From positions 1-53,984 of the forward strand of contig NZ_BSYI01000038.1 in NCBI RefSeq assembly GCF_030270585.1: 53,984 nucleotides of DNA, read 5' to 3'. The notes under the pieces were generated by a model. That model was not told the origin of the DNA, made no database searches, and worked only from the letters and a program-made list of their open reading frames with translations. This stretch comes from Paralimibaculum aggregatum. GTDB taxonomy: Bacteria; Pseudomonadota; Alphaproteobacteria; Rhodobacterales; Rhodobacteraceae. Of this stretch, positions 1-53,984 are shown in pieces. Position 1 is the stretch's first letter; each line of letters opens with the position of its first letter. The position numbers were made by a program, and so were the translations under genes.

Positions 1-1
1 C

Positions 2-250
2 GACGGCGATGCCCCGCCGCCGGAAACGCCCGCGCGCCCGGAAGCCGCCGACGCGCCCGGGATACCGCAGCCCGGGCGGAAGGGCCGGGACCGGGCCGAG
101 AGCGATCCCAAGGGACCGCCCCCGCCCAAGGGCAAGGCCACCAGCAAGAAGAACAAGGCGCGCAAACAGGCCGCCAGGCAGGACGGGAAACCGGCAAAGG
201 GGAGACCGGCAAAGGGGAAACCCGAGCCGCGCGGTCGCGGGAAGACGTGA
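2..250 (+). CDS. 3' end of a gene with a basic, Pro/Lys-rich tail (partial)
   Basis: The frame is open from the window edge to a TGA at 248-250 and gives about 82 residues. The peptide is first Pro/Ala/Asp-rich and then strongly basic, with lysine runs such as KATSKKNKARKQ and a short repeat, GKPAKGRPAKGKP, encoded by two near-identical 15-bp units (191-220). Such disordered basic tails are common at the C-termini of RNA-binding proteins, for example DEAD-box helicases or ProQ-type proteins, in high-GC alphaproteobacteria. No folded domain lies inside the window, so the identity stays open. It is the last plausible reading frame before more than 5 kb without recognisable genes. Confidence 0.45.
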   Translation, partial: DGDAPPPETPARPEAADAPGIPQPGRKGRDRAESDPKGPPPPKGKATSKKNKARKQAARQDGKPAKGRPAKGKPEPRGRGKT

Positions 251-3200
251 CCGAGGCATCTCCGCCTGCGCCGCCCGCGAAGGGTCGCGACGCGGCGCGC
301 CGCGCCGCCGCATGACCGGCCCGCCAGCCGGACGCCGCCGGCCGGCCGATCCGGCGCGGCAGGGCCGCGAACCGCGCCGCCGCAACCGATGACCTGAGGG
401 AGAGTGTCCCCGTGGCCGGAAGGGCGATCCCGGCAAGACCGAGGCCGACCCGGCCCCTGCGCAGGAAGCCGGTGCCGATCCCTTAGCGGACGGCATCGGC
501 AACCGCGGACGGCATCGGCAACCGCGGCCGTCACCGCAAGCAACGCCGGCGCGCGCAGGCCGGTTGTTGCCAGCGAGACGGGAAGCGCAACGGCCAGCGC
601 GCCGCCGGAGACCGGCTCCCGCTCCGGTGTCGCCGCCGGGCAGAGCGTGACCGGCACGGCCGCCGGCATCAGCCCCGCGCCCTGGCCGGCTTCCATCGCG
701 AAGAACCGGAGGCCGCACCCGGCGTTCCCCGCCCTCATGCCGCCCTGCCCCCGGTTCCGACGGCCACGGCGCCGATCGAGGACCGCCCGGCCGACCGCCA
801 AGGGGCCACCCGCAACCCCCACCAGCCGCAGATCGACCGGGCCGCCGAACCCGGCCGCGAGGGCACGGCCGCCAGCACCGACAGGGCGTGGCAGAGCACA
901 ACCGGACCGAGCGCGCGCCATGCCGCGCAACGGCACCGGCGGTGCAGGCCGAGCACGACCGCAACCAGCCATCCCGTCGCGGCGCTCGCGCCGCGGACCG
1001 CACCGGGCCCAGCCAGCGCAAGCCCCCGGCGAGAGACCGCCAGGCACGCACCGCCGGCCGGGCCGGGAATGGCAGAGGGAACCGGCCAAACTGCCCCCCT
1101 TCGAGACGCACCTGCTGTGGACCGCATTCCCCCGGCGAATCAATGCAATAGCGCCCATCGAAACTGCCCACCCGCCGCGCCGGCATCCAGCCCGCGCGAT
1201 CCCGTCCGGGCAAAACTTCGGGCCGGCAGCGCCTTGGAGCGCAATCGAAAACGTCGAGGCCCACCGCCGCAGCCGGTCTCCACAATCCCTGACCCATCAT
1301 CGAGACTCCCGCTCATCTTCGAATGCAGCGCCCGGCTCACGACCCCGCCGTTGCGCGTCCGCCCGTCCCCTGGGCGGGAAAGGCGACGGAAGCGGCCGTT
1401 CGACGGCGGATTGCTGACGGTGACAGGCGTCCCCGCCGCCCCGAGCCCCTCGAGCGCCGGCGGCAGCACCTCCGGAACCGCGGACCCGGCCATGGTTCCG
1501 TTCGCCGCCCGCGCCGCCATCTCCCGCCGCCGCCGTGCCAGAGGCGGAGGGGCCCCGAGGCCAATCACGCATCCGGCGAAGCCGCGGCCCTGGTGAGATC
1601 CCCCGTGCGGCGCAGATCGATGGCCCGAGCCTTCCCCGAGATCGGTGGTCTGTCCGTGCCCTCGGCCGTAGCTGCCGAGAAGGTGCGAGCCCCCCGTATC
1701 CAGCGCCAAGCGGCACCTCCGGCACCCGCCGGTTCTCGAACTCTCCGCCCCGCCCGCGTTCCGGGTCGACCGTCTCGTCATGGCCGAGAGCCCCAGGACA
1801 CAGCAGGCGCCCGCCCGCGGGTCGCGCCGCTCGAACGTCACGCGGTCGCGCGGCACAACCCCGCCCTGCGCCCTGCCGGGGGCATCGGCCGGCGTGTGCA
1901 CATTGGTCCGCCCGGCCCGCATTGATTCCCGCGGTGGCGGTGTGGCTGGCCCGCCCGCCGATCTCCTCCGACTCGATCACTCTAGCGATCCTCGGGGGCG
2001 TCGGACCGGGCCCGGCGTCAGGAACATCGACCTGCGACGACCGCAAGCAGGAAGCGACCAGACGGTGCCGCCCGGGATGCGAATGCGGCACATTCCGACA
2101 CCGCAAGAAGGGGCAGGCGCTCCGGCCGACGTGGCGGAGCCCGTCGCCGGGGTTCCGTATCCCCGTCCCACTGACACTTCGGAAGCAGGGAGTGACCCCG
2201 ATCAACGTCGATGGCCGCGAGGGCAGCGGGCGCCCTGCGGTCGGGGCCAAGGGCCGCCATGCGGGCCATGGTCTCCAAAGGCGCCAGGATCGCGATCCGG
2301 GGCGAAGAGCGGACGCTTCAATCCGGTGAAACCCCGGGCAATTCGGGCCCCCTTCGGCTGGAACGGGTTGCCCGGCGCTCGCCATCGGTGCTGCTTCGTT
2401 GGGTGTCGCCCCCGAAGGCCCGCGCGGCTTCGGGACCGGATCTCGCGGGGCCCTAGACACGGCATGGCGGCAATGGAAACCGGCCCCCGATCCGCCGAGC
2501 CGGTCGGCACGCGGGGTGCGCCGTCAGGCGGGCGATCCGGCTGCCGGGCCGGCTTCGGGCCCCGCATCGCGGCGTTGCCGCCGAACGGCGCCGGCCGCGC
2601 AAGGTGAAGGCACGGCTCGGCCATCCCGCGATGGCGGCGCGGCACGCCCTGCGGCCGTGGCCCTCCGATCTGCTCCGAGAGACCCGCGGGTCGAACGCCG
2701 ATGGCGGTTGTCGGACCTGCGCCGCTTCCCGGGGGGGGATCTTGCCGCCACGGCTGTTGCCGGACAGGGAGCGGCAGCGCTCGACCGCGCGGCGCTGGTG
2801 GTGGACGCGGCGGCATTCCGGTGCCGGGGATGCCGCACGGGATCCCGTCGCGGATCACCGCCGCCCTTGCCGCCGGGATCGGGCTTGGCGACTGCTGCCG
2901 GGCGTTCGTGGCGCCGCGCGCATCGCGCAATGCCTGGCAGGCCCGTCAGCCCGCGCTCCGGCATCTGCACCGGCTCACCGGGGCCGACGACAACTTCGGG
3001 GTCGGCTACTGTAGCCGGGACACTACCCTCGATCCCGCAAGCCGCGGCCTACGCGCGGAGCCGAGGAACCCAGCGCGCTCCGGGCGATCTTGCGGGCAAT
3101 ACAGATGTCGGATGGCGAGGCGGCGACATCCCGCACGATCGGGCAGGCCATCAACCTCTCCCCGGGCCCTTGCTCTCCCCCGCATTCGCGCTCGTTCTGC

Positions 3201-5814
3201 GATTGCCGGATCGGAGACCCGGAGCGCGCGATCCGCGGCATCCGGATCACCGAGCGCCTCGGCCCCTGCGCCCCGTGGCGATCTGCGATGTATGGCATCC
3301 GGGCGCGCGGCCTCGCGGCCCTCGCGCCAGCCGGCTGCGGCGGACTCGCCTGTGCCCGGCATCGGCTGGCTTATATTCGCACCCTGCGCCCCTCCTGCCG
3401 CCAAGGCAAATTCCGATCGGCCTTCATGTCTCCGGCGCGGCGGGACGGAGGTTCGGGCGGGTGGCGCAGTTCAGCGGTCTGCTGAGGCTACCCGGCAACA
3501 GCCTTGTGCCTCCTTGCGAGATGTCGACCCCAGCCGTCCGTTCCGGTACGCCGGGGGACGAATCGCCCGGCCGGATATCGACGGGTTTGGACCCCGGCGC
3601 ATGCACCGGCCCCGAGCGGACCAAGGCTGATCGCGCGGCCTCTGTCACGCGCGGATGCCCTGCCACGAAATCGCCAACATCCGGCCCTCCCGGCCGGTGC
3701 ATCGATACCCGAACTTGGGCCGCCGCGGCCCGGACGGGAATGCAGGCGCGGGATCACGAGACCGGACATGGCAGGCCGGTTCCGGCCTGCCTGGCTCCGC
3801 GGTCCCCGGCGGCTGTCGTGTTCGCGCCGCTCCGACACCGTCCCCGGATTGCCTCCTAGGTCCGGCCCGGCTCCGAGGGCGAAGCCTGCGCGCGCCGCAT
3901 CTCAGCCCGGATGGCGGGCCGGGCCACGGCGGGGCGGTGCAGGATCTGACCCGGTGCGCCTCCTTCAGGTCGCCAGAGAGGACCGCACCGCCGGACCCAT
4001 GCTGCGACCGAACGGGGCGCGGATCATGCGGAGAATGCCGATCCTCGGTCTGCAAGATCGATCTCCGCTCCTAGACGCGGCACGCGGCGAAGCCTTCGAT
4101 GACCTTGAGACGGACCGGATCGCCGGGACATGCTCGGCACGCAGCCGGCGTTCCAGCCCGAGGGGCAGTCCCCGCGAGACACCGCGGATGCGGGTCCCGG
4201 CACGGCTACATGCGGCGAAGGCCACTGGTGCATGGCGCCGATCGACGGCGACAGTCCGAAGCGTAGCCGTCTCAAGGACCTCTCGCAGATCGTCAGGCTG
4301 ATTGGCCATGGGTACAACCTCCAGACCGTGCTGCGGCGACCGACATCGGCCGGCGCCAGTCGATCTCCATCGCCGGCTACGCCCCCTGTTCCGACCGCGA
4401 CGCATCCTTCCCCACCGGCTGGCACGCCGCGACGATCCCGATCGCCGCCGTGCTGGCCAACTGCGCGCCGAAGGGGATCACCAAACGCGCCCGAGCAGGA
4501 CGCCTTCCGGGATATCGCGACGATGCGCGGCAGCGGCGCTCCCGGACGGTGGTGCTCGTGCCGCTGGAGTCGCATGACAGCGAGGGCCGGCCGATGGTGT
4601 TCGCGGCGATCGCCCGGGCCGATCCGCAGCCGGATCGCGACGAGAGCGGCTTCCTGGGGGCCGGTCGCCGACCTGACCGACATCCCGCCCGAGAAGCTGC
4701 GGCACGTGGAGCGCGAGGCGGCCACCGCGGCCCGGCTCCGCAGCCCCGGCCAGAACCTCGCGGACGCGATGAAGGATGCGGTGGGCGGGCGGCTCGATGA
4801 CCGGCCGACCGCCGGGCCGAGCCGGATCTTCCCGCGCCCCCGGCTCGCGGCGGACCTCACGGCGGGCCGCCTCGTCGGCGATCCGGCGTGCTCCCTGGGG
4901 ATGGGCGCGGGCGCTACCGGCCGATGCCGCGAGCGCCGCGGCGCGGAAGATCGCCGACCGCGGCTTTCCGGGCGGGATCACGCTCAGGACCGGCGACAGG
5001 GAGACCCCTGTGCAGGCAGCCTCCATCGAGATCGGCGGCAAGCGGGCCGGTGCCGTGTTGCCGGATGGCACCGCACCGCCTGCGGGGCGGAGGCACTCCC
5101 GGCCGAGCCGGAGCTGATGGCGCACACCGCCTTCCTGCTGCGGGCGTTCGTCCTGTCCCTTGTCCCGGCTCCTCTCGAGCGATCAGATCATGCGCCGCCT
5201 GCTCGACGGCGGCTGGCACGACCGGCACGAGATCGGCGCCATGCCCGGGCGATCGAGCTCGGTCTCACGCCGCCCTTCCGGTTCGCCGCGATCGGCGCCG
5301 CCGGCAGGGCCAGCCCCGACGAGGCGTTCCGGCGCAGCGCCGTACGCCCGGCGCAGCGCCGCATCGGCCCCTCGCTCAACCGTGTCGAGGGCGAAGACGT
5401 GCCGCTGCGCGCACGCCGTGCCGGAGTTCGAGCCGGAGCGGCTACGGGCGCGGTTCATCCGCGAGCACGCCTTCCATACCGAGAGCGTGCCGATCATCGG
5501 CTGTCGCCCGCCATCGGTGCGGCAACGGAGATCGCGCGGCCGGCGCAGCAGACCCTGCGCCGGCTGCGCATCGCGCGCGCCCTCGGACATCAGGGCTGGA
5601 CCACGACGATGCGCCTCGGCGTCGGTCTCTCGGACCCCGATGCCCGATTCGTCGTCAAACTCGCGATCCGGCTCCTCCGGCTTCAGAATTCCTACGATTC
5701 ACAGGAATTTTCCCCGGTGCTCTCGTCAACCACCTCGGAAGCCCGCGCCTGAGTCCTCTGTCCTGCCGAAGCAGCGCCGGCCATGTGAGCGCCGGCCCGA
5801 ATTCGGGATGACCG
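251..5814. other. 5.5-kb stretch with no supportable gene
   Basis: Long open frames exist on both strands, but they are Arg/Pro/Ala-rich, overlap in several frames, lack convincing ribosome binding sites and resemble no family I recognise, as expected of very GC-rich non-coding DNA. Some stretches around 4330-5750 look like old coding sequence broken by frameshifts (for example TVVLVPLESHDSEGRPMVF near 4540 and ITLRTGDRETPVQAAS near 4980), but no family can be named. The stretch lies next to a clearly decayed operon, so it is most simply read as more advanced gene decay. A 19-bp perfect tandem duplication sits at 486-523. Confidence 0.5.
486..523. repeat. Perfect 19-bp tandem duplication
   Basis: The unit GCGGACGGCATCGGCAACC occurs twice head to tail and is followed by a further GCGG. 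It lies in apparently non-coding DNA. The unit length is not a multiple of three, so it would shift any reading frame across it, which fits decay rather than a maintained coding repeat. Confidence 0.8.
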
Positions 5815-6099
5815 ATGGGCGCCTCCGGTTGCCAGACCCCGCCCGGCGACGACCCGATGGCCCAGCGCCGGGCCTTCGGCGCCTTTGCCGCCGGGCTGAC
5901 CGGGGTGACCGTGGAAACGACCCGCGAGACCGACGGTGCGCCGCGCGGCTTCACGGCCAATCCCTTCACCTCCGTCGCGCTCGATCCGCCGCTCGTGCCG
6001 GTGTGCATCGCGACCTCCGCCGGATCAGGCGAGACCTTCCGGGAGGCGGGCGGCTTCGCGGTGAACATCCCTGCCGCGGGTCAGTGCAATGCGGCGTGA
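5815..6099 (+). pseudogene. Flavin reductase (HpaC-like), truncated
   Basis: The 94-residue frame matches the N-terminal half of the NAD(P)H:flavin reductase-like FMN-binding family. It shows the sequence AFGAFAAGLTGVTVETT, then APRGFTANPFTSVALDPPL and the later GGFAVNIPA block. These enzymes are normally about 160-170 residues and supply reduced flavin to two-component monooxygenases. Here the frame stops at 6097-6099, and the downstream sequence up to the next gene does not resume the family. It is the first of a chain of broken genes running in the same direction, so it probably once served a flavin-dependent monooxygenase in that operon. Confidence 0.75.
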
Positions 6100-6220
6100 G
6101 ACCACCCTCCCGGACTTTCGGGCTCCATGTCGGCGCTTCGGGCGCGGCCGGGCATCTCGCTAGGATCGCCGGCGAACCGTGGCCTTGGCTCGCCCATTGC
6201 CGCAGCCTGGGTGAAGACTG

Positions 6221-6830
6221 ATGAAGAAACTCGACGTCGAGGCCATCGAGGGCACCCGGCTGCCGATCGACATTGCCGGTGCCTACAGGAACTCCGCCGG
6301 CACCCCGGTCCCAGGCCACGATCCCGCCACGGGCGCGCCCTGGACCGAGATCCCCGACTGCACGGCCGGGGAGGTTGGCACGGCGCGTAGCGCGATGGAC
6401 GACCCGGCCTGGCGCAACCTCAGCCAGAGCACCCGCGGCGCCTCGCTGCTCCGCTTCGCCGACATCGTGGAGGCCAATACCGGGCGCCTGGCCCGCATCG
6501 AGACGCGCGACAACGGCAGGATCCTGCGCGAGATGCGGGCGCTGATGCGCTCCCTGCCGGTGGCGCTGCGCCAATGCGCGGGCATGGCCGACAGGGTCGA
6601 GGGCAGTACCATCCCGCTCGGCAAGCCCGACATGCCGACCCTCACGCCGCGCGAGCCGATCGCGGTGATCGCCGTCAGCATTCGCTGGAACTCGCCGTTA
6701 CAAATGATGATGCGCGCCCTCGCGCCCTGCCTCGCGCCCTGCCTCGCGGCCGGCAACGCGGTGGGGGTGAAGCCCTCGGAGCTTGCCTCCGCCGCGACTA
6801 TCGGACTTGCCGAGCTCATGGGCGAGGCGG
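6221..6830 (+). pseudogene. Aldehyde dehydrogenase N-terminal fragment
   Basis: About the first 200 residues of an NAD(P)-dependent aldehyde dehydrogenase are recognisable, including GHDPATGAPWTEIP near residue 32, the PREPIAVIAV region and the cofactor-binding segment ending AAGNAVGVKPSE. The catalytic glutamate and cysteine halves are absent. A 12-bp in-frame duplication (about 6720-6743) gives APCLAPCLAAGN where the family has one copy. Around 6830 the same frame passes without a stop into a different family, an ABC binding protein, so an internal deletion has joined two neighbouring genes. A GTGAAG-type ribosome site precedes the ATG. Confidence 0.8.
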
Positions 6831-7581
6831 TCTTCCGGAGGCTGTGCACCCGGATAGAATCCGGCGCGCCGGTCCGAGACGTGGTGGACGTGACCGGCTT
6901 GTTCCTGTTCGCTAGCGAGGCGCTCTTCGAGACCCTCCGCACGGAGATCGCGGACCCGAGCGCGCTCGACCCGGCCCATGTGCATGACAAGGGGATCGGT
7001 GCCACGGTCTGGTCCTGCAACATCGCCTTCAACACCGAGGTCACGGGAGGCGCCAAGCCGCAGGCCTGGGCCGATGTCTTCGACACGAGGACGTTCCCCG
7101 GCAAGCGGGCGCTCCGCGACCGGGCCCATCCGATGATGGGGAACGCGCTGCTGGCCGACAGGGTCGCCCGGAGGATCTGTGCCCGCTCGACATCGCCCGT
7201 GCCTTCGCGAAGCCCAATTCCATCAAGGAGGACGTGATCCGGTACAGCGCGAACTCGGTCTCGCAGCAGCTCTTCGCCGACGGCGAGGTCGGTGTCGGCG
7301 TGATGCTGAACGACCGAGCCTTTGGCGTGGTGAAAGAGGGCGCGCCGAAGCGCGAGGTGGCCATGAATTTCATGAATGCAGCCGCCGAAGCCGACAACCG
7401 GGCGCGCAGAGCCAACGCCATCGCCCATTTGCCGGTAAACCCCGCCGCCTTCGCCAAGATCGACCCGGACGCGATGCCCTGGCCCACGAACGCCGCGAAT
7501 GTGCGGGGGATCGCTCCGAGCTGCTGGCGCGAGAATCTCGCCGAGCTCACGGCGCGCAGGACCGGGTGGAAGCTCTCCTGA
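6831..7581 (+). pseudogene. PotD-like ABC substrate-binding protein, N-terminus lost and frameshifted
   Basis: Starting inside the aldehyde dehydrogenase frame, the sequence resembles the spermidine/putrescine-type periplasmic binding proteins: DVVDVTGLFLFASEALFE, then WADVFDTRTFPGKRALRD. Near 7185 the frame shifts, and the match continues in another frame (7234-7581) through SANSVSQQLFADGEVGV to a C-terminus ending NLAELTARRTGWKLS. The signal peptide and first lobe are missing, and a further internal deletion is likely near 7345. It is followed by permease and ATPase remnants in the usual order of such transporters, so it is the binding component of a dead uptake system. Confidence 0.8.
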
Positions 7582-7629
7582 GGACCCGGAGCCGCCCCCC
7601 GGGCGGGCGGCTTTAGAGGAACCGCCAAC

Positions 7630-8669
7630 ATGATCGGACGCCGACACACCCTCATCCTGCCCGCTGCCCTCCGCGTCGGCGCAGGTTTCGTCTATCCCGT
7701 GATCTGGCGCCTGATCCGCAGCGTGACCGTGCCGGGCCTCGGATTTCAGAACCATGTGGCGATCTTCGAAAAGGCGATCTGTCCCAACGTTCTCCGGAAC
7801 ACCGAGGCGATCGCCGGGGCCACGACAGCGCTCTGCATGATCCTCGGCATTCCGGAGGCCTGGTCGATGGTCCATGCGCGGCCCTGGATGCGCCGCGTCC
7901 TGATCTTCGCGGTGCTGATCCCGGTCCGCTCCTCGATCCTGCTGCGCAGCTTCGCCTGGCCGGTGATCTCCTTCTCCTCGACGCAGTACCTGAGCTTCCC
8001 GCTGCGGGGCTCCTCCTGGCAGCAGTACGAGAAGATGATCTCGGACCCCGCATGGCTCTCGTCGCTCGGGACCAGCGCGGAGATCGCGATTCGACCGCCC
8101 TCGGCAACGCCACGGCGCTGGCGCTCAGCCGCAGGGAGGGGCCGCCCACAACCCTGTTCCGCGCCCGGATCATGGCGCCGCTGGCGATCCCGGCGATCAT
8201 CACGGCGGCGGCGATCCTGGGGGTGTTCCGGATCTTGGGGCTCCACAGATCGCTCGCCGGGCTCGTGCTCGCCCATGTGGTGCTGACCCTGCCCCACCTG
8301 CTCTCCACGCTCAGCGCGACGCGCAACCTCTTCGACCTCCGCCTCGATGATGCCGCCGCCAGTTGCGTCGGCGCCCCGGCCATCACCTTCCGCCGCATCA
8401 CCCTGTCCCTGATCGCGCCGGCGGTGGTCTCCGGCCTGCTCTTCGCCAAGGTGATCTCGTTCGACGAACCGATCGTCTCGCTGTTCCTCTCGAGCCCCGC
8501 CGTGCGGTCCCTGACGGCGCAGATGTGGTCCAACATGCGGGCGACACCGATCCCAGGCTCGCGGCGATCGCGACCGTGCTGTTCCTGGTCTCGCTCTGCG
8601 CGCGCTGGCACGATGGCCTCGCCTGGCGTCGCTCCGGCCGCCAGCCAGGCCTCCGAGGGAACCCCATGA
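7630..8669 (+). pseudogene. Two ABC permease genes (PotB/PotC type) fused by deletion and frameshifted
   Basis: An ATG at 7630 with a GAGGAA ribosome site starts a PotB-like permease (LILPAALRVGAGFVYPVIWRL). After about 110 residues, near ISFSSTQYLSFPLRG, the sequence becomes that of the second, PotC-like, permease. A frameshift near 8090 moves the match into the frame of 8052-8669, which carries the permease signature region (DDAAASCVGAPAITFRRITL, equivalent to the EAA loop) and helices such as PAVVSGLLFAKVISF. The C-terminal end is again frameshifted after about 8540. The 3' half of the first gene and the 5' part of the second are therefore lost. The family is confident; exact breakpoints are estimates. 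Confidence 0.75.
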
Positions 8670-9420
8670 CCGCACCGCTGCTCCGTCTCGCCAGTGTCGA
8701 GATGACCCTGGCGCCTGTCGGGATCGGGGGCTTGGCGGGCGCTATCCCGAGGAGATGTCCGGCGCGCAGCAGTGGCGCGTGGCGCGGGCCCGGCCGATGG
8801 TGTTCAAGCCGCGGCTGCTGCCGATGGACGAGCCGCTCGGCGCGCTCGACAGGAAGCTGCGCGAGGACATGCGGATCGAGATCATGCGTCTGCACCGCAA
8901 TCTCGGGATCACTCCTCAATTTCGCCCATGACCGGGAGGAAGCGCTGGTGATGTCCGACCGCATCGCGGTGTTCGACGGCGGCCGCATCGAGCAGGTCGC
9001 CACCCCGCACGTTCTCTACGGGACACCGGGGCCCATCTTATGGCGGATTTCATCGGCGAGACCGGTTTCTTCGCCGGCGCGCTCGGCGAACTGGCGGACG
9101 GCATGGCCAGCCTCGCGCGTGCAGATCGGCCGAGGGGCGCCGCCGCGCATCGGCTGCAACCGGGGGCGCCGGCCGTCCTCGCCATCCGGCCGGAGCGCCT
9201 GAAGATCGGGGGGGGCGGCGAGAACCGGGTCGAGGGAACGGTGGCCGGCATCATCTATCCCGGCCGGTCCCGCAAGGTGGTGGCGCGGCTCGCCGACGCC
9301 GCCGACATGACCGCGCTCGAACAGGCCGGAACGCCCGGGCAGGTTCCGCGCCGCGAGAAAAATGCCGTCACCTTCTCCTGGCGCTCGGAAGATGCGGGGG
9401 TGCTTGCCGATGGCTGGGAT
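8668..9420 (+). pseudogene. PotA-like ABC ATPase, Walker A region deleted
   Basis: The start (MTAPLLRLASVEMTL) follows the permease remnant directly. The next recognisable part is already the signature motif region (YPEEMSGAQQWRVARARPM) and Walker B (LLPMDEPLGALD), so about 100 residues including the P-loop are missing. The signature motif itself is degraded (SGAQQ instead of SGGQQ). Frameshifts near 8750, 8910 and 9030 split the rest, which still shows the switch-histidine region (FAHDREEALVMSDRIAVF) and a C-terminal TOBE-like stretch (AVLAIRPERLKIGG). Such a protein could not bind or hydrolyse ATP. It completes the dead polyamine-type ABC transporter. Confidence 0.75.
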
Positions 9421-10223
9421 CTTCTGCCGCTCCGACCGGGTCGCCCTCATCTGCCGCGACGAAGGCAACGGCCCCCGGTCCTCTCCATCCACGGCGTCGG
9501 CGCGTCGCTCCAGGGCCGGGACGGGGTGCTCGCCGCCCTCGGCCCCGGCCTGCGCGCACCCGTTTCGACCTCCGCGGCCACGGCGGATTGGCGCGCATGC
9601 CCTGACCATGCGCGCTGTCGGAACTCGCCAAGAATGCGGTCGCGCTGCGCGACCATCCCGCGCTCGACCGGGCCGCGCTGGTCGGCTTCTCCCTCGGCGG
9701 GCTGATCGCGCAGGCCGCCGCGCTCGCGCATCCCGGCCGGCTCGCCGGCCTCGCTCTCGTCGCCTCCGTCGCCAGCCGCACCGGGGAGGCGCGCGCAGGG
9801 GTGATCGCCCGCGCCGAGACGCTGGCCCGCGAAGGCGCCGAGGCGCATCTCGCCGCGGCCGTCGAGCGCTGGTTCAGCGACGCCGTCCGCGTGGCCCACT
9901 TGGAGGTCCTCGAAAAGCGCCGTCGCCAGTCGCTCGCCAATCATCCCGCCTGCCATGCCGCAGCCTACCGCATCCTCGCCGGCAGTGATCTCGGCGCCGA
10001 GCGGCACCGGATCGCCCTCCCCGCCCGAGACATGACCGGCGAGCACGACAGCGGCGCCTCGCCCCGGATGGCGCGGCTGTTCCATCACCGGATCGCCGGG
10101 GCGGAGCTCCGGATCCTGCCGGGCCTCAGGCATGGCGTTCTGCTCGAGCCGCCGGATCTCGTCGCTTCCCATCTCGACCGCGTCTTCCGGGCACGCCTCG
10201 CCATCTGGCAAGGAGCCCACCTG
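9421..10223 (+). pseudogene. Alpha/beta hydrolase, frameshifted
   Basis: The fragments match small alpha/beta-fold hydrolases of the 3-oxoadipate enol-lactonase type. An oxyanion-hole region (PVLSIHGVGASLQGRDGVL) lies near 9480, and a nucleophile elbow readable as GFSLGG lies near 9685. A long intact 3' part (about 9700-10220) gives AQAAALAHPGRLAGLALV and a C-terminal histidine in GLRHGVLLEPPDLV. At least two frameshifts separate the segments (near 9560 and 9620). It lies between the ABC transporter remnant and a DUF1185 remnant in the same direction, consistent with a former catabolic operon. Confidence 0.7.
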
Positions 10224-10809
10224 ATGACGGAAATCCGGAAACTCGTCGCCCATGCGGCAGAGGCCCGCATCGAGGGCGGCCGTGCTGCATCCCCGCCTCT
10301 GGTCATCGCCTCCGTGGCAAGCGTGCTGGCAATCCCCTGGGCCGGGCGCGGCTTCGTCGAGGATTGCGCCCCGAGATCCACGCCATCGCGCCCGTCCTCG
10401 GCGCCGAGATGGTCCCGCGCCCGCTCGATCTCGTCGGCGGTGCCGACCGGGTCGAGACCCTCGGCAAGGCCGCGGTCGTCGGCACCGATGGCGAGGCTAG
10501 GCTCGGCGCTCACCATCTCGCTGCGCTTCGGCATTCTCCTGCGCGAGGCGCTCGGGCGCAGCGCGTTCATCCCTTTCACCAACACCCGGTGCGGACGCGG
10601 CAGCCATATCCCGGTGCCGCTGAAGCACATCGCGCAATCGGACGCGCCCGCATTTCCTGACCTTCGACTTGGCCGTTGCCTATGCCCCCGCCCCCGCCCC
10701 CGCCGAGATCATCGTGGCGACCGGCGGCCGCCCGCACGCCAGGATCGGTGACCGCCATGCCAACATGGAAACCCTGCAGCATGACCGGACGGTCCGCCCC
10801 TCCGCATAG
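10224..10809 (+). pseudogene. Amino-acid-synthesis (DUF1185) family protein, frameshifted
   Basis: An ATG at 10224 with an AAGGAG ribosome site begins MTEIRKLVAHAAEARIEGG, followed by PWAGRGFVED, typical of the DUF1185/AA_synth family. The match then changes frame near 10368 (EIHAIAPVLGAEMVPRPLDL), again near 10495 (SLRFGILLREALGRSAFIPF) and again near 10640 (HFLTFDLAVAYAP, then EIIVATGGRPHARIGDRHA), ending at a TAG at 10807-10809. Three frameshifts make it non-functional. The family is often found beside ABC transporters and flavin-dependent enzymes in alphaproteobacteria; its biochemical role is not established as far as I know. Confidence 0.75.
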
Positions 10810-11148
10810 GCGACAGACGCCCCGCCGGCCGAGGCGGCGCGGGCCGCCGCGGCCGGCCGGCTGTTCGCTGGCGAACTGGCAACGCGAGAGCGGACTTTCG
10901 GAGCAGGAGCGCCGATGCGCAGGCCTCGACGCCGACGCGACCCGCCGGACGATCTGCGGGACGCCTGCACTGTGCCGGCCCCTCGCTCTGAGGTGGGACG
11001 GGATGTGCCGGCCCGGCGCTCTCGGTGCCGGAAGGGACGGCACCGGCCCGCTGAACGAATGCGCGGCGGCGATCGCTGCGCGGGCGGCCTGCAGGTCGCC
11101 GGGCCCAAGGGATAGGGTCTCCGAAGGGGCCTCTCCGCAAGACGGTCG
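10810..11148. other. Gap between decayed operon and IS256 fragment, nothing recognised
   Basis: No convincing gene, repeat or structured RNA is visible here. The short open frames are Arg/Ala/Pro-rich and carry no family signature. Given its neighbours it is probably further decayed coding or IS sequence. Confidence 0.4.
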
Positions 11149-11700
11149 CCGGGAAAGGTGCGCGGGCTCGGCGGCGTGATGCTGGTGATCTCTGGCGTGC
11201 ATACCAGCCTCAAGGCGGACATCCGGGGCGTCTCTGACGTCAGGTGGCAAAGATGCTGCGTGCACTGGGTGAGGAACGCGCTCGCGCATGTGCCCCGCTG
11301 CCGGCACACCGCCGTCACCGCGACCCACCAGGCCTTCGGCCAGGGCGACTGCGGGCAGGCAAGTGCCGCCTGGCACCATGTCGCCGACCAGACCCGCCGG
11401 CGCTGGCCGAAGCTTGCCGCGCTCGTGGATGAGGGCGAGAAGGGCGGGCTGGCCCTATTGGCGCTCCCGGCGCTGTACCGCACCAGGCTGCACCGCACCG
11501 GCCCGGTCGGGCGGCCCAACAGGGAGATCATGCGACGCGCCGACGTCGTCGGGCTTTCCCGAACGAGGCCTCGGTCATGCGCCCGACCGGTGCCGTGCTC
11601 GCCTGGCAGAACGGCGAATAGGCGGCCCGGCACCGCGACAGGCAGGCCGAGGGCGTCTCGCGTGCCGATGCCGCCGAGATCGACTCAGTTCCCGGCATGA
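11149..11700 (+). mobile_element. IS256-family transposase fragment (pseudogene)
   Basis: The central and C-terminal parts of a Mutator/IS256-type transposase can be read. RGLGGVMLVISGVHTSLKA carries the expected ISDAHxGLKA motif with the catalytic Asp replaced (ISGVHT). It is followed by RWQRCCVHWVRNALAHVP, WPKLAALVDEGE and, after a frameshift near 11545, FPNEASVMRPTGAVLAWQNGE with a stop at 11619-11621. The N-terminal third is absent and the catalytic motif is damaged, so the element is dead. A second, longer IS256 remnant lies at 39.99-41.27 kb on the other strand and differs in sequence. Confidence 0.8.
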
Positions 11701-11813
11701 CCACGGAAGCTGAGCGACCAAGCCTCAGGCCATCCCGCCCTTCCCGCCACCCCGACCGGCGTGAAATCGGTTGGCCGCCTGCTGCCGGGCTTCGGCGATA
11801 GACATGCTTATCT

Positions 11814-11839
11814 CTCAATTTATCCATAGATATTTTGAG
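11814..11839. promoter_or_regulatory. AT-rich inverted repeat upstream of the SYLF gene
   Basis: CTCAATTTATC-CATA-GATATTTTGAG is an imperfect palindrome with 9 of 11 arm positions matching and a 4-base centre, in an otherwise very GC-rich region. It lies about 140 bp before the SYLF start codon and after the last IS256 remnant. It could be an operator or the start-site region of the promoter; a terminator is less likely, as no T-tract follows. Confidence 0.35.
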
Positions 11840-11977
11840 TTATGCAAAACTGATCTCCCCCACCATATGAACCTGACGGCGGCTGCTCCGGCTCCGAACG
11901 GGCCGCTGCGCCTGCCCAGCGATTGCAGTTCATCGCGCCAACCGATCCCCACGGCTCCAGAGAAGAAGGAGAAGATC

Positions 11978-12685
11978 ATGACGCGCTTTACCAGTGCACT
12001 GGCGCTTGCCGCCGCTCTGCCGTTCCTCCTGCCGGCCCAGGGCCTCGCCCAGGGCGAAGGGGGCGATGCCCCGCAGGCGGAAGCCTCCGTCGAGGACCTG
12101 GCCGGCGAAGGCATGGCCACCGTCAAGGCCGCCACCGACGCCGTCGCGCGCCTGAACGAGCGCCCGCGCTTTGCCGAGCTGGCCAAGCGGGCGAAGGCGA
12201 TCGTCATCTTCCCCGATGTGGTCAAGGCCGGCTTCCTGATCAGCGGCCAGTTCGGCTCCGGCGTCCTGCTCGTGAAGCAGGCCGACGGCACCTGGTCGGC
12301 GCCGGCCTTCTACGGCATTCAGGCGGCCGGCATCGGCCTTCAGGCCGGCGCCGAGCTGAGCACGCTCGGCCTCGCAGTGATGACGGACGAGGCGCTTGCG
12401 GCCTTCTATGACGGCGGCTTCAAGCTCGGCGGCGGCCTCGATCTGACGCTTGCGGCGCTCGGCGGCACGGCCGAGCTGGACACCGCGGCCGACATCGTGA
12501 GCTTCTCGGTCGCCAAGGGCGCCTTCGCCGGCCTCTCGCTCGAGGGCAGCAACTTCGTGGCCGACGGCCCCCGGAACGCCGCCTATTATGGCCGCGACGC
12601 GATGACGACGGAGGAGGTGGCGGGCGAGCCCGGGCTCACCAGCCCGGAGATCACCGCGCTGCACGAGGCCCTGAAGAGCCTCTAG
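11978..12685 (+). CDS. Secreted SYLF-domain lipid-binding protein (Ysc84/DUF500 family)
   Basis: The 235-residue protein starts at an ATG with a clear AGAAGGAG site 6-13 bases upstream. Residues 1-25 form a signal peptide (LALAAALPFLLPAQGLAQ). The SYLF domain fills residues 55-235 and includes KAIVIFPDVVKAGFLISGQF, GSGVLLVKQADGTWSAPAFY and a Gly-rich C-terminal half. SYLF proteins bind membrane lipids (phosphoinositides in eukaryotes); bacterial exported versions are poorly characterised and probably act at the periplasmic face of an envelope membrane. The gene is intact and stands alone between the decayed region and a convergent LysR gene. Family assignment is confident; the physiological role is unknown. 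Confidence 0.9.
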   Translation: MTRFTSALALAAALPFLLPAQGLAQGEGGDAPQAEASVEDLAGEGMATVKAATDAVARLNERPRFAELAKRAKAIVIFPDVVKAGFLISGQFGSGVLLVKQADGTWSAPAFYGIQAAGIGLQAGAELSTLGLAVMTDEALAAFYDGGFKLGGGLDLTLAALGGTAELDTAADIVSFSVAKGAFAGLSLEGSNFVADGPRNAAYYGRDAMTTEEVAGEPGLTSPEITALHEALKSL

Positions 12686-12769
12686 GCGCCGCTTCCGGAA
12701 GCCCCGGCGGGGCGGCGGCCGTTCGACGCCCCCCGGTGACTTCGCGGACCGGCTCCGAGCAAGATCGAG

Positions 12770-12797
12770 GCGCCTGCCCCAGCGATGGGGCGGGCGC
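12770..12797. terminator. Bidirectional hairpin between convergent genes
   Basis: GCGCCTGCCCCA and TGGGGCGGGCGC form a 12-bp stem with one G-T pair around a short GCGA loop. The hairpin lies between the 3' end of the SYLF gene and the 3' end of the convergent LysR gene. It lacks a strong T-tract on either side, so it may work as a weak or Rho-assisted terminator shared by both genes. Confidence 0.5.
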
Positions 12798-12810
12798 ATT
12801 CCGCTTGCGG

Positions 12811-13761
12811 TCAGGACGACGAGCCCGGGAGCGTCTCGACATGATCGCCGAGGGTGGCCACCTCTCCGTCCTCGGACAGCTCGGCGAGATCGCCCATGAC
12901 CGCCTCCTGCTCGGCATCGGCATTCGCCGCGACATGGCGAAGCTGGGCGAGCGCTTCGGCCAGGATCCCCTCGTCCATGTCCTCGCGCCAGGCCGCCCAG
13001 GCCGGGTAGGGAAAGCTCGGCGCTCCGGGCACCAGATGCAGCCGGCCGGAATCGAGATGCGTCTTGACCGCCCGCGCCGGCAGATAGGCCGCCAGTTCCC
13101 GGCCGATGATGTATTCCGCGGAAAGCGCGCCGAGGGCGAGCGTCAGGCCCGGATTGGTCAGCTCGGGCAGATGCAGCGCATGGGCGTGCACGAATTCCGG
13201 CCCCCAGTCGACGAAGGCATAGCGCCCGGCGATGTCCATGTCCGGCTCGGGCCAGGCGGCCACGAGCACCAGCTCCTCCTCCAGGATCTGCTCCAGCTGC
13301 AGGCCGGGGCGCGCCTGCGGGGTGTAGAGCAGAGCCATCTGGGTGACGCCCTCGATCAGGAAACGCGTGAGCCGGTCGGGCATGCCCAGTTCGGCGCGGA
13401 TGCTGATCTCGGGCATGGCGCGGCGCAGCGCGTCGATCCACCGGAAGCCGAGGCGCGGCCAGAGCGAATACTGCGCGCCGATATGGATGCTCTCGGTGAA
13501 GCCCTCGGGGATCGCGATCTGCTGGCGTGCCTCTTCCCACACCTTGAGCATGCTGAGCGCATAGCGCTCGAACTCGCGCCCCGCGGGCGTCAGCTCCGCG
13601 CCCGCCTTGGAGCGCTCGAAGAGCGTGCGGCCGAGCGAGGCTTCCAGCTTCTGCACCCGCAGGCTCACCGCCGACTGGGTCACGAAGAGCCGCTTCGACG
13701 CGGCCACGAAGGAGCCGGTTGCAGCGATCTCGAGGAAGGTGCGCACCAGGAGGATGTCCAT
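12811..13761 (-). CDS. LysR-family transcriptional regulator
   Basis: The N-terminal winged helix-turn-helix (residues 1-60) is typical: LVRTFLEIAATGSFVAASK, then RLFVTQSAVSLRVQKLEASL and LTPAGREF. It is followed by a periplasmic-binding-like effector domain. I chose the ATG at 13761 (MDILLVRTF, with a GGGG run 2-5 bases upstream) over an in-frame ATG at 13776; both give the same domain. The product is about 316 residues. It is transcribed away from the small lipoprotein gene at 13990 across an AT-rich gap, the classical LysR arrangement, so that gene is a plausible target. The inducer cannot be deduced. Confidence 0.9.
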   Translation of the reverse strand: MDILLVRTFLEIAATGSFVAASKRLFVTQSAVSLRVQKLEASLGRTLFERSKAGAELTPAGREFERYALSMLKVWEEARQQIAIPEGFTESIHIGAQYSLWPRLGFRWIDALRRAMPEISIRAELGMPDRLTRFLIEGVTQMALLYTPQARPGLQLEQILEEELVLVAAWPEPDMDIAGRYAFVDWGPEFVHAHALHLPELTNPGLTLALGALSAEYIIGRELAAYLPARAVKTHLDSGRLHLVPGAPSFPYPAWAAWREDMDEGILAEALAQLRHVAANADAEQEAVMGDLAELSEDGEVATLGDHVETLPGSSS

Positions 13762-13801
13762 GCCCCATGTATTCATGAAACTCGCTTGAAAGCCAATTAT
13801 T

Positions 13802-13817
13802 ATTCGTTTTCCAGAAT
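13802..13817. promoter_or_regulatory. Candidate LysR binding site in divergent promoter
   Basis: ATTCGTTTTCCAGAAT is a short dyad (ATTC-N8-GAAT) containing the T-N11-A pattern preferred by LysR-type regulators. It lies about 40 bases upstream of the LysR start in the AT-rich part (about 13770-13845) of the gap separating it from the divergent lipoprotein gene. Confidence 0.4.
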
Positions 13818-13989
13818 GTTCACGAGTGACTATCTTACCTGTGCGGCAAGGGAGAACGCGCCGCGCAAGCGCGCGCTCCCCGCGATGTCCGCGGCACGGA
13901 CGGGCGGCCCGATGGGCCCTCCGGCCGCGCTTTCCCTGACCCGGGCCCGGCCTTTCCGGGCGCGCAGATCGAACGAAAGGAAGAGACCG

Positions 13990-14331
13990 ATGAAAACGCT
14001 CCTGCACACCACCACGATGCTGGCCGCGCTGGTCCTCGTCTCTGCCTGTGCGAACGGTCCCGATCCCGAGAGCTTCGGCGGACGCCTCCAGGCGGAGGGC
14101 GGCGAGGTGGCCAGGATCGGCGAGACCTGGACCGAGGGCGAGGCGGCCATCCGCAAGGGCCGCGCCATGATCGATGACGGTGAGGACGACATCGACGACG
14201 GCGAGGACCTGATCGCCAGCGGCAAGAAGAAGATGCGCCGCGGCGAGGACCTGGTCCGCAAGGGCGAGCGCATGAAGCGCGAGGCCGAGGAAGCCTACAG
14301 CGTCCGTGGCGCGAAGCCGGCCCAGAGCTGA
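13990..14331 (+). CDS. Small lipoprotein with seven-residue glycine repeat
   Basis: The 113-residue product has a lipoprotein signal peptide ending LVLVSAC (Cys 20), so it is probably lipidated and membrane-anchored. From residue 45 to 98 it consists almost entirely of a heptad-like repeat: EAAIRKGRAMIDDGEDDI, then DDGEDLIASGKKKMRRGEDL. A glycine recurs every seven residues between acidic or basic positions, the kind of pattern seen in short amphipathic-helix or fibre repeats. I know of no function for it. It lies downstream of an AT-rich divergent promoter shared with the LysR gene and is followed by a strong hairpin, so it is probably monocistronic. Confidence 0.8.
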   Translation: MKTLLHTTTMLAALVLVSACANGPDPESFGGRLQAEGGEVARIGETWTEGEAAIRKGRAMIDDGEDDIDDGEDLIASGKKKMRRGEDLVRKGERMKREAEEAYSVRGAKPAQS

Positions 14332-14371
14332 GCCGGCCGCGCCGCCCCCGCACCCCGCGACAGCAGATCGG

Positions 14372-14404
14372 CGGGGCCTGACCCGGAGAGGAGATCAGGC
14401 CCCG
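14372..14404. terminator. Perfect 10-bp stem-loop after the lipoprotein gene
   Basis: CGGGGCCTGA (14372-14381) pairs perfectly with TCAGGCCCCG (14395-14404) around a 13-base loop, 40 bases after the lipoprotein stop. No T-tract follows, so termination strength is uncertain; the hairpin could also protect the mRNA 3' end. Confidence 0.5.
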
Positions 14405-14467
14405 GCCGCACGCCGCATGCCCGCGGCACCCCGAGACGAGGCCCCGCATCCAGATCGGAGACCCGCC

Positions 14468-14926
14468 ATGACCGCACCGAACGCGACCACGCCCATCGGA
14501 CGGCCTGACGCCACCCCCGTTCTCGTGAACCCCGGCATGACCTGGGCGCCCGTCCGCGCCGCCCTGCCCGCGCTGGGCGTCGCGGCGCTGCCCTATCTGA
14601 TCGTTCCGGGTGCGGCGCGCTCCTTCCTGACGGTCTCCGCCCTCGAGGCTTTCGACACGGGCGGGCACAGGATGCTGCGCCTGAGCCTGACGGGCGGCCG
14701 GAGCGAGGGCACGAGCGAGCATGTCGTTGCAGCGCATGAGGTGCACTCGGTCGTCGTCGAGGATGGCGGCTCCCTCGAAGCGTGCCATTCGGTGCTGACC
14801 CGTGTCGTCATCGCGGGCCGGGCGCATGTGGTGGAGCTGGTGCTCCTCGAGCGTCCCGGCCGCACCGGCCTCCTGCATCTGGGCCGCAATGCGCAGCGCG
14901 TGCGGCCGGCCGCCTGGTCGCATTGA
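14468..14926 (+). CDS. Hypothetical protein, 152 residues
   Basis: An ATG preceded by GGAGACCCGCC opens a frame ending with TGA at 14924-14926. The product has a low-complexity N-terminus (residues 1-30), a short hydrophobic stretch (LPALGVAALPYLIVPGA, about 36-52) and then an alternating hydrophobic/polar region rich in beta-prone residues (HVVAAHEVHSVVVEDGG, LTRVVIAGRAHVVELVLLE) ending in a basic tail. No known family is recognised. The good ribosome site and ordinary composition support a real gene. No partner is evident: the preceding lipoprotein gene is closed by a hairpin, and the next gene lies on the other strand. Confidence 0.55.
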   Translation: MTAPNATTPIGRPDATPVLVNPGMTWAPVRAALPALGVAALPYLIVPGAARSFLTVSALEAFDTGGHRMLRLSLTGGRSEGTSEHVVAAHEVHSVVVEDGGSLEACHSVLTRVVIAGRAHVVELVLLERPGRTGLLHLGRNAQRVRPAAWSH

Positions 14927-15302
14927 ACGCCTGCGCAGCCGCTGCGCGGGGGCCGGCCGTGATCCCGTGCCACCGCGCGGATGCACCCCGCGGTTCCGGC
15001 AGGCCGGCGCGCCCGGGGCGCCGGCCTCCGATCGCGGCACGGCCGGGGCAGCCGCGGACAACGGCGGTTCCGGCGGCACGGGTCGGCACCGCACGCGCGG
15101 CGCGCGGCTGCGCGACGCCCGTGTCTTCCGCCCCGGGGCTATGGTGGGTAGGATAGGCGCTCCCGGTTCGGCTCGAACGGCCCGCGCGCCCGGTTCCGGG
15201 CGGCACCCGCGTCATGCGCCGGGAGAAGCCCCATCCCCTGCCGCTCATCCGGCCAGATGCGGTGTCCGGCAGCGCGCCCGATCAGGCCGCCATCCGGCCG
15301 GC
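14927..15302. other. 376-bp gap, nothing recognised
   Basis: This lies between the 3' ends of two convergent genes. It is very GC-rich and has no convincing frame, terminator with a T-tract, or repeat. Confidence 0.4.
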
Positions 15303-15941
15303 CTAGAGGTTTGGCCTGTAGAATGCGAGCTTCGCGCCGAAGCCGATGAAGAAGACGCCCGTCACCCCCTTGAGCCACCTCTGAAACCTGCCGTTTTGCG
15401 CGACGGCGGTGAGCCGGGACATCACGAGGATCATTGCGCCGAACCACACCGCGGCAATCATCGAGTGAACGAAGACCAGCATGAAGGCAGCCGCGGTGGT
15501 GGTGTCCCCCGAACTGATGAATTGCGGGAACGCGGCGAGATAGAACATCGAGACCTTCGGGTTCAGGGCGTTGGTCAGGAGCCCTTCGAGATAGGCGTTC
15601 CGGAGCGTCCGCCGTTTCGCGGAGGGCCTGGTCTCCCGCTTCGCGTCGATGCCGTGCCAGGCAGACAGGAGCGCCCTGACCCCGATCCAGAAGAGATACG
15701 CCGCCCCGAGATACTTCACGATCGCGAAGGCTGTCGCCGATTGCACCAGGATGATCGACAGGCCGAGTATCGCCATCGCCCCGTGCAGGTAGAAGCCGGT
15801 GACAAAGCCCGCCACATTCGCGAATCCGGCGCCGCGTCCGGATGTCGGAACGGTCCTGGCGATCAGCACGCCGTTCGGCCCGGGCGACATGACGAGAAGC
15901 CCCGCCACGAAGGCAAATGTTACGATTTCGGACCATGTCAT
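15303..15941 (-). CDS. LysE-family amino-acid/small-molecule exporter
   Basis: The protein of about 212 residues has the LysE/RhtB pattern: an N-terminal helix followed by the conserved SPGPNGVLIARTVPTSGR loop (from about residue 19), then FVTGFYLHGAMAILGLSI, a charged cytoplasmic loop (residues 105-125), the NALNPKVSMFYLAAFPQF motif and two or three more helices, six in total. Members export amino acids or derivatives in exchange for protons. I chose the ATG at 15941 (MTWSEIV), which has GGAAGG upstream; an in-frame ATG at 15959 would add six residues. The gene stands alone, so the substrate cannot be inferred. Confidence 0.9.
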   Translation of the reverse strand: MTWSEIVTFAFVAGLLVMSPGPNGVLIARTVPTSGRGAGFANVAGFVTGFYLHGAMAILGLSIILVQSATAFAIVKYLGAAYLFWIGVRALLSAWHGIDAKRETRPSAKRRTLRNAYLEGLLTNALNPKVSMFYLAAFPQFISSGDTTTAAAFMLVFVHSMIAAVWFGAMILVMSRLTAVAQNGRFQRWLKGVTGVFFIGFGAKLAFYRPNL

Positions 15942-15959
15942 GTCTTGTCTGCCTTCCAT

Positions 15960-16404
15960 GCGGGGCGCTCAATCTAGGTCGGGCGGCGGCACCTGCACAA
16001 CCCGGCAATCCGGGCTCGAAACCGGCATCGGCGGCTTTCGGACACCACGAGACCCGGCGCCGCCGGTGCGCTGCGACGACACAGGCCCTCGGTGCTCGCC
16101 GCCGCGGACGCCGCCGCCGGCATGGCTCGCCGGTCTCGCGGCGGACGCCGGCGGGCGCCGGGCCGATCGCGCCGAGCCTGCACCGATCGCGCCGGCAGGG
16201 CTGCGGCCCGCCGCAACCGGTCTGCTGCGCGTTCCGGGTCATCCGGCGGCTCGAAGCGCATGTCTCGGCGGGCCGTTCCGTTCCCGTCGGAGACCGGGGC
16301 CGGCTGGCGCGGCTGGCACCCCTGGGGCGGTCTCCCGCCCAAGGGAGAGGCGGACGCCCGTTTCGGCATCGTTGGCGTCGCCTGCAAACCGCTGGCCGGC
16401 GGGA
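15960..16404. other. 445-bp gap, nothing recognised
   Basis: This gap holds the upstream region of the LysE gene and the downstream region of the methyltransferase gene, both on the minus strand. No gene or clear promoter element stands out in the GC-rich background. Confidence 0.4.
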
Positions 16405-17454
16405 TCAGGCGCGCGCCTCGAGCACCATGTTGAACGGCGTCTCGCTGGCCCGGCGAACCCGGCCGAGCCCGCCGGCCCGGATCACCGCGCGCAGCCGCGC
16501 CTCGCCGGCCTGGGCGCCGAGGCCGGCGGCCTCCTCCTGGGCGAGCGAGGTGGGCAGGCAGATCATGGTGGAGGCGGCGTAGTAGAGCCGGCCCACCGGG
16601 TTGAGATTGCCCGCCACGGTATCGGCCGCCATCGGCTCGACGATCATCAGCGCCCCGTCCGCGCCCAGCCGCTCGCGGGCATGGCTCACGGCGCCGACCG
16701 GATCGCCCATGTCGTGCAGGCAGTCGAAGAAGGTGATGAGATCGAAGGGGCCGCCGGCGAAATCCTTCGCCGCCGCGACCTCGAACCGCAGGTTCGGCAG
16801 GTCGTGCGTGCTGGCATGGGCCCTGGCCTCGGCGATCGAGGCGGCGTGGAAGTCGAAGCCGACGACCTCGGCATTTGGGAAGGCCTCGGCCATCATCAGG
16901 GTCGAGTGACCGTGGCCGCAGCCGATATCGGCGATGCGGCCCCCCTTGCGCAGCCTGTCGGCCACGCCGTCGAGCGACGGCAGCCAGGTCTCGATCAGGT
17001 TGGCCCGGTAGCCGGGGCGGAAGAACTTCGCGACCGCACAGAACATGCAGCTCGCCTGATCGCCCCAGGCGACCCCGTCGCCGGTGCGGAAGGCGGCCTG
17101 CACCTTGGGCTGGTTCTCGATGCCGGAGATCGCGTTGTCGAAGGCGCCGAGCATGTAGACCGGCCCGGCCGGGTCCGCGAACACCGCCACCTGTTCGGGG
17201 GTCAGCCAGAAGGTGCCCGCCGCCGCGTCGTGCTCGACATAGCCGCCGGCCGCCTGGTTGGCCAGCCATTCGCGGATGTAGCGCTCGGCACAGCCGGTGT
17301 TGTCGGCCAGCTCGCCGCTGGTCTGCGGTCCGTGGTCCCGCAATGCGGCGTAGAGGCCGAGCTGCTCGCCCATGCGCACCAGCGGCACCGAATAGGCCGC
17401 CCCGAGATCGCCGACGATCCTGCCGAGCAGCGCCATGAGTTTCTCTTCGTTCAT
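16405..17454 (-). CDS. Class I SAM-dependent methyltransferase with winged-helix N-domain
   Basis: The 349-residue protein begins with a winged-helix dimerisation domain like that of O-methyltransferases (residues 15-100: LGLYAALRDHGPQTSGELA, then ERYIREWLANQAAGGYVE). The Rossmann methyltransferase domain carries the SAM motif IADIGCGHGHS at 174-184, an acidic residue after the next strand (VVGFDFHAA) and a late FFDCLHDMGDP motif. The substrate is not evident; animal and bacterial relatives methylate small molecules. A GGAG site precedes the ATG. It follows the carboxymuconolactone-decarboxylase-family gene by 27 bp on the same strand, so the two form an operon, probably controlled by the divergent HxlR regulator. 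Confidence 0.9.
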   Translation of the reverse strand: MNEEKLMALLGRIVGDLGAAYSVPLVRMGEQLGLYAALRDHGPQTSGELADNTGCAERYIREWLANQAAGGYVEHDAAAGTFWLTPEQVAVFADPAGPVYMLGAFDNAISGIENQPKVQAAFRTGDGVAWGDQASCMFCAVAKFFRPGYRANLIETWLPSLDGVADRLRKGGRIADIGCGHGHSTLMMAEAFPNAEVVGFDFHAASIAEARAHASTHDLPNLRFEVAAAKDFAGGPFDLITFFDCLHDMGDPVGAVSHARERLGADGALMIVEPMAADTVAGNLNPVGRLYYAASTMICLPTSLAQEEAAGLGAQAGEARLRAVIRAGGLGRVRRASETPFNMVLEARA

Positions 17455-17481
17455 GATGTCGTCTCCGTCGCTATGGGGGGG

Positions 17482-18060
17482 TCAGGCCGCGCGGCCGGGG
17501 CGTGCCGCCTCGTCGGCCGTCCAGGCAAACGGCCCGAAGCGGTCGTCGAGCGGCAGGGAGAGCAGGATCGACAGCGTGTTGGTGAAGGTCTTGACGGCGA
17601 CGCCGAGGATCACGTCGAGCATCTGTTCGCGGCTGTATCCGGCCTCCAGGAAGCTCTGGCAGGCGGCATCCGCGCCGTGGCCGTTGCCGGCCGCCAGCAC
17701 GCCGGCAAGCCGCCGCAGCGCCTCGTGCCCGGGATCGACCAGGGCGCGACCGGCCCGCAACGCCGCGATCTCGGCCTCGGGCACGGCCGCCTCGCGGGCG
17801 AACAGGCTGTGCCCGGCGACGCAATAGCCGCAGCCGTTCCGGACGCTCACGGCGAGCTGGACGATCTCGCGCTCGGCCGGCGACAGCCGGCCCGCGCCGA
17901 ACTGCGTGTTCATGGCCACGAGCGCGTCGAGCACGTTCGGCGCATTCCCCAGAACCGCGACGACGTTGGGAAGGAAGCCGCGCGCCTCTGCGACGGCGGC
18001 GAGGGTTTCCCGGGCCGCGTCGGCAGCGGTCTCCGGCGTATGGATCGTGTATCGTGACAT
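17482..18060 (-). CDS. Carboxymuconolactone decarboxylase / AhpD-family protein
   Basis: The 192-residue all-helical protein carries the AhpD-type redox centre CGYC (C77, C80) followed by a histidine (H84, in CVAGHSLF). This indicates a peroxidase-like or thiol-redox activity rather than true lactone decarboxylation. The ATG at 18060 (MSRYTIHTPE) has GGAG eight bases upstream and is preferred over an in-frame start at 18090. It is the first gene of a two-gene operon with the methyltransferase and diverges from an HxlR-type regulator, an arrangement typical of thiol- or electrophile-responsive control of such genes. Confidence 0.88.
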   Translation of the reverse strand: MSRYTIHTPETAADAARETLAAVAEARGFLPNVVAVLGNAPNVLDALVAMNTQFGAGRLSPAEREIVQLAVSVRNGCGYCVAGHSLFAREAAVPEAEIAALRAGRALVDPGHEALRRLAGVLAAGNGHGADAACQSFLEAGYSREQMLDVILGVAVKTFTNTLSILLSLPLDDRFGPFAWTADEAARPGRAA

Positions 18061-18163
18061 GGCGTTCTCCAGTTGCTCTCGAACCGGCACTCCGGGATGG
18101 AGCGCGTAGCCGGAGCAGTAGGAGACGCACGCCGGGCGCGGAACTTCACATGACCGAGCGATC

Positions 18164-18176
18164 GGCTATACAAGCC
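18164..18176. promoter_or_regulatory. Dyad in the HxlR/CMD divergent promoter
   Basis: GGCT-ATACA-AGCC is a small perfect inverted repeat in the 150-bp gap between the divergent starts at 18060 and 18211. It is a candidate operator for the adjacent HxlR regulator. It is short, so chance occurrence is possible. Confidence 0.3.
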
Positions 18177-18210
18177 GTAGCAGCGCAATACAGATTGTGG
18201 AGTTGGCCTG

Positions 18211-18918
18211 GTGCCGCAACAGTACGGTCAGTTCTGCCCGATCGCCAAGGCGACGGAGATCCTCGGCGAGAAGTGGACCCTGCTGATCGTCCGCGAGCTG
18301 CTGATGGGCAGCCATCGCTTCAGCGCGTTGCAGCGCGGGCTCTCCCATATCTCGCCGACGATCCTGGCCAGGCGGCTCGAGACGCTGGACCGCCACGGGC
18401 TGGTCTACCGGCGCCGCATCGAGGGCCAGCGCGGCTACGAGTACCTGCCGACCGATGCCTGCAAGCAGCTCCTGCCGATCCTCCTGGCGCTCGGCCGCTG
18501 GGGGATGGACTGGACCCGCGGCAACCTCGAGGACACCGACTACGATGTCGAGCTGCTGATGCTCTATCTCGAGCGGAGCGTCCGGCCGGAGAAGCTGCCG
18601 AACGCCAGGGCGGTGATCCGGTTTCGCTTCACCGATGTGGACGCCATGCCGAACTGGTGGATCGTCGTGGGCGGCGACGCGATCGACATCTGCATTGCCG
18701 ATCCCGGCAAGGATGTGGACATCTACATCACCACCAGCGTGCGGACGATGACCGAGGCCTGGATGGGCCGGATCACCTACCGCCAGGCCAGGGCCGACGG
18801 CTCGTTCGAGGTGCATGGCCCGCCGGCCCTGACCCGCAACATCAGCACCTGGCTCGCCGACTGCATCTTCGCCGACCTGCCGGAGCCCTCCGAAATCCTC
18901 GGAAACGCCGGGTTGTGA
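18211..18918 (+). CDS. HxlR-family regulator with C-terminal SCP2-like domain
   Basis: The 235-residue protein starts at GTG with a GGAG site. Residues 1-95 form the HxlR winged helix: FCPIAKATEILGEKWTLLIV, then FSALQRGLSHISPTILARRL and EYLPTDACKQLLPIL. Residues 110-235 resemble the sterol-carrier-like ligand domain found in a subset of these regulators (VIRFRFTDVDAMPNWWIVV and a later beta-rich region). The Cys near the N-terminus (FCPIA) is the position used for thiol sensing in some HxlR proteins. It diverges from the AhpD/methyltransferase operon, which it most likely regulates. Confidence 0.88.
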   Translation: MPQQYGQFCPIAKATEILGEKWTLLIVRELLMGSHRFSALQRGLSHISPTILARRLETLDRHGLVYRRRIEGQRGYEYLPTDACKQLLPILLALGRWGMDWTRGNLEDTDYDVELLMLYLERSVRPEKLPNARAVIRFRFTDVDAMPNWWIVVGGDAIDICIADPGKDVDIYITTSVRTMTEAWMGRITYRQARADGSFEVHGPPALTRNISTWLADCIFADLPEPSEILGNAGL

Positions 18919-19196
18919 CGGCCATGCCGGCCTGACTGGCGCGAACGCTCCCGGCCGGCCTGCCGAAACTGCCCGCTTCCCCTATCGCTCCATCGGCCGA
19001 CCCGCCGGCAGGCCCTGCCCCGGCAAGGGCGCGCCGTGGCCGGGCCGCGCCCCGAAAGGCGGCGCCGGGAGCCCGGCCGGAACCGTGCCTGCCGCCGATA
19101 TCGTTGCGGGGAACCGATGCGGCGGCGTGCCGATGGGCATATCGTCTGCTCCCGTAGAGGCCGCCGTCCGGATCGCGATCTGAAATGGAGGATGCC

Positions 19197-19580
19197 ATGA
19201 CAGACGTAAACCGCATCGCGATGGAAGTCAAACACCTCAAGAAATCCCTGGATGTTCTCAAGAAGGAATTTTCCAACAAGATAAACAACAACAAACTTCA
19301 TATCAGTGATAACGTCAGCGAAATAAATACACTCGACAAGACCACCACAGAGCTCTCGAAGGTCGATCTTGCGCTGTCGAAGCGCATCGATGCCGCGGAC
19401 GTCAGAATCGCGAAGCTCGAACAGGCGAGCACGCTGTATCGAAACGAGATAAATTCGCTCAAGCTACAGCATGGGGCGCTCGAGCAACGCCTCCTCAAGC
19501 ACGAACGGGATCAGGAGAAGGAGCTCGATGATCTCGAGAAGCGGCTCCGGGCAGAGATCAAGGCCGCACAGCGCGGCTAG
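19197..19580 (+). CDS. Small soluble coiled-coil protein, unknown function
   Basis: The 127-residue product starts at an ATG with GGAGG five bases upstream. It is predicted to be almost wholly helical and coiled coil from end to end: MEVKHLKKSLDVLKKEF, then LALSKRIDAADVRIAKLEQA and LEQRLLKHERDQEKELDDLE, with no signal peptide or membrane segment. It is clearly richer in Asn, Lys and Ile codons and lower in GC than its neighbours, especially over 19260-19340, which suggests recent acquisition. It has no obvious operon partner. No named family is recognised; a structural or DNA/phage-related role is possible but unsupported. Confidence 0.75.
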   Translation: MTDVNRIAMEVKHLKKSLDVLKKEFSNKINNNKLHISDNVSEINTLDKTTTELSKVDLALSKRIDAADVRIAKLEQASTLYRNEINSLKLQHGALEQRLLKHERDQEKELDDLEKRLRAEIKAAQRG

Positions 19581-19860
19581 ACCGGCGATCGAGCCGCTCC
19601 GGACTGCGCGCTGCGATCCGTGCCGAACGGGATGCCCCGGCCGCGGCCGGCAGGGGCAACGGGCCTCTGCCCGCTGACCTGGCCCGCACAGCGGGACAGG
19701 TTCATCCCGGATCAGGGCGGACCTGAGACGGCTGGCGTCGGCTCCAGGGCTGGGCGAAAGGCGCCGCCTCCGGTGCGGGCAGGGATCGCGGCATTGCCAG
19801 GGCAGACCGACGGGCCTGGTGCGTGCAGGCCCACCGATGCGCTGCCCCGGCCGTCGATGC

Positions 19861-20214
19861 CTACGAGGCTTCCGCGCCGCCCTTCTGCCCGAGGCGCACC
19901 AGGACGCGCCCATCCTCCACCCTGGTCTCGAAGACCTCGATGGCGACGGTGGCCGGCGCGCCGACGGCGCGGCCCGTTCGCGCGCAGAACCGGCCCTGGT
20001 GAAGCGGGCATTCGATCACGCCGTCGATCACCATGCCGTCGGTGAGCGGCTCGTGCTCGTGGCTGCAATACCCCGATGTCGCGAAGATCTCGCCGCCGGA
20101 GAGGCAGACCGCCACGAGGCGGCCATCGACCTCGATGGTCTCGATGAATTCCTCTTCGAGCGCATCGACCGCCAGGGCGTCGTGCCATTCGGCAGCAGTT
20201 CCGGATTCCGACAT
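19861..20214 (-). CDS. mocE: MocE-type Rieske [2Fe-2S] ferredoxin
   Basis: The 117-residue protein is a single Rieske domain with the cluster ligands in CSH (C50, H52) and CPLH (C69, H72), followed by GRFCARTGRAVGAPA. It is an electron carrier, most likely for the fatty-acid-desaturase-like oxygenase encoded just upstream. This pairing is that of MocE and MocD of rhizobial rhizopine catabolism. The ATG at 20214 has GGAG eight bases upstream. A GTG nine bases further up overlaps the desaturase stop codon, so the two genes are translationally close. Pair identity is confident; the rhizopine substrate is not, because other moc genes are absent. Confidence 0.85.
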   Translation of the reverse strand: MSESGTAAEWHDALAVDALEEEFIETIEVDGRLVAVCLSGGEIFATSGYCSHEHEPLTDGMVIDGVIECPLHQGRFCARTGRAVGAPATVAIEVFETRVEDGRVLVRLGQKGGAEAS

Positions 20215-20219
20215 CCCGC

Positions 20220-21209
20220 TCACTCCGCGGCGACGGCGCCGCTCCGGCCCCGCTCGCTCTTCCAGGTCACGCCTTCGTGGCGGGAGATCTTCGACAGCAC
20301 ATCGGCATGCACGGACGGATAGCTTTCGCCGATCGGGTGCAGCCGGTCGCCGACCTCGTCATGCAGCCGCGCCAGCGCGTGGTAGGGCACCATCGGGCAG
20401 ATGTGGTGCTCGGCGTGATAGGACATGTTCCAGTGCAGGAAGTGGACGAGCCGGGTGGTGCGGGTGGTCCGCGTGTTGCGCCGCAGGTCGCCGCCCTCGT
20501 CGCATTCGGCGTGCTCGGCGATCCGGAAGAAGCGCATCAGCGGCTCGCCGACGAGCCGCGGCACCACCCAGAGCCAGAGCGGCAGCAGGCTGCCCGTGGC
20601 GATCGCCGCGGCCGCGATCCCGCCATAGAGAACGAGGATCACGCGGGCCTCGAAGATGACCTTCGGAACCTCGCTCTCGGGCAGGAAGCGGCGATGCTCG
20701 GGCTTGATGTAGCCGAAGGGATGCAGGAGGAACCAGCCGAGCCCGCGCTTCCAGAACACATAGCCGCTCAGATAGACGACATAGTCCCAGACCGTCATGC
20801 GCTCGGGCATCATGTCGGGGTCGTAGCCGCGGATCTGCGTGTAGGTATGGTGCCGGGCGTGCTCGTAGCGGAAGATCGTCGGCGGCACCATGTAGATCAG
20901 GCAGACGATCCAGTAGACGGTCTCGTTCAGCCACCTCGTTCGGAACGGCGTGCCGTGGCTGCATTCGTGCACGGGCGCGAAGAGGAAGGCCATGACGACC
21001 GCATGGGCGAACATTGCCGGCACCACCCAGAGGGTGCCGAGCGCCATCCAGGTCAGCGTTCCGGTAAACGCGATCAGGCCGATATGCCCCGCGAAGTGGA
21101 GAAGGGCCGTGCGATCCGTGCGCTTGGTGTAGGGTTTCAACGACTTGCGGTCGATCACCAGCTCTCGCCCGAAGGCGCGCTCGGTCTGTTCCTGCATCGT
21201 TTCTGACAT
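20220..21209 (-). CDS. mocD: MocD-like membrane di-iron desaturase/hydroxylase
   Basis: The 329-residue integral membrane protein of the fatty acid desaturase superfamily has all three histidine boxes: HECSH (81-85), HARHH (117-121) and HAEHH (about 277-281), separated by hydrophobic pairs of helices. It uses a di-iron centre and O2 to hydroxylate, demethylate or desaturate a substrate, with electrons from the Rieske protein encoded next. The ATG at 21209 has AGGAA seven bases upstream; an in-frame ATG at 21224 is an alternative. It lies 240 bp after the PanB-like gene on the same strand and probably belongs to the same catabolic unit, perhaps with its own promoter in the AT-richer gap. Confidence 0.85.
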   Translation of the reverse strand: MSETMQEQTERAFGRELVIDRKSLKPYTKRTDRTALLHFAGHIGLIAFTGTLTWMALGTLWVVPAMFAHAVVMAFLFAPVHECSHGTPFRTRWLNETVYWIVCLIYMVPPTIFRYEHARHHTYTQIRGYDPDMMPERMTVWDYVVYLSGYVFWKRGLGWFLLHPFGYIKPEHRRFLPESEVPKVIFEARVILVLYGGIAAAAIATGSLLPLWLWVVPRLVGEPLMRFFRIAEHAECDEGGDLRRNTRTTRTTRLVHFLHWNMSYHAEHHICPMVPYHALARLHDEVGDRLHPIGESYPSVHADVLSKISRHEGVTWKSERGRSGAVAAE

Positions 21210-21450
21210 GCTGTGGTTCCTCATGATCGTCGGTGCGCGGGTGGGCTCAAGCGGGCGACGGCCGGAAGCTCGGAGCGCGATTCATCCCTTTTTCTAATCT
21301 TTGTCGTGAAGGCGCCGTCTGCATGGCTTCGCGCGATTCATCGAAGTTTCCTCGGCCTCATCCATGAGCCTCCGCCGGATTCACCATCAATGCCGCCCGG
21401 CGGGCAAACCAGTAATCCCAAGGATATATCAATCCATCTAATGCAAAGGC

Positions 21451-22242
21451 TCAGACCCGATCGATCTCCATGAGAAAGTCCTCGAGTTCGCCCTCGGGCA
21501 TCGCGACGCCGTGGGCCTTGGCCGGAAAGCCGCCCGAACCGACCTCGTGGCGAAACTCCCGGAAGGCGTCGATGCGCTCCTGCTGCAGGCGGCGGTGCTC
21601 GGCGGCAAAGTCGCGATAGGCCTTGGCGTGGCGGGGCAGACGGTCCGTCCCGCTGCCGAGCACGTCGCGGGCGAAGAGGCATTGCACGTCGCAGCCCGCC
21701 CCGGCCCCGAGCGACATCGTGATCAGGGTCGTCCGGCGCGTGATCTCGGCCGCGACCGCTTCGGGAACCACCTCGATCTCGATGCCCGCGGCGCCGGCGG
21801 CTTCATAGGCCTTCGCCTGGCGGAAGAGCTCGATCGCCTGCTGCGCCGTCCGGCCGACAGCGCGGTAGCCGCCGGTCCATGTCCGCCACGGCGGCACGAG
21901 GCCGATATGGCCGATGACAGGGATGCCCTCGCGCGCCATTTCCGAGACCATATGGATGCTGGCGGCGGTGTAGACGGTCTCGGCGCCGTCCTCGATCGCC
22001 CGGAACGCCTCGCGCATCGCCTCGGTCGCGGTGACATGGCGGCCGTAGGGCAGCCCGAAGCGGAAGTGGCGCGACGGGGCCGCGCCCGGCAGGTGCCGGG
22101 TTTCGGGAGCGTAGACGGTGCCGATCATGTCGATCCCCGCCGCCTCCGCCGCGGCCGCGTCGTCCGCGCTGTCGATCCGCAGGAATGTGAGCTGCGGCCC
22201 GCCCTTGCGGTCGCGCAGCTCCTTGATCGTCAATCCTGCCAT
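21451..22242 (-). CDS. PanB-fold enzyme, diverged from ketopantoate hydroxymethyltransferase
   Basis: The 263-residue protein aligns along its whole length with PanB (3-methyl-2-oxobutanoate hydroxymethyltransferase; PEP-mutase/isocitrate-lyase superfamily): IPVIGHIGLVPPW, GGYRAVGRTAQQA and AAGIEIEVVPEAV. Only the catalytic glutamate near the C-terminal strand (E157, in EVVP) is kept. The metal-binding Asp of the GDSLG motif is replaced (IGTVYAP), the second Asp is lost (FGLPYG), and the glutamate of VKIEGG becomes TAAS. It is therefore unlikely to make ketopantoate. It sits between an SDR gene and mocD-like genes in a TRAP operon, so a catabolic lyase or aldolase role is inferred. Confidence 0.75.
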   Translation of the reverse strand: MAGLTIKELRDRKGGPQLTFLRIDSADDAAAAEAAGIDMIGTVYAPETRHLPGAAPSRHFRFGLPYGRHVTATEAMREAFRAIEDGAETVYTAASIHMVSEMAREGIPVIGHIGLVPPWRTWTGGYRAVGRTAQQAIELFRQAKAYEAAGAAGIEIEVVPEAVAAEITRRTTLITMSLGAGAGCDVQCLFARDVLGSGTDRLPRHAKAYRDFAAEHRRLQQERIDAFREFRHEVGSGGFPAKAHGVAMPEGELEDFLMEIDRV

Positions 22243-22280
22243 GGGTGTTTCCCCTCTTCATGCCGCACCGGGCGGCGCAT

Positions 22281-23051
22281 TCACTTGGCGGTGAACCCGC
22301 CATCGACGAACAGCATCTGGCCGGTCACGTAGTCGGAGGCCGGCGATGCGAGGAACAGCGCGGGGCCAACCATGTCGCCGAGTTCCCCATTGCGGTGGAC
22401 GGCGGTCCTCTCGGCGTTGCGCGCCATCAGGGCACTGTCGCGATAGAGATCCGCGGTCATCTCGGTCGGGAAGTAGCCGGGCGCCAGCGAGTTGCAGCAG
22501 ATGCCGAAGCGCGACCATGCCTCCGCCATGGCGCGGGTGAGCTGGGCGACGCCGCCCTTGCTCGCGCCGTAGGGGATGCTGTCCGGCATCGCCCGCACGG
22601 CCTGCACGGAGGCGATGTTGATCACGCGCCCCCAGCCACGCTCCTGCATGTCCGGCACGAGCGCGCGCGCCAGGAAGAACGGCGCCGAAAGGTTGAGCCC
22701 GATGGTGGAGGACCAGCTTTCCGGCGTCACCGCGTCCCATGGCTGGCGGAAGTTGAGCCCGGCGGCGTTCACCAGGATGTCCGGCGCGCCGAAGGGGGCC
22801 CGCGCCCTGCCGGCCAGGTCGTCCATATCCGCCCAGGCGGCGAGATCCGCCGACATGGCCGAACCGCGGCCGCCGGCAGCCTCGATCTGCGCGACCGTGT
22901 CGGCCAGACGGTCCTCGCGCCGCGCGAGGGCGACCACCGCCGCCCCGGCGCCCGCCAGCGTGACCGCGAGGGTGCGGCCGATGCCCGAGCTCGCCCCGGT
23001 GACCAGCGCCACCCGGCCGCCCAGATCGAAGAGATCGGGGATACCGGCCAT
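22281..23051 (-). CDS. SDR-family NAD(P)-dependent oxidoreductase
   Basis: This is a classical short-chain dehydrogenase of 256 residues: TGASSGIG (18-25), NAAG (95-98), catalytic Asn 120, Ser 148 (INIASVQ) and the YGASK motif (Y161, K165), with a C-terminal VTGQMLFVDGGF typical of the fabG/gluconate-dehydrogenase-like group. It would oxidise or reduce an alcohol/ketone, here presumably a step in degrading the compound imported by the adjacent TRAP system. Its ATG overlaps the stop codon of the TRAP large-subunit gene (TGATG), which indicates translational coupling. Confidence 0.92.
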   Translation of the reverse strand: MAGIPDLFDLGGRVALVTGASSGIGRTLAVTLAGAGAAVVALARREDRLADTVAQIEAAGGRGSAMSADLAAWADMDDLAGRARAPFGAPDILVNAAGLNFRQPWDAVTPESWSSTIGLNLSAPFFLARALVPDMQERGWGRVINIASVQAVRAMPDSIPYGASKGGVAQLTRAMAEAWSRFGICCNSLAPGYFPTEMTADLYRDSALMARNAERTAVHRNGELGDMVGPALFLASPASDYVTGQMLFVDGGFTAK

Positions 23052-24361
23052 CACCGCACCGCCCAGAGCGAGAGGTTGGGCAGGAAGGCGAGGATCAGGG
23101 TGGTGGCGAGCATCGCCAGCACATAGGGCACCGCCTGGCGCGCGACCGAGAGCACGGGCGCCCGGGTGAGGCTCGAGACCACGAACAGGTTGAGCCCCAG
23201 CGGCGGCGTGATGAAGCCGACCCCGAGCGCCGTCACCATCACGATCGAGAAATGGATCTCGTCCATTCCGATCTCCTGCGACAGCGGATAGAGGATGGGA
23301 GCCAGCACGACGATGTTCGGCGCCGCCTCCATCACGCAGCCGGCAAGGATCAGGATGCCGATCATCATCAGGGTGATCAGGGTCGGATCGTCGGTCAGCG
23401 AGGTGACGAAGACGACGAAACCCTGCGGCACCTGAAGCGCCGCCAGCGTCTGGGCGAGCGGCAGCGACATCGCGATGATGGGCAGGATCATGCCCACCAC
23501 CTTGGCCGAGCTCTCGAGCATGCTCGGGAAGTCCGCGACCGTGAGCGTGCCGATCGCGAGCCCGATGAGGATCGTCGTGACCACGGCGACCGCTGCCGCC
23601 TCGGTGGGCGTGAAGATCCCGGTATAGATGCCGCCGAGGATCACCACCGGCACGATCAGCGCATAGCGGCCCGCCCAGATCGCCCGCGCCACACGGGCGA
23701 ACGAGAACGCGGCGGCCTGGTTCTCGTAGCCGCGCATGCGGTTGATCGCGACATTGGTGAGCATGATCGAGACCATGATCATCACGCCGGGCACCGCGGC
23801 GGCGATGAACAGCGTCGAGGACGAGATGCCGAGGATCAGGCCGATGATGATGTAGGCGATGGAGGGCGGGATCAGGATTCCCGTGCAGGCGCCGGAGGCG
23901 ACCAGGGCGCAGGCATAGTTCCGCGGATAGCCCTGCCTGACCAGGCGGTCGATGGTCATCCGCCCGATCGCGGCCGCACCTGCCGCATCGGAGCCCGAGA
24001 TGCAGGAGAAGAACCCGCAGCACAGGACGGTCGCCGTGCCGAAGCCGCTCCGCAGCGTCCCGGTGAGCGCATCGGCGATGTCGAGCAGCTTGTCGGAAAG
24101 CCCGCTGCGCACCAGCACGTCGCCGGTCAGCACGAAGAGCGGCACGGCGATCAGCGCGAAGCTGTCGATCCCGTCGAAGAGGGACTCCCCGAGCAATGAC
24201 AGCGGCACGACCTCGGTGGCCAGGAGGAGCGCCAGCGCGCCCAGGCCCAGCACGACCCAGACGCGGACGCCCAGCACCAGCAGGACCACCATCCCGATCA
24301 TCGGCAGATAGAAGGTCCAGCCGAGCTCGGCGGCGCCGGCTTGTTCGAATTGCAGGTAAAT
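23051..24361 (-). CDS. dctM: TRAP transporter large permease subunit (DctM)
   Basis: This is a DctM-family membrane protein with about twelve helices, including PLFVLTGDVLVRSGL, SGACTGILIPPSIAYIIIG, YTGIFTPTEAAAVAVV and GVGFITPPLGLNLFVVSS. With DctQ it forms the ion-driven membrane part of the TRAP carrier. The first in-frame ATG (24301) gives 416 residues but leaves an unusually short N-terminus. The frame extends upstream without a stop to an ATT at 24361, which has GGAG eight bases before it and lies 12 bp after the dctQ stop. I therefore propose a rare ATT start (436 residues), or an ATG lost by mutation. Confidence 0.88.
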   Translation of the reverse strand: MYLQFEQAGAAELGWTFYLPMIGMVVLLVLGVRVWVVLGLGALALLLATEVVPLSLLGESLFDGIDSFALIAVPLFVLTGDVLVRSGLSDKLLDIADALTGTLRSGFGTATVLCCGFFSCISGSDAAGAAAIGRMTIDRLVRQGYPRNYACALVASGACTGILIPPSIAYIIIGLILGISSSTLFIAAAVPGVMIMVSIMLTNVAINRMRGYENQAAAFSFARVARAIWAGRYALIVPVVILGGIYTGIFTPTEAAAVAVVTTILIGLAIGTLTVADFPSMLESSAKVVGMILPIIAMSLPLAQTLAALQVPQGFVVFVTSLTDDPTLITLMMIGILILAGCVMEAAPNIVVLAPILYPLSQEIGMDEIHFSIVMVTALGVGFITPPLGLNLFVVSSLTRAPVLSVARQAVPYVLAMLATTLILAFLPNLSLWAVR

Positions 24362-24373
24362 GGCTCTGTCTCC

Positions 24374-24934
24374 TCAGTCGAAAATCTGCTCGCCCTCGTA
24401 GACCGGACGGCCGTGGCGCAGATCGCTCACGTCGCGGCGGATCGACTGGACGAGCCTGAGCATGATCAGCAGGAACCCGAACGGCACCGCCACGAGGAAC
24501 CAGGCGAGGCTGATCTCGAGGCCATGCGTCACGGAGCCGAACCGGATCGAGGTCAGCACCGGGTCGATCGACCAGTAGAGCGCGAAGACGGCCAGCAGGA
24601 CCGCCATCAGGTCGCCGAAGATGTTGGCGACGGCCCGCGCGCGCCGCGGCAGCAGCCGCACGGCGAAGTCGATCCGGATGTGGCAGCGGTCACGCACGGC
24701 GACCGCACAGCCGATCCAGGCGAGATAGACGAAGGCGTAGCGGGCGGCCTCCTCGCCCCAGAGCGAGGAGTAGGACAGCGCGAAGCGCCGGATCACCTCG
24801 ACCGCGATCGTCAGCACGATGAGCGTGTAGAAGGTGAGCAGCAGCCATCGCTCGCCGTTGCGGTCAATCGCCCGCAGACAGCGAGTGAGGCGGGAGCCTT
24901 CCGGCTCTCCGCCCCCGGCACGATCGGGCTGCAT
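24374..24934 (-). CDS. dctQ: TRAP transporter small permease subunit (DctQ)
   Basis: The 186-residue protein has four membrane segments typical of DctQ: WLLLTFYTLIVLTIAVEV, then YAFVYLAWIGCAVAVRD, IFGDLMAVLLAVFALYW and ISLAWFLVAVPFGFLLIML. The conserved Trp-Glu-Glu-Ala region (WGEEAARY) and the RDRCHIRID loop between helices two and three are present. The ATG lies two bases after the dctP stop and the gene ends 12 bp before the proposed dctM start, so P, Q and M are one transcript. Confidence 0.9.
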   Translation of the reverse strand: MQPDRAGGGEPEGSRLTRCLRAIDRNGERWLLLTFYTLIVLTIAVEVIRRFALSYSSLWGEEAARYAFVYLAWIGCAVAVRDRCHIRIDFAVRLLPRRARAVANIFGDLMAVLLAVFALYWSIDPVLTSIRFGSVTHGLEISLAWFLVAVPFGFLLIMLRLVQSIRRDVSDLRHGRPVYEGEQIFD

Positions 24935-24936
24935 GC

Positions 24937-26097
24937 TCAGACGTCGTGCACGTAGTAGACGCCTCGGGTGTTGGCGGCCTCGTTCAGCTTCTCGAAGACC
25001 TCCAGGGAGCCCGCGAGTTCCTTCTTGAACGCGTCCCAGGCCGGGAGGTGATGGCCGGCCTTCGCGACCCATTGCGCGAGCTCGTCCTCGGTCGGCACGT
25101 AGAACTGCACGCCGCCGGATGCCAGATCGGCCATCGAGTAGGCCCGCGCTGCCGGAACCTTGGCGAGGTTCTGGTGCATCGTGGTCTCGCTGGCGAAGAC
25201 GATGCCCTCCCGGATGTCGGACGGCAGCCCGTTGAACCATTCGAGATTGCAGGAATAGACTTGGGTGTTGGGAACCGTCTGCGCGAAGGTGACCCAGGAG
25301 AGGGTGTTCCTGAAGCCGAAGATCTGCAGCCCCTGGACCGACGGATCGAGCGCGTCGGCAACGCCCTGCTTCAGCGCCGAGGGGGTCTCGCCCCAGGCGA
25401 TCGGCGTCGGGTTCGCGCCGAGCAGCTGATAGAGTTTCGAGAGGATCTTGGATCCGGGGATGCGGAACTTCACGCCATCGAGCTGGTCCGGTGTCCGGAT
25501 CGGCTCCTCGAAGCCGCGCCGCAGCGACACGGTGCGCGGATCGACCGTCACATACCAGAGCGCCTTGAAGCCGCGTGCCTCGATCATCGGGTTCACCTCG
25601 TCGGCCCAGGCCTTCGAGGTCACGAGGTTCACCGCCTGCTGGTTCTTGCCGCACCAGTAGGGAATGTTGACGAGATCGACCACCGGCGCGAAGGGCGCGA
25701 AGTTCGACAGCGAGTGCTGCGCCGACTGGATCGTGTTGGCCTGCACCTTCTGCGCGAGCTGGCTGCCGGCGCCGAGCTGACCGCCGGGCACGAGCTTCAC
25801 ATAGACCCTGCCGAGGGTCATGTTCTGGATGTTCTCCTTGAAGTCGAGCTGCATCAGCGGCATGCCGCGGCTCGCCCCGATCACGTAGGGCGTGGCCACG
25901 ATCATGGTGTGCTCTGCGGCGGCCTTCCTCTCGCGCTCCTCCTTCGCGGTCTGCGCCATCGCCTCCGACGACAGGAGCGCGCCCCCCGCCGCGCCCACGA
26001 GCGCCGCCGTCAGCCCGTACCGCCCGCTCGCCCGCAGGAACGCGCGGCGCTCCTCCGATGCCAGGCCGGTGTTCTTCGTATCTGCGTGATGGTCCAC
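24937..26097 (-). CDS. dctP: TRAP transporter substrate-binding protein (DctP)
   Basis: The 386-residue protein starts at GTG with GGGAGGAC close upstream. It has a twin-arginine-type signal (ERRAFLRASGRYGLTAALVG, from about residue 16) ending near SSEAMAQ, which suggests export in folded form. The mature part shows the DctP fold, with the conserved YVTVDPRTVSLRRGFEEPIR hinge region (R205/R206-like substrate arginines), VKFRIPGSKI, and WGETPSALKQGVADALDPSV, where the family normally has a P-x-E-x-Y/x-A-L-x-x-G motif. The ligand is probably an organic acid, as for most TRAP systems. It is the first transport gene of the operon controlled by the divergent LysR. Confidence 0.9.
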   Translation of the reverse strand: MDHHADTKNTGLASEERRAFLRASGRYGLTAALVGAAGGALLSSEAMAQTAKEERERKAAAEHTMIVATPYVIGASRGMPLMQLDFKENIQNMTLGRVYVKLVPGGQLGAGSQLAQKVQANTIQSAQHSLSNFAPFAPVVDLVNIPYWCGKNQQAVNLVTSKAWADEVNPMIEARGFKALWYVTVDPRTVSLRRGFEEPIRTPDQLDGVKFRIPGSKILSKLYQLLGANPTPIAWGETPSALKQGVADALDPSVQGLQIFGFRNTLSWVTFAQTVPNTQVYSCNLEWFNGLPSDIREGIVFASETTMHQNLAKVPAARAYSMADLASGGVQFYVPTEDELAQWVAKAGHHLPAWDAFKKELAGSLEVFEKLNEAANTRGVYYVHDV

Positions 26098-26107
26098 GCT
26101 GTCCTCC

Positions 26108-26380
26108 CTATACTTCGTTTGTTGTTGTCCGCATCGCGCGCCGCCGCTCCGCCTGCAGGGTTCCCCTCACGAGCAGGGCGGACGAGACGACCAGGAGGAG
26201 AAACTCCCCCACATTTCCGACCAGCGCCGCCGGGATCTGCTCGTCGCCCCGCGTCGAAAGCCTGGTCACGACATTAGCGCCATAGATGAAAAGGCAGAGC
26301 CCGGCGGCATGGATCGATGCCGGGAGCCGCCGTCTTCTTGCCTCGGCCTCGCCATCTGTCTTCTGTTCTGGTGAGCCCAA
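26108..26380 (-). CDS. Small two-helix membrane protein at head of TRAP operon
   Basis: The 90-residue frame ends 10 bp before the dctP start on the same strand. It has two hydrophobic segments (PASIHAAGLCLFIYGANVV, about 20-38, and ALVGNVGEFLLLVVSSALLV, about 51-70) and basic flanks that place both termini in the cytoplasm. No family is recognised. Its position as the first gene after the divergent promoter and its tight spacing support a real gene; it could be a small accessory or leader protein for the transporter. Confidence 0.5.
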   Translation of the reverse strand: MGSPEQKTDGEAEARRRRLPASIHAAGLCLFIYGANVVTRLSTRGDEQIPAALVGNVGEFLLLVVSSALLVRGTLQAERRRAMRTTTNEV

Positions 26381-26604
26381 GACCTACCTCCAGCGTTCAG
26401 CGCCACGATCGACAGGACTGCCATCCAAGGCCGCGGGATCTCTGCAGAAACGTGACACGACGCAGCGAACCCGAGGCGATCGAGGCAGGTCGCAGGCCGG
26501 TGAGCGAGCGCCTGTCATCAGTGCGCCCAGCTTCCGTATGGGCGCCAGCTTGACAAGCGAGAATTCGCCGATAATTTTTAGAAAAACTAATGAATGGAAC
26601 CGGG

Positions 26605-27486
26605 ATGAAGCTGCCATCGCTGAAAGCGCTCCAGACCTTCGAAGCAGCCTCGCGCCACGGCAGTTTCACCAAGGCGGCGGACGAGCTGGGCGTGACCCAG
26701 GGCGCGGTGAGCGCCCAGATCGCCAATCTCGAGGACGCGCTCGGCGTGAAGCTCTTCATCCGGAGCACGCGGCAGGTTCATCTGAGCGACCGCGGCAGGG
26801 GCCTCGCACGGGCCTGCCGGCGCGCCTTCGACGGGATAGCCGAGGAGGTCGCGCTCATCAGGGCAGGCTCCTCGGAGAAGGTGCTCACGATCTCGGTCAG
26901 CACCTTCGTCACCACCAAATGGCTGTCCCGCCGCCTCTCCTCCTTCCTCGAGCGCTATCCCGACATCGCGGTGCGGTTCCACCATTCCGTCAACGAGCCG
27001 GATTTCTCGGCGGAGAATGTCGATCTGACCATTCGCTGGGGGCGGCAGGACGACGAGGCGCTCGGCGGTGAGCTCTGGCTCGAGACCAGCAAGCGCGCGA
27101 TGTGCAGCCCGCAGCTCTGCAAAGGCCCGGTGCCACTCGAGGCATTGGCCGATCTGCGGTCCCACACGCTGCTGCGCGACGTTCCGCGCATCGATCTCTG
27201 GGACCGCTGGTTCGAGCTGGCCGGCCTCGAGCTCACGCCCGATCAGCCCTCGAACGTGCTGAAGGACCCGGTGGTGCGCGTCCAGGCCGCGGTCGACGGC
27301 CTCGGCGTGGTCCTCGCCGACGACCTCGCGCTGGACGACATCGCGGCCGGCCGCCTGGTCGAGCCGTTCGACATCGAGGTCACCGGCTATGGCTACCACC
27401 TGATCCCGGCGCGCCAGCCGGACGAGAGACCCGCGCTCCGAAAGTTCCGGGCCTGGCTTCACAGCGAGATATCGGGCCTCGGCTGA
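26605..27486 (+). CDS. LysR-family regulator, GcvA-like
   Basis: The protein has about 293 residues. The N-terminal helix-turn-helix reads LKALQTFEAASRHGSFTKAA and ELGVTQGAVSAQIANLEDAL, followed by the GcvA-type pattern LSDRGRGLARACRRAFDGIA and an effector domain with VDLTIRWGRQDDEALGGE. I prefer the ATG at 26605 (MKLPSLKAL), which has GGAA upstream, over the ATG at 26590, which has no ribosome site. It is divergent from the TRAP/SDR/PanB-like operon across about 220 bp and is the likely inducer-responsive activator of that operon. Confidence 0.9.
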   Translation: MKLPSLKALQTFEAASRHGSFTKAADELGVTQGAVSAQIANLEDALGVKLFIRSTRQVHLSDRGRGLARACRRAFDGIAEEVALIRAGSSEKVLTISVSTFVTTKWLSRRLSSFLERYPDIAVRFHHSVNEPDFSAENVDLTIRWGRQDDEALGGELWLETSKRAMCSPQLCKGPVPLEALADLRSHTLLRDVPRIDLWDRWFELAGLELTPDQPSNVLKDPVVRVQAAVDGLGVVLADDLALDDIAAGRLVEPFDIEVTGYGYHLIPARQPDERPALRKFRAWLHSEISGLG

Positions 27487-28556
27487 ATGATCCGGCGGAC
27501 AAGCCTGCGCCCCGTGCTGCACGCCGCGGCACCAACCCCCGGCCCTCCGGACAGCCCCGGAGCGCTCAGGCGCCGCCGAGCCATCCTGCACGCGCGTCCT
27601 CCTCGCGTACACCGATGCATCCGGACAGGACCTCCGGGGCATCCGGACATCCTGACCGCTGCGGCAGGGCGAGACTTCCCGATTTCAGCCGGCTCCTCCC
27701 TGTCCAAGGGTCCGCGCGGTGCCATCGAGGCAGCCGCGCGCGGCGCAGCATACGCACCAAGGCGCTGGCGATGCGTCGCGCGCGGCGGGCTTCTGAGCGA
27801 TGCGGTTCGGATCATTCGCTGCTTCCGCCCATGTGCGCATCACGGGCTTTCCGATCGGGGGGTCGTCAAGCGGGAGCCTGTGGGTGTTGTGGATCAAGCG
27901 ATCGAAGACGGCGTCCGCAGAAATGGGCACGTCCCGCCGGAGACGGGGATCTTCGAGAACAATCGCTGCCAGCAAGGCATCGACGGGAAGCTGGTTGGTG
28001 ATGAGCATGGAGCCGGCCCGGTAGTGGTCCTCGACAATTTCCATGAGCCGACACAGCTAGCGCCCGTGAGCATGGATCGTGACCGTGACCAGAGAAGGCG
28101 TGGGCGCGCTGGAGCGATGAGGAGAGGGCGATCATCCGGCTGATGGTGGGTCTGGCCCCTTTGGCGGCTGCCTTGGAGCGACGCGCTGAGCTTGGAGGAA
28201 GAGCTGTGAGCCCCATTGCTGTCTACGCGACTGAGGCGACATATGAAACGTTTGAACGACCCCGGTTTGAACTGACAGGTCCTTGAATACGGCGTGCTGC
28301 TGCCCAAAGAACCAGGTTGGCATCGTTCGGTTCGAAACGTCTGACCTTCACGATGGCGATCATGGGCCAGCATTGTTCGGTGGGAGGCTCTCCAAGTTGG
28401 AGGAACGCGCACTTCCAGGTTGTCAGCGTGACACAATGCGCTCTACGTTTCATACCGCAACACGCGAGAATGCTGAACCGGGCTGAGTTGCCTCGTCATT
28501 CGTGCAGTTTCCACATTGGTGTGAAGGCTTGATTTTCATGAAGGTTTGCGCGGCAG
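27487..28556. other. 1.07-kb gap between LysR gene and Zorya operon; IS21 debris and promoter region
   Basis: No intact gene is present. An IstB fragment lies at about 27830-28050. From about 28080 to 28556 the GC content falls well below the surroundings; a short unidentified coding-like piece (WSDEERAIIRLMVGLAPLAA, + strand, near 28105) and several poly-purine tracts occur there. The last 150 bases before zorA are the likely location of its promoter. Confidence 0.5.
27830..28050 (-). mobile_element. IS21-family IstB ATPase fragment
   Basis: The minus-strand frame starting at about 28044 reads EIVEDHYRAGSMLITNQLPV and later ISADAVFDRLIHNTHRLPLD. These are the C-terminal sensor region of IstB (normally DRYxxxSTIVTSQLPV... 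DAILDRLVHNAHRIEL). A stretch of about 20 residues between the two blocks does not match, and the N-terminal AAA+ part with the Walker motifs is missing. It is a remnant marking the left edge of the Zorya island. Confidence 0.7.
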
Positions 28557-30587
28557 ATGTTTGATCTCGGTTTCCTCGGCGCTATCGGACCAAACGTTCG
28601 GGACATCATCCTCCAGTCAGCGAGCCACCTGCGCGAAGAGCACGTGCCCGGCTGGGTTGCATTCTGGCTGCTGCTTGCGCTCGCCCTCTTTCTGGCATCG
28701 CTTCTGGTCGTGACATGGCGCAAGCGATCAGCGCTTGCCTGGCTAAGGAAAATTGTCCGGCAGACGAGCGGCGAGAGCGATTTCAGCGCACGGGTGAGCG
28801 AACTCGATCAGAAGATCGAGAAGGGTGCCCGGCGGGGCCCTCGACGCCAGGTTGCCACCGCCTGGGCCGAGTATCGCGAGACGCTTGTCGCGCATCCCGA
28901 GGGCGACGAGATCATCCAGCGCAATGCGGTCCGCCCGGGCGTCTTCTTCAACCTGGAAGATCTCCATTTCGGTCCCGGCTTCTGGCGGATCCTGCCCGGT
29001 CTCTTCGTGACGGTCGGCCTCTTCCTGACATTCCTCGGCCTGATCTCGGCCCTTCAGGCCATGGGCGAGGACATGTCCGACATGAAGGGCGCGATGACCG
29101 ACCTCCTCACTGTCGCCTCCGCAAAGTTCATCATGTCGCTCACCGGGCTCTTCTGCTCGATCGTGTTTACGGTCGGTCTCCGCCTCTGCATGGGCCGGAT
29201 CGAAAACGAGCTTCATGGGCTCAATCACGACATAGAGCGGCGCCTCAGTTTCATCAGCCTCGAGGATCTCGCGGTCGAGCAACTCGCTGCGATGCAGGAA
29301 CAGCGCGAGCATTTCCGCAAGATCGGGCTGGAACTCGTTGCCGAGCTCGGACGGCCGCTGCGGGAGGAGGTTCCCCAGGCGATTTCCAGCTCGATCGCGT
29401 CGGCCATGGAGCCCGTCCTCAGGCAGGTGGGACAGATCGGCTCCGACGGCATGAACGAGATGGTCGGCGATCTTTCGGAGCGCTTCTCGCGGGATGTCGG
29501 TGAGGCGCTCGCCCAGTCCAGCCAGCGCCTGACGGAGGCTGGCGAGCGGATTGGCGGGCTCGTCGATCGGTTGAACGCGAGCTCTGGCCAGATGGGTGGG
29601 CAGATGGAGGCCGTCGTAGAGCGACTCAACCTGGCCGTCGAGGATTTGCGCAAGACGATGGCGGAGAGCGCAAGCTCCACCACCAGCGCCTTTGCCCAGG
29701 GCGCCGAGAGCATCCTTGCTGCGATGAACCAGACGCTAGACGGAATTCGCGAGAACACCGGCGAGGGGGCCAGCGCCATGCGCACGGCCGCTGCCGACAT
29801 GAGCACAGCAGCCGATGCGATCCGATCGCAGCTGGCCGCTGCGGCGGAAGACGCCGCACGGGCAACGAAGGCACAGATGGTTGCTGCCGGCGCGGAAGCG
29901 GGCACGGCGATCACTGAGGCCGGTCAAGGGGTGCTCGGCAGCTTCGGCAAAACCGCCGAGGAGATCGCGCGCATCTCGGCCGAGATGACAACGGTCGTCG
30001 GCCAGGACGTGCTGGAGCCGATGCAGCGGATCGGCGCAGAGATCGACGCGACGGCCAAGGCGCTCGTCCATGGCTCCGATCAGGTCCGCCGCGCGAGCGA
30101 CGGTCTGCGGCTCGGCGCCGAAGCGACCACCGACGCGGCGAACAGTCTGCGCAGTTCGGCGCAGTCCGTGGCCTTGGCAACCGAGCCGGTTCGAGCCTCC
30201 GCCGAGCGGATCGAAGGCGCGACCCTCGCCCTGGCCGAAAGCACCTCTTCGGTTGCCGAGACTGCGCGCACCAATACCGAAAGCGCCCGCGACGCGCTCG
30301 AAGCGGCAAACGAGATCCTCGGCGGACAGCGAGAACAGCTGCTGGCAACGCTGGCGCACCTGCAGCAGGCGCTCCAGCGGATGCAGGGCCAAGGCGACCG
30401 CATCGACCAGCTGGACGAGAGCCTAGGCGCGGCGTTCGAGACCTTCACGAAGCATGTCAAGGAGGCGGTCGACGGGCTCTTCGGTCACGTTCGCGAGATG
30501 CAGGAACGGCTGAGCCCGGCGCTCGACACCATGCGCGAGATCGTCGATCAGGCCGAGCGCTTCAGCCCGCAGCAGCGGGGCCGCTGA
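28557..30587 (+). CDS. zorA: ZorA, MotA/ExbB-like channel subunit of Zorya defence system
   Basis: The 676-residue protein has three predicted membrane helices (residues 33-53, 144-168, 189-211). The latter two form the MotA/TolQ/ExbB proton-channel core (RILPGLFVTVGLFLTFLGL, KFIMSLTGLFCSIVFTVG). Residues 215-676 form a very long cytoplasmic coiled-coil tail rich in Ala, Glu and Gln. This is the ZorA architecture, in which a five-subunit channel drives rotation of a long intracellular tail that signals phage attack. The stop codon overlaps the zorB start (TGATG). It differs from chemotaxis receptors by its channel helices and the lack of a methyl-accepting signalling hairpin. Confidence 0.92.
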   Translation: MFDLGFLGAIGPNVRDIILQSASHLREEHVPGWVAFWLLLALALFLASLLVVTWRKRSALAWLRKIVRQTSGESDFSARVSELDQKIEKGARRGPRRQVATAWAEYRETLVAHPEGDEIIQRNAVRPGVFFNLEDLHFGPGFWRILPGLFVTVGLFLTFLGLISALQAMGEDMSDMKGAMTDLLTVASAKFIMSLTGLFCSIVFTVGLRLCMGRIENELHGLNHDIERRLSFISLEDLAVEQLAAMQEQREHFRKIGLELVAELGRPLREEVPQAISSSIASAMEPVLRQVGQIGSDGMNEMVGDLSERFSRDVGEALAQSSQRLTEAGERIGGLVDRLNASSGQMGGQMEAVVERLNLAVEDLRKTMAESASSTTSAFAQGAESILAAMNQTLDGIRENTGEGASAMRTAAADMSTAADAIRSQLAAAAEDAARATKAQMVAAGAEAGTAITEAGQGVLGSFGKTAEEIARISAEMTTVVGQDVLEPMQRIGAEIDATAKALVHGSDQVRRASDGLRLGAEATTDAANSLRSSAQSVALATEPVRASAERIEGATLALAESTSSVAETARTNTESARDALEAANEILGGQREQLLATLAHLQQALQRMQGQGDRIDQLDESLGAAFETFTKHVKEAVDGLFGHVREMQERLSPALDTMREIVDQAERFSPQQRGR

Positions 30588-31912
30588 TGCGCGGCGGCGC
30601 CGTTCGCACCAGGCACGAGGAGGAGGAAGAGTCGGTCTTCGTCTCGATGACCGACATGACGGTGAGCTTCCTCTTCATCGTGATGATATTGCTGGCCTTC
30701 TTCGCCACACAGTTCAGCGACGAGGACCTCGTTCCGCGCTCTGATCTCGTGGCCATGCGCAAGGAGCGCGATACGCTCCAGGACGAGGTCGAGCGTCTCC
30801 GACGCCAGCTCGAAGTGGCGCAGTCGGAACGCGACGAGGCGATCGAGGCGCTTGATGCGACGCGGGCCGAGCGCGACATGCTCCAGGAGGAGCGTCACAG
30901 GTTGAGCGCAGAGGTCATCCGGCTCTCCACCCTGCTCGAAGCCGCCACGCGGGCCCGCGATGAAGCCGTCGCGACACTGGACCGGGTGCGTGCAGAGCGC
31001 GACCTCCTGCTGGAGGACCGAAGGAGGCTGAGTGCTGAGATCACCCGGCTCTCCGCCCTGCTGAATGCCGCGATGCAGGCCCGCGATGAAGCCCTCGAGG
31101 CGCTGCTTCGGATGCGCGCAGAGCGCGACCTCCTGGAGGAGGAGCGTGATCGGGCGCTGGAACGGGAGGAACTCGCCCGGAACAGGATCGCGAACCTCGA
31201 GAAGAAACTCGCAAAGCGGGACAGGCACATCCGGGAGCTAGAACGGAAGATCGAGAACCTGGAGGCCACCCTCGCAAAGCTGAAACGGCGCGATCCGCTT
31301 GAAGCCTATATGGCACGGGCGGCGGCGGCACGGGCGCGCATCCTCCAGGAGCTGCGCAATGCCCTCTTGCTCGACTTCCCGGATCTGATGATCGAGATCA
31401 GCGCAGAAAGCGATGCTCTGCGTTTCCAGGGTGAGGGACTGTTCGACAAGGGACGAGACAACCTCGCACGGGGCAAGGCACAGATCGTGCGGGCGGTAGC
31501 CGACAGGCTCGCGGATATCCTGCCCTGCTATACCCTTGGCCCGCGCATGGACTGGCGCGAGGACTGCAACCCCGGTCTCGCGATCATCGAGGCGGTACAG
31601 ATCGAAGGGCATACCGACAAGGTGGGTGGTGACATCTACAACCTCGGCCTCTCGACGAGGCGCGCCAACACGACCTTTGCCACGATGTGGACCCATCGCA
31701 AGGAGCTGCTCGACTATCTCAATATTCGCGAGCAGCCGGTCCTTTCGGTCGCAGGATACGGACGAATGCGCCCCGTGGCATTCGGCGACACCGCAGAGGA
31801 CTACGCCATTAACCGGCGGATCGATCTGCGCATCATCATGCACACGCCAGCAGGGTCGGACGAGATCGAGCGCATTCGCGAGGCACTGGACATGAGGGAG
31901 GCGGAGGAATGA
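30587..31912 (+). CDS. zorB: ZorB, MotB/OmpA-like stator subunit with extended coiled coil
   Basis: The 441-residue protein has a single helix (residues 25-42) preceded by the conserved membrane Asp (D23, in SMTDMTVSFLF), the proton-carrying residue of MotB-type subunits. The C-terminal OmpA-like peptidoglycan-binding domain (about 270-420) shows EGLFDKG, IEGHTDKVGG, NLGLSTRRAN and NRRIDLRI. Between them lie nearly 190 residues of coiled coil (50-235) containing a 42-residue repeat, which makes this ZorB much longer than a helix-plus-OmpA minimum. It pairs with ZorA to form the cell-wall-anchored motor. It overlaps zorA by one base and zorC by four. Confidence 0.92.
   Translation: MRGGAVRTRHEEEEESVFVSMTDMTVSFLFIVMILLAFFATQFSDEDLVPRSDLVAMRKERDTLQDEVERLRRQLEVAQSERDEAIEALDATRAERDMLQEERHRLSAEVIRLSTLLEAATRARDEAVATLDRVRAERDLLLEDRRRLSAEITRLSALLNAAMQARDEALEALLRMRAERDLLEEERDRALEREELARNRIANLEKKLAKRDRHIRELERKIENLEATLAKLKRRDPLEAYMARAAAARARILQELRNALLLDFPDLMIEISAESDALRFQGEGLFDKGRDNLARGKAQIVRAVADRLADILPCYTLGPRMDWREDCNPGLAIIEAVQIEGHTDKVGGDIYNLGLSTRRANTTFATMWTHRKELLDYLNIREQPVLSVAGYGRMRPVAFGDTAEDYAINRRIDLRIIMHTPAGSDEIERIREALDMREAEE
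30833..31168 (+). repeat. 42-residue tandem repeat in the ZorB coiled coil
   Basis: ZorB residues 83-124, 125-166 and 167-194 are 2.6 copies of one unit. Each begins DEA, continues with a short variable stretch and RAERD, and the first two share RLSAE, RLS and LL at the same positions. The unit is 126 bp, so copy-number change would keep the frame. It lengthens the segment between the membrane helix and the wall-binding domain in 42-residue (six-heptad) steps. Confidence 0.85.
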
Positions 31913-33228
31913 CCCCTCTTGGGCGGTTCGCGCGGCTGGCGAGTTTAGCGCCCCCTGCCCTGCCGGCGCTCAATCATCTAGACCGCTCGGTACGGGCAGT
32001 GCTGCAGCGTTGGCCCGATGCTCTTCCGGAGGTCTCGGAACGGAATCGGGAAGCCATCGTCATGGCCTTTCGCGAGCGGTTCGAGACCGGAACCTGGGAG
32101 AACACGCGCCTGTCCTTCGTGACCCGTGCCGCGCGTGTGCTCTTCGAGCCGGATTTCCGCGACCGGCCGGAGTTCGGGTCTCTCCGCCGCTTCTGCATCG
32201 ACGAAGTGCGCGCCTCCACGAGGGCGGGCTTCCTGAACCCGATGTTCTCCATATATCTCGCAAGTTACCTCCCCGGCGCTGCGCATACGCGGGCTCTCGC
32301 CACGGCCCTGGCCGAAGCCCGGCCACGGCTCGGCACGCGCTGGAAGCGGCTGTTCGAGAGCTTTCCGCGCGTTCTCGATCCGGTGGAAGCTCCGGAGGAC
32401 ATCGCCCGCGTGATGATCAACATGGCGCGTCCCTGGGCCGAGTTGAAGGCTCTTGGCATCGTCAGCCCGCACGGGCCGGGGTTGATGCAGCACGCCCATC
32501 TGGCCTATCTGCGCCTGCTCCGTCCGCACCTGCGCGAGCCGGAGCGCATCGAACGCCTGCTTGGCTGGCTGAAGCCCGAGGGTCAGAGCGCCCTGGCTTC
32601 CGGCGCGACGGAAGCGATCGAGGCATTGCTCGAGCCCTGGCTCACCGACTACCCGCCGGAAGCGGTGCGTGACCTGCTGGTCGAGCGGCTCCTGTCGATT
32701 TATGGCGACCCGCGGCTCCCATCGGCCAATCACTGGGCGGGGGTGGGAAAGGCGCCGAAGGCGCTCATGCTCCGCTGGCTGACCCGCGCGGACATGCAGT
32801 TCTTCATGGGTGTGGTGACCGCAACGCAGGATAGCCACATGTGGCCACCGCGACGAGATTTCTGGATGAAGCTCTATGAGCAGGGCCGTATCGATGCCGC
32901 CTGGGTTGCCTTCTGTCCCTCTGCAGCGGAGTACGCCCGCAAACACCTGATGCGCGAAGAAGGCCCCAGCAACGGGATGAGGTTCGGGCGGCAGACCGCG
33001 CGTGCCAATCGCGCCAACACCTCACTTCTAGTCATGAAAATCGGGCGGAAGATCGTGATCGACGGATGTCACAACTACAAGACGCACATATTTGATGAAT
33101 CTGAAGAAGCTTGCCCACAGTTGTTCAGGAGTTCTTACGATTGCGAGAAGGTGCGTTTTTCGTCGACCAGGTCTAGGTCACACTCTCCGTATCCAGCTTG
33201 GGAGCGCTGGGTAATGATGAACATCTGA
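31909..33228 (+). CDS. zorC: ZorC, EH-signature protein of type I Zorya
   Basis: The 439-residue soluble protein starts with an ATGA overlap on zorB and has GGAGGA upstream. It is rich in helices and Trp/Arg (RRFCIDEVRASTRAGFLNP, FSIYLASYLPGAAHTRALA, LLRPHLREPERIERLLGWL). The C-terminal region (TRADMQFFMGVVTATQDSHM to the end) matches the EH-signature domain that defines ZorC in type I systems. ZorC is thought to bind DNA and act with ZorD downstream of motor signalling. The last 70 codons are clearly AT-richer than the rest. Identification relies mainly on position between zorB and the SNF2 helicase and on overall character. Confidence 0.82.
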   Translation: MTPLGRFARLASLAPPALPALNHLDRSVRAVLQRWPDALPEVSERNREAIVMAFRERFETGTWENTRLSFVTRAARVLFEPDFRDRPEFGSLRRFCIDEVRASTRAGFLNPMFSIYLASYLPGAAHTRALATALAEARPRLGTRWKRLFESFPRVLDPVEAPEDIARVMINMARPWAELKALGIVSPHGPGLMQHAHLAYLRLLRPHLREPERIERLLGWLKPEGQSALASGATEAIEALLEPWLTDYPPEAVRDLLVERLLSIYGDPRLPSANHWAGVGKAPKALMLRWLTRADMQFFMGVVTATQDSHMWPPRRDFWMKLYEQGRIDAAWVAFCPSAAEYARKHLMREEGPSNGMRFGRQTARANRANTSLLVMKIGRKIVIDGCHNYKTHIFDESEEACPQLFRSSYDCEKVRFSSTRSRSHSPYPAWERWVMMNI

Positions 33229-33233
33229 AGAAT

Positions 33234-36200
33234 ATGGCTTTCGATTTCTCTCATGATGCCAATGGCATAACGCTCACGATGCTGCCGGATCGGCGATCGG
33301 TGATCGGGCGGCTGCTCGCGCCGCGCGCACCGGTCAGTCTCGATGCGCTCTCGGCAAATGATCGGGCACTGGCCTTTGCGCTTGCCGATCTGCGGGCGCT
33401 CGCAGACAGCCATCCGGGCGAGCTCACCATTGGCACCGACCGCATTCAAATCAGCCACAGGATCGCCGCTGGACTCGATCAGCGCGCTGCCGAGGCACTC
33501 GGACTGCCGCCGCTGGTGGATCTTGTCTTCCGCACGGATGTCGAGGGATCCCTCGGCACCTCCAGTTTTCGCCTCAGACACGAATGGTTGAAGCTCGGTC
33601 GGCGGCAGGCGCCCCGACGCATCGGGGCAATCCTCGAGACCTCCGACGGGCCGCGTCGCCTGCCCGCGTGGCTGCTCGAGGCCGTGGAGGTCGCTGAAGC
33701 ATTCGTTCCGGGAAGCGACGAGGCGGCGCACTGGGAGGCGCTCGCCCGTTTCCGGCAGGCCCTGGACCCCGGCATCCGCATCTCGGCGAGGGACAGGGCC
33801 GCGCGCGTATCGATCACGGATTTCCTTCAGGGGTTGGAGGTGCGGCTCGCGGACCGCTTCTCCATCTCCCCCGGCCGGAATGCACGGGGCGAGGAGGACT
33901 TCGAGATCGTCCCCTTCTCGGAGCAGGCATTGGCGGCGCGCTCGGACGGCGAGACCGGGATCTCCGAAGCCGAGGGCGAGCTTGGCGGTGCGCAACTCGG
34001 TCGCTTCCAACGGCGCGTCCGGACAAGCGGAGCGCTTGCAGCCTATCGGGTGGGAGACGGCAGCTACCTCGTGGTCGACCGCGGCGCACGGCCCGTGCTC
34101 GAGGTCATGTCGCGGATGCAGAACGCGCCGCACGCCGAACGCGCGGCCTTCATGCGGAACCCGGTGCCACAGATCACCGAGGCAGTGGAGAAGGCCCTCA
34201 GAGAGGCCGGCAAGCTCGAGGGCCTGTCACCGGCCGGCGAGGAAGAGATGATCGAGGCTGCGGTCGGTCCGTGTCTCGTCGAGACAGAAGAGTATGGCGC
34301 ATACTCCGCGAGGGTGACGGGCAAGACGGCCTATGTGCCGCCCGCACAAAGCGTATCGGAGAGTCAGACCACCTGGCTGCCAGAGCACTTCCCCGATCCG
34401 CTCATCCGCAAGATGCGCGGAATGAGCCCGGAGGCACTGGACGCAACCTGCGAGGGCATTCGCGAAGCGATCGCCGAAGGCCGAGAGACCGTCGATCTGG
34501 ACGGTCATACATTGCCCGCCGACGAGGATACGCTCAACGCAGTCAAGCTGCAGGCAGATGCCAATCGCGCGGCCGCCGAACAACCGCCTGTGGACCAGGC
34601 GGAGGCGGCTGAAGCGCTTGCAGCCTCGGAAGAAGCGGCGCCCGATAGGGGCCCTCCCATCGTCGTCGCCACACGGGACAATTTCGAGGAGCTTGGCTGG
34701 CGCCCGGAGCGCGGACCGCGGACAGCCCTCATCGCGCCGACAGAGCCCGAAGGCATCCGCTCAACCCTAAAGGCGCACCAGTCAGAGGCCCTCGCCTGGC
34801 AGATCGCCGCCTGGCGGGCTGGCTTGCCGGGTGTGCTCAATGCCGACGAACAGGGCCTTGGCAAGACACTGCAGACCATCGCCTTCCTCCGCTGGCTCAA
34901 GAGCCACATGGCCAGGCCCGAAGCAGAGATGCGGGGGCCGGTGCTGGTGGTCGCGCCGACATCCCTCTTGGAGAACTGGGAAGCCGAGGTGGCCCTGCAT
35001 CTCGAGGAGCCGGGCCTCGGTCATCTCATGCGGCTCTACGGCTCCGCTCTCGGCGGTTTCAAGAAGACCGGCGCGCGCGGTTTCGACACGCAGTCCGGCG
35101 AGGAGCGGCTCGACTTCTCGCTGCTGCACGAGGCCATCGCCGAGGGCCGCGCACACCGATTCTGGATCCTCACCACCTATACGACGCTCGCCAACTATCA
35201 GCACTCGCTCGCCCGAATTCCCTTCTCGGCGGTTGTCTTTGACGAGATTCAGGCACTCAAGAACCCCGCCTCACTTCGTGCCGTCGCCGCGCGCGCGGTG
35301 AACGCGGATTTCCGCATCGGGCTCACCGGCACGCCTATCGAGAACAGCGCAGTCGATCTCTGGGCGATCATGGACCAGCTTTGCCCCGGTGCTCTCGACA
35401 CGCTTGCGGAGTTCCGCGGCCGATACGGAACGCCCAGCGCGGACAACATGGAGGAGCTGCACGGCCGCGTCTTCCGGGCGCAAGCCGATCTTCCACCTCT
35501 TGCGCTACGCCGCCTGAAGGAGACCGTTGCCCGCGACCTGCCCAGCAAGACCCGCCGTCTGCATCCGAGGCTGATGCCGCTCGCACAGGCTGCCGCCTAT
35601 GAGGGCGCCCGCGACAAGCTCGCCGAAGGCGCGCGCGGCTCGGCTCTCAAGATGCTCCACCACATCAGAACGGTTTCCGTCCATCCCGACCTCGACGCCG
35701 AGTTGTCGGACGACGACTTCATCGCGACCTCGGCGCGGCTGCGCGCGAGCTTTGCCATCCTCGACGGTATCCGTCAGCGGCGCGAGCGCGCGCTCGTCTT
35801 CATCGAGCACCGGCGCATGCAGTACCGCTTTGCCGAACTTGCACGGCAACGCTACGGGCTCAACCGTATAGACATCATCAATGGCGACACGCCGATCCGC
35901 GACCGGCAGGCCATCGTCAGGCACTTCCAGCGGCACCTGGTCGAGGACAGCGGGTTCGACCTTCTCGTGCTCGGCCCGAAGGCCGCTGGTACCGGCTTGA
36001 CGCTCACCGCCGCCACGCATGTGATTCACCTCTCGCGCTGGTGGAACCCCGCGGTAGAGGAGCAATGCAACGATCGCATCCACAGGATCGGACAGACGCA
36101 ACCCGTGACGATCCATGTCCCGATGGCGATCCATCAGAGCCGCCGCGAGAACTCGTTCGACTGTCTCCTGCACAGCCTGATGACACGCAAGCGCCGCCTC

Positions 36201-36386
36201 GCGAGTTCCGCACTCTGGCCAATGGGCGACACCAGGGAGGATGCCGCGGCGCTGCAGAACGGCTTGTCGAGCGGTCAGGCCTCGACCGAAGGCGATCCGA
36301 TCGTGGCATCGATCTCAGCGATGTTTGCGCGCGACGGTTCTCCGCCACCCGATTTCGCATCCGACGGGTCAGTGGTGTTTGACTGA
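33234..36386 (+). CDS. zorD: ZorD, SNF2-type helicase effector of Zorya
   Basis: The 1050-residue protein has about 500 residues of Zorya-specific N-terminal region followed by a SNF2/SWI2 helicase core. Walker A lies in ADEQGLGKTLQT (near residue 540), the DExx box is DEIQ (near 670, FDEIQALKNP), GLTGTPIENS is motif III, and motifs V/VI lie in LVLGPKAAGTGLTLT and QCNDRIHRIGQTQP (near 944). ZorD is the nucleic-acid-acting effector. I chose the ATG at 33234, five bases after the zorC stop; a TTG at 33198 overlapping zorC would add 12 residues. The gene is intact and closes the type I operon. Confidence 0.92.
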   Translation: MAFDFSHDANGITLTMLPDRRSVIGRLLAPRAPVSLDALSANDRALAFALADLRALADSHPGELTIGTDRIQISHRIAAGLDQRAAEALGLPPLVDLVFRTDVEGSLGTSSFRLRHEWLKLGRRQAPRRIGAILETSDGPRRLPAWLLEAVEVAEAFVPGSDEAAHWEALARFRQALDPGIRISARDRAARVSITDFLQGLEVRLADRFSISPGRNARGEEDFEIVPFSEQALAARSDGETGISEAEGELGGAQLGRFQRRVRTSGALAAYRVGDGSYLVVDRGARPVLEVMSRMQNAPHAERAAFMRNPVPQITEAVEKALREAGKLEGLSPAGEEEMIEAAVGPCLVETEEYGAYSARVTGKTAYVPPAQSVSESQTTWLPEHFPDPLIRKMRGMSPEALDATCEGIREAIAEGRETVDLDGHTLPADEDTLNAVKLQADANRAAAEQPPVDQAEAAEALAASEEAAPDRGPPIVVATRDNFEELGWRPERGPRTALIAPTEPEGIRSTLKAHQSEALAWQIAAWRAGLPGVLNADEQGLGKTLQTIAFLRWLKSHMARPEAEMRGPVLVVAPTSLLENWEAEVALHLEEPGLGHLMRLYGSALGGFKKTGARGFDTQSGEERLDFSLLHEAIAEGRAHRFWILTTYTTLANYQHSLARIPFSAVVFDEIQALKNPASLRAVAARAVNADFRIGLTGTPIENSAVDLWAIMDQLCPGALDTLAEFRGRYGTPSADNMEELHGRVFRAQADLPPLALRRLKETVARDLPSKTRRLHPRLMPLAQAAAYEGARDKLAEGARGSALKMLHHIRTVSVHPDLDAELSDDDFIATSARLRASFAILDGIRQRRERALVFIEHRRMQYRFAELARQRYGLNRIDIINGDTPIRDRQAIVRHFQRHLVEDSGFDLLVLGPKAAGTGLTLTAATHVIHLSRWWNPAVEEQCNDRIHRIGQTQPVTIHVPMAIHQSRRENSFDCLLHSLMTRKRRLASSALWPMGDTREDAAALQNGLSSGQASTEGDPIVASISAMFARDGSPPPDFASDGSVVFD

Positions 36387-36419
36387 TCCACCCATCTCCG
36401 TGGAGCGCCATCAGGGGGC

Positions 36420-36478
36420 AAGGTTAGAAGGACCGGGGCAGGCGCCGGACGCTGAAGCGGGGCCGGAAGAAGAGGTCA
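36420..36478 (+). mobile_element. Short IS5-type transposase fragment downstream of zorD
   Basis: About 50 bases (the core being GGCAGGCGCCGGACGCTGAA and GCGGGGCCGGAAGAAGA) are nearly identical to the part of the larger IS5-family transposase at 38.8-38.9 kb that encodes DRRWTLKRGRKK, but lie in the opposite orientation. The fragment starts 35 bases after the zorD stop codon and has no longer reading frame. Confidence 0.7.
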
Positions 36479-36555
36479 TATCCCGGTGCGTGGTGTAGCT
36501 GGGGCGGTCATCGGGATGCTCGGTAGGGTGGGATTGCGAGAGCCAGCCCGAACCG

Positions 36556-36840
36556 TGCTGTGACCCCCGGTATTCACCCCTTGAAGCCAGAGTCCGACGG
36601 TCAGCATGGCGCTCGCGCGCCGACGGAGCAATGGGCGATCCGCGCAGCGGTTCTGTTGCGCGGAGCGGTTCGCCCATTGCGGTGAGTTGGGCGGCGTAGG
36701 CCGCGGGTGTGGCGTATCCCAAGGCCGAAACTGGGCAGTGCTGGTTGTAGTCGGCAACCCAACGCGCGACGGCCTCTCTGGCTTGGTCGAGGCCTAAGAA
36801 CAGCGTCTCGTTTAGATGGCGCAATCGGGACTCAGTCCTC
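36556..36840 (-). mobile_element. IS3-family OrfB C-terminal fragment
   Basis: The minus-strand reading LRHLNETLFLGLDQAREAVA, then RWVADYNQHCPVSALGYATP and AAYAAQLTAMGEPLRATEPL, is the end of an IS3-family DDE transposase (the usual DYNxxRPHSALGY block, here HCPVSALGY), followed by the family's variable tail. The catalytic Asp residues lie upstream and are missing. It was probably cut by the event that brought in the IS110 fragment beside it. Confidence 0.8.
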
Positions 36841-36873
36841 GGGATCGCCGGTAGTCTCCTTGCCGGTAGTACC

Positions 36874-37035
36874 ATGACCGGGAGAACGACCACGACTAAA
36901 GTATTGTTCGCGGGCCTTGATGTCTCGCTTGAAATGACCAGCATCTGCGTTGTCGATGCTGACGGCAGAATAGTCTTTGAAGAAAAAGCGGTTTCGGACC
37001 CTACGGATATCAGTGAGGCGTTTCCGCCGGTCGGT
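36874..37035 (+). mobile_element. IS110-family transposase N-terminal fragment
   Basis: MTGRTTTTKVLFAGLDVSLE, followed by MTSICVVDADGRIVF and KAVSDPTDISEAF, is the start of an IS110 (DEDD) transposase, including the first catalytic Asp (GLDVS). After about 54 residues the match ends, and the frame runs into the upstream region of the sigma-factor gene. It differs from the IS110 remnant at 41.4-42.8 kb. Confidence 0.8.
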
Positions 37036-37076
37036 GCGATCCTGCGCGCCGGCCGGCTGCATCGGGAGGACATGGC

Positions 37077-37811
37077 GTGAGCAGCCCGGCGCTTCACCGA
37101 GACCCGGCCGCCGCCGTCGCGGAGGCCACGGAGGCAGCGCTGGTGACCGCCGCCCGGGCCGGCGACGAGGCGGCGATCCGCGAGCTGGTCCGGCGGCTCA
37201 ACCCGCGGCTCTTCCGGGTGGCGCGCGGCATCGCCCGGAGCGATGCCGAGGCCGAGGAGATCGTGCAGGAGAGCTATCTCGCGGCCTTCGGCGGCCTCGC
37301 GGCGTTCCGCGGCGAGGCACGGTTCTCGACCTGGATCACCCGGATCGCCGTGAACGCGGCGTTGCAGCGCAGCCGCCGGGCGCAGGCGGATCCGGCGCAT
37401 GAGGGGTATGACACGGTGACCGAGAGCGACGTGACGCGGGACACCGTGCTGCCGTTTCCGGGCGGCGGCGCGGCGCAGCCGGAGGCCGAGGCCGGCCGGC
37501 GCCAGGTGCGGGAGATGCTCGAGCAGGCGGTCGCCGAGCTGCCGCCGGAGCTGCGCATCGTGTTCCTGCTCCGCGAGGCCGAGGGCATGAGCACGCTCGC
37601 CGTCGCCCGCGACCTCGCGCTCAACCCGGTGACGGTGAAGACGCGGCTGTTCCGCGCCCGCCAGCGCCTGCGCCGCGCGATCGAACGGCGCCTGCAGGGC
37701 GGCTTCGACGCGATCTTCCCCTTCGCCGGCCGCCGCTGCGCCGCCCTCGCCGACCGCGTCATCGCCGCGCTGCCGCCACCGCAGCCGGGCACCGATGAGC
37801 GCTCGCTCTGA
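37077..37811 (+). CDS. ECF-type RNA polymerase sigma factor
   Basis: The 244-residue protein starts at GTG, with GGGAGGA seven bases upstream. Region 2 spans about residues 30-105 (AIRELVRRLNPRLFRVARGI, DAEAEEIVQESYLAAFGGL, FSTWITRIAVNAAL). A linker of about 35 residues follows, then region 4 (VAELPPELRIVFLLREAEG, LNPVTVKTRLFRARQRLRRA), and a C-terminal extension of about 30 residues beyond region 4. It directs RNA polymerase to a stress or envelope regulon. ECF factors are normally next to an anti-sigma gene; none follows here, since the CRISPR remnant begins 45 bp downstream. The IS110 fragment upstream may have separated it from its native promoter. Confidence 0.9.
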   Translation: MSSPALHRDPAAAVAEATEAALVTAARAGDEAAIRELVRRLNPRLFRVARGIARSDAEAEEIVQESYLAAFGGLAAFRGEARFSTWITRIAVNAALQRSRRAQADPAHEGYDTVTESDVTRDTVLPFPGGGAAQPEAEAGRRQVREMLEQAVAELPPELRIVFLLREAEGMSTLAVARDLALNPVTVKTRLFRARQRLRRAIERRLQGGFDAIFPFAGRRCAALADRVIAALPPPQPGTDERSL

Positions 37812-37856
37812 CAAAGCCGCCATGAGCCAGGACGGGTGCGTGGTCACACTCGATGA

Positions 37857-38246
37857 GCCTGTCTCCGCGAGTGCGGGGTAGCACCTATCTCCAAGCTCCT
37901 GCTCGACGGCTACGACGGGCTATCCCCGCGAAGCGGGAAACACAGGAGATCTACGAGGCTCGGCGCGAGCTGGGCCGGTTCACCCCAGCGGTGTGACGAA
38001 CAGGAATGTTGAAGAATGCTGAAATCTCTGCCGCGCGGTTTATCCCACAGGTGCGGGGAACACTCGCGGACCTGCCGCCCGAGATCGGCGAGACGCGGTT
38101 CGTCCCTGCGGGTGCGTGGAACACTCATCGGCGGTCTCCTGCGCCTTCTGCGCCAGCGGTTCATCCCCGCGGGTGCGGCGAACACCGCCTTGCCGTGCGT
38201 GGTACCGGCCGGTACCACAGTTCATCCCCACGGGTGCGGGGAACAC
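37857..38246. CRISPR. Decayed type I-E-like CRISPR array, seven repeats, no cas genes
   Basis: Seven related 27-29-base repeats start at 37857, 37916, 37976, 38036, 38096, 38157 and 38218, giving a 59-61-base period and spacers of about 32. The best copies read CGGTTCATCCCC, then a variable centre, then GTGCGGGGAACAC, close to type I-E repeats. Every copy differs. The two rightmost are best preserved, while the leftmost have substitutions and one-base losses. By analogy with E. coli, the transcribed strand is the minus strand, with the leader to the right. That side is occupied by an IS5 element beginning within about 120 bases, and no cas gene is visible in the window. Confidence 0.85.
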
Positions 38247-38365
38247 CTGAAGCAATCGGAGACTTCCATTTATTGGCCGCACAAGGCCACTGATGGTCTG
38301 GTTCCGTGTTTGGCGGTTGACGTTCCTCAACCCTGGCAGTTCGTCCGGCTTCTGGGCACCCCGAG

Positions 38366-39438
38366 TTACGCTGCGGCCGCGGTATCGAGATGGAGGTAGC
38401 GGCGGAGGTTGTAGACGAGGTTGGCGAGGCCGATCCTGGTGCGCGCCCTTGCGATGCCGATTGTCCTGACGAAGAGGCCCATGCGGTGCTTCTGGTCGGC
38501 GAAGGCGTGCCCGATAGCCGATCCCGCTCTCGATCGGGCCGCATTCGCCCTCTGACGGTTCGCCGGCAGCAGTGTGCCCGGTGCGCGGCGGAAGTGGATC
38601 TTCGAGATCAGCCCGGCGACGGCGATCCGCTTCTCGTTTCTCTGGCTGCGATAGGCGGTATCCGCCCGGACGCCCGAGCCGGTGTTCGACGTGCCGAGCA
38701 GAACTGGCAGCGCGCGGCCGTCATGCGAAGCGGCGTCGCTGACCGACCAGGTGCGGATGAGCCGGTGGCGCCGGTCGGCGCCGATATGGCTCTCGTAGCC
38801 GTGGACCGGCACCGCGATCTGCATGGCCTGGCCGCCGTCGGGGCACGTCTTCTTCCGGCCCCGCTTCAGCGTCCAGCGCCTGTCCCGGTCCTTCTGGCGC
38901 GGTTTCGCGGGCTTGCCCTTCCACTCCTCGGGGATGCCGCCGCCCTTGACGGTCTCGCGCTCGGCATCGGTCATGCGCTGGCGGGGCGCGGCCACGATGG
39001 ACCCCTCGATCGTCTCCCGCCCGTGGCGCGGCAGCCAGCCCCCTTCAGATGCGCATCGAAGCGGGCGAAGAGGCGGTCCACGGCGCCGGCCCCGGTCAGC
39101 CGCTCGCAGAACAGCCAGATCGTACGCGCATCCGGCACCCGGCCGTGCAGGTCGAGCCCAGGGAAGCGCATGAACGACAGCCGGTCGCGGATCTGGAACC
39201 CGGTGCGTATGTCGGCGAGCCCGTAGAGCGCCTGGATCGCCAGAACCTTGAACATCATGACGACATCCATCAGGGGGCGACCGCCCTGTGCGCGGTCAGC
39301 ACGCGAGAGCGTCGCGTCGAGCTCGGGACGGAACATCTCGAAATCCACCACCGCCGAGAGCCGCTCGAGCGGATCGCCGCTCTTCGACAGCGCTCGATAC
39401 CGCTCATACAGATCGAAGAACCCTGGCTGAACTGACAC
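38366..39438 (-). mobile_element. IS5-family element, transposase split by a frameshift
   Basis: A GTG at 39438 with a GGGAGG site starts MSVQPGFFDLYERYRALSKS, continuing through RRPLMDVV-like and VLAIQALYGLADIRTGFQIR segments. At a run of five C (39039-39043) the frame shifts, and the rest (APRQRMTDAERETVKGGGIP, the IS5 H-x-x-D-rich core, FADQKHRMGLFVRTIGIARA, IGLANLVYNLRRYLHL) continues to 38366. One base would restore a transposase of about 355 residues. Exact inverted-repeat ends could not be fixed. The element lies where the leader and any cas genes of the CRISPR array would be expected. Confidence 0.82.
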
Positions 39439-39510
39439 CCGCGCCTCCCTTGCAGACCGACGCCAGTGAATCAGCCAACCGCGGGAAACGCGAGGTTTCT
39501 AGAAGCCTCC

Positions 39511-39645
39511 ATGCGTCAGCTCCCCGAGAAGGACCGCGCGATCCACGCGGCCTTCGAGGCGAAGGGCGATATCGAGGGCGAGATCCGCTACCTGGAGGAG
39601 GAGATCAGGAGGCTCGAGGCGGAGACGCTCAGGGAGGGGAAATGA
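39511..39645 (+). CDS. Short 44-residue helical ORF beside IS5
   Basis: This small frame encodes MRQLPEKDRAIHAAFEAKGD followed by a charged helix (IEGEIRYLEEEIRRLEAETL) and ends with TGA. Codon use looks coding, but there is no good ribosome site, and it may be the 3' end of a gene cut off by IS5 insertion. No family is recognised. The following 39646-39985 contains no gene. Confidence 0.3.
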   Translation: MRQLPEKDRAIHAAFEAKGDIEGEIRYLEEEIRRLEAETLREGK

Positions 39646-39989
39646 TCGATATTTCGAATCCCGGACGCCTCATCATAATTCTTGACGATCATGTTGAAAA
39701 AGTTCGGAGGAGTCTTGAACTCTTGTTTCTGTTCCACGCCTCATTCCACAACCCAAGCGCTGCTCGTGCTGGATCCTCTCGGACTGCATTGGATCGGCGG
39801 TAGTGTTGACGGTGCGCGGGGCTCTCAGGTTCCCGGGCGAGCCGATCAGGTGAAACGGCGGTCGCGCGGGGCCTCTGCATTCTTCAACATGCGCCCCTGC
39901 TCATGGCTGCAGGTGGGGCATAGGTTTCACTCGGCTTCGCGGCGCGGCGGTAGTGTCCCGAGAGGTGGTGCAGGAGCGGATGTCCACCG

Positions 39990-41265
39990 GCCTCTTCACA
40001 GCTGGTGGCGCTCTCTCGGCCTGCGGCGATCATTGCCGCCTGCTCATGGGCGTCGCAGAGGCCGCTCGGCCTTTCCGCCGGCATGGAGCGGCGGCGGTCG
40101 GCCCACTCGTCATACTGCTCGAGCATGAGGGCGCCGGCCAGGCGGTGGACGGCCTCGCGGTCGGGGAATTTCCCGACGGCATTGGTGCGCCGCCCGATCG
40201 CCTTGTCCGCGCGCTCGGGCGGATTGGTGCCGTGCAGCCTGGCGCGCGGGGTCTCATCGAGGGCCATGCAGGCCAGCACGTTATGCTCGGCTTGGTCCAT
40301 CGGCTCGATGACCTAACGGAACCGCCCGCGCAGGCTGCCGGCGACCTCGCGCCAGCCGGCATGGGCATGGTCGCGGCCCTTCCCGGCGAGGACCGTCATC
40401 ACCGCGGCGCTCGCCATCGGCTTGCCGGTTTTGCCCGGGCGGGCCGGCAGGTACCGCTGGACATGCACGCGGCAGCCTTGCCAGCCGGCGCCGGGAAACT
40501 TCCCTGCGGCGGCCTTCGGCCCTTCCTGCGCGGCGCCGGTCACCACCTGCAGGCCACGACGGGTCAGGGAGCGCAGAACGTCGGACCAGAAAATCTCGGC
40601 TTCGGACGGCATCGCAGCGATCCTTGGCATTTCGCGCCGCCCGTCGGTGCGCACCGCGACCGTCACCATCACCGCCACCATCACCGCCATCGAGACGATC
40701 CGATGGTTCCCGCGCAGCTTCACACGGGTCGCGCCCGGCCAGGGCAAGGGCCGGTCCTCCCTGGGTGGGCGTTCGAGGAACGCGGTCGCCCGCCCGTCCC
40801 TTCGCCATTCTCCTCAGACCAATGGCGGTCAATGGCTCGGCCCTGCAAGGCCACGAAACCCGGCTCCGCGGGGTGCCGGCCAGCCCCGCGGCCCGAACGG
40901 GGCCATCGACGGCACGGGCGAGACGCCCTGGATGCAGGCCTCCCGGATGACCGCCATCGGCGCCTTCTCGGCCATCCGGCGCGGCTCGAGGACGCTCGGG
41001 AAGCACGGGCCGCTGCGGGCCGCAGCGCAGCTTCGAGATGTTCGGCCCGATCCTGCCAGCCCGGGCGTCCCGCTGTCGGGGCTGGCAGCCGTTGCGCCGG
41101 TTCTCCCGCTCCGGCGTTCGCTCGCCCTGGCCGGCGCCGCATGCCGCGGTTACCGCGATATCCACAAGCCACTGCGCCGCGTCCCGGATCGGCTCACGCA
41201 GAAACCCGGTGTCGTCGCTCCCGGCGATCACGCCGGGGGGGAGGCTCGATCATGGTCATGGTCAT
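39990..41265 (-). mobile_element. IS256-family transposase pseudogene, near full length
   Basis: An ATG at 41265 (with GAAGGAGGGCACG before it) begins the transposase. It can be followed through frameshifts: DDTGFLREPIRDAAQWLVDI, ENRRNGCQPRQRD, HRIVSMAVMVAVMVTVAV, PSEAEIFWSDVLRSLTRRGL, GWQGCRVHVQRYLPARPGKT, then AEHNVLACMALDETPRARLH, TNPPERADKAIGRRTNAVGK and ALMLEQYDEWADRRRSM. The region where LVVSDAHEG should be is degraded, and at least four frame changes occur, so it is inactive. It is not a copy of the plus-strand IS256 fragment at 11.1 kb. Confidence 0.8.
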
Positions 41266-41418
41266 CGTGCCCTCCTTCGCCGTCTTCGGCTTCGACAACC
41301 TCAGACTGCGAAGAAGCGCGGTCGCCACAACGGCCGCACGCCGCACCACGCAGATCGCTCCGCACGCGGCCGCCCGGGACACGACCCCCGCGATAGTACC
41401 AGTCGCGGATAGGCTGAA

Positions 41419-41466
41419 CTGATGCGATGGATGCCCCCACCCAGCGGCATCACATATGCCATGGCC
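41419..41466. repeat. Left 48-bp inverted repeat of the IS110-like element
   Basis: It begins CTGATGCGATGGATGCC and continues through GCGGCATCACATATGCCATG. It pairs with the repeat at 42763-42810 at 38 of 48 positions. Confidence 0.75.
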
Positions 41467-42762
41467 TTTGTGGATGCCCCCTGCTTGGCGAGCGTGTTCT
41501 TCGGTCTTTCGGCGAGTTCTCCGATCGGAGGTGTGCCAGGCCTCTGGTGTGGCCTTGATGACGCCTCGGGCCGGTCTGCTGTTCGGAAGGCTGGGGTCAC
41601 ATCGGTCCGGAGAACTGCAGGCGCTCGGGCACCGGGTCTGGATGTCCCTGCCTTGACCTTCGAAGTCCGTGTCGCCTGCTCCTCGTCTATCGCCCGCCCC
41701 GGTCTTCCGGCCATGCCGCGCTGGTGCCCCCGGGCTCCGCTCACGCCATTCGATGATCCTTGCCCCGGGTCGTCAACGTCCGGATCACGCGCGCCATCTT
41801 GCTGGCGGGCGCCACTGCCGCGACCATCTCCGGCTTGCGCGTCACGAGATAGGCGCGCCAGCGGTCGGGGCTGCCGCCTCTCCTCGCCACCCATCATGTC
41901 ACGCTCAGGGCGCCGACGATCGGGCGCCGTCCGATGTCGGTCCGGCCCATCCTGCTCACGGCACCGGGCTGGGCCTTTCCGCCTGTGGATCGCTCTGCGG
42001 ATCGCTGCCGGAGCACCAGGCCAGGCCGGGCAGCGAGGTTGCGCCCGCTGCCAGACCTGTCGAGATCGGGTGCGAAGGCGGCAACCGCACCCGCGGTCAC
42101 GGGGCCGATCCCCGGCATGGTGCACAGCCGCCGCGGCGCCTCGTCCGTTCTTGATGCAGTCTCCGGGTTGCCTGCCAGCCGCTCGACAACCTCCGCGAGA
42201 CGGGCGACCCGGTCGAGGTGGATCCTGCCCGTCTCGCGGACCGCGGCGGACAGGTCGCCGGCCTCGTCGGCACGGGCGTTCTCCAGAACCTCGAGGTTGG
42301 CCGGCCCCTTCGGCACGACGAGGCCGAGTTCGGCGCCGAACTCGGCGAGGTGGCTCCTGGGCGCGCTTATCAGCTGTGTTCGCTGCCGAACGAGGCACTG
42401 ACGGGTGCGGAAGGCGGCCGCCCGGCCCTGCGTCTCTGCGCTCCTGACAGCCACGAAACGCATGGCCGGACGCGACGCGTCCTCTGCGATCGCCTCTGCA
42501 TCGGCGCGGTCCTTCTTCTGCCTCTTCACGAACGGCTTCACATGGGCGGCCAGCACGAGCCGGACCTTGCGGCCGTGCGACTACGCGACCGTGCCCCGGT
42601 GATGTGCCGTCGCGCAGCCCCCCCATCGCCACGATGCAGGCAGGCTGCGCGGCCGGCGGTGTCGCCGGGCGCGTCCTCGACACCGCGCGGTCGAACCGGA
42701 ACGCCCAGTCCGGCCCCACGCCGCAAATCTAGAGGCTGCCCTTCGCCTGGTTCCCGTAGAAC

Positions 42763-42810
42763 CGTCATGGCATGCGCGATGCCGCCGGATTGAGGCATCC
42801 ACCGCATCAG
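42763..42810. repeat. Right 48-bp inverted repeat of the IS110-like element
   Basis: On the minus strand it begins CTGATGCGGTGGATGCC and continues through GCGGCATCGCGCATGCCATG, the partner of 41419-41466. Confidence 0.75.
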
Positions 42811-42868
42811 TTCACCGCGTGATCGTCGCGAACTGGGTGGAGGGGCGGATCTGATGCCAGGCGGCTCT

Positions 42869-43400
42869 TCAGCCCAGCGTCGCGCGCATGTTGGCCATCG
42901 GAATGAATGCGCGCCGCGGGGTCTCGGGGTCGCCGAACGGCCGGAAGCCGAGCTCTCGGTGGACGTTTCAGCGGCGTTCGGAGTGGTCGTCCTTGAGCAC
43001 GGCGAGGACGATGGCCGCAGCGCCCGTCTGATCGGCGATCCCAAGACAGAGCCGCATCGCGTCTACGACGAGGGCGTTCCCGAGTCCCTTGCCATGCATG
43101 TCCGCGCGTACCGCAACCGCCCGGATGTAGATGACCGGGATGTCGCGGACACCGGCGCTTTGCCCTTTCCTCGGACCGAGATCCGACCGGGCGGCCATTG
43201 CGCCCGGGGTATGGAAGCCCAGCACTGCAGGATCGTCGCCTGCCGTGGCGATCCACGCAGCGACCATTCCATTCTTGATCTGGTCCGAGAGCGACGGTTT
43301 CAGGAAGTTGTCGATGGGGCCAAAGCCACAAGAGAAGGCGCTGCGGTCATGCAGCGCCCTGTCGAATTTCGCGATCGTCAGAGCGGGCGCGTCCGCCGCG
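42869..43400 (-). pseudogene. GNAT-family toxin (TacT-like), broken
   Basis: The minus-strand frame reads ALTIAKFDRALHDRSAFSCG near the N-terminus, then VRDIPVIYIRAVAVRADMHG and KGLGNALVVDAMRLCLGIAD, the GNAT acetyl-CoA-binding region (H/R-G-K-G-L-G), and finally VHRELGFRPFGDPETPRRAF. This is the TacT/AtaT type of toxin, which acetylates charged tRNA. An in-frame TGA at 42968-42970 interrupts it just before the ELGF block, and no start codon remains between the upstream stop and the first conserved residues. It directly follows a DUF1778 antitoxin gene, the usual order. The toxin is probably inactive. Confidence 0.75.
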
Positions 43401-43403
43401 GCC

Positions 43404-43679
43404 TCAGCCGGCGTCCTTCAGGAGGCCCTTCGACGTTTCTGCGGCACGAGCCAACCCGGACACGACCTGACCGGGCGCCCCGACGGCTGCCCTGAAAGCA
43501 TCGAACGCCTCAACAGGCAAGACGGAGAGGGGCACATGTTGCTCGACCTCCTGCGCACGCAGAAGGGCCGCCTGACGAACGAAGCCGGCTTCCTGCAGGC
43601 CGGTTGCAGCGGCAGCGGCAGCGGCCCTGATGCGCTCTTCATCAGCGCGGTGCATGTGCAATTCCTTGCGCGCGTCCAA
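43404..43679 (-). CDS. DUF1778 (TacA-like) antitoxin
   Basis: The 91-residue protein has the DUF1778 pattern: a ribbon-helix-helix N-terminus (DARKELHMHRADEERIRAAA, then AGFVRQAALLRAQEVEQ) and a C-terminal toxin-binding tail with LSVLPVEAFDAFRAAVGAP. The start is a TTG at 43679, or an ATG eight codons further in. Such proteins repress their operon and neutralise the partnering GNAT toxin, whose damaged gene follows. The arginine at the second RHH beta position (usually MRVRADE) is replaced by MHRADE, so DNA binding may be weakened. Confidence 0.7.
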   Translation of the reverse strand: MDARKELHMHRADEERIRAAAAAAATGLQEAGFVRQAALLRAQEVEQHVPLSVLPVEAFDAFRAAVGAPGQVVSGLARAAETSKGLLKDAG

Positions 43680-44146
43680 AGGGCATCAGGGACAGCGCTG
43701 ACGGCGCCGCGGATGCCCGGGCGCTCGTCGAGACACTGGTCACGGTCGTGATCGCCCCGGCAAGTCGCGTGGCTTGGGTCGGGTCGCCAGGAAAACCTGC
43801 GAGGGGCGCCCAAGCCTGCCTGCCACCCACCAGTGTCTGGTCGACCGCGTGGATGCGTGTGGCCGCACGCCCGGCCATGGCGGATGGCGGCGCGACATGC
43901 CGGCGTCGTCCTGGGGGGAGGAACAGGCGATCCAGCCCATGCGGTGCACCGCGTCGCCGATGCCCGGCATCTCCCGCCGGTGGATGACCCGGTTGCAGGC
44001 CGGGCTGGCCTGGTCCACGTCGCCGGATAACCGGGCTTCCGGATCCCGGTGCCGGTGCAAATCGCGGTGATGCAAGGCAGCGTCTCCCGCGGCGCCCTGA
44101 TAGCGTCGGCGGGGGAGGCATGGCCGGGTTCCCAGCAGTCCCCGGC
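43680..44146. other. 467-bp gap, no recognised gene
   Basis: Several short overlapping frames occur on both strands without a family signature or ribosome site. The gap separates toxin-antitoxin debris from the first gene of catabolic module B and may contain further IS debris. Confidence 0.4.
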
Positions 44147-45004
44147 TCAGGCTCCCATCCGGTCGGCAATGGCGACGATGCGGTGCATTTCGCGCAGCAC
44201 CGGCTTCTCGATCAGCTTGCCGTCGATCACGACCAGCCCGGTGTCCGCCGCCTCGAACTCCGTGATGACCCGGCGCGCGCGCGCGATCTGGTCCGCGGTC
44301 GGCGTAAACACCTCGTTCAGAGCGGGGATCTGCTTGGGATGCACCGATCCCTTGCCGGCAAAGCCCAGGTCACGCGCCTTCTCCGCCTCGGCGCGCATGC
44401 CCTCGGGGTCGGCGAGGTCAAGGTAGGGCACGTCGATGACGTCGAGCCCCGCGCCGGCCGCCGCATGGACCACGCGCGAGCGGGCATGGAGCAGCGGCTC
44501 CCAAGCGTTGCGACAGCGCAGTTCCGCCGCCATGTCGACGCCGCCGAAGAACAGCGCGTCGATGCGGTCCGAGCAGTGGGCGATGTCCTGCGCGGCCTCG
44601 AGCCCCGCATTGGTCTCGATGATGACATGCAGACGGGTGGCATGGCCGGCCTCGGTCAACAGCCCGTCGAGGATCACGACCTCGTCCGGCGTGCGCACCT
44701 TGGGCATCATCAGCGCGGGCGGCGGCGTCCGTGTGGCCAGGATTGCGCTCACATCCTCGATGCCGAACCGTTCGCGCATCGAGTTGATCCGGACGATCCG
44801 TTCGACCCCGTCGTCCGCCTGGGGCCTTTCGAACAGCGCGAGGGCGTTGCGCCGCGCCTCCGCCTTGTCCTTCGGCGCGATGCCGTCCTCCAGCTCGACG
44901 CAGACGATATCGGCGCCGCTGTTCAACGCCTTGGGGAACATGTCCGGCCGCAGCCCGGGCGTGAAGATGAAGCTGCGGCGCGGCCGCGGCGTGCGTCCGG
45001 TCAT
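44147..45004 (-). CDS. CitE/HpcH-family CoA-ester lyase
   Basis: The 285-residue protein of the CitE-like TIM-barrel family shows RRSFIFTPGLRPDMF (9-23), the ELEDG metal-site motif (37-41), IIETNAGL (128-135), FGGVD (153-157) and GKGSVHPKQ (217-225). Relatives cleave or make malyl-, citramalyl- or beta-methylmalyl-CoA, releasing acetyl-CoA or glyoxylate. Its ATG overlaps the stop of the DmdA-like gene (ATGA), so the two are co-translated. In this operon it could take the last carbon-carbon cleavage step of the imported compound. The exact substrate cannot be read from sequence. Confidence 0.88.
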   Translation of the reverse strand: MTGRTPRPRRSFIFTPGLRPDMFPKALNSGADIVCVELEDGIAPKDKAEARRNALALFERPQADDGVERIVRINSMRERFGIEDVSAILATRTPPPALMMPKVRTPDEVVILDGLLTEAGHATRLHVIIETNAGLEAAQDIAHCSDRIDALFFGGVDMAAELRCRNAWEPLLHARSRVVHAAAGAGLDVIDVPYLDLADPEGMRAEAEKARDLGFAGKGSVHPKQIPALNEVFTPTADQIARARRVITEFEAADTGLVVIDGKLIEKPVLREMHRIVAIADRMGA

Positions 45005-46137
45005 GCGAACCGCCCCCAGAACCTGTCCTTCACCACCGCGTCACGCGGGCCCACCGGCGTCTGCACCACGAGTGCGGTGCCCGCGTCCCAGTGGCTGCTG
45101 GCGATCAGGCCGATGGCGGCGTTGCAGTCCCAGCTGTAGGCGCGGCAGGAGGACGAGATCCTCCCGACACTCCGGCCGCCTGCCGTGACGTCCCAGAACG
45201 TCTGTTGCGGCGGAAGCGGCGGACCAGCGATCTCCACCGGACGCAGCTGCCTTCGCGGCTCGCGCTCTCGCCGCAGCGCCGCCCAGCCGAGGCAGCCCAG
45301 ATCGCGGTCCAGCTCGCAGATTCTGCCCAGCCCTGCCTCCATCGGCGTCATGTCGGGCGTGATGTCGCTCTGGTACGACAGCATCCCGGACTCGATGCGT
45401 TCCGACTGGTGCGGCACGCCGGTGCGCACATCGAGGTCGCGCCCGGCTTCCATCAAGCGGTCCCACAGCGCCTCGGCGCCCTCGGCCCCCTCGAAATACA
45501 GCTCGAATCCACCCTGGGTCGAAAAGCCCGACCGGGCGAGGATCATCGGCCTGCCGTCCACATCCACCGGCATGTAACGGAAGAAGCGCAGATCGCGCAC
45601 CTCGTCGCCCCAGACCCTGGCAGCGAGCTCGTCCGCCTTCGGTCCCTGGATGGCCAGCGGATACACCGGCGGCTCGGACACGCGCACGTCCAGATCCAGC
45701 GCCGCCGCGGCGCCCTTGTAGAACAGCATCAGGTCGCTGACGGAGATCGAGACCCAGAACCTGTCCTCGCCCAGCCGCAGCAGCACCGGATCGTTGGTCA
45801 TGCCGCCATCGCCATCGACGGTCGGGATCTAATAGCACGTGTCGTTGCGCATCCGGCCGATGTCGCGGGGCGTGGACATCTGCACCAGCCGCGCGGCGTC
45901 GGGGCCGGAAATCTCGATCTGCCGTTCGCAGCCGACGTCCCACAACTGCACCGCCGACTTGAGGTGATGGTACGTCTCCTCGGCCTGTCCGAAATGCGAG
46001 GCGATCAGCATGTGATTGTAGACCAGGTAGCCATTCGGACCCTGCGCGTGGCTCCTGGCCCAGAACGGCGATCGGCGCATCCGCGCCGTCAGTGGCATGG
46101 TGGCGGTGGCCGAAGGGCTGCCGGCGTCCAGAGACAT
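45001..46137 (-). pseudogene. DmdA-like (GcvT-fold) THF-dependent demethylase interrupted by one amber codon
   Basis: One frame of 379 codons matches the DMSP demethylase DmdA and related GcvT-fold enzymes end to end: YNHMLIASHFGQAEETYHHL, VQLWDVGCERQIEISGPDA, LAIQGPKADELAARVWGDEV, FFRYMPVDV, GFSTQGGFELYFEGAEG and ERIESGMLSYQSDITPD. At 45829-45831 a TAG (codon 103) replaces the second residue of a CYYxPTVD-type motif, where relatives have tyrosine; everything on both sides is conserved. Such enzymes move a methyl group from a substrate to tetrahydrofolate. The gene is two bases shy of the marR stop upstream and overlaps the lyase gene downstream. Recent inactivation, a sequencing error or readthrough are the options. 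Confidence 0.82.
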
Positions 46138-46143
46138 CACACC

Positions 46144-46632
46144 TCACTCCCGAAGCGCGGCGGCGTACTGCGCCGCCTTTCGCAATAGCGCGCCGAGAGT
46201 CCGCCGCTCCCCGGCGTCCAGGCCGGCCAGCACTTCTTCCTGCCGGGCCGCCATGTAGGCCGCGGCCTTCTTGTGCAGCGCGCGCCCGGCCGGGGTGATC
46301 CGCAGCCGCGCCTGGCGCCCGTCCTCGGGGTCCGGCGCGCGTTCGATGTAGCCCTCGGCCAACGTCCGGTGCACGGCGCGCGATATGGTGTTGCGCGGCT
46401 GGCGCGAGATCGTTGCCACGTCCTGCGCGGTGAGTTCGGGGTAGTGCGACAGGCAGGCCAGCACCGTGTATTCCGGCCGGATCAGCCCGAAGTCGCGTTT
46501 GATCGCGTCGTAGACCGGGTTGATGATCGCGTTGCCGAGATAGGTGATCCGGAACGCATCGGGAAACTCGACGGTATCGAAAAGCGCCGTGAGGTCCCGG
46601 GACCCCGAGGGATCGCTGCTGCCGTCCGACAT
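46144..46632 (-). CDS. MarR-family regulator of catabolic module B
   Basis: The 162-residue protein contains the MarR winged helix: RPEYTVLACLSHYPELTAQD, ISRQPRNTISRAVHRTLAEG and the wing YIERAPDPEDGRQARLRITP, with dimerisation helices at both ends. The ATG at 46632 has GAGG upstream. Longer frames start at up to 46746 but would cross the operator. It heads the leftward arm (marR, demethylase, lyase) and diverges from the PanB-like/Rieske/TRAP arm. A perfect palindrome between the two starts is its probable binding site, so the regulator likely represses both arms until ligand is present. Confidence 0.9.
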   Translation of the reverse strand: MSDGSSDPSGSRDLTALFDTVEFPDAFRITYLGNAIINPVYDAIKRDFGLIRPEYTVLACLSHYPELTAQDVATISRQPRNTISRAVHRTLAEGYIERAPDPEDGRQARLRITPAGRALHKKAAAYMAARQEEVLAGLDAGERRTLGALLRKAAQYAAALRE

Positions 46633-46711
46633 AGCTGTGACCTCGCTGCCGTGAAACGCTGTCGGGCAGAAGAGCATCGCCACGGCCTCCGGACAATGGG
46701 CATTGGACATA

Positions 46712-46729
46712 TTGTTCCAAATGGAACAA
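46712..46729. promoter_or_regulatory. Probable MarR operator
   Basis: TTGTTCC-AAAT-GGAACAA is a perfect 7-bp inverted repeat with a 4-base centre, in an AT-rich pocket (46705-46740) midway between the divergent marR and panB-like genes. Size, symmetry and position are those of a MarR-family operator overlapping both promoters. Confidence 0.75.
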
Positions 46730-46769
46730 CATTGGATATCGGTCAAGCGATTCGGTTGAGGGGAGAGCC

Positions 46770-47630
46770 GTGCCGGGGGAACGCGCGAAGCTGACCATTC
46801 CCGACCTCGCCGCGAAGAAGGCGGCGGGGGAGCGGCTGGTGATGGTCGCCGTGGGCGAGGTGCTGACCGCGACCTGGGCCGAGCGGGCGGGCGTCGACAT
46901 TGTCGGCGTCGGCGACAGCCTCGGAATGACCCTGCACGGGCACGAGAACACGCTGGCGATCACCGTCGACCAGATGATCGACCATTGCCGCGCCGTGCGC
47001 CGCGGGGCGCCCAGGACGCTGGCCCTGGTGTCGATGCCGTTCGGATCCTATGCGACACCGGACATCGCCGTGCAGAACGCCCTTCGGCTCATGAAGGAAG
47101 GCGGTGCGGATGCGGTGAAGCTGCAGGCCGGCCGGGAAGGCGCTCACATCATCAGGGCCGTCGCCGATGCCGGCGTGCCCGTGATGAGCCATGTCGGGCT
47201 CCTGCCGCACAGGGTGCACATGCTCGGCGGCTTCAAGACGCAAGGCCGCACCGCCGAGGCGGCGATGGAGATCGTCGAGAATGCCCGCGCCATCGAGGCG
47301 GCGGGCGCCATCGGGCTGGAGATCGAGGCCATGCCCTACGAGGTGGGCAAGGCGGTCGACGAGGCGGTGTCGATCTTCACCTTCTCCATCGGCGCCGGGG
47401 CGGCGGGCACCTGCCAGCTCCTGAACGGCTACGACCTGCTGGGCGCCTTCGACACCTTCAAGCCGAAATTCGCCAAGCGCTAAGCGAACATGGCCGAGAT
47501 CGCGACCAAGGCCTTCGCCGATTTCGCCGCCGAGGTGCGGGCGGGCACGTTTCCCGATGCCGACCACAGCTACCAGATGAACCCGGAAGAGGCCGAGCGC
47601 TTTGCCAGGATGCTCGCCCAGGGAGGATGA
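46770..47630 (+). pseudogene. PanB-fold enzyme interrupted by one ochre codon near its C-terminus
   Basis: From a GTG with GGGGAG upstream, 237 codons are open. A TAA at 47481-47483 follows PKFAKR, where PanB proteins have tyrosine (KFxKRY), and the same frame continues (MAEIATKAFADFAAEVRAGT, then FPDADHSYQM) to 47630. Without the stop the product is 286 residues. GDSLGM (48-53), GGFKTQGR and the catalytic-type Glu 186 (EAMP) are kept, but the second metal Asp is Ser 88 (LVSMP) and the substrate-site Glu is Gln 119 (VKLQAG). True ketopantoate synthesis is therefore unlikely even if intact. Loss of the last 50 residues probably affects oligomerisation rather than the barrel. Confidence 0.78.
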
Positions 47631-47631
47631 G

Positions 47632-48717
47632 ATGAACAAGCCAACGGACGTGCAGCCGAACGGCCAGCGCATCCCCAACGGGATGTTGCAGGACAACTAC
47701 CCCCGCAACATGTGGTGGGTCGCCGCGCACGCGGACGAGGTGACGACGAAGCCGCTGGCGCGCTGGCTCCTGGAAACGCCGGTGGTGCTCTACCGGCTGG
47801 AGGACGGCTCGCCCGCGGCGCTCTACGACCGCTGCCCGCATCGCTGGGCGCCGCTCAGCGAAGGCCACGTGGCCGGCGACAGGATCGTCTGCCCCTACCA
47901 CGGGATGGAGTTCGACACCGGCGGCAACTGCACCAAGGCGCCGACACAGAAGATAATGCCGAAGACGGCGCAGATCCCGTCGTTCCCGGTCCGGGAGGCT
48001 GGGGCCTACATCTGGATCTGGATGGGCGATCCCGAGGCCATCGATGGCGAGCCGCCCGACGTGTCCTACCAGGTCGACCCGGACTGGAGCTTCGTCCACG
48101 GCTACTACGAGGTGGCGGCAAACTGGGTGCTGATCCGGGAAAACGTTCTGGACCTCACCCACATCGCCTTTCTGCACAAGAACACCTTCAAGCAGGACGA
48201 CTGGATCACCGCCCCCGACACCTACATGGAGGGCGAGACGGTGTGCTACGAGCAGGAGTTCGACCTCGCGCCCCTGTCGCCGCTGTTCTGCGCCGGCATG
48301 GGGCTGCCCGAGGACAAGCCCATCAAGCGGGTCCAGAAGGGCCGGATGCCGTCGCTGGCGATCTCGTTCTCCGACTGGAACGTGCACGACCCGAACCCGG
48401 AGCCGGGCCGCCGGGCCGACTTCATCATGCGCGGCTGCCACATCGTGACCCCGTCCACGCGCGGGCACACCCACTACTTCTGGGCCGCGGCCTTCGACGT
48501 GCCGGAGATCTCGGACGAGGTGGCGGCAAAGACCAAGGCCAGTGTCACGGCGGCCTTTGACGAAGACAAGCACTTGCTGGAGCGCCTGCAGGACAAGATC
48601 GCGAAGGACCCGCGGGGCCTCGATTACCTCGAGGTGACGCTCGGCGCCGACGGCGCCGGCATCAAGGTGCGGCAGATCCTGAACAAGAAGCTTGCGGCGG
48701 AAGGCCGGTCGCTCTGA
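47632..48717 (+). CDS. Rieske non-haem iron oxygenase, alpha subunit (VanA-like)
   Basis: The 361-residue protein has GGAGG five bases before the ATG. The Rieske domain carries CPH (C68, H70) and CPYHG (C87, H90). The catalytic domain has ENVLDLTHIAFLH (170-182), giving the facial-triad histidines H177 and H182. Size and motifs match vanillate O-demethylase-type oxygenases, which hydroxylate or oxidatively demethylate substrates. No reductase gene is nearby, so electrons must come from a partner encoded elsewhere. It follows the PanB-like gene directly (stop TGA at 47628-47630) and precedes the TRAP genes, so one transcript is likely. Confidence 0.92.
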   Translation: MNKPTDVQPNGQRIPNGMLQDNYPRNMWWVAAHADEVTTKPLARWLLETPVVLYRLEDGSPAALYDRCPHRWAPLSEGHVAGDRIVCPYHGMEFDTGGNCTKAPTQKIMPKTAQIPSFPVREAGAYIWIWMGDPEAIDGEPPDVSYQVDPDWSFVHGYYEVAANWVLIRENVLDLTHIAFLHKNTFKQDDWITAPDTYMEGETVCYEQEFDLAPLSPLFCAGMGLPEDKPIKRVQKGRMPSLAISFSDWNVHDPNPEPGRRADFIMRGCHIVTPSTRGHTHYFWAAAFDVPEISDEVAAKTKASVTAAFDEDKHLLERLQDKIAKDPRGLDYLEVTLGADGAGIKVRQILNKKLAAEGRSL

Positions 48718-48788
48718 CCCGCAAATCACGACGCAGCCGCCCCGGCGGTGCCGGGGAACACAACAAAAACGGCATGGGAGGAGATCAT

Positions 48789-49814
48789 ATGCGCGCGAAC
48801 AGACGGACCCTGTTGGGACTGGCCGCCGCCGCGGCGTTGGCCGCCGCGGGCGGCGTACAGGCGCAGGAGACCACCGAACTCAAGATCCAATCGATCTGGC
48901 AGGCCGGGTCGATCAACCAGCAGGTGTTCGAGCGGTTTGCCGAGAACGTTGGCAAGGCCAGCGGCGGCCGGCTGACCGTGACGCCGCTGCCCGTCGGCGC
49001 GGTGGTCGCCTACAACGAGACGCTCGAGGCGGTCGGCAGTGGCATCCTCGAGGGCCAGCATTCCGCGCCCGCCTATTTTGCCGGCCGGGAGCCAGGCATG
49101 GCGCTGCTCGCCGACCTGAACGCGGCCTACGAGAACCCCTACCAGCTGACGGACTGGGTGTACGAACATGGCGGGCTGGAAATCGCGCGGGAAATGTATG
49201 CCGATTTCAACCTGTTCTACGTCGGCCCGGTGCTGTGGGGCATGGAATCGATCCCCTCGAAGAAGCGCGTGGCGACGGTGGAGGACTTCCAGGGCATGAA
49301 GCTGCGGATGCCGGAGGGTACGGCGTCCGAGATATTCCGCAACATCGGCGCGGCGCCGGTGAACATTCCCGGCGCCGAGGTCTACACCTCGCTCGAACGC
49401 GGCGTGATCGACGGGGCGGACTGGGGCACGCTGTCGATGAACCAGGATCTCGGGTTTCACAAGATCGCGCCGTATCCGATCTACCCTGGCCTCCATTCGA
49501 TGCCGATGGGCGAGGTCGCGATCAACCTCGATACCTGGAACGGGCTGCCGGACGACCTGAAGACAATCTTCGAGATGGCGGTGCGCGACTTCAACTATGA
49601 CATGATCCGCACCATGGCGTCGGCGGACCTCGAAGCGGTCGCGGCGGCCAGGGCCGACGGGGCCGAGCTGGTGGACTGGTCGGACGAGGAGCGGCGGAAA
49701 CTCCGCCGCGTCGCGGCCGAAGTCTGGCGCGAGTTCGGCGGCCGCAGCGAGATGGCCGGCAAGGTGGTCGACAGCCACGTCGCCTACCTGAAATCGCTCG
49801 GGCTGATCGAGTGA
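48789..49814 (+). CDS. dctP: TRAP transporter substrate-binding protein (DctP)
   Basis: The 341-residue protein has GGGAGGAG upstream of the ATG and a twin-arginine-like signal (MRANRRTLLGLAAAAALAAA) ending near GGVQAQ. The mature part is DctP-like: FERFAENVGKASGGRLTVTP, GMKLRMPEGTASEIFRNIGA, VNIPGAEVYTSLERGVIDGA (the family's P-x-x-E-x-Y-T-A-L-x-R-G-x-I-D motif) and MPMGEVAINLDTWNGLPDDL. It belongs to the subgroup that binds mono- or dicarboxylic 2-oxo acids (YiaO/DctP7-like), though the ligand here is unknown. It is not closely similar to the DctP of module A. Confidence 0.92.
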   Translation: MRANRRTLLGLAAAAALAAAGGVQAQETTELKIQSIWQAGSINQQVFERFAENVGKASGGRLTVTPLPVGAVVAYNETLEAVGSGILEGQHSAPAYFAGREPGMALLADLNAAYENPYQLTDWVYEHGGLEIAREMYADFNLFYVGPVLWGMESIPSKKRVATVEDFQGMKLRMPEGTASEIFRNIGAAPVNIPGAEVYTSLERGVIDGADWGTLSMNQDLGFHKIAPYPIYPGLHSMPMGEVAINLDTWNGLPDDLKTIFEMAVRDFNYDMIRTMASADLEAVAAARADGAELVDWSDEERRKLRRVAAEVWREFGGRSEMAGKVVDSHVAYLKSLGLIE

Positions 49815-49895
49815 GTTGAGACCGGGCGGCGGCGGTCTCTCCCTCGCCGCCGCCCGGCGCCCACATGCAAGCCAACTGACCCGGGGAACCCGCGC

Positions 49896-50402
49896 ATGCC
49901 CGACCTGAGCGTCGTCGACCGGCTGCAAGACCTGCTCGGCCGCGTCATCGCCGTCGTCTTTCTCGCTGTCGCCGCGGCGATCGCCTACGAGGTCGTCGCC
50001 CGCTACCTTCTCAACGCGCCGACGATCTGGGCGCACGAACTGACCGCGACGCTGGTCGCGGTGGCCTTCCTGTTCGGCGGGCCCTACGCGATGGTGCGCG
50101 GCGAGCATATCCGGATCACCTCGCTCTACATGCACTTCCCGCCGCGATTGCGGCTGATGGCCGACATCGTCGCGGCGCTGGTCACACTGTTCTACATCGG
50201 AGCGATGATCTACGCGGCCTGGATCGTCGCCGGCCGGGCCTGGTCGCGCATGGAAACCTCGGCTTCGGCCTGGAACCAGCCGACGCCGGTGGTGATCAAG
50301 ACGGCGCTGGTGGTCGCCTCGGCACTGATCGCCGTGCAGACGCTGTTGCAGCTGGCGCGGCACCTGGGCCTTGTCCGCCCGGCACCGGCACCGACGGACT
50401 GA
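49896..50402 (+). CDS. dctQ: TRAP transporter small permease subunit (DctQ)
   Basis: The 168-residue protein has four membrane segments (VIAVVFLAVAAAIAYEVVA, ELTATLVAVAFLFGGPYAM, LMADIVAALVTLFYIGAMI, VIKTALVVASALIAVQTLL) and the DctQ marker RYLLNAPTIWAHELT in the first loop and RGEHIRIT in the second. It starts 81 bases after dctP and ends just before dctM. With DctM it forms the membrane domain of the carrier. Confidence 0.92.
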   Translation: MPDLSVVDRLQDLLGRVIAVVFLAVAAAIAYEVVARYLLNAPTIWAHELTATLVAVAFLFGGPYAMVRGEHIRITSLYMHFPPRLRLMADIVAALVTLFYIGAMIYAAWIVAGRAWSRMETSASAWNQPTPVVIKTALVVASALIAVQTLLQLARHLGLVRPAPAPTD

Positions 50403-50406
50403 GCGC

Positions 50407-51717
50407 TTGGACATCGGCACCATCTCGCTGCTGATCGTCGCGGGGATCTCGATCCTCCTCGCGATCGGCGTGCCGCTGGCATTTGCCACCGGCGCCGTGG
50501 CGATGGTGACCACGCTGCTCGCCTACGGACCCAACGGGCTGACCATCGTCGCCAGCCGCTCCTACACGCTGGTCAGCGAGTTCGTGCTGGTCGCGGTGCC
50601 GATGTTCATCCTGATGGCCTCGATCCTCGAACAATCCGGCGTGGCGCGCGATCTGTTCCGCGCCATGCACCTTGTCGCGGGGCGGCTGAAGGGCGGGCTC
50701 GGGCTGCAGACGCTGGCTGTCGCCGTCGTGCTGGCGGCAATGACCGGGATCATCGGCGGCGAGATCGTGCTCCTGGGTCTGATCGCGCTGCCTCAGATGC
50801 TGGCGCGCGGCTACGACCGCAAGCTCGCCATCGGCATCGTTTGCGCCGGCGGATCGCTGGGCACCATGATCCCGCCCTCCATCGTCCTTGTTATCTACGG
50901 GCTCACGGCCAACGTCTCGATTGGGGACCTGTTCGTCGCCTCTCTGGTCCCCGGCCTGCTGCTGGCCGGGCTCTACGCCGCGTATGTGCTGATCCGCTGT
51001 CACCTGGACCCGGCCGCCGGCCCGCCGGCCGGCATCGAGGAGCGGCAGATACCCCTCGCAGAGAAGCTGCGCCTCGCGCGCGGGCTGGTCCTGCCGGTGC
51101 TGGTGATTGTCTGGGTGCTCGGCACGATATACGCCGGCATCGCCTCGGTCAGCGAGGCGGCGGCCATGGGCGTGATCGGCGCCGCCGCCTCGGCCGTGAT
51201 GCGCGGCGAGATGACATGGGCAATGCTGCGCGGCGCGCTCTGGCGCACCATGAGCACCTCGGGGCTGCTGATCTGGCTGACCATCGGCGCCAATGCACTG
51301 ATCGGCGTTTACAACCTGCTGGGCGGGGCGAAGTTCATCCAGAGCTCGATCACGGGGCTGGAGCTCGACCCGCTGGGCGTGATCCTGCTGATGATGCTGG
51401 TCCTGATCGTGCTGGGCCTGTTCATCGACTGGATCGGCATCGTCCTGCTGACCATGCCGATCTTCGTGCCGATCGTCGAAAGCTTGGGCTACTCGGCGGT
51501 TTGGTTCGGCGTCCTGTTCTGCATGAACATGCAGATTTCCTATCTTTCGCCGCCGTTCGGCCCGGCCTGCTTCTATCTCAAGTCGGTGGCGCCGCCCGAG
51601 ATCGAGCTGGGCGAGATCTTCCGCGCAATGTGGCCCTTCATCGCGCTTCAGGCCATCGGGTTGATCCTGGTCCTCCTGAACCCGGGCATCGCGCTGTGGC
51701 TGCCCAGCGTGCTGTGA
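50407..51717 (+). CDS. dctM: TRAP transporter large permease subunit (DctM)
   Basis: The 436-residue polytopic protein of the DctM family shows FVLVAVPMFILMASILEQSG, MTGIIGGEIVLLGLIALPQM, GGSLGTMIPPSIVLVIYGLT, YAGIASVSEAAAMGVIGAAA, FIDWIGIVLLTMPIFVPIVE and MNMQISYLSPPFGPACFYLK. The start is probably the TTG at 50407, four bases after the dctQ stop; no strong ribosome site is present, so translation is likely coupled to dctQ. It is the last intact gene of catabolic module B. Confidence 0.92.
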   Translation: MDIGTISLLIVAGISILLAIGVPLAFATGAVAMVTTLLAYGPNGLTIVASRSYTLVSEFVLVAVPMFILMASILEQSGVARDLFRAMHLVAGRLKGGLGLQTLAVAVVLAAMTGIIGGEIVLLGLIALPQMLARGYDRKLAIGIVCAGGSLGTMIPPSIVLVIYGLTANVSIGDLFVASLVPGLLLAGLYAAYVLIRCHLDPAAGPPAGIEERQIPLAEKLRLARGLVLPVLVIVWVLGTIYAGIASVSEAAAMGVIGAAASAVMRGEMTWAMLRGALWRTMSTSGLLIWLTIGANALIGVYNLLGGAKFIQSSITGLELDPLGVILLMMLVLIVLGLFIDWIGIVLLTMPIFVPIVESLGYSAVWFGVLFCMNMQISYLSPPFGPACFYLKSVAPPEIELGEIFRAMWPFIALQAIGLILVLLNPGIALWLPSVL

Positions 51718-51729
51718 CGGCAACGCCCG

Positions 51730-52322
51730 TCATGCAACCCGCAGCCGCCGACGCCCCGGTGTCGACCAGAGCCGATAGGCTTCAAGCAGGACAAGCGGCG
51801 CGAAATGCACCATTGCCGGTCCCACGCCGCCCCAGTCGTGCAGCGCGGCCCAGTGCAGGAGCGTCAGCACCGCTGCGCCATAGACGAAGCGTTGCAGCAT
51901 CTTCCATCGCGGACCCAACCGTCCGTAGAGGTCACGGCGAGCGGCACGAATATCAGGAACGCGATCCAGCCGGTCCAGATGTAGAGATTGGATAGCTCGC
52001 CCCGGGGTGAAGGCCACAGCGCCCTTGTCGATCAGGTAGAGCACCATGTGCAGCGCCGCGCAGCCGAACGCGGCGACGCCAAGACGGCGGCGCCGTTTCA
52101 TCATCCAGCGCGGTCCGCGCCAGCCGCGCAGCAGCACGGTCATCGGCGCTATAGTCATCGCGACGATCATAAAGCGCGCCGCGAACTCCCCCGTGGGGTG
52201 CAGCATCTCATGCACCGCGCGCGGGTCGTCCGAGGCGAAGCCCGTGACGATGGGGATGGCGGGCAGGCTCAGCAGCGCCCAGAAAGTGTGGGGTGGTTCC
52301 AGATCGATTCCAGACGTTCCAT
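51730..52322 (-). pseudogene. Ferric-reductase-like (MsrQ/YedZ type) membrane protein, frameshifted
   Basis: An ATG at 52322 opens MERLESIWNHPTL. After a frameshift near 52280 the sequence continues WALLSLPAIPIVTGFASDD, LHPTGEFAARFMIVAMTIAP and AAFGCAALHMVLYLIDKGAV. It moves to another frame near 51995 (YIWTGWIAFLIFVPLAVTST) and back near 51915 (RWKMLQRFVYGAAVLTLLHW, VLLEAYRLW). The histidines in LHPTGEF, ALHMVLYL and LLHWAALH would be haem ligands, so it was a haem-binding membrane protein of about 200 residues. At least three frameshifts inactivate it. No MsrP partner is present. Confidence 0.75.
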
Positions 52323-52557
52323 GCTCGCATCTCCGGCGCGCTGCAGGTCTTATGCCACAGCGCAGCAAAGCCGTCGTTCGAATCGCCAGCGATCCGAAGC
52401 GGTCGTCCCGGTTCAGGCGCGGGCGGCCCGCCACGGCCTCGAGATCGCCGGGCGGGTCATATGCGCCGCAGCGGATGCCGTCATGGATCCCGCCGATTAT
52501 CGGACCGAAGAAGGGGCCCAGGGCGTCGGTCCGGTCGGCGCCATACTCAGTTGGGGT
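52323..52557. other. Short gap between ferric-reductase-like and NmrA remnants
   Basis: Nothing is recognised in these 235 bases; they separate two pseudogenes on the minus strand. Confidence 0.4.
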
Positions 52558-52960
52558 TTAATCGCGGCAGGTCAGCCTCGTGCCGAAGACGTCGTTGAGG
52601 CGCTCCGCCAATTGCGACTGCGTGATGGGTTTGTCGAGCAGTTCGACCGTCTCGCCGTCAAGCTCGGAGCGGGCCGGCAGGCGCGCATAGGCGAGCGCCA
52701 GTTCGCCGCGGGTCGTGTAGCCGCTCCTGCCGTCTCCCGCGCTGTTGGCGATTTCACCCGCGGCACGGCAGTCGTCCAGGGCGTCGATGTCGGGTTCGAT
52801 GTAGATGGCGCCGCGACCTACGGCCCAGGCGAGCCCGCTGGCTCGGTTTCTCCGGCAACCGGGCCAGCCCGACGACGTGATTTTCGCCAACCCTGCTGAT
52901 CGGGTGAGCGGCGATCATCCGGCCAAGCCGGCCGGAAACGGCGGTGACCGCGTATTGCAT
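52558..52960 (-). pseudogene. NmrA/azoreductase-type NAD(P)-binding protein with internal deletion
   Basis: An ATG at 52960 starts MQYAVTAVSGRLGRMIAAHP and ISRVGENHVVGLARLPEKP, the N-terminal NAD(P)-binding strand of NmrA-like proteins, here with a VSGRLGR glycine motif. About 45 residues on, the frame changes and the text jumps to the C-terminal part (SGYTTRGELALAYARL, then ELDGETVELLDKPITQSQLA and ERLNDVFGTRLT), ending early at 52558. More than 100 residues of the middle are missing. It looks like an in-gene deletion plus truncation. Confidence 0.65.
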
Positions 52961-53029
52961 GGCTCGGGCTCCTTCCCCCAAGAGACGCGCCGGCACGTCG
53001 GTGAGCCGGCATGGGGGGTCGACGGCGCG

Positions 53030-53178
53030 GGGGTTCGACGGCGCGGGGCGTTCCTGACCCAAGAACTGCCGCAGCGCGCCGGCCCAATCCCCGACCTGCC
53101 AGGAGCGGACGATCTTGCCGTCCTCCAGTTCGTAGATGTCGATGGTCAGGATGTCGAAGCCGCGGCCCTCCGGAACAT
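53030..53178 (-). pseudogene. SnoaL/NTF2-like protein C-terminal fragment
   Basis: The minus-strand reading GRGFDILTIDIYELEDGKIV followed by RSWQVGDWAGALRQFLGQ is the last strand-and-helix part of a SnoaL-like small-molecule-binding protein. The upstream part is replaced by an ISL3 transposase fragment, and the downstream frame runs on into the NmrA remnant, which was probably its operon partner. Confidence 0.6.
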
Positions 53179-53520
53179 GTTCTGGAAGTCGTCGACCAGC
53201 GCGGCCGCTTCGGCGCGTTGCGGCACGCCGTGTTCGATCTGCGCGACGGTGAACGCCTCGTCCCTCGTTAGGCGATCCCTGCGCAGTGTCATCATGCGGG
53301 CAATGGCACGCGCGGAGGGGCGTTTCCGGGAACGGCCATCAGGCGCCATCTCGGAGCGGCGGCGGCGCGTCGCCCACTGCGTCACAACCCGCAGGCTGCC
53401 GCGGAAGCCTGCGGCGCGCAGGCGCCGGCAGAGCCCGGCACCGTTCCTGCTTCCGGCGGTCCATTCGGCGTCCAATGGCGGCGTCACGACGACACCGTCC
53501 GACCCCACAGCGCCCGCGGC
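53179..53520 (-). mobile_element. ISL3-family transposase fragment
   Basis: The minus-strand text LCRRLRAAGFRGSLRVVTQW, then ATRRRRSEMAPDGRSRKRPS, ARAIARMMTLRRDRLTRDEA and FTVAQIEHGVPQRAEAAALV is the region of ISL3 transposases just before the final catalytic Glu. The match stops at DDFQNMFRR, where the sequence joins the SnoaL fragment. The rest of the transposase is absent. Confidence 0.75.
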
Positions 53521-53984
53521 TAACGTCCATCGGCGCCGGCGGCCGTCATCGCCATCGACAGACCCGCCCGATCACGGAAACGGGAGATGGCCCATCAGGT
53601 TCGCCAGCGTGGTCTATACCGGCTGACGGGCCCTCACCACGCCATCCACGATCAAGGGACGGTCACGATAGCGGCATCAGCCACGCCATGTTGTTAAGAG
53701 CGATGGCGCCACGCAATCTTCGCCCGGAATTCGCTCAGCGTCATCATGGCGTCATGTAAGCCGGCATTCGCCCTGCCGAATGTGGAACGCCGCAAGGCCG
53801 ACGCCGCTTAATGGGTAAATGTATGGGATCGCAGCTACAGTATTGGAAATTTCTCTTATAAATCAGATATTTCCGCCGAAACAGTGGCGGAGTGGATGTC
53901 CGCCATGTTGTTTTCCAGAACGATCCTCAGAAGTCCATATCATTCTGATAACACACAGATATACAATCTTTCCTTGGAATTCCC
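53521..53984. other. Right end of window: AT-richer stretch without a gene
   Basis: From about 53800 the composition changes to clearly AT-richer DNA (GTATTGGAAATTTCTC, CTGATAACACACAGATATAC). No reading frame, tRNA or repeat is recognised before the window ends. It may be the promoter region of a gene outside the window or the edge of another acquired segment. Confidence 0.45.

Follow-up and report, generated by a model that had tools for sequence, protein, structure and literature searches.

We analysed a window of 53,984 nucleotides of Paralimibaculum aggregatum, by which we mean the whole stretch of DNA at its full length. It carries two genes, one beginning at 46770 and the other at 21451, whose products both match PF02548 and the PanB fold, and which are placed below in two clades termed A and B. 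As the first-pass annotation had stated, each of the two genes is adjoined by genes of an iron oxygenase and of a TRAP transporter (Table 1). The MarR, DmdA-like GcvT and HpcH/HpaI-type genes are divergent from the 46770 gene. The clade B module has all of its genes open and reading in one direction, in the order DctP, small permease, DctM, SDR, PanB-fold, MocD-like and MocE-like. It is also noted that four consecutive genes on the plus strand of the window (28557-36386) match the models of the type I Zorya anti-phage defence ZorA, ZorB, ZorC and ZorD, with best scores of 896, 381, 572 and 1312 bits, respectively.

Table 1. Positions in the window of the two PanB-fold genes, of their diagnostic codons and of their neighbours
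Feature	Position	Strand	Remark
Clade A PanB-fold gene	46770-47483	+	PF02548 match 261 bits; GTG start; 237 aa; frame ended by in-frame TAA 47481-47483
Remainder of the 46770 reading frame after the TAA	47484-47630	+	48 codons and a stop
Ser codon S88 (46770 gene), in the place of the second metal Asp	47031-47033	+	by alignment
Gln codon Q119 (46770 gene), in the place of the VKIEGG Glu	47124-47126	+	by alignment
ExE signature codons E184-I185-E186 (46770 gene)	47319-47327	+	E186 is the catalytic-type Glu
Rieske oxygenase, VanA_C type, clade A partner	47632-48717	+	best solved match dicamba O-demethylase DdmC
TRAP transporter, clade A side	48789-51717	+	DctP 48789-49814; small permease 49896-50402 (assigned from position); DctM 50407-51717
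MarR-family regulator	46144-46710	-	homologues recur adjoining clade A genes
DmdA-like GcvT (THF-dependent demethylase family)	45001-46137	-	interrupted by in-frame TAG 45829-45831
HpcH/HpaI-type aldolase / citrate-lyase-like protein	44147-45004	-	clade A side
Clade B PanB-fold gene	21451-22242	-	PF02548 136 bits; 263 aa; open throughout; ExE is E155/E157
MocD-like membrane enzyme (FA_desaturase)	20220-21224	-	recurrent clade B neighbour
MocE-like Rieske ferredoxin	19861-20223	-	recurrent clade B neighbour
SDR-family dehydrogenase	22281-23051	-	clade B side
TRAP transporter, clade B side	23051-26097	-	DctM 23051-24301; small permease 24374-24934 (assigned from position); DctP 24937-26097

The first-pass annotation took the whole of 46770-47630 as a gene, and in doing so overlooked the in-frame TAA, with which the frame is not open. 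Because the TAA comes after 237 residues, compared with 284-288 residues counted from the aligned start in the intact close relatives, the product would be without its C-terminal part. The DmdA-like GcvT gene of the same cluster is also interrupted, and two stop codons in one cluster point to decay or to assembly error, either of which is a simpler account of both stops than recoding; the clade A module of the window thus looks decayed, unless the stops are assembly errors. Note also that in Mameliella sediminis and in a Roseovarius MAG (L120, L121) the clade A and Rieske genes are broken into several frames, so that the window genome is not alone in losing the clade A cluster.

In PanB, D45 and D84 (E. 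coli numbering) bind the metal. The residue state described before for the 46770 gene is right: D49, the Asp of the GDSLG motif, and the catalytic-type E186 are kept, as are K117 and H141, while Ser and Gln stand for the second metal Asp and for the VKIEGG Glu, at positions which we take to be those of D84 (S88) and E114 (Q119) of E. coli PanB. The changes listed for the 21451 protein, with the GDSLG Asp lost, the second metal Asp replaced by Gly, the VKIEGG Glu replaced by Ala and E157 retained, are likewise all correct by alignment. Absent from that description is an additional Glu two residues before the catalytic one, E184 in the 46770 gene and E155 in the 21451 gene, which is diagnostic in the rows aligned, as discussed below.

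In a tree of 107 rows obtained by a quick search (28 of clade A, 23 of clade B, 3 of clade C and 53 of true PanB), clades A, B and C and the true PanB each fall on one side of a branch, with SH-aLRT values of 98, 100, 100 and 92, respectively; 28 of the 54 clade A rows entered this tree, identical rows being merged and a decayed copy on contig C16 and the frameshifted L120 and L121 copies being left out. The 46770 gene falls in clade A and the 21451 gene in clade B, the two proteins being about 32% identical, and neither clusters with true PanB. The earlier proposal that both lie outside true PanB is thus borne out, while its other part, that they form one distinct PanB-fold subfamily, is ruled out by the tree, in which the window genes occupy two clades. 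Clade C includes a gene of the window genome itself (on contig C10). This genome has five places that match PF02548: the two in the window, the clade C gene, a gene on contig C9 that is true PanB by its residues, and the decayed C16 copy. In a scan with an alignment of close relatives, among the best 80 of 463 relatives, 54 stand at 61-94% identity and constitute clade A, after which the identity drops to 38-46%, and the relatives at that level are true PanB by residues.

With the panB equivalog model TIGR00222 (cut-off 207.55), the 46770 product, truncated by the stop, scores 218.8 and the clade C gene on C10 scores 280, so that the model does not separate clades A and C from PanB; the 21451 product, at 97.5, is below the cut-off. 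With PRK00311 (cut-off 272), the truncated 46770 product is below at 248.9 and the clade C gene above at 303. Among the open-licence papers listed we found none on clades A, B and C, which is no proof of absence, the nearest being a table on Filomicrobium discussed below.

The active site separates the clades from true PanB. In the alignment of 106 clade rows with 53 true PanB rows, the signature ExE, in which a second Glu precedes the catalytic one by two residues, occurs in all rows of clade A (57/57), clade B (41/41) and clade C (8/8), and in none of the 53 true PanB rows, among which one gene is counted twice (as L006 and L176). A row from L227 in the class-wide B set has the residues of true PanB and entered neither count. 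Neither an Asp at position 84 nor a Glu at position 114 is found in any of the 106 clade rows. Position 114 is Gln in all rows of clades A and C and is occupied by other residues in clade B; D45 is retained in A and C and mostly lost in B, where Lys112 is lost as well. Because Lys112 and, in most rows, Asp45 are lost, the chemistry of clade B may differ from that of A and C. Across all three clades, no row departs from Glu at 181 or at the added position 179, and His136 is nearly invariant. The substitutions are fixed or nearly fixed inside each clade and are therefore not chance. The ExE signature is also present in PanB-annotated genes of Rhizobium leguminosarum (pRltTA1B) and Methylobacterium nodulans (pMNOD02). 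As a separate observation, the decayed copy in the window genome (L008 8753-9442, on C16) keeps an ExE-like stretch with the other active-site residues lost, and may be what is left of a clade A-like gene.

The gene neighbourhoods were compared by tblastn within each fetched stretch, with thresholds of 50 bits and 30% of the query. The references were neighbours of the A, B and C genes, and since the oxygenase references were drawn from these loci, the test favours them and asks whether these particular families recur; its p-values treat the loci as unrelated to one another. An iron oxygenase (Rieske, MocD, FA_hydroxylase or PhyH) is found near 37 of the 54 clade A loci, 19 of the 20 clade B loci and all 3 clade C loci. 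By contrast, it is found near none of the 18 loci of true panB in clade A genomes (one of these stretches being only 3.5 kb), none of 26 distant true panB loci and none of 11 further control loci, ten being panC loci. The association with an oxygenase, proposed from the window alone, therefore recurs across genomes. Counting against it, the same test applied class-wide gives an iron oxygenase at 10 of 17 clade B and 4 of 5 clade C loci. The usual partners are, for clade A, a Rieske gene (32/54 loci) and a GcvT/DmdA-like gene (26/54); for clade B, MocE (16/20) and MocD (14/20); and for clade C, FA_hydroxylase and TRAP, each at 3/3 loci. A DMGDH-like match lies near 3 of the 54 clade A loci, and an FAD/GcvT protein of this kind adjoins the clade A gene in L082 and L182; because such a match also lies near 2 of the 18 true panB loci, GcvT-type neighbours are not exclusive to clade A. 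The clade A loci with no iron oxygenase number 17 of 54, of which 11 lie among housekeeping genes, the six others being L081, whose contig ends inside a Rieske gene, L082, L083, L099, L101 and L102.

The TRAP transporter, which had been put forward as a conserved partner, fares differently. The DctM gene lies near only 7 of the 54 clade A and 2 of the 20 clade B loci, compared with 4 of the 26 distant and 0 of the 18 same-genome true panB loci, and TRAP as the defining partner of A and B is thus rejected, some enrichment over the latter control being possible; it recurs in clade C (4 of 5 loci class-wide). Several clade B loci in small genomes may be mentioned here. Two tandem clade B genes (L221 8732-10422) adjoin a PhyH-like gene in G405, a genome of 1.6 Mb in which clade B has four matches; a second PhyH-like gene there is recognised by eye. 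In two streamlined 1.4-Mb genomes (L216, L217), the clade B gene adjoins a MocD-like gene, with glutamine-synthetase-like and Rieske-like genes nearby, the latter two seen by eye only.

Clade A (at 68% identity or more) and the orthologue of its Rieske partner occur in exactly the same 8 of the 198 genomes of the family. This co-occurrence is mostly linkage, since in seven of the 8 genomes the two genes are neighbours. More telling is the unlinked co-occurrence: in 6 of the 11 genomes where clade A lies among housekeeping genes, the Rieske orthologue is present on another contig. On the other side, clade A is present in 4 of 289 class-wide genomes, of which only the window genome has the Rieske orthologue too; near the clade A genes of the other three lie a PhyH gene in one case and a DMGDH-like gene in another, the third being on a 3.9-kb contig with nothing found. 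Alignment, tree and gene order together set the three clades apart from true PanB and show that their active site has been rebuilt and that their genes are linked to those of non-heme iron oxygenases; by the same reading of gene order, clade A is linked also to GcvT/DmdA-like genes. We regard distinctness and oxygenase coupling, taken jointly, as very probable.

What the partners might do can be approached through their relatives. Against solved structures, the clade A Rieske protein, which has a VanA_C domain, matches DdmC best, with 172.7 bits over residues 23-351, and in this it resembles the DdmC and vanillate demethylase type; it differs in that its scores fall short of the NCBIfam equivalog cut-off for each of the nine models listed. 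The clade A GcvT neighbours resemble the DMSP demethylase DmdA, with scores of 307-375 bits: the piece of the window gene after its stop reaches 306.7 and two full-length relatives reach 363.6 and 374.7. Since these values are below the cut-off of 410 bits, the neighbours are DmdA-like rather than DmdA. It is noted that the window GcvT was also considered as an aromatic O-demethylase of the LigM/DesA type, which is rejected because DmdA is a far better model. The PhyH partner has the ectoine hydroxylase EctD as its best solved match. O-demethylase activity has been reported, by complementation, for bacterial PhyH-like dioxygenases (PMC12709175).

For clade B the likeness is to the moc genes, and for MocD a comparison with solved structures gave no match up to E 0.01. 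MocDEF is an oxidative demethylase system of rhizopine catabolism. Like it, clade B loci have MocD-like and MocE-like genes, and in R. leguminosarum pRltTA1B a fatty acid desaturase gene is followed by genes for a Rieske 2Fe-2S protein and an FAD oxidoreductase and then by the PanB-annotated gene. Unlike moc, the window clade B module includes a TRAP transporter and an SDR and yielded no reductase, and to our knowledge no PanB-fold gene is part of the moc system. In M. nodulans pMNOD02, a clade C-like gene that is named panB and carries a pantothenate GO term comes after genes of the sterol desaturase family and of DUF6166. For Filomicrobium sp. Y, a table entry places PanB-annotated and GcvT genes on a 20.3-kb segment with methanesulfonate monooxygenase operons (PMC4433239); this arrangement, with a Rieske monooxygenase operon on the segment, is similar. 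The PanB-annotated gene might be of clade A, a member of which (L083) is present in a Filomicrobium MAG.

Clades A, B and C share the family (PF02548) and the fold of PanB, as solved in 1m3u, 3vav and 1oy0, and differ from it in the replacement of D84 and E114, in the extra Glu179, in forming separate clades, and in the occurrence of clade A in genomes without panC. The first-pass annotation had held that the window proteins do not serve pantothenate synthesis, and this agrees both with their position in the tree and with the separate true PanB (C9) and single PanC (C8) of the window genome. It might nevertheless be supposed that in some hosts clade A has taken the place of a lost PanB and still forms ketopantoate. 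Among the 28 clade A genomes with panC, 18 carry a complete true PanB as well, in one (G207) it is split over two frames, and nine show none or a remnant only (G211, G219, G221 and G223-G228), as this supposition would have it. A remnant directly beside an intact PanC in G228 (L158 3190-3567; PF02548 77 bits) and, by eye, an apparent one beside an intact PanC in G227 (L155 4660-4938), both in MAGs that hold an intact clade A gene, are on the same side. However, all nine genomes are MAGs, in which a missing gene may be a gap; panC is absent from 28 of the 56 clade A genomes, a set of handles that counts one genome twice (G172 and G240) and leaves out L090 of the 54 loci; panC lies near 0 of the 54 clade A loci compared with 12 of the 18 true panB loci; and Asp84 and Glu114 are replaced in every aligned clade A row. 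The missing PanB of the nine MAGs could reflect pantoate uptake, assembly gaps or replacement by clade A. A pantothenate role may exist in some of the 28 genomes that hold panC, but we give little probability to the supposition that clade A replaces a lost PanB there.

We propose instead that clades A, B and C are a non-pantothenate group of PanB-fold proteins which is coupled to demethylation and which probably handles the one-carbon unit released. The closest characterised relatives of the partners include demethylases, namely DdmC, DmdA-type GcvT, PhyH-like enzymes and MocDEF. PanB itself transfers the one-carbon unit of methylene-THF onto an oxo acid (PMC7770189); according to a review, E. 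coli PanB and variants act as THF-independent aldolases with formaldehyde as the electrophile (PMC7610986). Because partners of unrelated folds have demethylase relatives and PanB moves one-carbon units, the handling of such a unit is the simplest common thread. In the proposed pathway, the partner enzyme would strip a methyl group from its substrate, by which formaldehyde is set free or THF is charged. The PanB-fold enzyme would take up this one-carbon unit in a reversible hydroxymethyl transfer that has formaldehyde or methylene-THF on one side and an oxo acid, or an acceptor like it, on the other; E179/E181 and His136 would perhaps do acid-base work or hold a re-sited metal. The partners may not be demethylases, aldol chemistry could have gone together with the metal carboxylates, and clade B may do something else. 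By contrast, the first-pass annotation favoured a lyase or retro-aldolase that cleaves a C-C bond of an imported compound after its hydroxylation or demethylation by the oxygenase. The barrel fold of PanB is common to lyases of the PEP mutase / isocitrate lyase superfamily. Against such cleavage, TRAP genes are not a conserved neighbour in A and B, and the partners are of several folds whose known relatives share demethylation and not one carbon skeleton. We consider such cleavage rather unlikely, and since the nearest known relatives of the partners are demethylases, the one-carbon role appears at least as likely as it. A further explanation is that the proteins have given up catalysis and assist the oxygenase as an accessory or serve as its sensor, binding for instance formaldehyde, folate or the substrate. 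This would accord with the fact that all clades have lost two metal-site carboxylates and that clade B has lost up to four active-site positions, but the invariant Glu181 and Glu179 and the near-invariant His136 in all three clades fit catalysis better, and we think this explanation improbable.

Returning to the demethylation-coupled group, we put the one-carbon chemistry by itself at a little under evens and, because distinctness and coupling are rated so much higher, the whole reading at about an even chance. A bolder form, which we advance tentatively and would ourselves bet against, is that the ExE branch, a hitherto overlooked part of the PanB fold in which an active-site carboxylate has moved, has been recruited repeatedly beside unrelated demethylases (Rieske, MocDE, FA_hydroxylase, PhyH and GcvT), capturing formaldehyde or methylene-THF by hydroxymethyl transfer, and would thus be a dedicated one-carbon capture step of demethylation in marine and soil Alphaproteobacteria hidden under the name panB.

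Finally, we note what follows for annotation and for metabolism. Clade A and C genes can lend a genome that lacks pantothenate synthesis the appearance of making vitamin B5, since the window clade A product and the clade C gene pass TIGR00222, the M. nodulans gene is named panB, and half of the clade A genomes have no panC; the ExE signature tells the three clades from true PanB with no exception in the rows aligned. If the one-carbon role is true, these proteins would be a new group of aldolases or hydroxymethyltransferases, with formaldehyde as a possible substrate, and would provide marine and soil bacteria with a step that connects demethylases to one-carbon metabolism.
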